A DNA stretch of 52,732 bases from a virus. The notes below the pieces were generated by a model. The model was not told the DNA's origin. It did no database searches and was given only the letters and a program-made list of their open reading frames with translations. Every line of letters starts with the position of its first letter. Within the stretch, counting starts at the first letter, position 1. Position numbers and translations under genes: made by a program. Below are positions 1-52,732 of this stretch, piece by piece. The stretch lies in IMG/VR virus record IMGVR_UViG_3300038423_000224, positions 1 to 52,732 of that record; one strand, 5' to 3'.

Positions 1-1772
1 ATGACTTCCGGTGTGCCTTGGACAAGATAAGGTCCGCTACTAAACACACCAGGGAGATTAGGGAGGTCATCATACGCTGCAATGTTTTGAACACCGAACT
101 CATAAAGAGCTCCTTCAAAGTGCTGATGAATACCAGGCTGTGGACGTTGCACCGAGAAAGGCAAGCTAGATTGAAGCTGAGCCAGGGTGTCACGGCGCAG
201 TGTATCCGGCGCCTGTACCAAGTACTCTTTCAACGCATAGTTTGTCTGGGCAAAGGTCACAACAAAAGATCTTACTAGCTGGCGCGCGAACTTGAAAGTA
301 ACTGCGCGGTCAAGAATGAATGGCGTGCTGACTACGATGGTCTGGTTTGCATCTGTAAATCCAAGAGCCACAATGCTTGTGATGGTTGGTGAGAAGTTAG
401 TGAAAGGTTCCAGATGCAGACCATTCATGTAGACAGTCTGCTGTAGCGTAATAGTCAGTTGAGCGGTCTCACCGAATGTTCCTGAGCCCGGAGTAGTCAC
501 AAGCAGAACCATTTCTCCAGCCGCGGCTACGTTTGTCGAGCTACCTATCACCTGTAGATAGAGTCCCAGTGGAACCCCAAGCTCATCAAAGAGCGGGAAG
601 TTACCATTCTGAATATCGATCGGAATGAAGTCTGTCGTATCGTCCGGATACGGACGATTCTGATCCAACATGAAGATAGGACTCCAGTGTGTCTGATCGA
701 TCGAGCACTGATAAGCCGGATAGTATTCCTCGAACATGATCGTGACATTCTGTCCAGGCAGAGCACCAGTCGATAGAACAGTCAGCTGTGATGTCTGATT
801 GACTGTGTAATCCAGACCTTGAGTGAAGACCTTGGTTGGAGTAAAGACTTGGACGGTGTCGGCTGTTACATTGAATGGACTGAGTTTGATGACCTGATTA
901 CCTATCAGGTTTGTGACGATGATATTTTGTTGGCGAGGCTGGAATAGGATGCGTACATAGACAGGAAGACTTCCTCCTGCCACTGAGCCTGTGGCAGTAT
1001 AGAGCCCAGCGGCCGAACCGCCCACCGGCAGTTGTACCGCGATAACTGGCGCACCAAACGTAAGTATCGGAGAGGGTTCCAGAGTAGAGAGATACGCCCA
1101 CGTCTGGTCATTACTATAGATGGTTTCATACTGTGTCTGTCCTGAGTTCGGAGTAAAGGACCAGGCTATATCCTTCACCGGTATGTTACGGTGGATTGTG
1201 GGGGAACCAATACCTTGTGTAGCCGTACTATCCCCACTGAGTACATAGGAAACATCCGGTACTGGAGTGAGATAAGCTACACCATTAGTGGGGTCGGTCT
1301 GATAGGTAGCACCACCTGTAGTAGGATAAACCTCACTTGTAGAACCATGACCCGACTCGAAGTTCCAGAGACTGACCTGGGAAGTTGGCAAGTATGGGCG
1401 TTGGGATCCCCATACTTCTATCTCGGCCGCGGCGATTGTCTTATCAATCAGATCCGATTCCTTCTGGATTGTGGAAAGCAGAGCCGTGATTGTGCTCTGC
1501 ATGTTCTCCACTTCACTTGTTATTGCATTGTAGCGCGCCTGTAGAGTCTGTACCGGAGTATTCACGTCCGTCACATAGGCAGTATTGCCGGCCGCCGGAA
1601 GGGTAAGAGTCGAGAAACTCTGGCCTTCAGCCTGGATGGTCTGGGCCGCCGACGTATCAAACAGAGTTCCACCACCATACTCGCCAGCAGAGATATCCGT
1701 CTCAAGCTGAGCCAGCAGCTGCTCATACAGATAAGCAGTGAGGTTCGATTGGTAGTTTCCAAGTAGTTGCAT
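1..1772 (-). CDS. Tail/baseplate-associated structural protein, 3' end cut by window edge
   Basis: An open frame runs from an ATG at 1772 to the window edge without a stop, giving about 590 residues, so the C-terminus is missing. The start overlaps the stop of the preceding gene as TAATG. The first 120 residues look helical and carry a coiled-coil-like stretch (ITSEVENMQSTITALLSTIQ). After this the protein is rich in beta-prone Thr, Ser, Val and Gly, as in fibre or tail-tip proteins. No family is recognised. Position at the end of the baseplate and fibre run suggests a virion protein attached to the baseplate or fibres. A role in receptor binding is possible but unsupported by any motif. Confidence 0.75.
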   Translation of the reverse strand, partial: MQLLGNYQSNLTAYLYEQLLAQLETDISAGEYGGGTLFDTSAAQTIQAEGQSFSTLTLPAAGNTAYVTDVNTPVQTLQARYNAITSEVENMQSTITALLSTIQKESDLIDKTIAAAEIEVWGSQRPYLPTSQVSLWNFESGHGSTSEVYPTTGGATYQTDPTNGVAYLTPVPDVSYVLSGDSTATQGIGSPTIHRNIPVKDIAWSFTPNSGQTQYETIYSNDQTWAYLSTLEPSPILTFGAPVIAVQLPVGGSAAGLYTATGSVAGGSLPVYVRILFQPRQQNIIVTNLIGNQVIKLSPFNVTADTVQVFTPTKVFTQGLDYTVNQTSQLTVLSTGALPGQNVTIMFEEYYPAYQCSIDQTHWSPIFMLDQNRPYPDDTTDFIPIDIQNGNFPLFDELGVPLGLYLQVIGSSTNVAAAGEMVLLVTTPGSGTFGETAQLTITLQQTVYMNGLHLEPFTNFSPTITSIVALGFTDANQTIVVSTPFILDRAVTFKFARQLVRSFVVTFAQTNYALKEYLVQAPDTLRRDTLAQLQSSLPFSVQRPQPGIHQHFEGALYEFGVQNIAAYDDLPNLPGVFSSGPYLVQGTPEV

Positions 1773-2284
1773 TAGGCCACGTCAAAGTCTGCAGTTAGTT
1801 GAATGTTGTAGATATCGTACTGTGTTGCTTGCTCAGGGATGACATACTTAAGCACCAGGTTCGCCGAGTCAAATGGTCCAAGAACACCATTCAAACCGTT
1901 CAATCCTACGGCAACCGCTGGCAAAAGCACCCAGGTCGAGGGCGCGGCTTCATAGCCATAGGTTGTGGAGAAAGCCGTATAGGTTTTGCCACCATCATAG
2001 CTAATGAACAACCCGCCACCTTGTGTTGGCCATACTCCCTGTACAACAGCAATCTGTTTGGGATCGCCCGTCAGATAGAGTTTCACATTACGAAATGTAT
2101 CGAATGTCTGTAAGTCATGGGAACTGGAGGACATACGTACATTGACTGGGGTTGTTTCATGGCTAGGGAATGTGATGCCCTGAACACATTGATTCTCCTG
2201 GAAGACAAGATTCACCAATCCAATAAGGACGGCCGAGCCTTGTGTCCAGTTCAGGTATACTCCGGGAGTGGGTAGGTTGCTCAT
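1772..2284 (-). CDS. Small virion protein of the tail-fibre region, unknown function
   Basis: This 170-residue protein is joined to both neighbours by one-base TAATG overlaps, so it is very probably translated by coupling inside the baseplate/fibre operon. It has no signal peptide or transmembrane segment. The sequence is beta-rich. A segment reading GGGLFISYDGGKTYTAF resembles the Asp-box or BNR turn (S-x-D-x-G-x-T-W) seen in sialidase-like propellers, with Tyr in place of Trp. A single such box does not make a propeller, so I treat it only as a structural hint. The likely role is a small connector or fibre-associated subunit. Confidence 0.75.
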   Translation of the reverse strand: MSNLPTPGVYLNWTQGSAVLIGLVNLVFQENQCVQGITFPSHETTPVNVRMSSSSHDLQTFDTFRNVKLYLTGDPKQIAVVQGVWPTQGGGLFISYDGGKTYTAFSTTYGYEAAPSTWVLLPAVAVGLNGLNGVLGPFDSANLVLKYVIPEQATQYDIYNIQLTADFDVA

Positions 2285-3852
2285 TATGCTGTGGTCTCGT
2301 TGCCTTCAGAGTCATAGTAAGTTATGACTGGTATTGTTCCCATGGGTACAACGGCATTTACAATCTGTGATACTTCCGCAGAAGTGAACGTTTGTAGAAG
2401 CGTGACTGGCAGATACAGCATCATAGATCCGCCGGCCGGGAATGGCTTACCATCCCAGAATCCGAGATCCCAGAAGTTGACTGCCTGAGGAATGCCTTGA
2501 TATAGTGGCGCCAATCCGCCACCGCGCACACGCGCGTCAGTGAAAGTAAAGTCTCCCACCGACACGGCCTGGCCTACCAGTATTGTACCAAAGAAATGGT
2601 TGGTTCCTTGGGTAGGGACAGGATCATTCGTAGCAGTTATAGTGCCATTCTCATCCTGAACCTGGTAGTAGATATAGTGCAGAGGATCTGCACCATCAAT
2701 CTTCTGATAGAACGAAATGATCTTGTTCCGAACACTCGGATTGGTGTATGGGTTGATATCCAAGCTACTGAAGACTACATCAGGCTCCAGGTAAGAGAAG
2801 AACCCAAAGATGATGTCTGTCGGTTCAGTCTCAACCGATACTTGTACGACTCCAGTGTTAGGATCTATATCCACGAACTGATTCAACCGCCATGGGTATA
2901 GGAAGCCGTTGCCTGTTTGTCCAGCCAATGCATACTTCAGAACGTAGTTCTTGTCATAGATCAATACGTTAGGGTAGACGTTGTTGTAGAGGATAGGACG
3001 ACGCTCGAACTGAATCAAGTGCGTTGCTATCGAAGTACCCGGGACCCAGCTCCCCAGCTGGTAGGGCTTTTGAGGAGTCCAGACTTGATTGCCGTACTCC
3101 GGCGGGATGTGCTGTAGACTGAATCGTATACGCGCGCGCCATGGATCATTTGGAATGTCATTGTAAGGCTGCAGGATCTGGTATCCGTTCTGTGCATACC
3201 ATCTTACATAGTAAGTAGTAGCAGCATTCACCGTAAGAACGATCGTAGAAGCTGTATAGGTGTTCTCACTGGGCGTAAAGGGAGCCGAGGCGATCACATT
3301 ATAGAACTTCAGAATCTCCAGATGAAGGAAACCAACTGCATCAACGTAGCGTACCTGGTATTGAACGTAAGGCAACACCGTGTTATTGACATTCGGTAGA
3401 GAGTGAAGCAAGAAGGTAGCTGTAACACTTCCCCGAGTCAGCGAACGAATGATAGGACCAGATGCTGATGTCATAGTCGGCGTTGCTATCGTATTACCTT
3501 TGAGGTCGAGAATCGTTACGTTTGACACCCCGGTTGGTAATACATGCTGATAGTACAACGGACTTCCTAACCCATCAACTTGATCCGTTAGCTCAAAGAA
3601 CTGGTTAGCAAACTGATACTGCAACGCTCCAGAGATAGCTATTGAGGATTGTAAAGCTGGGGCAGTAAATACCGTATGAGGAGTAGTCAGCTGCGTCATT
3701 GTCAGCGCGCCAGGCTGATAGACATTGTTATTGACGTCTGTCAACTGGGACGGCGACTCAGGCGTAGTAGACACCTGAGCTATCGGAATCGACCTGGTGG
3801 GCAGATTCTGAGTGTAGTAAACGAACTGTACTCCACGATTGGGTGTAGGCAT
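2284..3852 (-). CDS. Large tail-fibre/baseplate structural protein (522 aa), unknown family
   Basis: The ATG lies two bases beyond the stop of the upstream gene (TAATATG), and the stop overlaps the next start as TAATG. The protein has no membrane segment. It is rich in Tyr, Pro, Asn, Val and Thr, typical of beta-structured tail-tip and fibre proteins. No catalytic motif is apparent. Position after the 877-aa fibre-like protein and before two more beta-rich proteins suggests a structural part of the fibre network. I do not recognise the family. Confidence 0.75.
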   Translation of the reverse strand: MPTPNRGVQFVYYTQNLPTRSIPIAQVSTTPESPSQLTDVNNNVYQPGALTMTQLTTPHTVFTAPALQSSIAISGALQYQFANQFFELTDQVDGLGSPLYYQHVLPTGVSNVTILDLKGNTIATPTMTSASGPIIRSLTRGSVTATFLLHSLPNVNNTVLPYVQYQVRYVDAVGFLHLEILKFYNVIASAPFTPSENTYTASTIVLTVNAATTYYVRWYAQNGYQILQPYNDIPNDPWRARIRFSLQHIPPEYGNQVWTPQKPYQLGSWVPGTSIATHLIQFERRPILYNNVYPNVLIYDKNYVLKYALAGQTGNGFLYPWRLNQFVDIDPNTGVVQVSVETEPTDIIFGFFSYLEPDVVFSSLDINPYTNPSVRNKIISFYQKIDGADPLHYIYYQVQDENGTITATNDPVPTQGTNHFFGTILVGQAVSVGDFTFTDARVRGGGLAPLYQGIPQAVNFWDLGFWDGKPFPAGGSMMLYLPVTLLQTFTSAEVSQIVNAVVPMGTIPVITYYDSEGNETTA

Positions 3853-3853
3853 A

Positions 3854-6487
3854 TTACACGATTGTAAAGACGAATGGGCTATTCACTGGTGTACCACCTG
3901 TTGGGGTAACAGTTAGAACACCGGTTGTTGCTCCCGCAGGGATGGTGCAAGTAATACTTGTCGAAGAGTATCCAGAGATGGCTGCAGCGTGGCCGTTGAA
4001 AGCAAATGTGCCCGAGCTACCAAAGTTACGACCCTGGATCTGAACAGTGTTTCCAACAGATCCCTGGTTGAAAGTCTGGGTTGTTGTATCGAATGCACTA
4101 ATGATCAACGCATTCGCAGTTAGATTTCTCCAAGCAACCGCGCTAACTGCAGCAATACCGTTGAAGACATACTGATGGCTTTCATCAGCTGTTCCAATAA
4201 CCTTGACGATGCGAGTGCTGTTGTTAACCACAGCCTCGTAGTAGTTGCCCTTCGTGTCATAGGTAATGTTCATAGCAAATGACAGAGAAGCGCTGGCGTA
4301 GAAGTTAGTAGAGCTCCAACCCGTTGCTTCAGGCAAAGCTACTTGCTGAGTGCCTGCATACACACCATGACCGAAAGCGATTTCAAAGAAACCACCAAAG
4401 TTGATGATAACGTAGGTAATCGAAGCTGATGTGCTTGGGTAAGCAACATCCGCTTGACCTGTAGGATTGTGTGGCAATCCAGGCTGACCTGTTATTGTAC
4501 CCCCACCAGGATTGATTGAGTCACCTGGGAAGGAAGGTCCAGGAGTTGTCACAACACGAACAGAGATGTTTGTCTTTGCATCGGTGTACGCAGTGACATC
4601 AGAGATGATACCCGATACTGTAGTGTTGACGTAAGTCTCGCTGGCAGCACCAATATCAGCTGCACTCAAACCATGAGGATTGTTATTCCCATGAGAGTTG
4701 TAGTTAACGTGCTCAGCCAGCACATTAGCAATCAAGGACATCAAGCCAAGCGTACCACGATATGTAGCTGGTCCGCCTGTGCCGTTTAACCCTTGCGCGT
4801 TAGCCGCATTCGCCAGCAAGGAGTACAGATCTCCACTATGTGTCAAAGCTGCCTTGCGAACGTTTGTATTGCTTAAGAGAACAGCAGCATCGCCGGATAC
4901 CGAGGTCGTAGCTTCATTGACTGTGAAACCACCAGTATCAGAAGTTACAGAAGCCGGATGGCTTGTACCCAATCCCAGCTGTTGGCCAACGTGCGAAGCA
5001 GGAGCGGCGCCGACCTGAGAGGCTGTATAGTCTCCAGCTTGCGCGGTAACAACTCCAAAGCGGCCGTTGAATGACACAACGCCAGCGCTACCACCACTAG
5101 CAGCAAAGAGAGCATCGAGGGCCGCGGTGATTGTCTCTTTCTTTGTCTTGTAGATGAGAACATCGCTGGAGATACCACCCTGATTCAAAGTGGCTGTAGC
5201 TCCGGTGACTTCATCTACAGCATAAGGATTTGTCAGAATCAGAGTGGTAGCCGAAGACGATGTGCACAACAGTTCAACACCGTTGTTACCAACATTCGTG
5301 AAGCCGGCAACCGTAAAGCGATAGCCAACAAAGAAGTCGCCAGCGCCACTGACAGACTCACTACCAATGGTTCCTGTAATGGCACCGTTATAGGTTACAA
5401 CGCTGCCAGCAACAGATACAGATGACAGACTGAATGTTACGAATGCAGCTGGGTCATAGGCTGGGAGGTTAGCTGGGCCAGCATTGGTCCAAATCCACTC
5501 CACGCTGCTTGTCGGCGGGCTATTAGAAATAGCCTGCCATGTCACACCACCGACGTTTGTATTCCAACCGCCGAGAGTGTATGTAGGACCAGCAGTTACG
5601 GCAATCAGGTCAGTGACTGCTGTGGCTGGTATGTGAGCTGGCAAATAAGGACTGATTAGCTGAGGGCCTGTCTGCGTAGTAGAGCAGATCTGCAGGTTGC
5701 CGTTGCTGTCAACTACCTTTGCACCCGGGGCCGCGAGACCAGCAACCCACGTAGGATACGAAGAAGCCTGGAGACCTGTCTGAATAAGTTGAGCAACAGA
5801 CCCAGTCTCAACACTGAGAGGAGCTGGAACACGAGGATCGTGCACGCGCGCGTCAGTAGTACCAACAGCCAGGCCTGTAGTATCAGTTAATGCTACCAGC
5901 CCAGCCTGATTCGGATTACCTTGAGCATAAGGAAGCACGCCATTGATGTAAGTGACTGTCACGTTTGGCGTAGCACTCATGTCGAAGATAGCAAGGACGA
6001 TCGCCGATGAGTTCTTTGCAAACTGAGTAGGGCTCGGCGAGCCATGAGTATCTGTCCAGTCCACATCCAGGTTCAACTGGCCAGCCTGAATAGTGGGCTC
6101 GCCAGTAATACCATCGATGAAGGACGGATCATCCGAACTTGTCTTCTGATCCCATGACCAGTTCAAGTAAAGATTTACAGTGCCTGATACAGGCTGTGAG
6201 CCGGCTATCGTTACTGTATTACCCAGCGATTCAAAACGATCATTCACCAATACGTAGATTGGGAAGCTGGCATTGGAGTGCGTCATTACGATCGTAGAGC
6301 CAGTGATATTGAACACACAGTTGAGCAGCGTACCTTGTGCAAACAGCTGTGCCATACCGGTGATTCCGTTGATCGCAGTGACCGAACGGCCCTCGAGTAT
6401 AGTCTGCAGCAACGTCACGTTGCTGGCATCGAGGATGTTACCCCCGATGAAGTCAATATAGCGGTAGAGAGATGGATTTGAAGGCAT
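3854..6487 (-). CDS. Tail fibre protein with C-terminal IPT/TIG-like Ig domain
   Basis: This 877-residue protein has several fibre hallmarks. Around residue 208 it carries TTDARVHDPRVP, close to the TDARLSDARTP-type motif common in phage tail fibres. The last 65 residues look like an IPT/TIG Ig-like domain (VQIQGRNFGSSGTFAFNG, then alternating Thr/Val ending in PFVFTIV). Around residue 256 it has the VDSNGNLQ signature shared with three other proteins here, and around residues 383-425 a module (VGYRFTVAGF, then GNNGV and CTSSS) that resembles one in the protein at 46443-48122. The start has AAGGAA upstream. It probably forms a long or side tail fibre. Receptor binding is inferred from type and position only. 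Confidence 0.82.
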   Translation of the reverse strand: MPSNPSLYRYIDFIGGNILDASNVTLLQTILEGRSVTAINGITGMAQLFAQGTLLNCVFNITGSTIVMTHSNASFPIYVLVNDRFESLGNTVTIAGSQPVSGTVNLYLNWSWDQKTSSDDPSFIDGITGEPTIQAGQLNLDVDWTDTHGSPSPTQFAKNSSAIVLAIFDMSATPNVTVTYINGVLPYAQGNPNQAGLVALTDTTGLAVGTTDARVHDPRVPAPLSVETGSVAQLIQTGLQASSYPTWVAGLAAPGAKVVDSNGNLQICSTTQTGPQLISPYLPAHIPATAVTDLIAVTAGPTYTLGGWNTNVGGVTWQAISNSPPTSSVEWIWTNAGPANLPAYDPAAFVTFSLSSVSVAGSVVTYNGAITGTIGSESVSGAGDFFVGYRFTVAGFTNVGNNGVELLCTSSSATTLILTNPYAVDEVTGATATLNQGGISSDVLIYKTKKETITAALDALFAASGGSAGVVSFNGRFGVVTAQAGDYTASQVGAAPASHVGQQLGLGTSHPASVTSDTGGFTVNEATTSVSGDAAVLLSNTNVRKAALTHSGDLYSLLANAANAQGLNGTGGPATYRGTLGLMSLIANVLAEHVNYNSHGNNNPHGLSAADIGAASETYVNTTVSGIISDVTAYTDAKTNISVRVVTTPGPSFPGDSINPGGGTITGQPGLPHNPTGQADVAYPSTSASITYVIINFGGFFEIAFGHGVYAGTQQVALPEATGWSSTNFYASASLSFAMNITYDTKGNYYEAVVNNSTRIVKVIGTADESHQYVFNGIAAVSAVAWRNLTANALIISAFDTTTQTFNQGSVGNTVQIQGRNFGSSGTFAFNGHAAAISGYSSTSITCTIPAGATTGVLTVTPTGGTPVNSPFVFTIV

Positions 6488-6497
6488 GTGTTATTCC

Positions 6498-9400
6498 TTA
6501 TGGAGTGACGATCCCCAATCTATTTTGGTTGAGCACGCTGTCCGAGAGCGGCGTTGGATAGTATGGCGGACCAAGGGTCTGAGCCGTACTTGGTACGATA
6601 TACGGATTATTGATGAGCTGGTTCGGCGGTTGCATCTGCAACATGATTGAGTTGCTATAGATGTTCGTACCTACCACCTGCATCTGAATGATTTCTCTTT
6701 CCAGGAACTGAAATAGATAAGCCTGTACGAAGCCCTGAGACGGATTCGGCAGAGTCTTATCGAATACAACCTGAACAGCCTCACCATTAAATCCCTGAGA
6801 AGTATCAACCAACGTACCAGATAACTGAGCTGTAGGAGCAAGTACACCAGCATTTGTCTGATACGAAAGAGTTGTATAGCCAGCCGACGGTGTATTCAGA
6901 GATACTGCTGTAACTTTCCAGGAGCCATCGAGGCTTGGGGATGTGGCGTTGTAAACGTTGATGATATCGTTTACAGCGATCGTAATGGTATTGTGTCCTT
7001 GGATTACTTCGACTGTTGCTAGACCAGTACCATCGATTTGAGAGTTACCAAACAAGCTGAAGATGTTGTCAAAGTAATCGTTCCCGAGCTTATCATAGAC
7101 ATGGATAGGAACGGCCGTGCTTGGACCCGGAGTACCGCGGTTAGACCAAGCAACGGTATTGTCTGTTGTTGGTTGATTGAAAAGCTTGGCCCATGTCGGT
7201 GGAGTCAGACCAGAAGTTCCGGCACCACCGGTATTAACTTTCTGTATATTTCCATTAGGATCTAGAATCACATCCCCATCTTGATAATCATAACTAGGCA
7301 CCCAAGGGATAAGATTCTTAGTCCACTCAGTAAGAACACCGTTCATGATGAAGTTACTATACGTCAGTGTGGCTCCCGCTTCAGATTCAGTGCCCGAACC
7401 TGCAGTAGTTGTGGGAGTGCTAACAACATTACCGACAACCGACAGGACATTCTGGAAGCCATTCAATGTCGAAGTCGTACAGCCTACGATCTTGACATTC
7501 TGCCCTTTCTCAAGATTCGTTGGAGTGGTAGCCAGAGTATACTGAGCAACATTACCTGCCCAGGAGACACTGAGAATAGTCTCGGCGCCATCCACTGTAC
7601 CATCTGCTACGAAAGGCACAGCACCGGTAGCTAACAAGCTACCTGCTACTTGTGGCGTCGAGGCCAGTGATCCAGACTGTACCCACTGCACTGTCCAAAC
7701 TCCGGAGGACAAAGCAGCCGATGTCAAAACCCAGGAGCCATCCAATATAGAAGATGTAGCATTGGATATAGTGACAGGATTGCCCACGGCCAGGGTGATT
7801 GGAGGATTGTTCACCACTTGTGCTGTAGCGTGGCCAGACAAGGTCACACCTATATCCGCATTACCTGTCAGATCCAGCGCACTAAGACCGAACAAGGGTT
7901 GATTGCTCAGCACAGGATAGACATAATCCAGCCAACCTTCATTCGACGGAGGTGCAGCCCAGAGCTGGCTAATAGCAATCGGAACAGGCAATACCAGTGT
8001 ATCTGTTGGCCCGGCCAATCCAACGACAGTCACAGTCCCTGGATCATTTGGCATATTGACAGTCAGTGTATTGATAGAAGCATCGACCGTCAGTATCTGC
8101 CAATCACCATTCCAGGCCGCAGGAGCAAAGCCTGTCAGACGGAGATTACCACCTGCCCAATACTCATGCAACAGAGGAGCCGGCAGTTCAACAGTTCCGT
8201 AGCCGCCACCTGAAACTAAAGTCCAGGTAGGTGTAACTGAAGGCGTCTGTGTGGTACTAGTAACTAACCATGGAGATACAGTCGGAATGTAGAAACCAAA
8301 ATCGTTGTCAGGCTGATATACAAGGTTTGCAATCCCGTCACCACCAGTTACAACAACCACTGGAGTGGTATTGGGATCTACACCGTTGATCAACCCGCGG
8401 AACGGGTAACTCTGCAGCGGCTGTCCGTTGAGTGGATTGTATCCACCAGGTACAACCTGCAGCTGAGCACCTGGTATCACTTCATTCGGCAAGCTACCAA
8501 TGGCCGTAGCTGTTAATAGCGCATGGTCACCATTGTAATAGATAGGCCCATAGGCTATTAAGCCTATAATCGAGCTGAGTGTCGGAGGGATGGCGATCTG
8601 TGGCTTGTCGGCCGACAAAGTCACTGCCACTGGGCGTAGGACGCGATGCTGCAAGAACACGTAACCACTTGACAGGCCAGAGAATGCAGGATTCAGATCT
8701 GGGGTCAGGAGACGTGTATTCTTCAGGAGATCCTGTTCATCAGGGATGTTTGTATTTTGGATCTCAGTCTCATCCGGAACATCATACTCATACTCTACTG
8801 CTATGGCCGGGTTGACCACAGCAAAGAGAGGCTGGCCGGCAGCAGTACCACTAGCTTTGGGGAACGTGATGAAACCCTGCTCGCGATTAAACGTGTAGGC
8901 AGGGATATTGACGTCTGGCCCAGTAACATACAGCTTAATCACACTATCAACTGGATAGTATGGCAGATCAAAGTACTCGGTAACACCGCCCGACAACACA
9001 CCTAGTAAGATAGTTGTCTGGGGACTCTGAACTGCAGGATTGATTGTCAATATCCCTGTTACACGATCGACGGTAAACTGAGGGTTGACCACATCCGCAG
9101 GATTGAAGTTGGGTCCGAAAGTATAGCGAGCATTCAGATTGTATTCGTAGAAGCCCTGGCCATCCAAGCGCCAGTTACCAACAAAGACGGTAGTTTGTTC
9201 ACGCGGCGGAGCCAGCAGCTGATACGTTAGAGATCCACCGACAACGGATGGCAGGAACTCTAGGTTCCAGTTGTCAGATGGGAAGAAGTAACGCTTTACA
9301 CCAGTGAAGTACTGGCCATGCAGCGCGCGCAGATAGACAGAGCTATCGATCTCTTGCAACTCAATCGGCTCCAGGTCGTTGGTTTCGCCGATGCTACCCA

Positions 9401-10247
9401 CACCACCGATAAACTCCTGAGTGATCTTGCTGGTATCTGTATCCCACTTTGTAGGCACAATGGCAACTGAGTTCTCAGTTGTATTATCGCGCCAGCGATA
9501 TTGTCCCCAGGTGAATCCAGGTAGATTAACAGATACCTGTCGGTTCACAGGCAGCAAACGCATTCTCTGAGCCAAACCCTGATCGCGTTGCTGTATATAC
9601 AATATACACGACGGCTGCACGACATAGTGAGCCACATCATTCATGTCGATCGGGTGATACAACCCTGTAGGCAGGATCGACAGGTTGAGATACTGTGCTT
9701 CGGCGCCGGCTGGAGCTGTAAACTGCAGATTGATCTGTACTGCGTTAGCAATACCAGAAATGATTGTGCTGATTGGCAGCAACAGAGGAACTCCTGGCGG
9801 CCCATAAGTGCCGCTAGGAAGAGCCAAGCTAAGTCCAACAGGACCAGCAGACATACCACTGATCAAAATCGTGATGTTACCAGATACACTGGTGTAAGTA
9901 GTCTGTGGATAAACAATAGCACCAACTAGATGTCCAGCAGCTGTCGTACTGTTGTACCCGCGGGTGCACCCGCTGATGTGTGGAGAAGGTGTCTTGGATG
10001 CCGAAGAGTAAGCGATCTCTTCCCCATCGATTGTTATCACCCCACCTGTCGGGGAGAACTCATCAACCTGAGTAAGGTAGATTGTTGTTGCTGAAGGAGA
10101 GACGCCCTGAGAAACGATAGACGTATATGCATCACCAAGATACGCAGAGGTAGTCTTGATGGCACCCTTCGTCGGGACAGACGTCCACTTAGGTGTGAAG
10201 CCTGTAATAGGCAGGGTCAGTCCAGCATCTTTGAACCATTGTAGCAT
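6498..10247 (-). CDS. Giant tail-tip/baseplate-associated protein with repeated beta modules (1249 aa)
   Basis: The start overlaps the stop of the upstream gene in TAATG. Residues about 48-112 hold a compact domain, with ITIDGEEIAYSS followed by ISGCTRGYNST and a late His-x-x-Gly, a pattern I know from large phage tail proteins. Around residues 815-870 is a beta module with the core VLTSAALSSGVWTV, almost repeated in the head-associated protein at 49946-51430. A second, weaker copy follows near residue 1100. Around residues 980-1030 is the GDVILDPNGNIQKV repeat shared with other fibre-like proteins. There is no membrane segment. It is probably a long structural protein bridging baseplate and fibres. 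Exact homology is unknown. Confidence 0.8.
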   Translation of the reverse strand: MLQWFKDAGLTLPITGFTPKWTSVPTKGAIKTTSAYLGDAYTSIVSQGVSPSATTIYLTQVDEFSPTGGVITIDGEEIAYSSASKTPSPHISGCTRGYNSTTAAGHLVGAIVYPQTTYTSVSGNITILISGMSAGPVGLSLALPSGTYGPPGVPLLLPISTIISGIANAVQINLQFTAPAGAEAQYLNLSILPTGLYHPIDMNDVAHYVVQPSCILYIQQRDQGLAQRMRLLPVNRQVSVNLPGFTWGQYRWRDNTTENSVAIVPTKWDTDTSKITQEFIGGVGSIGETNDLEPIELQEIDSSVYLRALHGQYFTGVKRYFFPSDNWNLEFLPSVVGGSLTYQLLAPPREQTTVFVGNWRLDGQGFYEYNLNARYTFGPNFNPADVVNPQFTVDRVTGILTINPAVQSPQTTILLGVLSGGVTEYFDLPYYPVDSVIKLYVTGPDVNIPAYTFNREQGFITFPKASGTAAGQPLFAVVNPAIAVEYEYDVPDETEIQNTNIPDEQDLLKNTRLLTPDLNPAFSGLSSGYVFLQHRVLRPVAVTLSADKPQIAIPPTLSSIIGLIAYGPIYYNGDHALLTATAIGSLPNEVIPGAQLQVVPGGYNPLNGQPLQSYPFRGLINGVDPNTTPVVVVTGGDGIANLVYQPDNDFGFYIPTVSPWLVTSTTQTPSVTPTWTLVSGGGYGTVELPAPLLHEYWAGGNLRLTGFAPAAWNGDWQILTVDASINTLTVNMPNDPGTVTVVGLAGPTDTLVLPVPIAISQLWAAPPSNEGWLDYVYPVLSNQPLFGLSALDLTGNADIGVTLSGHATAQVVNNPPITLAVGNPVTISNATSSILDGSWVLTSAALSSGVWTVQWVQSGSLASTPQVAGSLLATGAVPFVADGTVDGAETILSVSWAGNVAQYTLATTPTNLEKGQNVKIVGCTTSTLNGFQNVLSVVGNVVSTPTTTAGSGTESEAGATLTYSNFIMNGVLTEWTKNLIPWVPSYDYQDGDVILDPNGNIQKVNTGGAGTSGLTPPTWAKLFNQPTTDNTVAWSNRGTPGPSTAVPIHVYDKLGNDYFDNIFSLFGNSQIDGTGLATVEVIQGHNTITIAVNDIINVYNATSPSLDGSWKVTAVSLNTPSAGYTTLSYQTNAGVLAPTAQLSGTLVDTSQGFNGEAVQVVFDKTLPNPSQGFVQAYLFQFLEREIIQMQVVGTNIYSNSIMLQMQPPNQLINNPYIVPSTAQTLGPPYYPTPLSDSVLNQNRLGIVTP

Positions 10248-11050
10248 TAGGTCGCCCAGTAACTCTGATCTTGTTGCATAATCGCTTGCACAGCTTCTTG
10301 AACTTGATACACCATAGTGCCGCCAGGCCCTTGCGCCATCTGACCAACGGCCGGATCCAGCAATGAGTAGATCGACACATCCCCGCCGATAATGTTATAC
10401 GGCCACACTAACCGCTTGTAGGTTATTTGTGTGCCAGTTGGGACTGGAGCGCTGAAGACAAACGTGCCAGCAGCATAGTTGGGTGTGTAAGTGGGAACTG
10501 GTACATTAAAGAGTTCTGATCCCGGGATAACATTGGGATACCCAACATTAACATTCTGACCAGAGATCGGCTGCGCGATGACTGTGAGGAGGTTCGATTG
10601 CCGAGATATCCGAATAGTTGGCCCGTCCGCAACCAGTAGTGTAGCCGTTGCAATCGTGCCCGCGTTGATCGCCCCCACAACGTCAGATAACAAGTACCAA
10701 GTCCAAGCATCGTCGATATCCACTAGGACTACCGGAATGGTTTGGGTAGTCAGAAGTATTGTATCAGTAAGAACTATGCCATTCAAAGCTATGTCCACTC
10801 GTAGTGGATTACCTGACACACTGGTCAGTGAGATCACGTTACCGATGCTAAGACCCAGCTGAAGAGTAAGCTCATTTAGCAAGCCTACATAGTCTTGACT
10901 GGTGTCTATGCGAGTAGCGTTATTCAGGCGCTTGACGTATGCTTCAGATGTCTCGCCCGGCAGGCGACTCAGGCCTATCAGTACTCCTACTTCATCAGCG
11001 TAGGTAGTGCTGTTGGTCTGCGTAATCGTTGTGATAGTTGTAGGTGCCAT
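10247..11050 (-). CDS. Baseplate-associated protein (267 aa), function unassigned
   Basis: This gene is coupled at both ends by TAATG overlaps, between the 512-aa protein and the 1249-aa protein. The N-terminal 70 residues are predicted helical (GETSEAYVKRLNNATRI, then YVGLLNELTLQLGL). The remainder is beta-rich. A helical N-terminus like this is common in baseplate wedge or tail-tip adaptor proteins downstream of the J-like protein. A role similar to P2 gpI or to a fibre-attachment protein is possible from position alone. No family is recognised with confidence. Confidence 0.75.
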   Translation of the reverse strand: MAPTTITTITQTNSTTYADEVGVLIGLSRLPGETSEAYVKRLNNATRIDTSQDYVGLLNELTLQLGLSIGNVISLTSVSGNPLRVDIALNGIVLTDTILLTTQTIPVVLVDIDDAWTWYLLSDVVGAINAGTIATATLLVADGPTIRISRQSNLLTVIAQPISGQNVNVGYPNVIPGSELFNVPVPTYTPNYAAGTFVFSAPVPTGTQITYKRLVWPYNIIGGDVSIYSLLDPAVGQMAQGPGGTMVYQVQEAVQAIMQQDQSYWAT

Positions 11051-12588
11051 TAGCTTATGATGACTGACGAGTAGTCGTCTGTTGCATAGATCGTTCTAGT
11101 GCTAGGATCCCACACATAAGCATCATACGAGATCTTTAGCGGGATTGCGAACTGTCCGGTCCAGGCCCAGAGCTTGTCGTAGGAATCAAACGCAATACCC
11201 TGTATGCTAGGAACCACAGTGGCCAGACTGATCGTAGTCTTGACTTGGGCCGTGAAGTTTCCGAACGGAAAAGTGTCGGTTGTTTTGGCATTGTACGTCC
11301 CTAATGTTTCCAGGGAGATTAGCCACGTACCAATGACCGTCAGTGGAAACGCTACAGGTGTGGGATAGCCATCATTCCAGCCTCCCGTACCTGAGTACTG
11401 CTGAAGAATCCCGTTCGGCAGGAGCACATACAGATTGCCATGCGGATCCTCGACGACGTAACGCCATTGCGTTACTGTGGAGGCTTGTGCCATTGCAACC
11501 GGAGAGATATAGGCATACTTCGTATCCCCAGGCTGATTATAATCATACCACACATTGATAGTGTATGCTGGTTCCGAAGTATGTCCAGTCTCAAGCAGAT
11601 TGGCCGGCATCGGTGTTCTGCGATCGACATAGATCAGATTGGTCCCATCAGTCAAGAATAGGCCGTTAGTATTTGGTTCGACGGCGCAATCCACCATGGT
11701 AGTAGGAAGTTGATATGTCTGGTATGTTTCATACCCAGAGAACCTATTACGCTTGTAGACTTCCTTTAGTGTCACGTCATCTAACTGCCAGAAGCGCGGG
11801 AAGGTAACACCACGGTAGGCAGGATGTGTGAACGGACGATCGATATCCTGCTCGGCCGGGAGCTGAACTCCAAGCACATAACCTATCAGCTGGCAGCCTA
11901 CAGGCAATCCTGTAATGCTGATGTTGCTGATTGAATACCATACGGAGTCGGTCTGATAGAAACCATCATCCGAAATGACCAGGACTTCGTTACGAGTCTT
12001 GATGTCCTGCGGCCAGATGGCCGGCGGATTCAGATACCCCGTAATCGAGACACTGAAAGCTGTCGTTACCGAGCCCATCCCGTGTACTGTGAACAAGATA
12101 GAGTTAGGCAGAGCCAATACACCCGGGTTGAAACTATACGGTGTAACCCCATCCCCAGTCACATTGAGAATCTGAGGGTTTGACAAAGGCACAGCAGGTA
12201 CACTTAGATCCTGGTAGATACGCGTAGGCACCGGAAGTGTATCATCATAGGCCCTTAATGTAACCAGAGGGCCTCCAGTTATCTGACCCTGAATCGTTGT
12301 CGGCGGCAGCAAGTTGCCTTGGGCATCATACGGCAGACTAAAGGACAGTGGAACCAGAGCCCCAAAGTATACACCGCTGTTATCTATGTTCATCGGAACA
12401 TCTGATAGATTCAGCGCGCGCAGCTCACGATTGATCTGCATGTTCTGCAGCTCCATCGGATTAGCCACAGCATTCAGGAGCTGAGCAACTACTGTGACCG
12501 GATTCTCACGAACACGGATGTCAGTATCCGGGTAATAGTTCAGCATCACCTGGGTCAGGTGCGAATAGATTGTTGGCGGTGTGCTCAT
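11050..12588 (-). CDS. Baseplate wedge-associated structural protein (512 aa)
   Basis: This gene follows the J-like wedge gene directly, sharing TAATG. The first 75 residues are helical (YSHLTQVMLNYYPDTDIRV, then LLNAVANPMELQNMQINREL), reminiscent of the N-terminal anchors of wedge-bound proteins. The later part has spaced short beta motifs, including NGLFLTDGTNLIYVDRR and GNLYVLLPNGILQQYSG, which resemble propeller or repeat-blade edges. It contains no catalytic signature and no membrane segment. By position it probably joins the wedge to peripheral fibres. That role is inference. Confidence 0.76.
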   Translation of the reverse strand: MSTPPTIYSHLTQVMLNYYPDTDIRVRENPVTVVAQLLNAVANPMELQNMQINRELRALNLSDVPMNIDNSGVYFGALVPLSFSLPYDAQGNLLPPTTIQGQITGGPLVTLRAYDDTLPVPTRIYQDLSVPAVPLSNPQILNVTGDGVTPYSFNPGVLALPNSILFTVHGMGSVTTAFSVSITGYLNPPAIWPQDIKTRNEVLVISDDGFYQTDSVWYSISNISITGLPVGCQLIGYVLGVQLPAEQDIDRPFTHPAYRGVTFPRFWQLDDVTLKEVYKRNRFSGYETYQTYQLPTTMVDCAVEPNTNGLFLTDGTNLIYVDRRTPMPANLLETGHTSEPAYTINVWYDYNQPGDTKYAYISPVAMAQASTVTQWRYVVEDPHGNLYVLLPNGILQQYSGTGGWNDGYPTPVAFPLTVIGTWLISLETLGTYNAKTTDTFPFGNFTAQVKTTISLATVVPSIQGIAFDSYDKLWAWTGQFAIPLKISYDAYVWDPSTRTIYATDDYSSVIIS

Positions 12589-13790
12589 TAAGATGCCGGT
12601 ATCAGGTTGATCGGATTAGAGATCGAGTACTCAGTTACAATGCGTTCGCCCAAAGCTGGCGTGTAGTCTTGTACCAAGAAGCGGCTGTATCTTGATCCGT
12701 CAGCGCGGCTGCGCCAGATGAAGATACTATTTATAGGATCATCGGGAGTTCCAATGTCAAGGATATTCTGATCAGCGTTGATTATCTGGGCTGCGAGTTC
12801 ATTGATGATCAAGGGACTCCCGATGCTTAAGTTGTTGATGTAGTTCTGTGCGGCCGCCACAGCATTTTGAAGGATGCTGGCTTGATTGGCCGAGGACACA
12901 CCGGCAACGAAGGTAACCGTTGTCTCGAGGCTTATACCTACGAGATTCGGCGCCACAGCCAGACCTGTTAGAGGATAGGCTGCTGTGTTATTGATGGCTG
13001 TCTGGACGAGCTGGAGCAAACTTGGAGGGACTTGAGGGGCGATTCCATAAACATAACATGTAAACGTGCCCGCCTGAGGCTGGAAAACAACATTCTGCAC
13101 GCCGGGGACTTGTAGAATAGCGAACTGTAGAGCCGCTTGATTGGCTCCAGCTCTGGATGTGATCTTGAGGTTGATTCTGTAGCGATAGTCATTATCACTC
13201 TCCGCGTCGGATCCGCCGACCACCCCAAAGTTATTCGTAACAAGCAAGGTGCCGTACTGAGACTGTGCATAGTTCTGGAAGTTGCAAACGTCAATGACGC
13301 CTGCAGCAATGTTACCTGCGGAGCCTGGTGTCTGACTAGCTGCTGAGAAGAAAGCCGAGCTGGCTGCAGCCACTAGAGTCACAGCTTGGGTAAGAACGAA
13401 TACAGGACCACCTGGAGTACTGGAGGTAACGATTGTACCTACAGGCACTATAATATTCTGGCCATTATTGATTGTACCAAAGGTCCCAGAACGAACGTAG
13501 AACTCGAAGTTGTTGTCATCTGGTGTGACTGTGGTATTCGTCTGAGCCAGACGCGTTACACCGAAGATGTCTCCGATCAAATCCAGAGAGCTGCCAGTAG
13601 CATAAGGCAGCAGACTCTGAGACACCATATTGAAACAGTCTGTCTCTGTAGTACCCAGCACATCTCCAACGATGTCAGCGATCGCGCGCGCCTTACCGCC
13701 AGGCGACAGCTGAGTGATAGCTGTAGTTGCCAGAGCGCTTAGGATCTGATTTTGGAATGTAGTCGCTGAGGTAGGTTGCTGTATGGGCAT
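12588..13790 (-). CDS. Baseplate J-like / T4 gp6-like wedge protein
   Basis: At 400 aa it has the organisation of baseplate J/gp47 family proteins. The N-terminal helical region contains SSLDLIGDIFGVTR. A beta domain has a GTIVTSS-type strand, followed by the hallmark GSAGNIAAGVIDV. The family-typical GGSDAESDNDYRYRI precedes helices and a PGVQNV strand. J-like proteins form the conserved dimeric baseplate wedge of contractile tails and connect to the gp25-like protein. The gp25-like gene immediately upstream (TAATATG spacing) supports this. No key family block appears missing. This is one of the firmest functional calls in the window. Confidence 0.92.
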   Translation of the reverse strand: MPIQQPTSATTFQNQILSALATTAITQLSPGGKARAIADIVGDVLGTTETDCFNMVSQSLLPYATGSSLDLIGDIFGVTRLAQTNTTVTPDDNNFEFYVRSGTFGTINNGQNIIVPVGTIVTSSTPGGPVFVLTQAVTLVAAASSAFFSAASQTPGSAGNIAAGVIDVCNFQNYAQSQYGTLLVTNNFGVVGGSDAESDNDYRYRINLKITSRAGANQAALQFAILQVPGVQNVVFQPQAGTFTCYVYGIAPQVPPSLLQLVQTAINNTAAYPLTGLAVAPNLVGISLETTVTFVAGVSSANQASILQNAVAAAQNYINNLSIGSPLIINELAAQIINADQNILDIGTPDDPINSIFIWRSRADGSRYSRFLVQDYTPALGERIVTEYSISNPINLIPAS

Positions 13791-13791
13791 A

Positions 13792-14199
13792 TTAGGAAAC
13801 CGTCGATGTCCCTGTCAATGGATTCAGCGTTGCTGTTGCGATCAAGGACTGATTGAGATAAACATAGATCGTGATGATGTCATTGTCCTGAATACTCTGG
13901 ACATTGAAGGAACCGCGAGGAAGGAACTGATTGGTCAGAGAGTTATTTACCTGCCGGCGCAAGGTGATGTTAAGCTCCTGATTAATCGTATCACCTAGTC
14001 TGGCTTGCAGGTCAGCCCCGATTGGATATAGCTGCCAGCCATTAAGCGCCGCCTTCAATCGGGTACGTGTCATGTCCTGGATACTAGCCAGGGTAGAAGG
14101 GTTAGTTGTAGCAAGATCACCGCCAGAGAGGATAAAGTCGCCTTGCGACATCCACTGGAAGTCTATGAAGCCGCCCGGGATTGTAGGTGAAGTTGCCAT
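13792..14199 (-). CDS. gp25-like baseplate wedge protein
   Basis: The length of 135 aa and the position immediately upstream of the J-like gene fit the T4 gp25/P2 gpW family, a small wedge protein that joins the sheath to the baseplate. The N-terminal half has the family feel: a hydrophobic strand, Gly-Asp, then a helix (LASIQDMTRTRLKAALNGW) that ends before a YPIGADLQARLG block, matching the usual P-x-x-G-x-x-L. The C-terminal strands (IITIYVYLNQSLIATATL) are also typical. The start overlaps the previous stop in TAATG. Assignment rests on pattern and synteny, not on a computed alignment. Confidence 0.7.
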   Translation of the reverse strand: MATSPTIPGGFIDFQWMSQGDFILSGGDLATTNPSTLASIQDMTRTRLKAALNGWQLYPIGADLQARLGDTINQELNITLRRQVNNSLTNQFLPRGSFNVQSIQDNDIITIYVYLNQSLIATATLNPLTGTSTVS

Positions 14200-14615
14200 T
14201 AGCTTGGGAAACTAGGATCAGCTGCTTGTAGATTGCTGACTGAGCTAGAGACAGTAGCAGCTGAGGACAAAAGACGAGGAGTATCGTTCACGAGGGTTGG
14301 CACCGGAACTGCAGCGCTCGACCCTATACTTGAAAGCTGGACTGGATTGAGAGTCCAATAACCGCAACCAAAGTGGATATTCTCCAATGACTCGGAGAAC
14401 GATGTCGGACCACTGATAGCGATACCGAAGATGTTGTCTACCAAGATGCCAAGGCCCAACTTACTGTACATGGCCGCAGACGCATCATCAATGAAGACAT
14501 ACGGCTGGCCAACCCAATCAGTACCAGCGTGTATAAGCTTAGGAACTTGCGTACCCGGCGGGGCAAACAAGGGTAGTTGTTGGTCATTCACGATCGCATT
14601 GGCAGGAGTAGACAT
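14199..14615 (-). CDS. Small baseplate-region protein (138 aa), unknown
   Basis: This gene is joined by TAATG at both ends, between the Cys-containing 219-aa protein and the gp25-like protein. It has no membrane segment and no recognised motif. The C-terminal third is Ser/Ala/Val-rich and low in complexity (SSAATVSSSVSNLQAADPS), suggesting a flexible tail. Conserved placement between the hub and gp25-like genes suggests a baseplate or hub adaptor. In many myoviruses this slot encodes the spike or a spike-associated protein, but neither a PAAR motif nor an OB-fold can be seen. Confidence 0.72.
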   Translation of the reverse strand: MSTPANAIVNDQQLPLFAPPGTQVPKLIHAGTDWVGQPYVFIDDASAAMYSKLGLGILVDNIFGIAISGPTSFSESLENIHFGCGYWTLNPVQLSSIGSSAAVPVPTLVNDTPRLLSSAATVSSSVSNLQAADPSFPS

Positions 14616-15274
14616 TAGGTGCCACCAACTATCCCATGATCATCTGGATTGACCGTATTGAAGGAGTAGGCGAAGGAAGCCTTTGAAACAGTGCCAGCCA
14701 CAGGTGTTTCTTGATACTGAACACTGGTAGAGGTAAACGGAGTAGTCATGGGAGGAATACGATGTGATTCTGCCACAACATGATCCATCTCCTGGAACGG
14801 ACCCAGGGTGCGAAGAATATCATGATGCTGTTCCGATACATACGGAAGAAGTCGGCATCTGATGTAGGTGTTATCGAACTTGCTATCGAGGATCCCTGGA
14901 GTCACAACATTCCCCTGGTTATCCACAACGCCTGCATTGTCTTCTACCGCGGCAATCCAGACCAAGTAGTTACCAGTATTCTGATCCACGACAGGATTCG
15001 CAAGTTTATTAGGGTCAGTCGTACCGGAGAGATATAGAACGGGGTCGGGTCCTTGACCGCTATCAGGATCTGCATTTGCTTGCTGCTGAATCCAGATACG
15101 CCGCGGACAGGAGGTACGGTATGGGTCCGTAGATGTGTCGCCGGCTTTGCTGAAGTTCTGACAATGCGAGCAGGGACTAACTACCGCCAACTCTTTCTGA
15201 GCAGCTGACTTAGTAGAATCCGACGTGCTGGCAATCCTGAGACCTAGCTCAGCGTTGCGTTGATCCTTTGCCAC
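14615..15274 (-). CDS. Baseplate-region protein with Cys cluster (219 aa), GTG start
   Basis: Translation probably starts at GTG 15274, because a perfect AGGAGG lies five bases upstream. An ATG two bases earlier (15276) is in another frame and soon hits a stop. Residues about 34-58 contain C-x2-C followed by another Cys (SPCSHCQNFSKA, then TSCPRRIW), perhaps a metal or structural cluster. No known fold is recognised. The gene follows the 1951-aa hub gene after a short gap that carries the TATACTAATCAG motif, so it may begin a separately controlled segment. A baseplate role is inferred from position. Confidence 0.75.
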   Translation of the reverse strand: MAKDQRNAELGLRIASTSDSTKSAAQKELAVVSPCSHCQNFSKAGDTSTDPYRTSCPRRIWIQQQANADPDSGQGPDPVLYLSGTTDPNKLANPVVDQNTGNYLVWIAAVEDNAGVVDNQGNVVTPGILDSKFDNTYIRCRLLPYVSEQHHDILRTLGPFQEMDHVVAESHRIPPMTTPFTSTSVQYQETPVAGTVSKASFAYSFNTVNPDDHGIVGGT

Positions 15275-15279
15275 ATCTA

Positions 15280-15285
15280 CCTCCT
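15280..15285 (-). promoter_or_regulatory. Shine-Dalgarno deciding a GTG start
   Basis: The minus strand reads AGGAGG here, five bases before GTG at 15274. It abuts the 12-base TATACTAATCAG motif. It favours GTG over the out-of-frame ATG at 15276 as the start of the 219-aa protein. Confidence 0.8.
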
Positions 15286-15297
15286 CTGATTAGTATA
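15286..15297 (-). promoter_or_regulatory. TATACTAATCAG motif, copy A (candidate promoter or control element)
   Basis: The minus strand reads TATACTAATCAG in the 36-base gap between the hub gene and the 219-aa gene. It is preceded by TGG, so it could serve as an extended -10 (TGGTATACT). The same 12 bases occur at 38911-38922, again just upstream of a gene start in a rare intergenic gap. There is no good -35 box. It may be a promoter for host or phage-modified polymerase, or an RNA-level site. Confidence 0.4.
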
Positions 15298-15310
15298 CCA
15301 TATCGCGTGG

Positions 15311-18300
15311 TTAGATAAGACCCATATTGCGAGCCTGGCGGAACGAGAACATAAGGGGCTCGATTTCGTCTTCCTTGAAATACTGCCACTTTGTCTGCAA
15401 AGTACCCAGAACATCATCCACCTTCCAGCCTTCTAGACCTGAAATCCAGGGTCTCTGGAAACGAGTAAGTGGAGCAATACCCATTGGATTGAGGCGGTTA
15501 ACTATCTTACCGGTCCAGAAGATAGCTGCTCCGCCTGCTAGCGCGGCCGGCACAGCAATCCATGGACTGATAGCCGCGGCGCCAATCAAGGCAAGAATGC
15601 CTAACTCCGCCTCAACCACAGGCAAGTTGGAGCTATTGATTAGAGGATTGTGTATCGTCCAGCCTTCAATCTGGGTTTCCATTCTGGTCAGCATATCCCA
15701 CACAGCCTGGTGTATAGGCATGCTCAGCTTATCGTTGATCACGACAAACGCGCGCGGACGTACGATCGTAATGAAACCAGTCTCCTGATTGAATGAGTGG
15801 ATCACACTATCAACTTCGACCGGGCCCGAGATGCCGGTGGAAGGATCCAGAAGCATCAGGACATCGAAAGGCTCGATCTCTGGGTTGCCAAGAAGTACCA
15901 ACTCACCACGATAAGCCTTAGCCAGTTCATCACGCAAAAAGCTCTGCATGTAGGCATTCGTATAAGGCGTATCGCCTTTGATGTTCTTCTTGTCCACAAT
16001 GAACGGATCAGCGAGCAACATACGACGATACTGCGAGGGTATCGCTTCATTGGCTGGTAACGTCTGATTCACCAAGCGGACTGTATTGTAAAAGTTCTCA
16101 TTCAGATTGATACCGTTATGAATGATGTTATCACCATTCACTAAGTGCCAACGACGGACGGGCTTCATACGAGCATTCACAGCCAGATTAGCACCTGGTT
16201 GAGTCTGTTGATTTAGCCAGGTGTAGTAGTTCTGGACTAGTTGCTGAAGACCTTGTTCTCCCTGGAATGGAGAGATTGTTTTGCCAGGAGACGTGCCTAT
16301 AACCAGGCCAAGAGAAGAAACATTACTTGCCATCTGCTGCGCGAAGATGTTAGTGATGTTGAAGAAGACTCCAGGCCCACCACCATTGATGTAACCTATC
16401 ATCTTGTCAGCGGCCGCATTAGGACTTTGTAAAGTTGCACCTACAGTAGCTATAAAGAAAGTATAGAACTCTGAGCCTTCTGTGGCGCCATTCAGAGTAT
16501 ATTCATATTGGTTCTCTGCACTAGAAGCCCATTGAGAACCAACACCGTTGCAGAAAGCCCTGAACTGAGCCTGTCCACTATTGGTACCACCTGTCCACCA
16601 GAGATTAAACTGGATCGTATCTGAAGCCGCTTGCTGCTGCAACTCGACCTCGCCTGGGACTGGCGTACGCGAAGAATAGAAATCATGTGGATTAGCAAAC
16701 ACAAGGGTAGCATCCGCAGTATATGGAAAACCATATTGCTTAACGGCGAGAATGAACTCAGGATAGCGACGAGCAATATCCTGGATATACGTCCAAGGAG
16801 TCATAATAGAATCCTTGGGGATGTAGTACTCTGGCGAACCGTAGCCGCCTGGCAGTTCATACCACCACGTACGAGCTCCACCCTTTGCATCAGCTATAGC
16901 TGTACCATCTGGTCCAAAGATGTGTGTTGTTAGGATATTCTCAAAGCTACGATCGTAGCCTGATTCTAATCCAGTTGCCCCAGCCGTCAGAGGTGAACTG
17001 CTAGCCAGAATCAAAACCGAACCCAGCAGGGTGTTCCAGTTATGGCCCTTGATGTAGTGATCCGTCGGAGCGCCAAGCTGCCAACGACCAAAATGCTTAG
17101 CTGTGCTGACACTCAGCATGGCACTCATAACGTCAGCCACAGTCCCACCTGGAGAGTTAAGGCCAGGAATCTTGTAGCCTCCAACAGTACTGTTGCCTCC
17201 GAAGGCAGGTGTGTTACCGAAGATACCACCAAGCAAATCACCTGGGATACTAGGTATATTGCTAGGAAAATCACGAACACTCTTTACAAGAGCATTGGTC
17301 AGCTTGTTGATACGCCCATCAACCGTAAATCCATCCTTACGGATCTCATCTTGGGCCGGCACAACTAGCTCCAGCATGTAGCTCTGGCAGACGATCGAGA
17401 GGATCTCATCACCCTCGATTTGTGTTACCTGGCCGGTAAAGACAGGCACAAGCAAATCAGGATTATTCGAGAACCCCATGCGCACCTGTACCTTAGTACC
17501 GGTCTGTAGAGCAAAATAACGAAGCGGGAACTTGTTATCGACCTGGCGATTCGATGTGGTAGTATCAACAGGACGATGGGCCGCGATCTGAGGGAATCGA
17601 TTATCAAGAGTCCATGCATCAGCTGTGGGCTGATTGATATCCATACTAGCCACACCACCAGCAGGGATGACAAGCTGCTGATCGGCTGGTATGTTAGTTG
17701 TTACCGGCGCGTGCAGTCTTGCTTCCTGGCGGCCTTGCGGCGTACCGTCAAACATGTGTTGATCCAACATGTGCAGGAGATTGGAGACCTGAATGACCGC
17801 TGTGTCGGGTCTATCCCGATAGCGAATGATCTCCATATCAAGAACCGTAGCATACGAGTAGAAGTTATCGTAAGCGTAGAACGGTTTCTGCGCGTTGTCT
17901 TCCATCAGGAACAACTTGAATGTGGGGAATGCCTTGGACATCGTGTAGCTAGAAGGCTTAACATTTGAAATGATAGCCTGTGCATTACCCGTGAAGGATG
18001 CTGTATTTGTATGAACCAGCTTCCCTGTATCGACATTAGGGGTTACTTGTTCGAAGTTTGTTACCGAAGTCATTGTCTGCGAAACAATGGAAGTGATCTG
18101 CTTCTGCATGCTGGCAATCAGGTCAGCATTGTCATCATGGAAGTACATGGCCGGATTGTTATCGCGGCCGACGTATGTAACATCTTTGAGACCCATATCC
18201 AGATAGCACGAGTGTCCTGGGAGCTGAGCATTACCAGGTGTGGTAATCGTCTGTGTTGTCACAAACATAGGTTTCAGCTGTGGAGACGACTGCGCGCGTT

Positions 18301-21166
18301 GCATTTGGTCACGAATCAACTGATAGTTGTTAGCATAGGCAAAACCCACAAACTGATCCCATAGCTGATTGACCGGTGACTCTAAAGCAGGATCTGCAGC
18401 CAGAGCTGCAGAGACACGGGCATCAATATTCTTGGAGTAGGTTTGAAACAGCTGATAATCCGGCAGCTCGGATAGAGTTGGCCAGTTCTTAATCAGGAAA
18501 TAGTCGGAATAGTTTAACTGACCACCATGACTCTTGATTCGATTCGCTATATCTGGGAAGTCTTCGGTGAAGGTATTATCTCTCAGACCTGTTAGGCTGC
18601 TTGGAAACTCATCTAGCAACTTAACCATCAGCAGTTGCTCCTGTTGCTCGAAAGGAGCAGGAGACAGCACATTGTAAGCTTCACTAGAGATAGGAGGAGG
18701 AGCCAGAAAATGCGTAAGCGCTTGCTGCACCGCTGTGCCTAATGCAACACCCCCAATAGCACCTGATACTGCACCTCCGGCTGGTGTTACAGTCGGTGAT
18801 TGCTGAGTTAACCAGTTCCACAAGAACTGATTAGCTTCTGCTCCAGTAGCAGTAGTCCCTGTCACTGAAGAAACAGCGGTCGATACTGTATTTGAGTACG
18901 TCATCATCTTTGCCAAGTTCACCAAGGCAGTGAGCGATGTATCACCAGAGAAGTCATTGACGATCGTGCCGTCACGCAGGATCTTCAGCCAGATTTGAGA
19001 GAATCCAAAGGGTGTTGTATTCACCTGATATGGATTTGGACCCTCAGCATAATAGACGTTCTCATATTGAATGGCATTGTACTGGGCAGTTACTTCACTT
19101 GCTGCTTCAGGTATAGTCTCAGTTGTCAGTTCCTTTGTCAACAAGCCGCGAATACCCAGCATGTTAAGGACTTGGTTCTGGACTGCTATCGATTGCATAC
19201 GATGAATAGAGTTCACACGGCGCCACTCATTGCGCAGGCTCTGGAACTGATCTTCCAGCATCTTAGTCATATTGGATAGCAAGCTGAGTCCAGTATGTTC
19301 CGGTTCCGGATAACTATCAGCTTCTGGGATCTTGGCATTCGACAGCAACCCAACAGATACCAATGTAGACCCAGGACCCAAGTGCTGATAGGTAGGATAT
19401 TGATATCCAGCCAATGGTATCTGAGAGATGTTATTGACGAACACAACGGAGATCTGCATCGGATAGATAAAGTGTTCTGGATCTATATCTTCGATATCCG
19501 AGCTGGCCGGCTGATCATCATTCTCCTTCGCTGTCATCTTGATGTAGTGTTCTTTGTATAGGAACGCAGCAGACTCAGTAGCATAATCATACGTATAGTT
19601 GTTGTTCAACAGATAGCGAATCTGCGTTGTCATCGGCGGTGGGGTTGTCGCAGTCGGTGGCGGGTTGGTTGAGTTAGAAATGTTTGGAGGTGTGTTTGTG
19701 TTATTACCGCTTACCACTGGAGTGGTATTCGTTGCCGGGTTAGGATTACCAGCAGGCGGTATTGTACCTTCCTGAGGAGTGAAAGCATTTGGATCATTCG
19801 ATAGTGTGCGGTAAGTATTCGTAGCCTTCGTGAACCAAGTGTTATCCATACTTGGAGAACCTTGTCCATTATTCACGATGCCTTGTCCAAAACGATGTGC
19901 TTCCCAAGCCGACAGAGCAGAACCATTGTTAGCACGCAGCTTGAGAATAGCCCAACCTGTAGCCATGTCATTCTGAAGCTGGGCTTGTCCACCTGTGATA
20001 GGCGGGCTCATCATCCAAGAGATATAGGTTGCCAATACAGGATCTGTTGACTGCGGACTTGGAACAGACTTAGAGCCCCAGTTGTATCCATTGTTGGTAC
20101 GAGCAGCAACTAGATAACCACTCTGCACAGCCACAGAAACATAGTGTGTGCCAAGATAAGTATCAGCTGCCTTCATAGCATCAATAGCAGCCGCGCGCAC
20201 CCACTGCAGAAGACCTACTGCAGCCGAAGGCTTGCCGGTATTGGTCACTGTAGACTTGTTGATCGCCGAATAGTTATTATTGGATTCCGGAAAGGCAGCA
20301 GACTTCACCCACCACTGAATAGCAGGATTATGGATATCAGTTGTGTCGATAATGATGTTATCTACGAAGTTTCCAGCGCTGGCTTTCCCCTGCGCAGCAG
20401 TACCTTGTCGAGTGGCTCCAGGATTGGCTGGATTGAGGGCTCCAGATCCGGCCGGCGGAGGATTGAGACCTGTATCGTTAGGCAGTGCACAAGCAGCATA
20501 CTCGCGCGCAGTAAACGTAATACTACCAGGTATTTGTCCCTGCCAGTTCGTGGAGGAGACAGTCATACCTGTATCAGGCTGTTGGGTAGGATCACTATTC
20601 AGATTCGTCTGGATCCAGTTCAACAAGTAAGCTGTGAAAAGTGGCGAGTTCAGAGCACTGGAAGTAGAGTTGCCTGTCCAATCATCATACTGGAAGTTCT
20701 TGGAGTACGGACGATAGTTGAAGTACGACATCGTCATGGTAACTTGCAGTGTGTCAATCAAATCAGGATTAGTTTCCACACGCATCTGACGCAGAGCAAA
20801 AGCCATAACGTCATCTGCAGTAGCTCCTTGAGTTAGAACTGCAGGGTTCACGATCTGACGGATATGATCGTTCTCTACTTCAACGAAGGGAGCAGCCTTA
20901 AACATAGCCAGGAGCATCTGTACATCAGTCCATGCTGAGTAGTCGGCATTATCATAATCAGCAACGCACTTCCAAGTCCACGTTACATCCCAACGCGACT
21001 GACCAGTCTTGATAGGAATAGCGAACGGGAAGCGCAGAGGCATAACCTCTTCTCCGTTGATAACCTTGTGGCACTGAATCTGTTCCGGAGGAATGTTCAG
21101 TACAAGGTTACCAATACGGAAGTATCCCGCTTGATTGTCATCTCGAGTTGTGATTATCTGTCCCAT
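15311..21166 (-). CDS. Giant baseplate hub protein with embedded lysozyme-like segment (1951 aa)
   Basis: This sits between the tape-measure-slot giants and the wedge genes, where hub proteins belong. The N-terminal 160 residues are a beta domain. Residues 285-450 look like a lytic transglycosylase/lysozyme fold: a candidate catalytic Glu at 294 in FPESNNNYSAIN, followed by VGLLQW at 317-322, the usual E-S then G-L-x-Q pattern. A Pro/Thr/Asn-rich linker follows (460-515). The later part has gp27/gpD-like hub features (RDRPDTAVIQVSNLLHML, then TGTKVQVRMGF and PVFTGQVTQIEG). A hydrophobic segment lies near residue 1860 (LALIGAAAISPWIAVPAALAG). It probably forms the central hub and cuts peptidoglycan during penetration. 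The start is a TAATG overlap. Confidence 0.82.
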   Translation of the reverse strand: MGQIITTRDDNQAGYFRIGNLVLNIPPEQIQCHKVINGEEVMPLRFPFAIPIKTGQSRWDVTWTWKCVADYDNADYSAWTDVQMLLAMFKAAPFVEVENDHIRQIVNPAVLTQGATADDVMAFALRQMRVETNPDLIDTLQVTMTMSYFNYRPYSKNFQYDDWTGNSTSSALNSPLFTAYLLNWIQTNLNSDPTQQPDTGMTVSSTNWQGQIPGSITFTAREYAACALPNDTGLNPPPAGSGALNPANPGATRQGTAAQGKASAGNFVDNIIIDTTDIHNPAIQWWVKSAAFPESNNNYSAINKSTVTNTGKPSAAVGLLQWVRAAAIDAMKAADTYLGTHYVSVAVQSGYLVAARTNNGYNWGSKSVPSPQSTDPVLATYISWMMSPPITGGQAQLQNDMATGWAILKLRANNGSALSAWEAHRFGQGIVNNGQGSPSMDNTWFTKATNTYRTLSNDPNAFTPQEGTIPPAGNPNPATNTTPVVSGNNTNTPPNISNSTNPPPTATTPPPMTTQIRYLLNNNYTYDYATESAAFLYKEHYIKMTAKENDDQPASSDIEDIDPEHFIYPMQISVVFVNNISQIPLAGYQYPTYQHLGPGSTLVSVGLLSNAKIPEADSYPEPEHTGLSLLSNMTKMLEDQFQSLRNEWRRVNSIHRMQSIAVQNQVLNMLGIRGLLTKELTTETIPEAASEVTAQYNAIQYENVYYAEGPNPYQVNTTPFGFSQIWLKILRDGTIVNDFSGDTSLTALVNLAKMMTYSNTVSTAVSSVTGTTATGAEANQFLWNWLTQQSPTVTPAGGAVSGAIGGVALGTAVQQALTHFLAPPPISSEAYNVLSPAPFEQQEQLLMVKLLDEFPSSLTGLRDNTFTEDFPDIANRIKSHGGQLNYSDYFLIKNWPTLSELPDYQLFQTYSKNIDARVSAALAADPALESPVNQLWDQFVGFAYANNYQLIRDQMQRAQSSPQLKPMFVTTQTITTPGNAQLPGHSCYLDMGLKDVTYVGRDNNPAMYFHDDNADLIASMQKQITSIVSQTMTSVTNFEQVTPNVDTGKLVHTNTASFTGNAQAIISNVKPSSYTMSKAFPTFKLFLMEDNAQKPFYAYDNFYSYATVLDMEIIRYRDRPDTAVIQVSNLLHMLDQHMFDGTPQGRQEARLHAPVTTNIPADQQLVIPAGGVASMDINQPTADAWTLDNRFPQIAAHRPVDTTTSNRQVDNKFPLRYFALQTGTKVQVRMGFSNNPDLLVPVFTGQVTQIEGDEILSIVCQSYMLELVVPAQDEIRKDGFTVDGRINKLTNALVKSVRDFPSNIPSIPGDLLGGIFGNTPAFGGNSTVGGYKIPGLNSPGGTVADVMSAMLSVSTAKHFGRWQLGAPTDHYIKGHNWNTLLGSVLILASSSPLTAGATGLESGYDRSFENILTTHIFGPDGTAIADAKGGARTWWYELPGGYGSPEYYIPKDSIMTPWTYIQDIARRYPEFILAVKQYGFPYTADATLVFANPHDFYSSRTPVPGEVELQQQAASDTIQFNLWWTGGTNSGQAQFRAFCNGVGSQWASSAENQYEYTLNGATEGSEFYTFFIATVGATLQSPNAAADKMIGYINGGGPGVFFNITNIFAQQMASNVSSLGLVIGTSPGKTISPFQGEQGLQQLVQNYYTWLNQQTQPGANLAVNARMKPVRRWHLVNGDNIIHNGINLNENFYNTVRLVNQTLPANEAIPSQYRRMLLADPFIVDKKNIKGDTPYTNAYMQSFLRDELAKAYRGELVLLGNPEIEPFDVLMLLDPSTGISGPVEVDSVIHSFNQETGFITIVRPRAFVVINDKLSMPIHQAVWDMLTRMETQIEGWTIHNPLINSSNLPVVEAELGILALIGAAAISPWIAVPAALAGGAAIFWTGKIVNRLNPMGIAPLTRFQRPWISGLEGWKVDDVLGTLQTKWQYFKEDEIEPLMFSFRQARNMGLI

Positions 21167-24100
21167 TAGGATTCCAGTTGTTCTCGAATCGTCTCACGAC
21201 GGCGGAGAGTACTCATCTTGTTTCTCCATCCGTTGCGATAGTTCACATTGATATTTGATACACCATTATTGCCAGAGATCTGACTAATCATACGTTGCAT
21301 TTCAATCGTATCCTGGCGATTCTGAGCCTTCATTCTTACTTCCAGATCTGTACGCTGGCGCATTGGCGCCACGATCGTTGTAGATGTACCACCGCGCAGA
21401 GGAAGCTGACGACGAGGTGGGTTAACAGAAGACATAGCACCGGTTATTGGCTCGCCCGGGACCTGATCTGTTACAGTCTCAGTAGTTTCTGGTCTGAAGT
21501 TCCCACGCGGCCGACCGAAAGTAGCCTGCGTCGGAGTAACCTTCTTGACATGGCTGGTAAGAACTGCTCCTACAGCCGCGGCTCCGACTCCAATAGCCAG
21601 AACACCTAGGTTACCTTTGGACTCTCTGTAAGTACTCTTGAGACCCTCATTGATGGCGCCGAGGACTTTGGAAACAGACATCCCCGAGCCTTTCTCGCGC
21701 GCCAGGCCAATCAGCCAAGGAGGAGGCGTACCCATCTCCTTGTACAAGGCCTGCAGACGATAGAGGGAATCACCCTCCATATCCGTAGTTGCCTTAGTCA
21801 GAAGTTCGGCAGCACGATCTGCCCTAACATTACGCCCTATGATAAACTCGGAGAGTGTTCCTTGGAACTTCTCGGAGTCCAGCACGTCCATCAAAACATT
21901 CCGCTTGGTGCCGGGAGCTACCCTCATCCCAGTAAGCTCTTCAAACAAAGGAGCGGTCTCTGCAGTAATGATCGATTCCTTACCGTAGCCAGAGATAACT
22001 TCCCTCATACCCTCGGTGAACTTAGCTACACCTTCCGGCGTGCGAGATTCCAAGCCACCTACCAATCTTCTGTACAATCCCAGAGGATCCTCAGGATTCA
22101 ACTTCATCTTGCCCTTCTGGGCAGAGATAGGTACCTGACGGATCGTCCACAGCATGTGACCGAGGATATCTCTTTCCATCGGCTTCACACCGATTGTAGG
22201 ATGCATCTCGACGTTCATGTACAAGCGAGTCAGTAAGTTAGAGTACGCACCAACCACACCACCAGCCATACGCTGTGTGACTTGTTCTGCTCTTCCACCT
22301 GCACTAGCCAACTTAAGACTTTCTTCAAGCATAGAAGGCAGAGTCTTCACACCAGCTTCTGCGATGTTACGTGAGTCTTCAACGCTCCCGTACAGCATCT
22401 CAAGAGTCTTCAGGCTTCTCCACTGGTTGCTATTCAGAGCATTGATAGCAGCCTGGGCTTCACGTTCGGCTTGAGAACCCTTGCGATAGAAGAACAGATT
22501 CAGGATATCCTTATCGTCATCGGCGCCGAACAAGCCACGGATGCGCTCATCCATACCGACCATGTTAGGACCCATGCCAGCATCAGGAGCCACCTTCACA
22601 CGCATGTAAGGAGCTGACTGAATAGGGTGACGAGCAGCCGTAGCGTAGATATCTTCTCCGGCGAGTAATGCTTTACGGATCTCTGGGTCGCGGACTCGGC
22701 CGGCCATCTGCTCATTGATAAGGAGTTCAAATGGGTTTTCCTGGGCGCGCGTCTGAATGAAACCAGACACAGCTCCCAAGACATCTGTACCACGGGCACG
22801 GTAGAATCCTTCCTTCCCGAACAGTACACGCTGGGCTTCATCAAGGTGAGCGGAGATCGCCGCGGACATCATAACGGGATCCTTCTGCCACTTGACTACG
22901 TCCGCCAGCGTCTTTTCATAATCCGTGGGGCTATAAGTAAGACCCTCACCAACCTTTTCATAGAGGTTGCTACCACCGCCGTGTGCCAACTTACCAAGGA
23001 CAGGAATGTGAGTAACTTCAAGGTCACGTCCAGCCACACGTGCGTACACCGGCTGATCAAGTTTGATAGAAAAGTTCTCTTGGACGAGCTTATTTGAGGG
23101 ATCAAAGATACCTCCAACTCGGCCTTCCATCGTGCCTATTCTGAGATTGGCTGCAGCCTCCTCTATGGGGATAACAGTCCCCAGAGACTTGGTGAAGTCA
23201 CCACCTACGAACTGGGCAGCAAAAGCAGAAGCTCTTCCCGGATCGCCACCATGGAAATCCAAGCGGCTCATCAACTCCTTCATACCTTCCACATTACCAG
23301 CTCTCCACATCTCGGAGAACATATCGTATGTGGCGCCGACCATCTGAGGTACATTACGGCGAGTGCTATCCCAGAACGCCGCAAAGGAGAACATGGCGTT
23401 CTTCTGCATGTAGTTCATCAGACTTTCTTCACCGCTACGTCTGAAGGCAGAGAAGAGCTCACCCTCGGTCCCAGGAGCACCACGCTGAGCAAAGCCAGCA
23501 ACATCACGCAGGTAGTCTTCTGTAAGTTGACCCACCGACTGCATACGGAGTCGACGGCCCTCCAGATCCAGGCTGCGTACGTATTCCGAATCTTCGAGCA
23601 GATGGAAGACGTTATTTCCAGTACCAGTACGCTGCGCGCGAATACCCTGAGCAGCAAGATCAGCCATGTACTTATTGACACGATCCAATGCTTCCAGGTT
23701 TGCCCAGTCAGCCTTTAGATGCACACTGTTAGCAGCAATATCGCTAGACACAGCAGCTGCTTGCGATACCATAAGGCGGAAAGGATCGCTAGTCTTAGCT
23801 TGCATGTAGTGTAGCGGAGCTAGAGCTTCCACAAAGCTAGGGATAGCAGTCTTAGATCCAGTAGCTTCACCGTATAGATTCAGCAGCTCGACCTGGCGAC
23901 GGAAGATGTCTTCCTCGGGTACGATAGCCAGACCCTTCACGCCAGCGATGTCAATCTTGGCTCCTGTCTCTACTGGATACTCTTGACGCAGCTTGAGCTC
24001 GAACTGGCCGCTAGGTGTAGTGGACCAGCCTTCTATGAATGTAGAAGGAGCTTCCGACGTGACAGGATTCAAACCCTCAAATCCGATTAGTGTCTCTGGG

Positions 24101-25935
24101 CTAAGGGACTTTTTGATGTAATCCTCGGGGTTGAGATGAAGCTTGTCGACGTAGACGTTCTTACGCGACTCCATCTTCAGCCGGCGGAACTTCTCGTGAA
24201 GGATAATATCACCTTCACCCAACCCACCCAAGCCACGGCCGGCTTCTAGATAGCCCTTCTCGCCGAGCTTACCACTGATCTTACCCCAAGCAGCCTCTGC
24301 CTGGGCGCGTGTCATCTTTGGATTGTCGGCCAGTATGCGTTGGATAGCAGTCTCTTTATAGCCAGCCAATCCTTCTGCTGTTTTCGGCAAGTCGCCGAAC
24401 AGCGACTTCTGTTGTGGCGACACACCAGCCACGGACATCTGTATTTCCGGAACACCTCCGATGGATTCAACCGCGGAAGTTGTAAAGCTTGGACGGAACT
24501 CCTCACCAATGGTCTCAGCTTTCAGCTGCAAGTCCTTGGTGAAGGATCTATAGAAATACGTTTGCTTAGCGAGCGAAGGCGCACCTCCCGGGATGTAGAG
24601 TTCCGATTCAGCGAACTCGAACACACCTTTCGATGTGCCTCCCTCAGAACCAATGCGAGTCATACCACGACCCAGCATCTTGATAGTGTACTGGATCCGT
24701 TCCAGGTCTGACAGATCCTCAAATGCCTTGCCTCCATAAATAGGCAAGCTGCTAGGAATAGCAGCGCGAGAACGGATATACAGAGCTTGTGGAGAAAGGT
24801 TAGCAAGCTGGGATTCAAGACGTGTTTGAAGCTTGAATGGATCTTCGGGGACCACGCCGCCGAAATAAGCAGCACGACCAATATCACCTTTCAGCTTTCC
24901 CCAATCCTGAGTCAGGTGTTCAGCAACGAATGTATCCAGTTCGAATACTCGTTCTGGCGTGTGAATGTGGCGCCCGACTCCAACCTTGCCTTCAATGTTG
25001 ACGGATCCTGTCTTGGGATCAAACAGAGGGATATGAAGCTCGCCCTTTGGACCCTTGATGTTGACACCCAGCATACGGCCGACAGTTCCATCTGCCACCT
25101 GCTCGGCAACGACCGTAGCAGAGGACACCTGTCCCTGACGGATCGCGCGCTGAATAGCATCAGCTACTTCTGGACGCTGACCGTGCAACTGACCATAAGC
25201 TTCCAGCCACTCCATACTAGTAGTCTTACCAGTCATGCTCATCTTGAGTGGATTGGCAAACGGACCGAGATCCTTGAGCTTCTTGGCCCAGCCAAGACGG
25301 CTACTCAGCTCCTTGACGAAGCGGGGATCAGCTCTATTGGCGTTGACGATACCACGGAGCTCTGACTCTGCCATGCCGGCCAGAGGACCTCCGCGCGCAA
25401 CTCTAGTAAGATCTAGCGGAGAAGCTACCCGCTGTCTGGCGCCTTCCACAGCATAGGTAAGCAGATCACGCTTGTTAGACATGCCCAGAAGCTCATGAAA
25501 GAGGTTCTCCGCCTGCTCCATGCTCTTCTCGATCGGTGGCCCACCGCGGTCAACCTGGCTGAAGAAATCTACGGCCGCATTGTCGGCCCAGGTACGGAAG
25601 ATGGGATTGAGAGCTCCTGCACCCCCACCTGTCTTTTCCAGAGCTGAACGTAAGTCCTTGAATCTAGTAGCTTTATTGCTACCAAAAAACATAGGCATCT
25701 CACGTGCGAACTGCATGCCAGCTCGAGCTGTACGGGAGGCAGATGTTACCAAGCCCGGGCCGGCAAGACCCATAGCCGCTACAATAGGGGTAGTTATGAC
25801 GGCAGTCCGGAAGTAACCGCGGTTCTCATCCTTAAGGAAAATAGGGGCCGTAGCCGAGGCAAAGGCAGTGGCAAAGGCCACACCTGGATGTTCAGTTGCA
25901 AGGCTTTTAACGGCTTTTAGGAACCCGGTAAACAT
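21166..25935 (-). CDS. Giant tail-interior protein, tape measure candidate (1589 aa)
   Basis: Together with the 1641-aa gene upstream it occupies the slot between tail chaperones and hub where the tape measure belongs. Hydrophobic segments lie near the N-terminus (residues 18-70, ending TAVITTPIVAAMGLAGPG) and near the C-terminus (LGVLAIGVGAAAVGAVL). Long helical, charged regions lie between. A terminal basic, Gln/Arg-rich tail follows. Terminal hydrophobic segments fit a tape measure or ejection protein that enters the host envelope. At about 1.5 angstrom per residue it could specify a tail near 240 nm. It lacks the usual short tandem repeats, so the tape-measure role could belong to the neighbouring giant instead, or be shared. 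Confidence 0.75.
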   Translation of the reverse strand: MFTGFLKAVKSLATEHPGVAFATAFASATAPIFLKDENRGYFRTAVITTPIVAAMGLAGPGLVTSASRTARAGMQFAREMPMFFGSNKATRFKDLRSALEKTGGGAGALNPIFRTWADNAAVDFFSQVDRGGPPIEKSMEQAENLFHELLGMSNKRDLLTYAVEGARQRVASPLDLTRVARGGPLAGMAESELRGIVNANRADPRFVKELSSRLGWAKKLKDLGPFANPLKMSMTGKTTSMEWLEAYGQLHGQRPEVADAIQRAIRQGQVSSATVVAEQVADGTVGRMLGVNIKGPKGELHIPLFDPKTGSVNIEGKVGVGRHIHTPERVFELDTFVAEHLTQDWGKLKGDIGRAAYFGGVVPEDPFKLQTRLESQLANLSPQALYIRSRAAIPSSLPIYGGKAFEDLSDLERIQYTIKMLGRGMTRIGSEGGTSKGVFEFAESELYIPGGAPSLAKQTYFYRSFTKDLQLKAETIGEEFRPSFTTSAVESIGGVPEIQMSVAGVSPQQKSLFGDLPKTAEGLAGYKETAIQRILADNPKMTRAQAEAAWGKISGKLGEKGYLEAGRGLGGLGEGDIILHEKFRRLKMESRKNVYVDKLHLNPEDYIKKSLSPETLIGFEGLNPVTSEAPSTFIEGWSTTPSGQFELKLRQEYPVETGAKIDIAGVKGLAIVPEEDIFRRQVELLNLYGEATGSKTAIPSFVEALAPLHYMQAKTSDPFRLMVSQAAAVSSDIAANSVHLKADWANLEALDRVNKYMADLAAQGIRAQRTGTGNNVFHLLEDSEYVRSLDLEGRRLRMQSVGQLTEDYLRDVAGFAQRGAPGTEGELFSAFRRSGEESLMNYMQKNAMFSFAAFWDSTRRNVPQMVGATYDMFSEMWRAGNVEGMKELMSRLDFHGGDPGRASAFAAQFVGGDFTKSLGTVIPIEEAAANLRIGTMEGRVGGIFDPSNKLVQENFSIKLDQPVYARVAGRDLEVTHIPVLGKLAHGGGSNLYEKVGEGLTYSPTDYEKTLADVVKWQKDPVMMSAAISAHLDEAQRVLFGKEGFYRARGTDVLGAVSGFIQTRAQENPFELLINEQMAGRVRDPEIRKALLAGEDIYATAARHPIQSAPYMRVKVAPDAGMGPNMVGMDERIRGLFGADDDKDILNLFFYRKGSQAEREAQAAINALNSNQWRSLKTLEMLYGSVEDSRNIAEAGVKTLPSMLEESLKLASAGGRAEQVTQRMAGGVVGAYSNLLTRLYMNVEMHPTIGVKPMERDILGHMLWTIRQVPISAQKGKMKLNPEDPLGLYRRLVGGLESRTPEGVAKFTEGMREVISGYGKESIITAETAPLFEELTGMRVAPGTKRNVLMDVLDSEKFQGTLSEFIIGRNVRADRAAELLTKATTDMEGDSLYRLQALYKEMGTPPPWLIGLAREKGSGMSVSKVLGAINEGLKSTYRESKGNLGVLAIGVGAAAVGAVLTSHVKKVTPTQATFGRPRGNFRPETTETVTDQVPGEPITGAMSSVNPPRRQLPLRGGTSTTIVAPMRQRTDLEVRMKAQNRQDTIEMQRMISQISGNNGVSNINVNYRNGWRNKMSTLRRRETIREQLES

Positions 25936-25972
25936 ATTCGGCTTATCTCACTGATTTAATGGCTCTAATCGA

Positions 25973-26004
25973 CTCCTAGGGCCCTTTACGGGGCATTCTA
26001 GGAG
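25973..26004 (-). terminator. Hairpin between the two giant genes, possible terminator or processing site
   Basis: CTCCTAG (25973-25979) pairs with CTAGGAG (25998-26004), and the inner part pairs GCCCC with GGGCC less perfectly. It lies in the 70-base gap after the 1641-aa gene stop. No U-run follows on the minus strand, so it may attenuate or stabilise mRNA rather than terminate. Confidence 0.5.
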
Positions 26005-26005
26005 C

Positions 26006-29000
26006 TTAGCTGGTGCTCTCTTCCCGGTACTCGTCCTCATTCCGGCGAATATCCCGCATAACCTCTTTGTCTCCCTGTTCGTCGACGCTTATAGACACGT
26101 TGGAGCCTGCCACTCGGTTAGGACCGCCCGAGGAGACCACTTGCGGATTCTTATCTTGTCCCTCGAGGATAATACGCTCCACAGTTTGTCGTATGCGTTC
26201 TGTAGGTTGTGAACCGCTAGAAACAAGTTCTCGCACAGCTCCATCGATGTAGGGCTTGCGCCAGAGGAGGGCTGCCCGGTCGTCGTAGATGTTGAAGTCG
26301 TGGTAATCATAGCCTTCGTTCTGAATAATCTTAAGCTTGACATCCTCATAGTCAATGCCTTGCTCCCATAGCGGAGAACCAGGACCGGGGATATCAAAGC
26401 CGAGCTTGCCAAAGGTTTCGGCGATTTGCTTCGAACGGATGTAGTCTGCGTAGCTGAGGTCTGTTTTCGCTTGCTCATACTCTTTGAGGCCTTCCTCTGT
26501 GTAGAGGACTCCGCCTTCTTCAATGGCTGGTATTATCTTGCCCGCGAGGCGAGCAAGCATAGCATCAGTTTTTACCCACTGAGCAGTAAGGGCTCGGGCT
26601 AGTTCCGGAGAGACAGATTCAAGAATCTGCTGGCGCTTGTCCGGATCTGTTTCTTGGAGGAATGCTGGGAAGTAAAGCTTCTCGCGCCGAGGGAGGGTTT
26701 GAGAGACAAACTGAGGATTGCCAAAGAGATTGGCACCAATATTCGTTCTCTTACCCTGACTAGTATACCTGCCTTTCTGGCCTGGATGCGCTCCTGCCTG
26801 CACATCTGCACGCAGATATTCCAACTCATCGACCAAGCTATCCATTAGACGGCGATGTTCGACTTCTTCCGGCACCAATACACCGCCAGTGAAACGACGG
26901 TAGGTACCGCGGGCCCATGCAGCAATCATATCATGGAACGGCTTCTGCCATCTACGCATGCGCGCGCCGTAGACTTCCTGTTCCTGATAGAGAGACAAAG
27001 CTGTGCGCTCATTCCAGTACTTTGTGTGGAATGGAGTTGGTACGAAGCGGAGAGGTCCACCCTCACCTGTGAAGGCCAGAGTCTCGGCGTACTTACCGAG
27101 AGCTACCTGGGTGGAGGAATACATGGCCTGAGCTTCTGCCCCGCCGTAATCCTTTCTGAACTGTCCGAGACCTCGATCGATGATTTCTTTGTTGATATTA
27201 ACATCATCAATGAAGATGACAGCACGAGACTCAGCCGCATGCTCTTCAGTACCCTTAGGCACAACAAGAGTAGCCTGCATGCCAACCTGGCTAGACAAGT
27301 AATCATCCAGAGAAGCTTGTTTCTCCGTAACGGCCTTAGCACTCTGAGAGCGAGTAAGTTCATTCTCCTCGCCGAGTGTTGTAGCTGAGAGATCGGAAGC
27401 AGACATACCAAGAGAACTGAATATGAACTTGCGTCCTGGATACTGCTCCAGCTCAATACCTTCTGGTGTAGCCTTGGTGATCGTTCCTTGGATCTGTTCG
27501 ATCGAAGCAGTGAAACGACGCTGACCGAACTGGATCGTCGATTCCTTCATCTGGCGCACTTGATCTTCAGTGCGTGCAAACTCGATCTCCAGACGAGCAT
27601 CTCTCTGTGCGGCCGCGCGCACCTTGGAGCGATAGATCATGTACTCCTTACTCCAAGGAGCAACATCAGCCAGAATCTTGTAACGATAGATGTCTGGGTA
27701 TTCTTCTGCCTTCAAGCCACGAAGCTCTGGATGCAGAGCAGCATAACCACGGCCTGGAAGACGAGCACCACCTTCCGGTATCTTGGCGAACGGATCGCCA
27801 GTACGGAAGTTGATCATGTAATCTTCGCCAGGCAGCCAACGAGGCATTGTATTCGGGATCTCATTAGCTTGCGGAGCTAGCTTATCAGGCTGAATGAAAC
27901 GGCGGAGAGGTTCTGAATAACCGAACGGCATGCCACCAGTTCCGCTAGGGTTGAAGCCAGACACAGCACCCAACTCACGCTGGTAGTACTGACGGGACAG
28001 ATTCGTCATTTGACGACTGCCCTGCAATACAACATCTTGACCCGGTGTTCCGGCGCCAGGAGTTCCAGCCTTACCATAAAGGGTTGTAGCTATGAACCCA
28101 GGCAGACCTGTATATTCAGCAAAGGCCAGCGCTTCACGACCGACAACATCCTTGAAGCCAAACTCCTCACGAGGCCGAGATGGCGCCAGGCCACCCAACG
28201 CCATGTTAGGTTCTAGACGCGGGCTATACAACGTATAGTTGTTGATGTCCCATTCGCCTTGGTGCATTCTCTGTGTTGGCTTTACGATGCGGCCGACTGT
28301 GGCAGCCAGCAGCGGACCAATGAGAGGCACGTTGGAGAAAGCAGGAGATGTGATTGGGTATGGACGGCTAGCGTAGTTCGCGCGTTCCAGCCAGTATGGA
28401 TCCTTTATGTACTTGAACGGATGCAGCAGTGGGTGATGTTCCCAGTATGCATCTTCCGAACCATAGGTCGATACCATCTCGGCCTTGGTCTTCATCAACT
28501 GATACCAGTGCGGACGGAAGTACTTGATGCGACCGCCACTGAACGGAGTGGAACCTACATCCCACCAACGGCCGGCGCGGATTGGAACTTCTTCTTCACC
28601 AGAGTAGATGCGTTGCAGCTCATCTTCAGTCTTACGGCTGCCCAACATACCAGGCACGAAAGGCAGAGCCAGCAAAGCACCGATACCTGCACCCTTCCAG
28701 AAGGCCTTGTGAGAAGCAGCTACTCGAGCAGCGTGGACTGGGAACTCTTGGGCGCCACGAGCAATGTTGACCCAGTGAATACCTGCACCAATAGCACCAG
28801 CTCCGATAGGCAGAGCTAACGGACCATACTGCGGACCTGGTACGATCTCTTCGTACTTATCTGTGATCGCACGGAGGCCTGGGATTGCGTCGGTTGCGCG
28901 CGCCCAGGCAAGATGAGCCTTAAGCGGAACCTCGGCGAGCGTCTCAGCTGGTTTATTTCCCAGCTGGTAGTTGATGTAACGTGCGGCCGTGATAGCAAGA

Positions 29001-30931
29001 TATGCAGGCAGCACACGCTTGAGCATCAGCGCATTGAGCATTCCGCCTTCGCCGGCGAACGGAATGTGGAACAGTTTGTTGTATGAGCCCTTAGGCAGAC
29101 CCATACCGATATCAGACAACAGACGGAGTGGGCGCTCAGCAGCTTCGAATGCTACACGTTGACCTGTTCTGTAGGCCGATTCGATACCACCCACGAGTCC
29201 AGGCTGACGACCGTAGAGAGGTTCGAAGAACTGGAACTCTCCACCAATCTGTCTCTTGAAAGCCTGTCCCTTTGTGAGGGGAGTTCCTGGTCTCTGGCTG
29301 GCGCGGAGATTCTGGAACATCTCCCACATCTCAGCAAGAGGACCTTTGTCAGTCAGTGTACGAGGGAATACCTGTTCGCGGAGCTTGGCGCCAAAGGCAG
29401 CCGATGATCCTGTCAGCCGGCCGCGTTCGGCAAAGCGAATAGCTTCACCGCGGCCGCCAACCAAACTCAGATACGGAGAGGAAGCTGAGGTTCGAGTGAA
29501 CCTCATTCCTGTCTTAGCAAAGCGTTCATCCAGGGCGCTGACACCAATCAGGCGCTCGATGTGCTTACCCATCTCGGTAAGCTCAGAACCGCGTATCAGT
29601 TGTTCGGCCGCAAAGGAAACTTCCTCTGGCAGATAACTGGACATGCGCTGAGACAGACCGAAGGTACGGAAGAGGCCGCCAGGCGAACGCGCTTCTACCG
29701 TCTTCATGAACTGATAGACGCCCTCAGCATAGCCAGACCAGTTCTTAAGAGCAAACTTATGTGCTCCTACAACTGCGGCGCCACCAGCCAACCAGGCAGC
29801 TACCTTCAGAGTATTGCGATCGTCCTGTCCATCCCAACCGGATCCAAAATCAGTCAAGGCATGACGGCTCTCAGCAGCCAGACCTGTACCACTCAAACCG
29901 GTGATCTGAGTCTGACGATCGCTTCTCTTGCTGCTTGCGATAGCCCACGCTGCGGTTGCCGCGGCAGCAAAGACCAGGGCAACAGAGATACCCTTTCCTA
30001 TGGCACTGACTTTGTTAGGCAGGACCTTGGCACCACGCTCAGCCTGAGCAGCTACCTTCTCAGCCCAGGGGCTGGCATAGATCTTGGAGAAGAACGTCTC
30101 GGCAGTCTCACCTGGGGGCAAGAGTTGTGCAGAGCCCAGAGCTTCTTCCCAACTGTGCCCACGCTGTAGGTTTCTCTTGGCTGTGCGCAGGCGCTCAAAG
30201 AGGGTCTGCTCGACCTTGACGTCAGTCACAGCCTCATGATAGCCGGCAGCTCCAGCCAGCTTGGGACCCATGAGTCTTTCAAGTCCGCCGGCCGCACCAG
30301 CAATATTCTCAACCTTCCAGCCAGGAACCCACTGCATCTCCTCTACGTTACGCGCCAGCATACCTGGGCCGGTAGTCTTGGAGATAGGAGTGGATGGGCC
30401 CATGCGCAGGTGACGTTCTGCGAAAGCTGGGTTGTCTTGTCCGTAACCCAGCGCCAGTTCAAAGAATGACTGCTCCAAGCCGAATACCTTTACTCCCTTG
30501 CGCTTGAAGAAGTCCTTGTATCCAGCGAGGCTGGGATAACGGCCGGCGATCTCAGTGAGCACACCAGTATCGTACTTGACATTCCAGCCAGTCAGTAGGA
30601 AACGCTTCTTACGAGAGAGTTCTTCTTCGGCCGAGGCAAAGAAGCGTCGAGCTGCTTCTTCTTCACCGACCTGACCAAGCTTCATAGCCTGAGAAAGAAC
30701 TTGCTCGCCTTTCGCATAGTTGTACGCAAACGGGATATGAATCCCGCTCACAGGATCGGTATATCCAGTGCGAGGCTTTACTAATGTGGTGGGATGAAAC
30801 GGGGATGCTACGTAAGGAGGGAGTTTTGAAGCGAAGATCTGGAGCAGGCCTGTGTTCTTATGTCCAGCGGACAGGCCTGTAGTCTCGACGTCGAGAACAT
30901 GAAAGAAATGCTTTTGATGCCAGGTTGCCAT
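26006..30931 (-). CDS. Giant virion protein with N-terminal DEDDh 3'-5' exonuclease domain (1641 aa)
   Basis: Residues 9-250 carry a complete DnaQ/RNase T-type active site: Asp14 and Glu16 in FHVLDVETTGL, Asn117 and Asp121 in TGWNVKYDTGVL, and His232-x4-Asp237 in YHEAVTDV, preceded by the family-typical KVENIAG. Hydrophobic segments follow near residue 315 (SVALVFAAAATAAWAIA) and at about 640 and 750. A region near 770-890 has conserved-looking Trp and Tyr clusters (RAGRWWDVG). Residues about 1135-1290 resemble an SNase-like OB fold (INKEIIDRGLGQF), without obvious catalytic residues. It lies in the tape-measure slot. I infer a structural or ejected virion protein that delivers nuclease activity into the cell. 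The N-terminal domain call is strong; the delivery role is inference. Confidence 0.85.
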   Translation of the reverse strand: MATWHQKHFFHVLDVETTGLSAGHKNTGLLQIFASKLPPYVASPFHPTTLVKPRTGYTDPVSGIHIPFAYNYAKGEQVLSQAMKLGQVGEEEAARRFFASAEEELSRKKRFLLTGWNVKYDTGVLTEIAGRYPSLAGYKDFFKRKGVKVFGLEQSFFELALGYGQDNPAFAERHLRMGPSTPISKTTGPGMLARNVEEMQWVPGWKVENIAGAAGGLERLMGPKLAGAAGYHEAVTDVKVEQTLFERLRTAKRNLQRGHSWEEALGSAQLLPPGETAETFFSKIYASPWAEKVAAQAERGAKVLPNKVSAIGKGISVALVFAAAATAAWAIASSKRSDRQTQITGLSGTGLAAESRHALTDFGSGWDGQDDRNTLKVAAWLAGGAAVVGAHKFALKNWSGYAEGVYQFMKTVEARSPGGLFRTFGLSQRMSSYLPEEVSFAAEQLIRGSELTEMGKHIERLIGVSALDERFAKTGMRFTRTSASSPYLSLVGGRGEAIRFAERGRLTGSSAAFGAKLREQVFPRTLTDKGPLAEMWEMFQNLRASQRPGTPLTKGQAFKRQIGGEFQFFEPLYGRQPGLVGGIESAYRTGQRVAFEAAERPLRLLSDIGMGLPKGSYNKLFHIPFAGEGGMLNALMLKRVLPAYLAITAARYINYQLGNKPAETLAEVPLKAHLAWARATDAIPGLRAITDKYEEIVPGPQYGPLALPIGAGAIGAGIHWVNIARGAQEFPVHAARVAASHKAFWKGAGIGALLALPFVPGMLGSRKTEDELQRIYSGEEEVPIRAGRWWDVGSTPFSGGRIKYFRPHWYQLMKTKAEMVSTYGSEDAYWEHHPLLHPFKYIKDPYWLERANYASRPYPITSPAFSNVPLIGPLLAATVGRIVKPTQRMHQGEWDINNYTLYSPRLEPNMALGGLAPSRPREEFGFKDVVGREALAFAEYTGLPGFIATTLYGKAGTPGAGTPGQDVVLQGSRQMTNLSRQYYQRELGAVSGFNPSGTGGMPFGYSEPLRRFIQPDKLAPQANEIPNTMPRWLPGEDYMINFRTGDPFAKIPEGGARLPGRGYAALHPELRGLKAEEYPDIYRYKILADVAPWSKEYMIYRSKVRAAAQRDARLEIEFARTEDQVRQMKESTIQFGQRRFTASIEQIQGTITKATPEGIELEQYPGRKFIFSSLGMSASDLSATTLGEENELTRSQSAKAVTEKQASLDDYLSSQVGMQATLVVPKGTEEHAAESRAVIFIDDVNINKEIIDRGLGQFRKDYGGAEAQAMYSSTQVALGKYAETLAFTGEGGPLRFVPTPFHTKYWNERTALSLYQEQEVYGARMRRWQKPFHDMIAAWARGTYRRFTGGVLVPEEVEHRRLMDSLVDELEYLRADVQAGAHPGQKGRYTSQGKRTNIGANLFGNPQFVSQTLPRREKLYFPAFLQETDPDKRQQILESVSPELARALTAQWVKTDAMLARLAGKIIPAIEEGGVLYTEEGLKEYEQAKTDLSYADYIRSKQIAETFGKLGFDIPGPGSPLWEQGIDYEDVKLKIIQNEGYDYHDFNIYDDRAALLWRKPYIDGAVRELVSSGSQPTERIRQTVERIILEGQDKNPQVVSSGGPNRVAGSNVSISVDEQGDKEVMRDIRRNEDEYREESTS
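26756..26767 (-). other. One-mismatch copy of the TATACTAATCAG motif inside a gene
   Basis: The minus strand reads TATACTAGTCAG here, within the 1641-aa gene. It differs from the two intergenic copies at one base. It may be chance, but it is worth including in any motif search. Confidence 0.25.
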
Positions 30932-30936
30932 GCATA

Positions 30937-31257
30937 TTACACACTGAAGCTCTTACCACAGCCACACTGGCTGCGCACATGTGGATTAGTAAACCTAAAT
31001 CCAGATGCGTCTAGGCCTTCGATGTAGTCTACAGATACATCCTCAAGATACATCAAGCTCATTGGGTCCACGACTACTTTCACGGGACCAAACTCAAACA
31101 GTTCCCAGTCCGGCTCGTATTCATCAACGAGACCGATAGAGTATTCGAATCCGGAGCAGCCGCCACCTTTCACACCAAGGCGGACGAACGGCCGATCTGG
31201 GTTATCTTTGAGGACGCTGACGAGCTTGTCCTGGGCGGCGATTGAAAGCTGGATCAT
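30937..31257 (-). CDS. iscA: IscA/ErpA/HesB-type iron-sulfur cluster carrier
   Basis: The 106-residue protein matches the A-type carrier family in length and landmarks. The N-terminus is MIQLSIAAQDKL. Cys34 sits in GGGCSGFEY and the C-terminal CGC is Cys98 and Cys100, so all three cluster-ligating cysteines are present. The start at 31257 is supported by GGAGAGAAGG just upstream and lies inside the previous gene, overlapping it by 56 bases in another frame. A-type carriers bind and pass on Fe-S clusters. In this tail operon it could support host Fe-S assembly during infection, or load a cluster into a virion protein. It is a clear auxiliary gene. The exact paralog (IscA, ErpA, SufA) cannot be told, so the symbol is approximate. 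Confidence 0.92.
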   Translation of the reverse strand: MIQLSIAAQDKLVSVLKDNPDRPFVRLGVKGGGCSGFEYSIGLVDEYEPDWELFEFGPVKVVVDPMSLMYLEDVSVDYIEGLDASGFRFTNPHVRSQCGCGKSFSV

Positions 31258-31768
31258 TCCTTCTCTCCAATGCTATTTGCTGCGCATCTGTGAGCTGCTT
31301 TTTCTTTCGTTGTAACTTGCTCTTAGAATCCTTGACAGACTTAGGATCCATCGGGTTGAGTGGCACGCCCGACACAAACTCAGCTTGGGCCAAGCGAGTA
31401 AGGAGTGTTTCCGAATCCCAGCCATCCATCACCTCGAAGGGGATCTTGAATACAGATGCTATGAAGGCCTGTGCGCACAACAGATAAGAGTCTGTTACCT
31501 TCTTGCGCGCGTTCTCCAGCGGTAGAGACAGCGTCTGGAAAGATCCAGAGAACGGGCTCTTCTCAAGCTGGTCCTTGTAAATCCACATCATGATCCCGGC
31601 CGGAATCTCTTCCGGCCGCGGACCGTGGACGACACACAACTTATAGACGTGTAGGGCTACTTCAGCGGGAGGCCCTTGACGAGAACGGGCATCTCGGTAC
31701 TCTCCCCAAGTAAGATCACGCCAGACTACACGTGTCCCACTGGGCCAAGTGGCGGCCCTAGTTGTCAT
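31202..31768 (-). CDS. Tail assembly chaperone-like protein (188 aa)
   Basis: The N-terminus has VVWRDLTWGEYRDAR, a W-R-x-L-T-W-x-E-Y pattern typical of phage tail assembly chaperones. The rest is helical, ending in a Lys/Gln/Arg-rich tail. It directly precedes the tape-measure-slot giants, separated only by iscA, and overlaps iscA by 56 bases. Its ATG lies three bases after the stop of the 159-aa gene and in the same frame (TAA TCT ATG). Canonical chaperone pairs are made by programmed frameshifting. Here the pair is instead split by an in-frame stop, so read-through could make a fusion. Function follows from motif and synteny. Confidence 0.7.
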   Translation of the reverse strand: MTTRAATWPSGTRVVWRDLTWGEYRDARSRQGPPAEVALHVYKLCVVHGPRPEEIPAGIMMWIYKDQLEKSPFSGSFQTLSLPLENARKKVTDSYLLCAQAFIASVFKIPFEVMDGWDSETLLTRLAQAEFVSGVPLNPMDPKSVKDSKSKLQRKKKQLTDAQQIALERRNDPAFNRRPGQARQRPQR

Positions 31769-31771
31769 AGA

Positions 31772-32251
31772 TTACAGCTCGGCTGAAAGGAACTCGATCT
31801 GCTGTGGATCCATGAAATCCGACAGCTTCGTTACCTTCGTGAAGAGGGTGGCCGGGAGGCCAGCAGTGCCATTGCGCAACCGAACGTCGGTCAGCTTACC
31901 ATTCTCGCCGGCATTGGTCCAGACAACAGCCTTGATAACGGCGTGGAGTTGCATTTCGAGTTCAGCATCCGCCACTGGAGTTGCCATGTTTTGGATCTGC
32001 TTTTGGATTGTGGTCAGCTCTAGACCGGTCAGTCCGCGGACAATGTAAGCACGCTTACCGTCGGGAGTAAAGAGTTCGAGTCTGTTGTTAGGGGCTTGCT
32101 GCTTCCATGCAGCAATCTGATCCTTCGTCGGAGCCCCAGGCAGGGATGCTAGGAACTCGTGTGGATCCATATTGGAACGGTCTACAGGCTTGGTTTCGCC
32201 TGGAGTACCAGTACCTTGTACTTCTACTTCTGCTTCCGGATTGTGTGTCAT
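31772..32251 (-). CDS. Tail assembly chaperone-like protein, first of pair (159 aa)
   Basis: This is the first of two adjacent small genes before the tape-measure slot, the usual position of the G/G-T-type chaperones that hold the tape measure and tube subunits during assembly. The N-terminal 40 residues are acidic and probably disordered. The rest has helices ending in LSDFMDPQQIEFLSAEL. The ATG at 32251 has AGGAG at a good distance. The stop TAA is followed by TCT ATG of the next gene in the same frame. The role is inferred from gene order and size. I see no decisive motif. Confidence 0.65.
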   Translation of the reverse strand: MTHNPEAEVEVQGTGTPGETKPVDRSNMDPHEFLASLPGAPTKDQIAAWKQQAPNNRLELFTPDGKRAYIVRGLTGLELTTIQKQIQNMATPVADAELEMQLHAVIKAVVWTNAGENGKLTDVRLRNGTAGLPATLFTKVTKLSDFMDPQQIEFLSAEL

Positions 32252-32281
32252 TCTAGATTCTCCTGATGATCTATTATAACA

Positions 32282-32440
32282 TTACTTCTTCTTGCGAGAA
32301 CGCTTCTTGAAGAACTCTACTTGGCCAAGCCGAACATGGGCCTGGTGCTTGGACTTACTGCAACCAAGATTCTTGCCTTTCTCAGAGAGAACGCAGTACT
32401 TACTGCCCCTCTTCCGTATCACATCTTCCATGGTTTCCAT
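32282..32440 (-). CDS. Small basic protein (52 aa) with KYCVLSEKGKNLGCSKSK motif
   Basis: The start is at ATG 32440, with GAGAGG about ten bases upstream; a second in-frame ATG lies six bases later. The protein reads as a short helix, then KYCVLSEKGKNLGCSKSK, then a Lys/Arg-rich end. The C-V-x-S-x-K-G-K-x-L-G-C pattern recurs in small phage proteins I have seen, possibly as a zinc or nucleic-acid-binding knuckle, but I cannot name the family. It overlaps the 40-aa ORF at its 5' end by 41 bases in another frame. The length is short, so confidence depends on this motif and on the otherwise gene-dense setting. Confidence 0.62.
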   Translation of the reverse strand: METMEDVIRKRGSKYCVLSEKGKNLGCSKSKHQAHVRLGQVEFFKKRSRKKK

Positions 32441-32522
32441 AGACTCGCTTGACCTCTCTGTACATTCCGCGGGCCACTACAATAACCGCCACAACGCAGA
32501 ATATGATGTTACCCCAATGCAT
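32400..32522 (-). CDS. Tiny single-TM protein (40 aa)
   Basis: The ATG shares TAATG with the stop of the preceding 444-aa gene, which strongly suggests coupled translation. Residues 5-17 form one hydrophobic segment (NIIFCVVAVIVVARG), followed by a basic, then acidic, polar tail with a single Cys. It could be a membrane or injection-associated peptide. No homology is claimed. The 3' end overlaps the next small ORF by 41 bases. The plus strand also has an open frame across this region, but its composition and strand fit poorly. Confidence 0.55.
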   Translation of the reverse strand: MHWGNIIFCVVAVIVVARGMYREVKRVYGNHGRCDTEEGQ

Positions 32523-33856
32523 TATCTGAGTCTCCGCGCGATGAACCCATAGGAATCCAGAATGGTCTGGCCATCCTGGGCCATCACTTGATCATTCGAA
32601 ATCAGCTTGCACTTCTCCAGGTAGCGAATACGCTTCACTCCTGTAATCTCATTACCCAGCTCGATACGGATGTCAAACAGAACATCCTGGTAGACAGCAT
32701 TGTCGAACCCAATCACACTAGAGAACGTAGTATTCTGCTGCGTGATGTTGGTTGCCAGTGTCTGCATCTGCTCCGGAGTCAGGCCAGCTCGTAGAGTGTT
32801 GATTTGAATCTGCAGATTGGCAGCCTGCTTGGCCGACCCTGTATCGTTCGGGTTGTTGTTTGCCTGCTGATTAAGATTATCACGAGCAGCCATGAGTCCC
32901 AAAATACGTGTGATGGTTGCTGCAGCCGGGCTATTCACCAAAGCCTGGGTGTTTTGGGTGTTCTGGATGAATCTCTGGTACTCCTGCATGACGGTATATA
33001 GATAGCCTTCCGTCACGAAGTTGATAGTGAACTGACCTTGAACCAGGGATCTACCCTGGGCGTAGGCATCCACATAGCGGCTGGCATAGCCATAGATAGG
33101 AACCGCGTTATCCTGGAGAGCGTACTGGACGGAGTTCAACTCATCGATGAAGATATTCCCAATATACATGCGCGCGCCGGTGACCGTGAAGTACTTATCA
33201 TACTCCGAGTTGGGATAGGTATACTCAGACGGCGCCGGAGGAACAGTGGAGGTACTGCTTACGATGCTGGAAGGCGAAGATGTACTCTGGGAAGAGTCAG
33301 TCGGGTTACCGGTCTGTTGACCGTTATTGGCATCAGCCAGCTGAACCAAGGTAATCACATACGGATCAGTCTGGGTGGTAACTACCAGAGACTGACTGTA
33401 GGGCGAATAGCCTTGTAGCGTGGCGGCAAGGGTGTATGTACCAAGCGGAATGGGATTCAGAGTGGTAGAGGTACCTGAGTTGTCGGTTACACCATTGTCG
33501 GTGGCCGGCCCTGAAATGCCCCACGCAATACCAGGCACGGCAGGCTTGAATGAGAGAGTGATATTGGTCGTCGGCTGGGCACTAGGCGACAACGAAACCT
33601 GTACCGACTGAGAGACTGTTGTGTTAACTGAAAGCAGCTGGCTAAGAGCTTGATATCCAGTAGCCTTTACCTGCATCTGAGCCTGGATAGGATTCAACAA
33701 TACTCGGAACGATACACGCCCATTCGAATCAGTCACCACCGAGAACTGTGTTGGATCGAAGTTCGCCGATCCATTGATAAACACCTGTGCCCCAGAGATA
33801 GGAGCATTAGTTGCCCCATCGATAACGGTTAGTACTATTGGGCTGTAAGTAGCCAT
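32522..33856 (-). CDS. Third tail tube-like protein with N-terminal Ig-like domains (444 aa)
   Basis: The N-terminal 170 residues look like two Ig-like or carboxypeptidase-regulatory-like domains (VLTVIDGATNAPISGAQV, then IPLGTYTLAATLQGYSPY). A Thr/Ser/Gly linker follows. The C-terminal half (after about residue 220) resembles the tube fold of the two genes just upstream: GARMYIGNIFIDELNSVQYA, then strand-rich blocks and IRYLEKCKL near the end. It is coupled to the previous gene through TAATG. I infer a tail-tube relative used at one end of the tail or as a minor decorated tube subunit. The Ig-like part may be displayed outside or bind the baseplate. Confidence 0.72.
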   Translation of the reverse strand: MATYSPIVLTVIDGATNAPISGAQVFINGSANFDPTQFSVVTDSNGRVSFRVLLNPIQAQMQVKATGYQALSQLLSVNTTVSQSVQVSLSPSAQPTTNITLSFKPAVPGIAWGISGPATDNGVTDNSGTSTTLNPIPLGTYTLAATLQGYSPYSQSLVVTTQTDPYVITLVQLADANNGQQTGNPTDSSQSTSSPSSIVSSTSTVPPAPSEYTYPNSEYDKYFTVTGARMYIGNIFIDELNSVQYALQDNAVPIYGYASRYVDAYAQGRSLVQGQFTINFVTEGYLYTVMQEYQRFIQNTQNTQALVNSPAAATITRILGLMAARDNLNQQANNNPNDTGSAKQAANLQIQINTLRAGLTPEQMQTLATNITQQNTTFSSVIGFDNAVYQDVLFDIRIELGNEITGVKRIRYLEKCKLISNDQVMAQDGQTILDSYGFIARRLR

Positions 33857-34836
33857 TAGGCTGCCACACTCGAGGAGAAGATATTCGAAGGAGGAATAGC
33901 GAACTGCTGTTTGTTGTTCATGACTGCTTCAACAGTATTCTCTGGCGCCACACTCTGACCGGCATTGGTTGGATTGAATAGAGCACTGGCTTCAAAGTTC
34001 AACAGAGGTGTAAAGTCGGAGGCCATATAGCTGACAGTCTGTTCAGCCAGCATGTCATTAGTAGAGTATACCACACCATCGGTCACGAAATCCACGCCGA
34101 GGACACGACGATAGCTGGCATTGCCATACTCATCTGTGAAGAGCATGGTCATGTTGAATGGAGGGAGCTGATCGACCTTGATGTAGAAAGTATCCTTGGA
34201 TAGGTCATGGGCTGATAGCTGGTTAGCCATCAAGAATCTGTACAGAACATCGACGGTGAACTGAGTGAGCACCATAGTACCAGCTATGGTACGACGGCCG
34301 CGAGCGAAGCCCTTTGGATTGATGTAGCCGGCCGCGCGCACAGCAGCCTTCTCTCTGTGAATCGAGACAGTGAAAGTAGTACATTCAATCAACTGCTTCT
34401 GGTTCTTGCGGACCGAACTGACTGTATCTGTATTGACCAGATCCACTATGATCTTCAGGTCCGTGCCTGTGTAGGTCGAGAAATCATTCTGTAGGCCCAC
34501 AGTGAGTGTTCCGTCTGGATTGTAGATGGAGAGACCTGTGCCTCCATTAGGATTGGCAACCAAGTCATTTAGACTATACGGAACTGTACCAGTCCCTATT
34601 GGAATACCAATCGATGTCGCAAACGGATTACCTACAGTGGGGATCGATCCACCTGTTTGGTTGGTGATATCGCTTACGGAAGGTATCGCATTACCCTGAA
34701 TCGTTGTAGGAGTGGAATCGTACGGGCCTGGTTGTTTCTCAGTAATAGGAAACAGACCAGACGAAAGAAGAGACGTCTGGTCGCCGTTAACTGGAGAAAA
34801 ACCAACTGTAACTACACTGAGGGAGGGAATGGACAT
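33856..34836 (-). CDS. Second tail tube-like protein (326 aa), no Shine-Dalgarno
   Basis: Residues about 140-290 parallel the tail tube protein of the next gene upstream: a strand with IECTTFTVSIHREKAA, then PKGFARGRRTIAGTMVL, a helix, and VDQLPPFNMTMLF. Compare TREKAPIYT, FSRNKRGVAGSLV and QILPFDITLAG in the tube. The N-terminal 130 residues are a Gly/Thr/Pro-rich extension. The ATG at 34836 is preceded by a pyrimidine-rich tract without any SD and lies about 20 bases after an intrinsic terminator, so it is likely made at lower level than the tube. It is probably a distal, adaptor or terminator-type tube relative. No better downstream ATG is available. Confidence 0.75.
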   Translation of the reverse strand: MSIPSLSVVTVGFSPVNGDQTSLLSSGLFPITEKQPGPYDSTPTTIQGNAIPSVSDITNQTGGSIPTVGNPFATSIGIPIGTGTVPYSLNDLVANPNGGTGLSIYNPDGTLTVGLQNDFSTYTGTDLKIIVDLVNTDTVSSVRKNQKQLIECTTFTVSIHREKAAVRAAGYINPKGFARGRRTIAGTMVLTQFTVDVLYRFLMANQLSAHDLSKDTFYIKVDQLPPFNMTMLFTDEYGNASYRRVLGVDFVTDGVVYSTNDMLAEQTVSYMASDFTPLLNFEASALFNPTNAGQSVAPENTVEAVMNNKQQFAIPPSNIFSSSVAA

Positions 34837-34850
34837 AGGAGGGAGGGATC
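34837..34850 (-). promoter_or_regulatory. Pyrimidine-rich leader lacking a Shine-Dalgarno
   Basis: On the minus strand the bases directly before ATG 34836 read GATCCCTCCCTCCT. This is the complement of a ribosome-binding purine tract and offers no SD. Upstream of it is the intrinsic terminator at 34855-34887. Confidence 0.6.
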
Positions 34851-34854
34851 AAGC

Positions 34855-34887
34855 AAAAAGGGCTGCCACTGAGTTCAGCAGCAGCCC
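34855..34887 (-). terminator. Intrinsic terminator after tail tube gene
   Basis: On the minus strand GGGCTGC (34887-34881) pairs with GCAGCCC (34866-34860) across a 14-base loop and is followed by TTTTT (34859-34855). This is a textbook rho-independent terminator, located between the tube gene and the second tube-like gene. Confidence 0.82.
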
Positions 34888-34926
34888 CTGGATAGAGCAC
34901 TAGCTTCGAAAGAGACTTCTTAAAGA

Positions 34927-35625
34927 TTAGCTGCCACCTTCACCAGAAAGATTCGGGAAGGCAGTTACCACAGCAGACCAAGGTTCAACGAGACGAGCAA
35001 CCCATGTTGCCTGCATCTCGGTCACCGCGTCATCGATGCTGACTCCCATACCTTCATTTAGGATCTCAACACCGAAGATCTTCATCGTAGTGGCGGCTCC
35101 GATTTCATTCGTACCGGCCAGAGTGATGTCAAAGGGAAGGATTTGATCCGAGTACCATGGTACAGCTTCCTGCTTGAAGCCCGAGACCGCGTTGACCGGC
35201 ACTTCGGCCGAATCAACAGTCGTCGGGAGCGGGATGGGGACTGCACGTGTCAGAGACGAGGAGAAGATCGCTGTCTGCGAGAGCTGCTGTTGGGCAGCTG
35301 GGTTGTATTCCGGACGAACGTCATCGATGTTGGCTACGAATACACCAGATGCTTCATAGATGATGTTCAACAGAGCATGACGATCGAAGTTGATCCAGAC
35401 CAAGGAGCCAGCAACGCCGCGCTTGTTACGGCTAAAGGCACGAGGGTCGGGAGATCCCATCGTGTAGATAGGCGCCTTCTCGCGAGTAACGCTGTAGCTG
35501 ATCGCCTGGATCTCGGCGAACGGGATGTTGCCGATCTGGGCACGGATGTCCGAGCCTGAGAACGAGTTGTAGGAACGAGCGATTTCGCTTTCGAGCGAGT
35601 TACCGCCATTTGTATTAATAGCCAT
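34927..35625 (-). CDS. Major tail tube protein
   Basis: The 232-residue protein lies directly downstream of the sheath gene, the standard order in contractile tails. It has tube-fold features: an N-terminal strand (IRAQIGNIPFAEIQAISYSV), then TREKAPIYTMGSPDPRAF, NKRGVAGSLVWINF, a helix, and late strands LPFDITLAG and TMKIFGVEIL. The ATG has AGGAG nine bases upstream. Hairpins on both sides (35671-35695 and the terminator at 34855) suggest a separately stabilised, abundant transcript. Tube subunits polymerise as hexameric rings around the tape measure and form the DNA channel. Confidence 0.85.
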   Translation of the reverse strand: MAINTNGGNSLESEIARSYNSFSGSDIRAQIGNIPFAEIQAISYSVTREKAPIYTMGSPDPRAFSRNKRGVAGSLVWINFDRHALLNIIYEASGVFVANIDDVRPEYNPAAQQQLSQTAIFSSSLTRAVPIPLPTTVDSAEVPVNAVSGFKQEAVPWYSDQILPFDITLAGTNEIGAATTMKIFGVEILNEGMGVSIDDAVTEMQATWVARLVEPWSAVVTAFPNLSGEGGS

Positions 35626-35670
35626 TTGTTTATGACTCCTGGGAGGAGATACTACTGAGGAAGTTTACCC

Positions 35671-35695
35671 GGGGCCAACCACGAGAGTCAGCCCC
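35671..35695 (-). terminator. Short GC hairpin after the sheath gene
   Basis: GGGGC (35671-35675) pairs with GCCCC (35691-35695) in the 90-base gap between the sheath stop and tube start. There is no U-run on the minus strand. It may be a weak attenuator or mRNA-stabilising hairpin. Confidence 0.4.
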
Positions 35696-35715
35696 AGATT
35701 AAACCGTTGATACTA

Positions 35716-38181
35716 TTAGCCGTTCAGGTTAATACCGATTGTGGCATTCAACTGAACCAGCTCATTTGCAGGAACGAAGCTGATCTGGATTGAAGCCTGA
35801 CCAATCTTCTGCTGAGCTGGAGTGGATGTGATCGTGAAGTTGTAGCTCGAGAGATAACCGCGCTTCTGGAGGTTCAAGCAGTCGGCGTCAAGAGCAGTCT
35901 TCAAGGCCACCAAGGACAAACCATCGTTGGTTCCGTTGCCAATGTAGTTGTTGGCCTCTCCCAGAACTGTCTGGATGACCAAGAACTTGATGCGCTGACG
36001 GAGAGCCAGAGTATAATCGCTTGCCACTGTTGCCGCGGTCTTGTCGATCAAGGCAACCGGCAGAACACCCACACCCTTGTAACGAAGCATGTTGATGTCT
36101 GCGAATGTGAGAGCATCGAGCTGGTTGAGGCTTGCACGATAGAGCTGCTGTGCACCCGCAACTGGCTTGTTGGTAACTGCCTTCTGCTGGTCGAGCGTGC
36201 TGACCAAGCCGGCGATGATACCAGCAATGTTGCCGACGTAAGTGCCGTAGCCGTTCGACAGGAGAGCGTAATCACCCTGTGGACAGAGATAAGCACCCAT
36301 ATCAACCTTGTAGCCGTTGCTGTCGATTTCCGGGCCACCATCGTACTCACCCGAGTCTGTATCAAACAGACCAGGCAGACGGTAACCATTACTCCAGTCG
36401 GCGCATGCCGAGTTCAACGAGCTGGCGCTGCAGCCAACCAACCAAGGAGTACCCAGCAAACCGCCACCTGACGTTGCCGGATTACCTGTGACCGGGTTAT
36501 AGGTCGGCAGATAGCCGATCCATGCCTTCACAGCCGGGAGCGAGAAGTTGCTCAAGCTTGCGGGACCACCAAAGCCGATGAAGCCGAGGCAGCCGCCATT
36601 GTCAGCCTGAGGAGCTTCGCTCTGATTGAAGCAGAAGCGCGCGAGCTGATAAGCGAAGTTGACTTCGTGGAATCCGGACTGTTGGACTGTTCCACCAGCG
36701 CCGACACCAGATGCCAAACGAGTAGCAGCAGTGGAGAAGCTGAACACAACAGGAGTCGTCGGAGAAACCTGACCCTGAAGCAGAGCAGAAGCCAGCTGCT
36801 GGTTGTTGGAGTTGTAGAAGTGAGCATCCGAGGCCCACTGATAAATAGGATTGCCGGAGGCGTCAACACCAGTCCACAACCAGTCAAGAGCGTTGGGGTT
36901 CGTAACTGGATTGTTGATGGCTGTCGAGGCGCCTGTATAGAACGCAACGTTCGGGTTGTCACCGAGAGCGCCAGGAGTGATTGCTTCATCGATCGGGAAG
37001 CCCTGGAGCAGGTTGATTGCATTCTGTTGTGCGATGTACAGCTGGCGGCCAGTGAGACCGATACCTGTGATTGGCGCGACGTATACTGCACCACCACCGA
37101 TGTTCTGGATCTCAACAGCATTTGCCAAACTGTCTGTACCAGTACCGATTGCGGTACCAGCAATAGCAGAACCTGTAACCTGGGAATCACCAGTGTTCAG
37201 GATTGCGGAGCTGCCTGTCACGGCCGGGTCGTTAGACCAGACCACCTGGTTATCAAGCCACAGAGAGAGCAAGCCGTTCTTGTACCACACGCTGTAACGC
37301 GAGTTGGCATCTGCTTCGACCTGGCCCAAAGTGATGAGTAAGCCAGGATATGCAGCAACCGGCTGCTGGCCGTAAGCTGGAGTTGCAGACAGAGTACCTG
37401 CTGTAAGAGTGTAAGGACCGCCCACTGTGAAAGGACCAGCAGCAGTCAATACGATATCGTGTGTACCAATGCTCAGAACTTCGTACACTCCGTCCAAAGC
37501 AGACGAAGGAGAACCAAGACCAGCATCAGTCAAACCTGCCAGTGTAACCTGGGCGCCGACCACAACACCCGCAGTAGGAGAACCAGAATAATGCAGATCA
37601 ACTGTCGTTGCAGTCAATGCTTGAACTGTCTGGAAGTTAGCAAACGTATCTGCGATCGCCGTTGGAGTTTCAATAGCGTGATCAGGCGAACCAATCTGGT
37701 CCACCAGGATTGTGTTGCCAACGACCTGTGAAATCGGCTGTGCTGCGATATTGTAACCGGCGAAGGAGAAACCTGTTACTGTAAGAGGAGCCCCATCAAC
37801 CAGGTCAGCAGTCGGAGGAAATGCAGTTGTGTAGGTGATAACACCATCAGACAGAACTGCGCTAATGATGGCATTGTTCGGACCAAAACCGGATCCAGAA
37901 GTTCCAACCAGAAGAGTGCCCTGAGCAGTACCGACGCGCATCAGGTAAACATTGTCGCAGTATACGGCCGCTTCAGACATCCCGCGGATTAGCGTACCTT
38001 GCAGCCCGAAAAGAGTGGTTGCTGTAGCAACGCTTACAACCTGATAAGGGCTGTTTGCGGGTCCAGTCGCGGAGGTACCAAGGACCATGATGGATTGATT
38101 TGTTGGGGTGTTAACGGCGGCCAGACCACCGTCTACGGTCTGTACCTGGACACCCGGCAGATTTGCAAAAGTGAAGGACAT
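35716..38181 (-). CDS. Tail sheath protein, enlarged by inserted modules (821 aa)
   Basis: The N-terminus (FANLPGVQVQTVDGGLAAV) and the C-terminal region (LDALTFADINMLRYKGVGVL, then a long helix and NFTITSTPAQQKIGQASIQI) are typical of the contractile sheath family. The ATG has a strong GGAGG at 38187-38191. At 821 aa it is larger than T4 gp18 (659 aa) and most others. Two beta modules (about 98-165 and 185-258, with LTVTGFSF and VTLAGLTDAG) are spliced between the N-terminal strands and the returning sheath domain at about 270. These resemble modules in the head and fibre proteins, and I infer they decorate the tail surface. The sheath contracts to drive the tube through the envelope. Confidence 0.9.
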   Translation of the reverse strand: MSFTFANLPGVQVQTVDGGLAAVNTPTNQSIMVLGTSATGPANSPYQVVSVATATTLFGLQGTLIRGMSEAAVYCDNVYLMRVGTAQGTLLVGTSGSGFGPNNAIISAVLSDGVITYTTAFPPTADLVDGAPLTVTGFSFAGYNIAAQPISQVVGNTILVDQIGSPDHAIETPTAIADTFANFQTVQALTATTVDLHYSGSPTAGVVVGAQVTLAGLTDAGLGSPSSALDGVYEVLSIGTHDIVLTAAGPFTVGGPYTLTAGTLSATPAYGQQPVAAYPGLLITLGQVEADANSRYSVWYKNGLLSLWLDNQVVWSNDPAVTGSSAILNTGDSQVTGSAIAGTAIGTGTDSLANAVEIQNIGGGAVYVAPITGIGLTGRQLYIAQQNAINLLQGFPIDEAITPGALGDNPNVAFYTGASTAINNPVTNPNALDWLWTGVDASGNPIYQWASDAHFYNSNNQQLASALLQGQVSPTTPVVFSFSTAATRLASGVGAGGTVQQSGFHEVNFAYQLARFCFNQSEAPQADNGGCLGFIGFGGPASLSNFSLPAVKAWIGYLPTYNPVTGNPATSGGGLLGTPWLVGCSASSLNSACADWSNGYRLPGLFDTDSGEYDGGPEIDSNGYKVDMGAYLCPQGDYALLSNGYGTYVGNIAGIIAGLVSTLDQQKAVTNKPVAGAQQLYRASLNQLDALTFADINMLRYKGVGVLPVALIDKTAATVASDYTLALRQRIKFLVIQTVLGEANNYIGNGTNDGLSLVALKTALDADCLNLQKRGYLSSYNFTITSTPAQQKIGQASIQISFVPANELVQLNATIGINLNG

Positions 38182-38201
38182 CTTTTCCTCCGGAAGTTTC
38201 T

Positions 38202-38891
38202 TTACGGACTAGGAATCTTGTATTCTTCAACCAGATCGATAGACTGCTCTGGGTTAGGCGGTCCGCCCACCGTGACATTAATCGACTCTAGGTTCTTACA
38301 TTCGAAAGTCTCGATCAACTCAAGTCGAACGTTGTAATCCAGATGACGGAAATGAACTTCTTGCCCGTACTCTCTGGTGAACTGACATGGCCCACGTTCC
38401 TCGAATGTCATGTAGTGTACGCCGCGGGCTTTGAAGAAACTAAGGTCAAAGATGTACCGCATCATCATCTTATGAAACCACTTAGTTACTTGGTCGGCAC
38501 GCTCGCTTGACAGTGAATGACATACGAAGCGTACGGTCATCATCTCCCACCACGCGATCGTAATCAGCGAGTAGCCTTTCTTGGTCGGGTGCGGGCGTCT
38601 TTCTCTTAGCGTCGGTCCTTTAGGGATCCGAAGCCCTTTGGGGTCTGTTGCTGCTCGAACGGACTTTTGGATACCAAAAATGATGACATCGAAACTCGTA
38701 TCGAAGTTCCCCAGGTTATCCTTAGGGAACTCAGCCACAAGAATAGGTGCCTTTTGGCCTGGAGGGCCAGCGGAAGCAAGGTGCAGCTTCATAGCCTCGC
38801 CAACCGCATCGAAAAAGGTATCCCAGTCAACGGCAGGGAGTGGTGAGCGGGTCAAGTACAACGGTTGATGTGCTTCATTCGTTGGGCCCAT
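38202..38891 (-). CDS. Neck/tail-terminator-like protein (229 aa)
   Basis: I place the start at ATG 38891 because GGAG lies eight bases upstream. An in-frame TTG at 38909 has no SD and sits directly behind the TATACTAATCAG motif. The gene is just upstream of the sheath, where tail terminator or head-tail completion proteins are usually encoded. The sequence mixes helices (VDWDTFFDAVGEAMKLHL) and strands (DVIIFGIQKSV, then LITIAWWEMMTVRFVCHSL), with many aromatic and Cys residues. A terminator-like fold is plausible, but no diagnostic motif was found. Confidence 0.7.
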   Translation of the reverse strand: MGPTNEAHQPLYLTRSPLPAVDWDTFFDAVGEAMKLHLASAGPPGQKAPILVAEFPKDNLGNFDTSFDVIIFGIQKSVRAATDPKGLRIPKGPTLRERRPHPTKKGYSLITIAWWEMMTVRFVCHSLSSERADQVTKWFHKMMMRYIFDLSFFKARGVHYMTFEERGPCQFTREYGQEVHFRHLDYNVRLELIETFECKNLESINVTVGGPPNPEQSIDLVEEYKIPSP

Positions 38892-38898
38892 CGACAAA

Positions 38899-38902
38899 CT
38901 CC
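38899..38902 (-). promoter_or_regulatory. Shine-Dalgarno supporting ATG 38891
   Basis: The minus strand reads GGAG seven bases before ATG 38891. It argues against the in-frame TTG at 38909. Confidence 0.65.
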
Positions 38903-38910
38903 ATTCCAAC

Positions 38911-38922
38911 CTGATTAGTATA
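38911..38922 (-). promoter_or_regulatory. TATACTAATCAG motif, copy B
   Basis: The minus strand reads TATACTAATCAG in the gap between the 211-aa gene stop and the terminator-like gene, upstream of the sheath-tube segment. It is identical over 12 bases to copy A at 15286-15297. No clear -35 box is visible. Confidence 0.4.
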
Positions 38923-38938
38923 GTAGAATCAAGGACCT

Positions 38939-39574
38939 TTAAACAGTGACCTTCTCACAGCCTAGCTCAAAGAACTCTATGCGGCCGTTGTCTCCGTGGT
39001 GTGCTGTAAGGGTACGTATCCGCCATTCCTCAGTCCTAATCATGGCCGGATCCATCTGCCCATCCGGACCGACTTTAAGCTCGAAAAGCTTATCAGGCGC
39101 CGGGCGGGTAGGAATCGAGTAGCGTTCATAGTCCGGGACGTCGTACCAGAACATGAACGCCAGGCATCTATCGGAGTCCTGGACGCCTATAGGAGAGATC
39201 TGACCATGCTGCTGAATCTGAGTGGCGCTGCCCAAAACCGAGCCAAAGTTCTTGGCGAAATAGACTGTCTTGATCTCCTCGGTAAAAAGGTAACCCTCAC
39301 CATTGCAGTAGACACAGTTAGGGTCCGGAGAACCATTCTGAACACCAAAAGATAGATAGCACTGGCACTTAGTGTTAGAGAGCTTGCGATAGATCGCCGG
39401 CCGGCCAACACCAGGATCCTCAAAATCACCATTCATAGTACGCGCGAACCACTCACGAAGATCGAATGCAGTCATCTCCGGATAGGCAGTATCCTCGAAT
39501 GAGCCCGAGACGGGTCTATTAGGATTCTGTTGATTGTAGCTCGGCAGACCTTTATTGATGATGATCTGTGACAT
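38939..39574 (-). CDS. Neck/completion-region protein with Cys cluster (211 aa)
   Basis: The likely start is ATG 39574, two bases after the TAA of the collagen-like gene (MSQIIINKGL). A longer in-frame ATG at 39604 would overlap that gene and adds an unlikely leader. Residues 74-98 hold C-x-C then C-x2-C (TKCQCYLSF and PNCVYCNGEG), suggestive of a zinc site. The rest is strand-rich. Position upstream of the terminator-like and sheath genes suggests a head-tail connector or completion protein. I do not recognise the family. Confidence 0.75.
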   Translation of the reverse strand: MSQIIINKGLPSYNQQNPNRPVSGSFEDTAYPEMTAFDLREWFARTMNGDFEDPGVGRPAIYRKLSNTKCQCYLSFGVQNGSPDPNCVYCNGEGYLFTEEIKTVYFAKNFGSVLGSATQIQQHGQISPIGVQDSDRCLAFMFWYDVPDYERYSIPTRPAPDKLFELKVGPDGQMDPAMIRTEEWRIRTLTAHHGDNGRIEFFELGCEKVTV

Positions 39575-39576
39575 GG

Positions 39577-40323
39577 TTATCCATTGCCTACAAGTGTCAA
39601 GCAAATATCTGCAAGTGTAGTATCCGGTGTGACTGGGCCGTCTATTTCTAGTAGATCAGTAGCAAGAAAAGACGAATCTGAAGCCTGTGTAAACGTCGCT
39701 GTTGTCGCCGACATAGCAAAGTTAGCAGTAGCGAACGGAGCTCCATTCTTACTGAATGTATACGTAGTAGATGCAGTGGCAGCAGCAGACGCAGTACCTA
39801 AAGAAGCAGTAGCACCAGCGGGGAAATCTATCGGAATACCAAGCGGTCCGCGGAAGAGTTTCTGGCTAGCAGTTCCCAATCCCACAATGAATACAGCAAG
39901 AGGCTTAGCAGTTGGACTAACTGATCCAGTAGGACCTGTCGGTCCTGTTGGACCTGTGGCTCCGGTTGGCCCTGTGGCACCTGTTGGTCCAGTGCCTCCA
40001 CTTGCACCACTTGCACCTGTGGCTCCTGTTGCCCCGGTAGCACCTGTGGCACCCGTAGCACCAGTGGCTCCTGTTGCTCCTGAAGCTCCAGATGCTCCTG
40101 AAGCGCCGGTTGCTCCTGTCGCCCCCGTTGCTCCAGTGGGCCCTGTATTACCTGTCGCTCCTGTGGCGCCAGTAGCCCCAGCCGGTCCTGTAGCTCCAGT
40201 AGGCCCAGCTACTGTAGGCACATATCCAGAGACGTTACCACTCATATCCGTCTGCCAAGTGATATTGATCTCGGTAGCTGGATGTGGAGGAGCTGGAGTT
40301 GTGCTATTTAACGTGATCGACAT
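39577..40323 (-). CDS. Collagen-like repeat fibre protein (248 aa)
   Basis: Residues about 38-135 are almost uninterrupted Gly-x-Thr or Gly-x-Ser triplets ([10 protein letters not shown] type), which in phages form trimeric collagen-like stalks. A C-terminal globular domain of about 110 residues follows ([19 protein letters not shown], then Ala/Thr-rich strands), as in many head fibres and tail fibres. The matching DNA is a degenerate tandem repeat of GGN-CCN/GCN-ACN codons at about 39925-40210. It is likely a virion surface fibre. Its place among accessory proteins between capsid and tail genes leaves head and tail location open. Repeat number may vary between isolates. Confidence 0.85.
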
Positions 40324-40332
40324 GCTGATTCC

Positions 40333-40824
40333 TTACGTGCTTGTTAGTGGCAGCAACCAGTTTGGAAAGTTGTTATCAACTGCCATCCAGTAGTCATCTG
40401 ACATAACCTGTGCATCCACAAGAACCGACTGATTATAGCCTGTGGTTGGAAGGGGAGGAACATACGCCGGAGGATTCACCTTCAGCGCAATAACGATTGT
40501 GTTCACAGGGCCTATCGCTACAATCGTAAAAGGTAGAGCCGCAACGTTGCCGGCCGCATCTGAAGTCAGAATAGGCAGTTGGACTGGAGCATAGACAGGA
40601 GTACCCGGCGTGGATTGATAAGGATCAAGCACACCTTGCCATGTACCATCCGCATTGACACCACTCTGTGCGATTGCATAGAGAGTACCCTGATTACCGG
40701 CCAGCCAATCAGAATACTGATAAACGAAGATCGTGTATGAGGACTGATTGGGTCCAGGAACTAACAGGGCGTTGGGAGTCGGATAGTTCTGGTCGATCGT
40801 GAAGACATCCGATACTTCAGCCAT
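40333..40824 (-). CDS. Small virion protein (163 aa), unknown
   Basis: This lies between a TM coiled-coil protein and the collagen-like fibre gene, with short spacers. The protein is beta-rich, with Pro/Tyr-rich stretches (NPPAYVPPLPTTGYNQ) and no membrane segment. A strand block in the middle (PFTIVAIGPVNTIVIALKV) suggests an Ig-like or jelly-roll fold, and the N-terminal part has YTIFVYQYSDW. It is probably a virion accessory protein attached to the adjacent fibre. No known family is claimed. Confidence 0.7.
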   Translation of the reverse strand: MAEVSDVFTIDQNYPTPNALLVPGPNQSSYTIFVYQYSDWLAGNQGTLYAIAQSGVNADGTWQGVLDPYQSTPGTPVYAPVQLPILTSDAAGNVAALPFTIVAIGPVNTIVIALKVNPPAYVPPLPTTGYNQSVLVDAQVMSDDYWMAVDNNFPNWLLPLTST

Positions 40825-40832
40825 TTACCACC

Positions 40833-41279
40833 TTAGTGATGCCAAGCAGCAAAAAGTGTAGCCCCGATTAGGATTAGGAACTGTATGGCTGCCAAGATTC
40901 CTGTGTACCAGACAACCTTGTTATTCAGTTGATCGTGATCTTTTCGTAGATCTTTCAGGTCCGAATCCTTCGCCTTCTCAGTGACTGCAGTTGTGAGTTC
41001 CTTCAGATCTGAGTCTTTCGCTTTAGTCAAAGCATCCGCCTTGATTTGCACGAACTGCTCATTGAAGTACTCGATCATACCCTTATGACCTTCGCCGCCG
41101 AATAGACGATCCTTCATCGACTTGATAGATTCATCAGTACGAGCATTCGAATCTGTGACCTTCAAGACAAACTGATCCAGCTTATTCGTCAGCTCCACAA
41201 CTTGCTCAGAGCTGGCAGCATTGCGGCGATCTCCATTTCTAGGCATGTTATCTCTTAGTAGCTTGGGACTCTTGGCCAT
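40833..41279 (-). CDS. Coiled-coil protein with C-terminal transmembrane segment (148 aa)
   Basis: Most of the protein is charged and helical, with two near-repeats (LTKAKDSDLKELTTAVTEKA, then KAKDSDLKDL). The C-terminal 22 residues are one transmembrane segment (TGILAAIQFLILIGATLF). This architecture resembles XhlA-type or tail-anchored lysis accessory proteins, and the lysis genes lie only about 2 kb upstream. A membrane-interacting virion protein is the alternative. ATG 41279 overlaps the previous gene by 25 bases and has a weak SD. An in-frame ATG at 41246 would avoid overlap and is possible. Confidence 0.72.
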   Translation of the reverse strand: MAKSPKLLRDNMPRNGDRRNAASSEQVVELTNKLDQFVLKVTDSNARTDESIKSMKDRLFGGEGHKGMIEYFNEQFVQIKADALTKAKDSDLKELTTAVTEKAKDSDLKDLRKDHDQLNNKVVWYTGILAAIQFLILIGATLFAAWHH

Positions 41280-42022
41280 GTTACGAGCACCGTAGGGCCG
41301 AAATATCTTCCAATGCGGTTACCCACCACTACTGGCGAGTAGAACTTGACTGTCTTACTGCGGCCGCCCGAAGAACTGACGCCCGTCATTGAATATGTAT
41401 TAGCACCAGGGCCTGAGTTCAACCATGTACGGCCAGGGGTATTGTCACTGTCATCATACAAACCCTTGGCGCCCATACGAGGCTTAACGTGTCCCTTGTA
41501 TCCGATTGCACCACCGCTCATCAGAGCGAGTTCCCAATCCTTGACCATCTGTCCTAGATCCTTGATCTTGCCCGGGACACCACTGTCATTCGAGAAGTCT
41601 TGACGGCTAACTGAGAAGTTGGCCAGGGTCTTGCTTCCGCGGACAGCGTTCAAGTCGAACATATTCAGGATCAACTGCTTAGCTGAACTGTAAGTTACCC
41701 AGTTGACGCGCGCCATAACGAAGTTGCGATAGTGGGTTTCTTGGAAGTCCGTGAATGGTGCATAAGAAGGAGGCACCATAGGCAGGGACCAAGTAAGAGC
41801 ATCAGCGTTCTTGCTCATGTAGTAGATCATACCCGCGATCGTTAGGTCAGAGACCTTACGCAGATAGATGCCACCATTCAAGCGAACAAGATCAACCGAT
41901 GAGTAATAAGGCGTGATTCCAGATACCACCTGGAACTGCATTGGCTCTATGGTTTGTGCACCGTTCGTCAATGCGAATCCCTGGGGCAGTTGGATTGTCA
42001 CAACGATATTAGGCTGGGACAC
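41255..42022 (-). CDS. Virion-region protein (255 aa), GTG start, unknown
   Basis: The start is GTG 42022, with GGAG at good spacing. Both lie inside the 3' end of the HNH gene, which overlaps by 14 bases. The protein is a mix of strands and helices (IVVTIQLPQGF; then YRNFVMARVNWVTY) without membrane segments. The C-terminal third is Gly/Ser-rich. I recognise no family. It lies in the accessory virion segment between the fibre-like 318-aa protein and the collagen-like fibre, so a capsid- or fibre-associated role is likely. Confidence 0.72.
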   Translation of the reverse strand: MSQPNIVVTIQLPQGFALTNGAQTIEPMQFQVVSGITPYYSSVDLVRLNGGIYLRKVSDLTIAGMIYYMSKNADALTWSLPMVPPSYAPFTDFQETHYRNFVMARVNWVTYSSAKQLILNMFDLNAVRGSKTLANFSVSRQDFSNDSGVPGKIKDLGQMVKDWELALMSGGAIGYKGHVKPRMGAKGLYDDSDNTPGRTWLNSGPGANTYSMTGVSSSGGRSKTVKFYSPVVVGNRIGRYFGPTVLVTWPRVPSY

Positions 42023-42407
42023 GTTTCGTCTCCAGGAGCTCTTTTAACAGCTCCACAGTTCTTGGATAGGTGAATCCTAAACGTTCTAGTATTCCCTTTT
42101 TGAAGTTACAGATTTTGCAGCAAGGAACAACATTTCCAATAGCATAACCTTGCTTATAATCTAATCGATCTAACCCGCATCCTGTTTCACCAACAGATCC
42201 ATTACAGTAATAACAGTTGCGAGAAATCAAAGCAAACCATTCGTCAAATGTGAGATTCCATTCTAACCCTCTATCCTTTGCACGATAGACAACACGATTA
42301 AATCTAGGAAGAGGCTTTCTGGAACATCGCATCCTTTGTTCTTTACGGCGTTCGGGGTGCGCCTTCTTATACTTTGCCGAAGCTATGGCCGCTTTCGATT
42401 GACTCAT
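42009..42407 (-). CDS. Free-standing HNH homing-type endonuclease (132 aa)
   Basis: The pattern is that of the C-x2-C HNH family: CYYCNGS, then GLDRLDYKQGYAIGN, then VVPCCKICNFKKG. The zinc-binding cysteines and the GLDR block are all present. An N-terminal basic stretch (AHPERRKEQRMRC) may bind DNA. Such enzymes nick or cut DNA and spread by recombination as selfish elements. The gene is visibly richer in A and T than its neighbours, suggesting recent arrival. It is wedged neatly in the operon: its ATG shares TAATG with the upstream gene, and its 3' end supplies the ribosome site and start of the next. Confidence 0.88.
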   Translation of the reverse strand: MSQSKAAIASAKYKKAHPERRKEQRMRCSRKPLPRFNRVVYRAKDRGLEWNLTFDEWFALISRNCYYCNGSVGETGCGLDRLDYKQGYAIGNVVPCCKICNFKKGILERLGFTYPRTVELLKELLETKRVPA

Positions 42408-43363
42408 TAGACGCTGCTCTCCGGAGGTGATGTGATAACAATGCGCTGTGTAGCGCTAACAGTCTGTTGCAGCGTGAAGCTGGCAATAGGTGTACCGTTG
42501 ATACGGCTAATGTAGAGCACAGGCGGAGACACGGTATTGTCGATTCTCCATGCGCCGAACGAATAGTCGTAGATATCTTGTATGAGGCCCGACAGTGTGC
42601 CGGCAGCCAACGTACCCAACAACGTGCTTGTTGCAGCAGTGTTGTTGTTAATAGTATTGGTCTGAGCAGCGATTGTCTGTACGGTTGGGTCATTCTGAGG
42701 CGCCACATACTGAGACGACTTCATGACCGTAGCATCCTTAGCTACCGTGGAGTTCTGAGCCACCGTAGCATTCAAGGCCACTGGGCCTGTCACGTAAGAA
42801 TCACCGACATGAAGCTCATCCTTCACAGTGACCAACTGATTGGAGACTGTCGTAACTACACTGACTGAACCAGTTCCAAGCGTTCCAACCACCAAGGCGC
42901 TACCCACCACAGCGACGGTGACAACACCAGTCGACGGATTAACCGTGAGGATAGGAGCATTTGTAACGTTGAAGTTACCAGTACCAGAACCTGTGGTGAA
43001 TCCGCTTGTAGTAAGCAAAGCTCCTGCCACACAAGTAGCTGGAAGTGGAAGCGGGAATGTATACGAAGCAATCCCAGTCGACCAGACCGCCGCTGTTGCA
43101 GTGCCTAGCGATTGGACGTTCTTGGAAGCATAGCTATAGATCGCTATATAATCCTTTGGAGATGCATTCGGAATGGTGAAGGAGTAATAGTAAACGAAGC
43201 TGGTGCCTGTCACTAGGGTCATTGCGGCACCAGATACGATAGGAGAGCCTGGATTGAGGATATCCAAGATGGTGATCAACGGAGCGCTGGTCACACTAGT
43301 GACGCCAACCCCAGGACTGGGGATGTTCAGGATGAAGTTGTATGTATCGCCTGGATAGAACAT
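42407..43363 (-). CDS. Fibre-like virion protein (318 aa)
   Basis: The first 100 residues form a beta domain (FILNIPSPGVGVTSV and VYYYSFTIPN). Residues 110-170 resemble the transition modules seen elsewhere (LTTSGFTTGSGTGNFNV, then VNPSTGVVTVAV). A short repetitive stretch of NATVAQNSTVAKDATV type follows, which probably forms a beta-helical or trimeric stalk. The C-terminus has YDYSFGAWRID then VLYISRINGTPIASFTL, a block I have seen in phage accessory proteins. It follows the lysis cassette and precedes the HNH gene. A virion surface fibre or adaptor role is inferred. Confidence 0.75.
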   Translation of the reverse strand: MFYPGDTYNFILNIPSPGVGVTSVTSAPLITILDILNPGSPIVSGAAMTLVTGTSFVYYYSFTIPNASPKDYIAIYSYASKNVQSLGTATAAVWSTGIASYTFPLPLPATCVAGALLTTSGFTTGSGTGNFNVTNAPILTVNPSTGVVTVAVVGSALVVGTLGTGSVSVVTTVSNQLVTVKDELHVGDSYVTGPVALNATVAQNSTVAKDATVMKSSQYVAPQNDPTVQTIAAQTNTINNNTAATSTLLGTLAAGTLSGLIQDIYDYSFGAWRIDNTVSPPVLYISRINGTPIASFTLQQTVSATQRIVITSPPESSV

Positions 43364-43372
43364 GAGATCTCC

Positions 43373-44098
43373 TTACTTAACCGTGAACACGCGCGTCAGG
43401 AAGCCGGACACGTAGCCAATCAAGAACCACTTCATCTTGCCCTTGCGAGCATCAGCCTTCACCGTATCAATCTGTTGGTTGCAGGCTTTTACCTGGTCAA
43501 CATTCTTTCCCTTCTCCGAAGCAACCGCATCATTGGCTGTCTTTAGATCCGCGACAGCATTGGTTGCAATCGTAGTCTCTTTGACTAGGTTGCCTTCGAC
43601 TGTCACCAGATCCTGCTTAGCTGTAGCCCCTTCTGTAATCTGTTGATCAACATCTCGAGCAGCAGGGAGGTCAAGCTTAACACCGTCTGCCAGAACTGTT
43701 GCTGTTCCCGCGCGCAGCTTGGGCTGAAGGTCGGCCGCAACCTGCGGGGCTGTCATTGTTCCGATCTTGGCGACCAGCACCTTCATCATATCATCGCGCT
43801 GTTTCATCGCCACTTGATCTGCAGCTATCTGCTGCTGATAAGCTTGTGCTTCAGCTGCATGAGCCTTCGTGTCAGAATCCAGTTTACTCTCTAGAGCCTC
43901 GGTCCTCTTATTGTCATCAGCCAGCAACTGTGCGTAGTAAACATCTTTCGCATGGTCGTGCTTAGCAATCATTGAGTCCACACCATAGACACCGCCCCAT
44001 ACAAGAGCACCTACAAGGGCCAGTATCAAGAGATGTGAAAGTACCCAATGCCAAATGCTGGTGGGTTTTGTCGTGGTCGTAGCCTCTGTTGTTCCCAT
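43373..44098 (-). CDS. Spanin-like membrane-anchored coiled-coil protein (241 aa)
   Basis: A single N-terminal transmembrane segment (SHLLILALVGALVWGGVYG) follows 15 cytoplasmic residues. A long charged coiled coil fills most of the rest (KRTEALESKLDSDTKAHAAE; later TATNAV/KTANDAV). A hydrophobic C-terminal tract (MKWFLIGYVSGFLT) could interact with another membrane. This layout, directly after holin and endolysin genes, matches an inner-membrane or unimolecular spanin that fuses or disrupts the outer membrane of Gram-negative hosts. A partner o-spanin with lipobox is not visible. GGAG precedes the ATG. The function is inferred from topology and synteny. Confidence 0.7.
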   Translation of the reverse strand: MGTTEATTTTKPTSIWHWVLSHLLILALVGALVWGGVYGVDSMIAKHDHAKDVYYAQLLADDNKRTEALESKLDSDTKAHAAEAQAYQQQIAADQVAMKQRDDMMKVLVAKIGTMTAPQVAADLQPKLRAGTATVLADGVKLDLPAARDVDQQITEGATAKQDLVTVEGNLVKETTIATNAVADLKTANDAVASEKGKNVDQVKACNQQIDTVKADARKGKMKWFLIGYVSGFLTRVFTVK

Positions 44099-44100
44099 TG

Positions 44101-44319
44101 TTAACTCCCTACGTTTACGTTTGTAACGGTCTTGACATTAATGTCGTTATGCACATCGTTGGCAGTCACGAGGAGTTGGATCGCTCCGATCGCAGCCACG
44201 AAGTTGGCTGTCAGCAAGTTCTTGAAAGCAAGGACGATAACAGCCACAGTGAAGACTGCGGCATAGAACTCAGTCGCCCCGCCAAAGAAGTTGTACAGAC
44301 TCGTCAGATTGTATTTCAT
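44101..44319 (-). CDS. Holin (72 aa, two transmembrane segments)
   Basis: The small protein contains two hydrophobic segments (EFYAAVFTVAVIVLAF and ANFVAAIGAIQLLVTA) joined by a short polar turn, then a hydrophilic C-terminus. It lies between the GH108 endolysin gene and the spanin-like gene, with gaps of only a few bases, the classical lysis order. A class II-type holin is the best call. It would form membrane lesions that release the endolysin at a set time. The exact holin family cannot be told. Confidence 0.75.
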   Translation of the reverse strand: MKYNLTSLYNFFGGATEFYAAVFTVAVIVLAFKNLLTANFVAAIGAIQLLVTANDVHNDINVKTVTNVNVGS

Positions 44320-44323
44320 GGTC

Positions 44324-44839
44324 TTATCCTTGGTATTTGCTAATCAAATCGACTCGATTGTACCAGCCTTTGAGATCAACTGATTTAGCTGGGTTGGCTG
44401 CAACAACGGCATCATAGTGAGCCTTGGCTGTTTGGTCAAAACGCTGCAGGAAAGTTGCTTCATCAAGCGCATTAACAGCCGCAAGAGATATGACGCCGAA
44501 GACGCCATCTGCAGTAACACCTGCAGCTTGCTGCGCAAACTTGATACCCTGGACGATGCCATCGTTGACGCCAATCGAAAGTATCTGCGCAGCAACTCGA
44601 TTAGAGGTGAGTTGATCTCCTCTGAACTTGTCCCAGTAGTTGGGTTTGTAATACGTCTTCGCCATTTGGAGCGCAGTGACGGGATCAGTCGTATAGTAAC
44701 CCGCTTCAACAAGATCGGGGTGCCAGCGGTCAAGAAGGCCGTACCGAGTAGCCCCGTCCGCATCGTGTTCAACACGACCACTAAGTGTTGAATCTTCGAG
44801 ATGAATAACAAAATCAATGGCGCTAGCATAATCACTCAT
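44324..44839 (-). CDS. Endolysin, GH108-type muramidase with C-terminal peptidoglycan-binding region
   Basis: This 171-residue protein follows the GH108/PG_binding_3 pattern. The N-terminal FVIHLEDSTLSGR holds the presumptive catalytic Glu15, followed by HDADGATRYGLLDRWH. Downstream come YYKPNYWDKFRGDQL and NDGIVQGIKFAQQAAGVTADG, then VFG and the final helices. It has no signal peptide, so it depends on the adjacent holin. It cuts the glycan chain between MurNAc and GlcNAc. It is a bit shorter than many relatives but appears complete. The start at 44839 is coupled to the upstream stop (TAAATG). Confidence 0.88.
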   Translation of the reverse strand: MSDYASAIDFVIHLEDSTLSGRVEHDADGATRYGLLDRWHPDLVEAGYYTTDPVTALQMAKTYYKPNYWDKFRGDQLTSNRVAAQILSIGVNDGIVQGIKFAQQAAGVTADGVFGVISLAAVNALDEATFLQRFDQTAKAHYDAVVAANPAKSVDLKGWYNRVDLISKYQG

Positions 44840-45937
44840 TTACACACCTGTTACAGTTACAATGATTTTGTTGCCCTGGACGATGTACGTCGCATTGGCA
44901 CCATAGTTCACCATGACATCAGGATCATTCATGATGGGTTCAACTCCGACCAGTAACTGTGAAGGATCGAAGCTGTTTACATCCACTGGAGCAGGGAAGA
45001 TCAACTCGACAGTTGTCACACTGCTGACAGACGGATCATCAACTCCAACTGGCGGGCGCGGAACAACAATCACCTGGCTGGGTTGGAGATAAGATTTGGG
45101 CGGCGGGACCGGATTCTGTATAGGAGGAACCGAGAGGTTCAATGTACCTGTTGTAAATGACCATTGGTAGGAGTGAAGGAGAGGATTACCAGAGAGGTCA
45201 TGAACGTAGGTGTTGGCGAGTGTAGAGTCCGATCCCACCACGAGAACTGTGTAAGTTGTACCAGGCAGCATTGGCTTGGCCGGAGTGAACGTGGCTATAG
45301 TCTGGCCGTTATTGGCCGGCCCGCCATTCATCCAGATAGGCCCACCGTCTACTGGAACTTGGACTGCAGTCCAGGTTACGCTGCCATCGAATGTGACACC
45401 ATTCAGAGTCTTGTTCCAGTTAGGAGGGGTAGATCCAGTGGTACCTCCAACGGAGACAGTACACTTCTGGAGATTCTGATTGGGGTCGACAATGTACTGA
45501 CCAAAAGAAATAGCCTGGTCTGCCTGCCACTGCGGGATGTTATTGTCCACAGTGGAAGATCCAGGTGTGGTCAACCATGCCGGCGCATAAGGCGAAGACA
45601 TACCAGGCTCAACTACAGTCTGTACGTTTCCGTTGCTGTCTACCACCTGGGCATTCAAAGCATACACCGTAAAAGGAGCCCACGGCTGGTAGGTTTTGGT
45701 AGAGAAGTTGAAACTGCCAAGGATATACCCGCGGCCTTGTGCAGGCGTCGGGTTATATTCTATGAGTTGTTGATCGGTTACGATCGAGGAGAGGTTAGGC
45801 CCAGTGAGGACAAAAGTAGCGTTATTGTACGAATCTGTATCGATCGGTTCAGAGAAAGTAACAACGATCGATGAACCCAACACAACGTCAGTTGCATTTG
45901 GTACTGGAGTAACGCTTACTATGGTCGGGTTAGGCAT
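44840..45937 (-). CDS. Virion protein with Ig-like (Big_5-type) domain and D-x-N-G-N repeats (365 aa)
   Basis: The N-terminus (IVSVTPVPNATDVVLGSSIV, then VTFSEPID) is a classical Big_5-type Ig-like domain. Around residues 87-110 and 143-163 there are two repeats of the form Y-x2-x-x-V/I-x-D-x-N-x-N-x-Q (VVDSNGNVQTVV and IVDPNQNLQKCTV), each followed by a Pro-Trp motif and a late W strand. The same repeat is in three other proteins of this window. The C-terminal half again has Ig-like strands. There is no membrane segment. It is likely a surface-exposed accessory virion protein that binds host or glycan surfaces. Start in TAATG. Confidence 0.78.
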   Translation of the reverse strand: MPNPTIVSVTPVPNATDVVLGSSIVVTFSEPIDTDSYNNATFVLTGPNLSSIVTDQQLIEYNPTPAQGRGYILGSFNFSTKTYQPWAPFTVYALNAQVVDSNGNVQTVVEPGMSSPYAPAWLTTPGSSTVDNNIPQWQADQAISFGQYIVDPNQNLQKCTVSVGGTTGSTPPNWNKTLNGVTFDGSVTWTAVQVPVDGGPIWMNGGPANNGQTIATFTPAKPMLPGTTYTVLVVGSDSTLANTYVHDLSGNPLLHSYQWSFTTGTLNLSVPPIQNPVPPPKSYLQPSQVIVVPRPPVGVDDPSVSSVTTVELIFPAPVDVNSFDPSQLLVGVEPIMNDPDVMVNYGANATYIVQGNKIIVTVTGV

Positions 45938-46410
45938 TAGGCACTCTCAGGCTCTGGTTCCAGGTCGGTGATCGTAATCGCCGAAAGATGGGGCTGAACC
46001 TGCTTCTTAGACTGCAGGTTCGGATAGTTGGCCAATAGGAGATGCCCTGTGTCCTGCAACTCTTTCTCGATCTGCGCTGCCTGTTCTGGCGATTCCGGGG
46101 TTAACACAACTACACCCTCATTAGTCTGAAGAGTGTAGATTTTCAAGTTGGTATCGCCAAGTTCGCCCGCGGGAGAAGCTTGGGCATTCTTGGATGTTAT
46201 GCCAGTTCCTGGCGCCAACTCAAGGAGCCGACCATCCAAGATAGCATGATGAATGGAAGCCATATCAGCTTCCGGAGGCACAATCTGCGGAGACTTACGA
46301 AAGACTACGAAGCCTCTGCATTGGAACCTTGATAGTGGAGTCTCAGGAGAGACCGCCACAGTCTTCCCGGTGTAATCCGGGGTAACTGGAAACTCGATGA
46401 TCTTTGCCAT
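45937..46410 (-). CDS. Small soluble protein (157 aa), unknown
   Basis: I set the start at ATG 46410 (MAKIIEFPV) because a perfect AGGAGG lies at 46415-46420. A longer in-frame ATG 27 bases upstream lacks such support. The protein is a mixed alpha/beta sequence without membrane segments. It has a helix AEQAAQIEKEL-like in the C-terminal third (SPEQAAQIEKELQDTGHLLL) and an acidic, Glu/Pro-rich end. It lies between two Ig/repeat-bearing virion proteins. No function is claimed. Confidence 0.75.
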   Translation of the reverse strand: MAKIIEFPVTPDYTGKTVAVSPETPLSRFQCRGFVVFRKSPQIVPPEADMASIHHAILDGRLLELAPGTGITSKNAQASPAGELGDTNLKIYTLQTNEGVVVLTPESPEQAAQIEKELQDTGHLLLANYPNLQSKKQVQPHLSAITITDLEPEPESA

Positions 46411-46414
46411 AGGA

Positions 46415-46420
46415 CCTCCT
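46415..46420 (-). promoter_or_regulatory. Perfect Shine-Dalgarno deciding the 46410 start
   Basis: The minus strand reads AGGAGG, four bases before ATG at 46410. It selects this start over the in-frame ATG at 46437. Confidence 0.82.
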
Positions 46421-46442
46421 GGGTCGCTAGCAAGCATTCAGA

Positions 46443-48122
46443 TTACTGAACTGGGAAGGTGCTACCAGGAACCGGCTGAGTACCCGCGGTAACCACGATT
46501 GACAGACCGTTGTAGGTTGTAGTAGTGATAACACCACCACCATTACCCAAGTCATGCCAAGTCAAGTCACCGTCAACTACCGTACCACCACCCGTGCTGA
46601 AAGCAGGGGTTGTAGCTACAGGCTCAGCAAACTGAACTTCACCGACCTGTGTCACCCAACCAACGTGGACGTTACCAGCTCCATCAACATAAGCACGCAA
46701 GCCGGAGTTAACAGCAGTCCCGGTGAAGGAATGTGTAACACCGCCTGTGTTAGCCAAATAGAGGTAAGCACTAGTTGATGCAGTGCAGATGAAAACTCCA
46801 TTGTTACCTGCATTCACTGAATCGCCGGCGACTGTGAAGACATAACCAGCAAAGCCGTTAGAGTTAGCTGCTGTACCAAAGCTGCCAGCATAACGTGTGA
46901 TTCCAGCGGCTGTCGCATTGAGTGCGGCAGTCAGTGCGAATGAACCCAAAGCACCCGAACCGACTTCAGAGTACTTTGCGATCTCAACCACACTGACGTT
47001 AGAATAACCAAGAGTAGCTGCACTGATGTACTTCCAGGTTACTGTGTTATCTACAGTCGTGGAACTTCCCGAGAAGGCAGGATATTGAGTTCCGGAAGTA
47101 CCAGCCTTGAAGACCTGCTGGATATTACCGTTCTCATCAATGATCTGGAATCCGAGAGCGTAGTTCGTAACCGGCTGCCAAGCAACGGCCGGGACAGGAG
47201 TGCTGATACCAGCCGTACCTGTATCGGAGCTAGGCAGGAAAGGATGAGCCAGTCGGCCAATCGATCCACCACTGGAATAACCGCAGGCTGTGAAGGAAAC
47301 ACTAGCTGCTGACGTCGGGTAAGGCTTTGTGAGATTGCCCGAGTTGGCTGCAATGGCGCCAGCTGGCCAATCACCATTCGTACCTTGACCTTGGTTCAGG
47401 ACCACACCGTACTGATAGTTACCGTTGTAAAGCCCTTGATCACCTTGGGCCAGAGAAGCAATAAGAGCATCGCCAGGAACATAAGCTGTGCTGGCTGCTG
47501 TAACGGAAGCACTGACTGCAGCACCGTTGTAGCTGATGCTGATGGAGTTTGCACCCACAGCAAGCAGTGTCCAGGTGCCGTTCAAAGATGCCACGGAGCC
47601 AGTCATACCAGCAATGGTTACAAGCTGGCCAGCTGCGAAAGAGCTGGGGACTGATGCCGAGATACCAGTGATGGCAACCAGATAAGGATTGCCAGTCTTC
47701 GGATCGTTGGACGAAGCAGCAGAACCGCCCGTCAGGACCAAGGAGACAGAGCCTGGGATGTAGCCGGCATTCGGAGTGTAGCGGGTAGGAACGAACTTGG
47801 TTGCAGCGCTTACCTGTTGAGCATGTCCGTTAGAGTCAAGGATCGTATCACCCAAGAAGTAGAGCTTTCCTGGCTGCCAGCCAGCTGTAACGCCAAGAGC
47901 ATTCTTGACCGTTGCAGTAATAACTGTGGCAGTGCCCGAGTTGTGGGCAACTGGTGTGAAGAGCGCGCTGCGCCCATCATTGCGAGCTGTCACCGTACCT
48001 GTAGCAGTTTGGCTGCTGGACCAGGCATACTTGCCAGCCGGAGCACCGACAGGCAGAGTGAGCTCGAAGGAGGCGATTGAACCGTCGCCGTTGTTCAAGG
48101 GAACTGTAATCGTGAGAGCCAT
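46443..48122 (-). CDS. Repeat-bearing virion protein, capsid-adjacent (559 aa)
   Basis: The start at ATG 48122 (MALTITVPLNN) is chosen because GAGG is nine bases upstream; the frame extends 17 codons further with no comparable site. It carries the D-x-N-G-N-x-Q repeat twice, near residues 79-103 (GDTILDSNGHAQQV) and 311-355 (ALGFQIIDENGNIQQV, then P-x-F and TVTWKY). It also has two beta modules, near 155-200 (GQLVTIAGMTGS then LNGTWTLLAVG) and 420-460 (GYVFTVAG, then NNGVFICTAST). The N-terminal 70 residues look Ig-like. It lies directly after the capsid gene and its hairpin. It is probably a head decoration or fibre. The location is inferred. Confidence 0.78.
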   Translation of the reverse strand: MALTITVPLNNGDGSIASFELTLPVGAPAGKYAWSSSQTATGTVTARNDGRSALFTPVAHNSGTATVITATVKNALGVTAGWQPGKLYFLGDTILDSNGHAQQVSAATKFVPTRYTPNAGYIPGSVSLVLTGGSAASSNDPKTGNPYLVAITGISASVPSSFAAGQLVTIAGMTGSVASLNGTWTLLAVGANSISISYNGAAVSASVTAASTAYVPGDALIASLAQGDQGLYNGNYQYGVVLNQGQGTNGDWPAGAIAANSGNLTKPYPTSAASVSFTACGYSSGGSIGRLAHPFLPSSDTGTAGISTPVPAVAWQPVTNYALGFQIIDENGNIQQVFKAGTSGTQYPAFSGSSTTVDNTVTWKYISAATLGYSNVSVVEIAKYSEVGSGALGSFALTAALNATAAGITRYAGSFGTAANSNGFAGYVFTVAGDSVNAGNNGVFICTASTSAYLYLANTGGVTHSFTGTAVNSGLRAYVDGAGNVHVGWVTQVGEVQFAEPVATTPAFSTGGGTVVDGDLTWHDLGNGGGVITTTTYNGLSIVVTAGTQPVPGSTFPVQ

Positions 48123-48130
48123 TTTGTAAT

Positions 48131-48134
48131 CCTC
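48131..48134 (-). promoter_or_regulatory. Shine-Dalgarno supporting ATG 48122
   Basis: The minus strand reads GAGG (within AAAGAGGATT) eight bases before ATG 48122. This supports the shorter 559-aa reading over the 576-aa one. Confidence 0.65.
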
Positions 48135-48174
48135 TTTTAGGGTAACTCTAGTTGATTGTAAACCAAAACACAAA

Positions 48175-48230
48175 GAGGGTGGTCCAGCTCTTTCGGCCCG
48201 GTCTCCCGAGCCGATAACCGGGCCACCCTC
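48175..48230 (-). terminator. Large bipartite hairpin after the major capsid gene
   Basis: GAGGGTGG (48175-48182) can pair with CCACCCTC (48223-48230), while GGCCCGGT (48195-48202) can pair with ACCGGGCC (48217-48224). The two share bases 48223-48224, so they may partly exclude each other. It sits in the 157-base gap, the longest in this window. No U-run follows the stem on the minus strand. Likely roles are partial termination or protection of the abundant capsid mRNA. Confidence 0.6.
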
Positions 48231-48279
48231 AGTGCGGACAGCTAGGCTGCCCTAATATATTGCTCAAGCCGCCAACCGA

Positions 48280-49644
48280 TTAGTCGGTTGTTGGGAGATC
48301 CGCCAGGTTTGCAGCGGTTGGATCGATTGCGCCTGCACCAAAGATAGTGACGTTCTCGTAAGTCTGGAAGTTGCCTGCAGACTGCTGAACACCGATATCC
48401 ATGATGGAGCGAGCCGGCAGAACGATTTCGTTCGGACGGAGCTTAACGTTCTTAGCAACACCGATTGCCTGACCTTCGTTCAGGATACCGAAGCCATAGG
48501 ACTCTTCGATTCCGATGTTACGCAGATCATACATTGGGTCGTCCCAAGAGTTGACATGAGGATCCTGGTCCACGATCAAGGCGCCAAGGTTCTGGCTATT
48601 GAAGAGGAGGGTGTCTACGACGCGGTTGACCGGGTCGAAGCTCATGAACGGGCTAACCACGATACGGAACGGCAGGCCCAAGTAGTTGGGCAGTATCGGC
48701 CCAGACTTCTGAGTCTGAGGCAAGCCAGCCGAGGTAGCAGTCTGACCACCAGTCTGAGTACCCTGGGTGTACTGACCAGTCTGACCTTGACCGAATGCGA
48801 GGTTACCGAAGTTGAAGAACGGGTTTGCGAACTCGTTTGGCTTACCAGTGAACTGAGCGAAGAACGAACCACCGCCAGCTTGGATAGCAAACTCGCGCAA
48901 CACAGGATCCTTTACCCATTGCAGCCAAGACATCGGGTGAATGAGCATCATGTCAGGGATGAAACCCTGCATGAGGACCTGGGCGTACATGTCGTACACG
49001 TCGTCAGCGGTGATGGAGCCGTTGAACTGACCCTTCAGGTTACGGCCGGTAGTGATACCCTTGATTGGCTGGACAGTCGACGTTGCCGCACGAGCTGCCG
49101 GGCTGTTATCAAAGATCACCGTGCCGAGGCCGGTAATGAAGTTGAAGATGAACTCTTCCTTGTGACGGGCAAGCGCGTTGCCGGCAAGGCGCATCCAGTA
49201 CTGGATCCACGGGTAGGTGGACTGTTCCACGAAGCGCTCGCTAATGCGCAGAGCAAGGCCGTGACGCTTGACTGTCACGCCGAAGGTCTGTGCACCGCCA
49301 ACGTTAATGTTGAAGATGGGTAGTGCCATCCCATCGCCGACCTCACGAGCTGTGAGGACGTCGATAGCTGGGAAGACCGTCTGCATACCAGGCACGTAAT
49401 CAACGCGCTGGAGCAGGCTAGTCCCGATCAGCATCGGTTCGATACCTTCTTGAACGAAGGTAGTCAGAACGCGCGGGATAAGGAAGGCTGCGTTCGGGAT
49501 ATCCAACGCGTCCTTCATCGAGATTTTCTTGTTCTCGACTGGGTCAAAACCGCCGGTACGGAAGATTGTTTCTACACGCACCAAGTCTGTCTTGACTTGA
49601 GCATCGTTCCAGTCGGGCTGTTCGAGTTTTACGTTCTTGGCCAT
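48280..49644 (-). CDS. Major capsid protein, HK97 fold
   Basis: This 454-residue protein shows the HK97-type layout. An N-terminal helical arm is followed by an E-loop-like region (FPAIDVLTAREVGDGMALP). The spine helix includes WMRLAGNALARHKEEFIF. The A-domain has VYDMYAQVLMQGFIPDMMLI and the HPMSWLQWVKDPVLR stretch typical of larger-phage capsid proteins. A Gly/Gln/Thr-rich loop (TGQYTQGTQTGGQTATS) is an insertion. It has a good SD (TTGGAG). A hairpin follows the stop. Neighbours fit: scaffold-region and head-associated proteins upstream. No protease cleavage site can be identified by eye. Confidence 0.88.
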   Translation of the reverse strand: MAKNVKLEQPDWNDAQVKTDLVRVETIFRTGGFDPVENKKISMKDALDIPNAAFLIPRVLTTFVQEGIEPMLIGTSLLQRVDYVPGMQTVFPAIDVLTAREVGDGMALPIFNINVGGAQTFGVTVKRHGLALRISERFVEQSTYPWIQYWMRLAGNALARHKEEFIFNFITGLGTVIFDNSPAARAATSTVQPIKGITTGRNLKGQFNGSITADDVYDMYAQVLMQGFIPDMMLIHPMSWLQWVKDPVLREFAIQAGGGSFFAQFTGKPNEFANPFFNFGNLAFGQGQTGQYTQGTQTGGQTATSAGLPQTQKSGPILPNYLGLPFRIVVSPFMSFDPVNRVVDTLLFNSQNLGALIVDQDPHVNSWDDPMYDLRNIGIEESYGFGILNEGQAIGVAKNVKLRPNEIVLPARSIMDIGVQQSAGNFQTYENVTIFGAGAIDPTAANLADLPTTD

Positions 49645-49680
49645 GATTTCTCCAAATGAGATAGGATTACTTTGAATCTC

Positions 49681-49902
49681 TTAAGACTTGGCTAAGTCTT
49701 CCCTAGCCGGTGCGAGTTTTACTTCTATTTCTTGGTGGCATCTCTCACACCGAAAGTTGCCAGCGATTTGACCCTGCTCATTTTTCTTAGCGAGCAGTTT
49801 ATTGCAAGATCTACGACTATCATTGGCCCTGGGGGCTGCACATCTCAGGGAGTCGCCTTGTATTACAGCTTTCCCTTTCGTTATGAAGGTTAAGAGACGC
49901 AT
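49681..49902 (-). CDS. Com-like zinc-ribbon protein (73 aa)
   Basis: After an N-terminal strand, the motif CNKLLAKKNEQGQIAGNF followed by RCERCHQEIEV closely resembles the Com zinc finger of phage Mu, which activates translation of mom. Here the first Cys pair is stretched (C-x11-C) while C-x2-C in RCERC is intact. The ATG at 49902 has GAGG five bases upstream. It lies between two head genes. A translational or other RNA-binding control role in the head operon is possible, but no mom-like gene is in the window. It may also be structural. The zinc-ribbon call is firmer than the function. Confidence 0.72.
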   Translation of the reverse strand: MRLLTFITKGKAVIQGDSLRCAAPRANDSRRSCNKLLAKKNEQGQIAGNFRCERCHQEIEVKLAPAREDLAKS

Positions 49903-49945
49903 AGGTCCTCACAGGGCCCAGATAAAGGTACTTCCTGACCCGTTT

Positions 49946-51430
49946 TTAGCGAGCCAGGAAGTGAATGTACACGTACGTTGCGTATTCCGGACGGATGGTC
50001 TTATTCTGGTCCGAGGCAAGGCGGAGGATACCGTCGTTTGTCAGGTTGACCATGTAATCCATACCGCGAGTTGCGGAACCACCAAGCTGACCGATTGAAG
50101 GTGTCTTGGTTGTGAAAGGACCAACAGCTTCCGTCGCGCGCTCAAACTGTGTACGAACGCGGTTTGCGAAGTCACGGATTGGGTACAGGCTTTCCACACC
50201 GATTACTCGGCCGCAGATCTCGTCAAAACCATTGACCGCGGAGTTGTAGAAGGAGTAGTTGCCAGCATCCGTACCGGAGCCGAGGCGGCTAGGAACAACC
50301 GACAGGCCGTTGAGGGCGTATGGGTTGCCTGCTGTGCCACCTGTGCAGTGCACGAAGCTACGGCCGAAGTCCGTCTGAACGTATCCGGAGATACCGTCCT
50401 GGGTAGCATAACCCTGAAGAGCAGTCGGGGTTGCGCCGATCCAAGGCATACGAAGCACAAAGTGGGTCTGGATGGCAGTGCCCATTTCATGCATGTAGTT
50501 GTGAACACGGAACTGAAGAGGAACCATTGATTCCAAGGTATAGAACACACCGCCGGTTGCGGAAATCAGGTTCACACCACCGAGGAACTGGAAGACGTTG
50601 CGAACTGCGTAGCCGATCGGGCGGGCAACGCTATTCGGGATCACATTGCATGCCAGAGCAAAGGTCACATCAGTACCGCTAACGGTAATAACGTTGCCAT
50701 CTGGGAAGACAATGAGGTCGCCGGCAACAGCATCAGAAGGAGCAGCAAGAACTTCGTATTCACCAGCAGCTACCACCGGGTTACCAGTTGCAACGTTGCG
50801 TGCGAAGCCGACGTCATTCTGACCATACTGAACTGCGCAGTAGAGACCGCGATAGTTACGGATCGTTGTCGGATACGTAAAGTTGGCTGTGCTTGTTGCA
50901 CTAGAAGGTGCAACCAGCGTCCAAACACCAGCCAACAGGGAGGCGCTTGTCAGGACATAGGATCCTGCCACAGCTGCGGTGCCGAGGATAGTGATAACAT
51001 CACCAGCCGCGAAGTTCAAGTTAGCAGCCGTTGCTGCAGCACTTCCGCCAGCAACGATACCACTTGCCACACCACCCGCTGGGGTGAGCGTGATAGTGAT
51101 AATCCCAGCAGCGGCGACATAAGAGTCACCAGCACCTGCTGGAGTTACAGTGGTATAGATCTGCGAAGAGTTCTGAGTACCGGAGAGCAAGCCGGCCGGA
51201 ACCAGGGCGCCAGACTTGTCGAGACCGACGAGTTGGTGCGAGCTGATCACAACCTGCGCGCCTACTGGATGCCCTTCATCCAAACGGCGGCCAGGCAGCC
51301 AGGGGGCTGGATACGGGACCGGAAGGAACGGACGGAGAGGCTCAGATGCATCGGCATCAGGAGTCGTGTAGCCCAAACGATCGCGACCGTAGAGCGTACC
51401 ACGATAGTTGTTATTGATATCGAAAGACAT
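49946..51430 (-). CDS. Head-associated structural protein with inserted beta module (494 aa)
   Basis: The gene lies between a scaffold-region protein and the capsid gene. The N-terminal 85 residues contain many Pro/Tyr/Arg turns (PVPYPAPWLPGRRLD) and are followed by a Thr/Ala/Gly-rich beta module at 100-185, with VLTSASLLAGVWTL, near-identical to a stretch in the 1249-aa tail protein. From residue 190 on it has a strand-rich body (RNYRGLYCAVQYGQN, later HEMGTAIQTHFVLRMPW). I know this general type as a second abundant head protein in large phages, but cannot name a family. The SD AAGGAG overlaps the stop of the upstream gene. Confidence 0.78.
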   Translation of the reverse strand: MSFDINNNYRGTLYGRDRLGYTTPDADASEPLRPFLPVPYPAPWLPGRRLDEGHPVGAQVVISSHQLVGLDKSGALVPAGLLSGTQNSSQIYTTVTPAGAGDSYVAAAGIITITLTPAGGVASGIVAGGSAAATAANLNFAAGDVITILGTAAVAGSYVLTSASLLAGVWTLVAPSSATSTANFTYPTTIRNYRGLYCAVQYGQNDVGFARNVATGNPVVAAGEYEVLAAPSDAVAGDLIVFPDGNVITVSGTDVTFALACNVIPNSVARPIGYAVRNVFQFLGGVNLISATGGVFYTLESMVPLQFRVHNYMHEMGTAIQTHFVLRMPWIGATPTALQGYATQDGISGYVQTDFGRSFVHCTGGTAGNPYALNGLSVVPSRLGSGTDAGNYSFYNSAVNGFDEICGRVIGVESLYPIRDFANRVRTQFERATEAVGPFTTKTPSIGQLGGSATRGMDYMVNLTNDGILRLASDQNKTIRPEYATYVYIHFLAR

Positions 51431-51435
51431 TTAGA

Positions 51436-52732
51436 TTACTCCTTTGGGGCTGGCTTAATGTCCTTGGTCTTCGCTTCGAAGAACAAGATGGCTGAAGCAG
51501 CCTTTGGATCCTTTGGAAGTTTACGTGCGGCAGGAGTTGGTTTCTCCTTGCTATCTTGCACGGTTGTAGAACCATCTGGGTTAAGTTTCGCCTTGTCGGC
51601 TACTTCTTTCGTACCCGCCTCTTGGGGCGTCGGTGCTGATGTTCCACCCTGGAATGTGAAGCCAGACAGCTTACCCAGCTCGTCATCCAGTGCATCTCTC
51701 AAGCTTGCCAGGGAACGCTGTTCTCTTTCCGCTACCTTAGATGTGATCTGGGCATCGGTAAGACCCTGGAAACCTGCTTCTCCGGTGAGCACCTTGATTG
51801 CTACTAATGTGGTGGCGCGGTCCTTCTTGAGACTCTTCACCAGTACGGTATTCTGTTGCTGCAGAGCATCGACTTCAGCTCTTACTGCTGCCAGCTGACC
51901 TTCGAGCTTTTCCTGACCGACGATCAGAGTATCATGCTCTTCCTTCGTCAGGAGGATTTCGCTATCCTTTCCACCCTGAGCCATCCCAGGAGCCAACAGC
52001 TTGCGATGATACTCAAGCAGGGATCCGGAGTGCCAGTGTTCGAGGAGGGCGCCAGCCGCACCAACGATGTGGGACTTGCCCTCAGCGTCAGCAGCTGCAT
52101 GTGCCTTGTGGAGTGCTTCGTAGGAACTCGAGCAACCCGTCGGCACAAAACCCTTGCCCATCTCACTCTTGAGACCGGCGCCCACTGTCATCAGGGGAGC
52201 CTTCTTCTCGGCATCCGTCAGGATCACGTCAGGGATAGAGTCTTTGTTCTCATTACCCTTTTCGATCTCCGTCAGACGCTGGTGAGCGTATTCACGATCC
52301 GACTGGGATTGCCAGTTGCCCAAGTGGGCATACAGATCGTAGCGCATTGCACCCTTGCCCTGGTCATCAGCCTTGTGATAATGACTGTGGAGCGTGTCCA
52401 GGCAAGTCAGTGTATCTGCAGGAACCTTTGCATCATCGAAAGAGAAGAGCTCGACCTTGTGAAGCTCGGCGAGTAGGTTCTTTACCGAGTCGGTCAGTAC
52501 TGGAGTAGGATCTGCATCCTTCTTCTTGCTCTTACTTTCGCAGCCCATTGCCTTAGCCTTGCGGGATACGCAGCCAAGGATCTTGGACTTAGTCGCATCA
52601 CTTACCTTCGCGCGACCGATTAGACGGCGTGCAGCGGTAACGTGTGCACAGTCAGGAACAGGGAAGCTACGGCCCGGGCCACAGAAAGCGGAACCCTTAA
52701 GGCTCTTACGCTTTTCAGTGGATAGCTTAGCA
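51436..52732 (-). CDS. Scaffold/protease-region head protein, 5' end cut by window edge
   Basis: The frame is open to the window edge, so the true start lies outside. The Met at 52548 is internal: about 61 more codons precede it in frame. They include KGSAFCGPGRSFPVPDC and AHVTAARRLIGRAKV, a conserved block seen in phage head-maturation or scaffold-region proteins (I believe DUF6582-like). Later parts are helical and charged, with a coiled coil (LEGQLAAVRAEVDALQQQN) and a Lys/Pro-rich C-terminus, as in scaffolds. It immediately precedes the head proteins. A protease active site would be N-terminal and is not in the window. Confidence 0.72.
   Translation of the reverse strand, partial: AKLSTEKRKSLKGSAFCGPGRSFPVPDCAHVTAARRLIGRAKVSDATKSKILGCVSRKAKAMGCESKSKKKDADPTPVLTDSVKNLLAELHKVELFSFDDAKVPADTLTCLDTLHSHYHKADDQGKGAMRYDLYAHLGNWQSQSDREYAHQRLTEIEKGNENKDSIPDVILTDAEKKAPLMTVGAGLKSEMGKGFVPTGCSSSYEALHKAHAAADAEGKSHIVGAAGALLEHWHSGSLLEYHRKLLAPGMAQGGKDSEILLTKEEHDTLIVGQEKLEGQLAAVRAEVDALQQQNTVLVKSLKKDRATTLVAIKVLTGEAGFQGLTDAQITSKVAEREQRSLASLRDALDDELGKLSGFTFQGGTSAPTPQEAGTKEVADKAKLNPDGSTTVQDSKEKPTPAARKLPKDPKAASAILFFEAKTKDIKPAPKE

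Follow-up and report, generated by a model that had tools for sequence, protein, structure and literature searches.

A putative RNase T-like exonuclease domain on an orf145-type tail-module protein of a soil jumbo phage, and nuclease exchange in its family

Why should a very large protein from the tail-gene module of a phage begin with a domain resembling an exonuclease, and could such a nuclease be delivered into the cell at infection? The question is raised by a 52,732-nucleotide stretch of viral DNA (IMG/VR record IMGVR_UViG_3300038423_000224, called here the window), in which a single open reading frame encoding 1641 residues fills positions 26006–30931 on the minus strand (30931→26006). 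Its product, referred to here as the carrier, is a large protein within the tail-gene set of a soil jumbo phage, and the large genes surrounding it are all oriented in the same direction (Table 1). A preliminary description placed this protein in the tape-measure position, which proved to be one gene off. The carrier gene comes after the tail-chaperonin genes and before the tape measure gene; judged by the gene order of 0305φ8-36 (Hardies et al.) and that of ME3, it therefore occupies the position of orf145, and the 1589-aa protein that follows fills the tape-measure slot adjacent to the hub gene. Orfs 143/144 of 0305φ8-36 have been described as the sole non-structure genes near the tape measure gene. 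An assembly artefact is an unlikely source of the fusion, because the same fusion is present as a single open reading frame in L004 (a 215 kb contig), L067, L069, L070 and L154. An iron-sulphur gene of the IscA/HesB type is wedged between a chaperonin-slot gene and the carrier gene in the window; the sister locus L008 has no space for one.

Table 1. Features of the carrier gene and its surroundings in the window (A9, alignment of the DEDDh domain; A10, family profile).
Feature	Residues	Position	Strand	Basis or remark
Carrier protein, 1641 aa, orf145-type of the 0305φ8-36 lineage		26006..30931	-	Homologous to ME3 gp035, MTATph1 CDS0026, KLEB27-3 gp031+gp033
Predicted RNase T-like DEDDh exonuclease domain	1-261	30149..30931	-	
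Exo I motif VLDVETTGL (D14, E16)	12-20	30872..30898	-	Invariant in A9
Exo II motif LLTGWNVKYDTGVL (D121)	112-125	30557..30598	-	D121 invariant in A9
Exo III motif AGYHEAVTDVKVEQTLF (H232, D237)	229-245	30197..30247	-	Invariant in A9
Membrane-like hydrophobic segment following the nuclease	314-332	29936..29992	-	
Motif QITGLSGTGLAAESRHALTDFGSGWD	342-367	29831..29908	-	Only in carriers with DEDDh or relics
Conserved carrier core	375-1641	26009..29809	-	Common to relatives without DEDDh
Degenerate staphylococcal-nuclease-like domain	1140-1260	27152..27514	-	Family profile A10 matches thermonuclease, E 1e-6
1589-aa protein, tape-measure slot		21166..25935	-	Position of 0305φ8-36 orf146; homologues after carrier in L008, L154, L066, L067, L069
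1951-aa protein, baseplate-hub slot		15311..21166	-	phrog_20474 endolysin 5e-37; weak tblastn match to ME3 hub gp037 region
Two small genes, tail-chaperonin slot		31202..32251 (31772-32251, 31202-31768)	-	Position; same place in relatives
Tail tube and sheath genes anchoring the module		34927..38181 (35716-38181, 34927-35625)	-	tblastn to sheath/tube regions of ME3, MTATph1, KLEB27-3
Further sheath/tube-group genes		33856-34836, 32522-33856		By similarity
IscA/HesB-type iron-sulphur gene		30937-31257		PF01521 3.8e-18

Searched by tblastn against phage records, the carrier matched only ME3, MTATph1 and KLEB27-3, contractile-tailed phages with genomes of 177–235 kb, and the matches were confined to residues 598–1340. 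The carrier core matches ME3 gp035 at 4e-39; gp035 is encoded two genes ahead of the hub, and its record calls it a structural protein of the virion with a homologue in 0305φ8-36 (YP_001429636). Many more relatives were recovered from IMG/VR, in scans that yielded 35, 21, the best 80 of 130 and then 14 loci; they make up more than 60 protein clusters (61 at 60% before L154 and L161 were added), a sample of those IMG/VR members that match the search patterns. One of them, L090, from a contig of 218,948 bases, has a 1930-aa carrier homologue followed by an open frame of more than 2,400 codons running off the locus. The presence of hydrophobic segments further along the protein, announced in the preliminary description, was confirmed (residues 314–332, 377–395, 705–723, 747–765 and 865–883).

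Pieces of the carrier gene (about 30–214 aa) also occur in the chromosomes of 13 of 298 genomes, all from one order of Acidobacteria (L144–L146, L166–L175), and mostly correspond to window residues ~960–1104. At least seven of these loci have a gene for a serine recombinase near the carrier piece, three of them with an HTH-like open reading frame between the two, and none of the other tail genes of the window was found near the piece in L144–L146. The pieces of L144 and L145 differ with a dN of 0.035 and a dS of 0.56. These fragments could be relics of phages hit by recombinase elements, or islands that have captured a piece of a phage gene.

The first 261 residues of the carrier contain, in order, the hallmark of the DEDDh superfamily: the DxE of Exo I, the D of Exo II and the HxxxxD of Exo III. 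The five catalytic residues originally proposed (D14, E16, D121, H232 and D237) are numbered exactly as in the translated frame. The same N-terminal fusion, when sought in related phages, was found in three further lineages, L067/L068, L069/L070 and L154, all from environmental jumbo-phage contigs in IMG/VR. Over the four lineages, identity to the window is about 30% in the domain and 50–60% in conserved core parts, and the invariant positions of alignment A9 include D14, E16, T17, G115, Y120, D121, H232, A234 and D237. In the first four rows, 9 of the 33 D/E/H residues of the domain are invariant and all five catalytic residues are among them (chance p ~5e-4, from only four rows, of which two are closely related). 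A pattern of the three motifs, drawn up post hoc, matched 6 of 114 proteins, those with the DEDDh fusion only, and none in 200 shuffled sets. The invariance and the shuffled sets rule out chance occurrence of the motifs; the agreement goes beyond chance because the five residues were predicted from the window alone and are nevertheless invariant in three other lineages at ~30% identity.

Similarity to known proteins is remote. Alone, the domain of the window gave no matches in sequence searches of Pfam, NCBIfam, PHROGs or the PDB, tblastn against 50,697 phage records returned nothing even at E 10, and a genome scan for cellular relatives found none; the empty result of the RNase_T model (PF00929) carries no weight, as this model is blind even to the known domain in phage contigs. 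With a profile of five domains, the best PDB sequence match was RNase T (2f96), which is weak (E 0.083) and collinear over Exo I and Exo II, and there were weak NCBIfam matches of L154 to oligoribonuclease and PolIII epsilon and of L069 to dnaQ. An AlphaFold model was obtained from five rows, after trimming the input and adding L154 (a four-row input with a long tail had given a model too poor for a fold search), with modest confidence (mean pLDDT 61). RNase T accounted for each of the top 17 hits when this model was used for a PDB fold search (best probability 0.96, E 0.023, TM ~0.4), and a search of BFVD gave weak matches only, with exonucleases among them. The fold match is support rather than proof, because the AlphaFold network may lean on learnt RNase T patterns; the remote matches, each weak, jointly agree with an RNase T-like DEDDh domain. 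The expectation of an exonuclease fold survived comparison with this model of modest confidence and was amended as to the nearest solved relative, the domain being nearer to RNase T than to DnaQ. The resemblance extends to the Exo I, II and III residues, an EE...F...GxN..YD stretch around Exo II and the predicted fold; the differences are the low identity in the fold alignment (~15%) and the fusion of the window domain to a 1380-aa membrane-like protein predicted to be a virion component.

The fusion of this domain to a large tail-module protein, supported by invariant motifs and RNase T matches, does not stand alone: the orf145 family carries several nuclease modules, of which this is one. 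The closest relative of the window carrier, L008 (=L071), is 58–68% identical over residues 375–1641 and begins directly at the core, without DEDDh; it has instead an insert of ~118 aa (its residues 568–685) at the point that corresponds to window residues 908/909, and this insert matches the Vsr-like family PF18741 (REase_MTES_1575) at 1e-18, above the curated cut-off. In L041 (=L059), residues 1371–1500 form a PD-(D/E)XK domain that matches Cas4-/RecE-type PHROGs (phrog_1706, 1e-14; phrog_434, 4e-11) and is inserted in the middle of a conserved LPGxGY...ILADVAP block. A local profile detected this PD-(D/E)XK domain in 14 proteins (about 11–12 clusters), and a second round added L104; most have intact GxxD, (D/E)xK and QxxxY motifs, which are degenerate in L084. 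Taken together, Cas4/RecE-like PD-(D/E)XK domains occur in about 13 clusters. Carriers with Vsr-like or Cas4/RecE-like inserts include L031/L085, L040/L057, L112, L094, L095, L088, L090 (PD-(D/E)XK) and L117. L076 and L084 combine an N-terminal PD-(D/E)XK-type sequence with a DEDDh-like domain of a second lineage (RNase_T match of 0.0028 over Exo I in L076).

A quick-method tree built on 844 columns of the core places the window with L071, L154, L066, L067 and L069/L070 at a support of 100. The tree forces at least four changes of DEDDh state, since the domain is absent in L071 and L066 of this clade and separately present in L076/L084. Judged from these sequences, the domain was lost in the closest relative of the window, and it is dispensable, because L071/L008 and L066 do without it. 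One carrier thus repeatedly gains, loses and replaces nuclease modules.

RNase T acts on the 3' ends of RNA and single-stranded DNA. The explanation that accounts best for these observations, and which is probable to a degree that leaves ample room for others, is that the carrier is an orf145-type virion protein that brings an exchangeable nuclease into play when the phage infects; in this phage the cargo would be the N-terminal DEDDh 3'–5' exonuclease of RNase T type. The conserved core would sit in the tail, in the lumen or the lower part, and the annotation of its relatives suggests that it belongs to the virion. Tape measure proteins are known to be ejected and to insert into membranes (see PMC13277306); by analogy, the core with its hydrophobic segments would enter or cross the cell membrane during ejection, leaving the nuclease on the cytoplasmic side. 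There, its predicted activity would be to trim RNA or single-stranded DNA from the 3' end, whether these molecules come from the host or from defence systems; given the substrates of RNase T, the first candidate targets are tRNA, mRNA fragments, defence RNAs and single-stranded DNA. The conserved catalytic residues, the purifying selection described below and the repeated exchange of modules argue that selection acts on nuclease activity rather than on the fold, and that the core serves as a carrier.

Alternatively, the nuclease may act on the DNA of the phage itself, either by processing the termini of the genome as it arrives, for circularisation or recombination, or during assembly. This is rather unlikely. 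Exonuclease-type modules (DEDDh, Cas4/RecE-like) do predominate, and the carrier, if in the tail, would be on the exit path of the DNA, but the modules differ in chemistry and probably in polarity (DEDDh, PD-(D/E)XK, Vsr-like), and the many family members lacking a recognisable nuclease fit poorly with a fixed step of genome processing.

The carrier gene is also visited by mobile sequences. Inteins are present in L085/L031, L076 and L088 (several; Intein_splicing, 7e-33) and, by eye, in L077, and the KLEB27-3 gene is split around an HNH-type open reading frame. Vsr-like nucleases are known as homing enzymes; to our knowledge, DEDDh exonucleases and Cas4/RecE-like nucleases are not. The inteins of L031/L085, L076 and L088, the split KLEB27-3 gene and the homing habit of some Vsr-like nucleases would suit a reading of the modules as selfish, homing-type insertions in a conserved phage gene, useless to the virion, which is nonetheless improbable: it accounts badly for the other two nuclease types, and the DEDDh module sits at the N-terminus, where no splicing domain was found. 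This module also travels with other elements, as in both DEDDh lineages the nuclease is followed by a membrane-like segment and then by the motif I(T/E)GLxxxGxxxxxRxxxTxFGSG(W/Y). The motif is carried by the window, L067, L069, L070, L154, L075, L076 and L084, and is lacking from carriers without DEDDh except L075, which looks like a broken relic; no relative of FGSGW was found in named phages. Purifying selection on the DEDDh region likewise speaks against a useless insertion: the comparison of L069 with L070 gives dN/dS values of ~0.10 for the domain and 0.07 for the core, at a dS close to saturation.

That the DEDDh domain is catalytically dead, a nucleic-acid-binding or structural part of the tail, is hardly probable either. 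Degeneration has occurred in this family: the catalytic residues of the staphylococcal-nuclease-like domain of the same protein are not recognisable in the window, and the second DEDDh lineage (L076, L084) has E at the position of the Exo II D, both as read from alignments. In the four lineages discussed above, by contrast, all five catalytic residues are retained at ~30% identity, a result by which the proposal survived the conservation test named in the preliminary description. It is highly improbable, despite the membrane-like segments, that the carrier is an assembly factor or an early protein merely encoded in the tail module, since its homologues in ME3 and KLEB27-3 are annotated as virion or structural proteins.

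Enzymes carried in phage virions are already known, as is a staphylococcal nuclease on the hub protein in this very lineage (PMC2147016). The carriers of ME3, MTATph1 (CDS0026) and KLEB27-3 (gp031+gp033) share with the window the core and the order chaperonins, carrier, tape measure and hub of the 0305φ8-36 orf145 family, but lack the N-terminal DEDDh domain. The hub protein of BtI1 has an N-terminal staphylococcal nuclease, the function of which was called obscure (Hardies et al., 2007, PMC2147016); it shares with the window carrier the joining of a nuclease to a tail protein within one phage lineage, but the gene and the nuclease fold are different. Polyvalent proteins are large multidomain phage proteins for whose enzymes delivery together with the DNA has been proposed (Iyer et al., 2017, PMC5512222). 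The likeness lies in the size, the enzyme domain and the proposed delivery, but no metallopeptidase or processing domain (no Pfam domain) was found in the window carrier, and the text on polyvalent proteins names neither DnaQ/RNase T domains nor carriers linked to tape measures (PMC5512222). In a partial search of the literature, no report was found of a virion protein bearing an RNase T-like exonuclease, or of orf145 as a carrier of interchangeable nucleases.

The site of injection is a battleground, as the bacterial defence system SNIPE, which associates with tape measure proteins and cuts phage DNA at the injection point, makes clear (PMC13190303). Proteins that enter the cell with the phage DNA act before phage genes are expressed, and are natural candidates for counter-defence. 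More tentatively, at rather less than even probability, the orf145 family may serve jumbo myophages generally as a tail-borne vehicle for delivery, a virion protein that inserts into membranes and on which unrelated nucleases are swapped under pressure from host defences, so that a particle-borne nuclease could act before expression; the payload of the window, RNase T-like, may trim tRNA 3' ends or defence RNA. The isolates ME3, KLEB27-3, MTATph1 and 0305φ8-36 lend themselves to tests of virion content and delivery of the carrier. With at least three apparently active types of nuclease, placed at different positions and gained or lost even among close relatives, this one carrier would provide a testable system for the study of the first minutes of infection.
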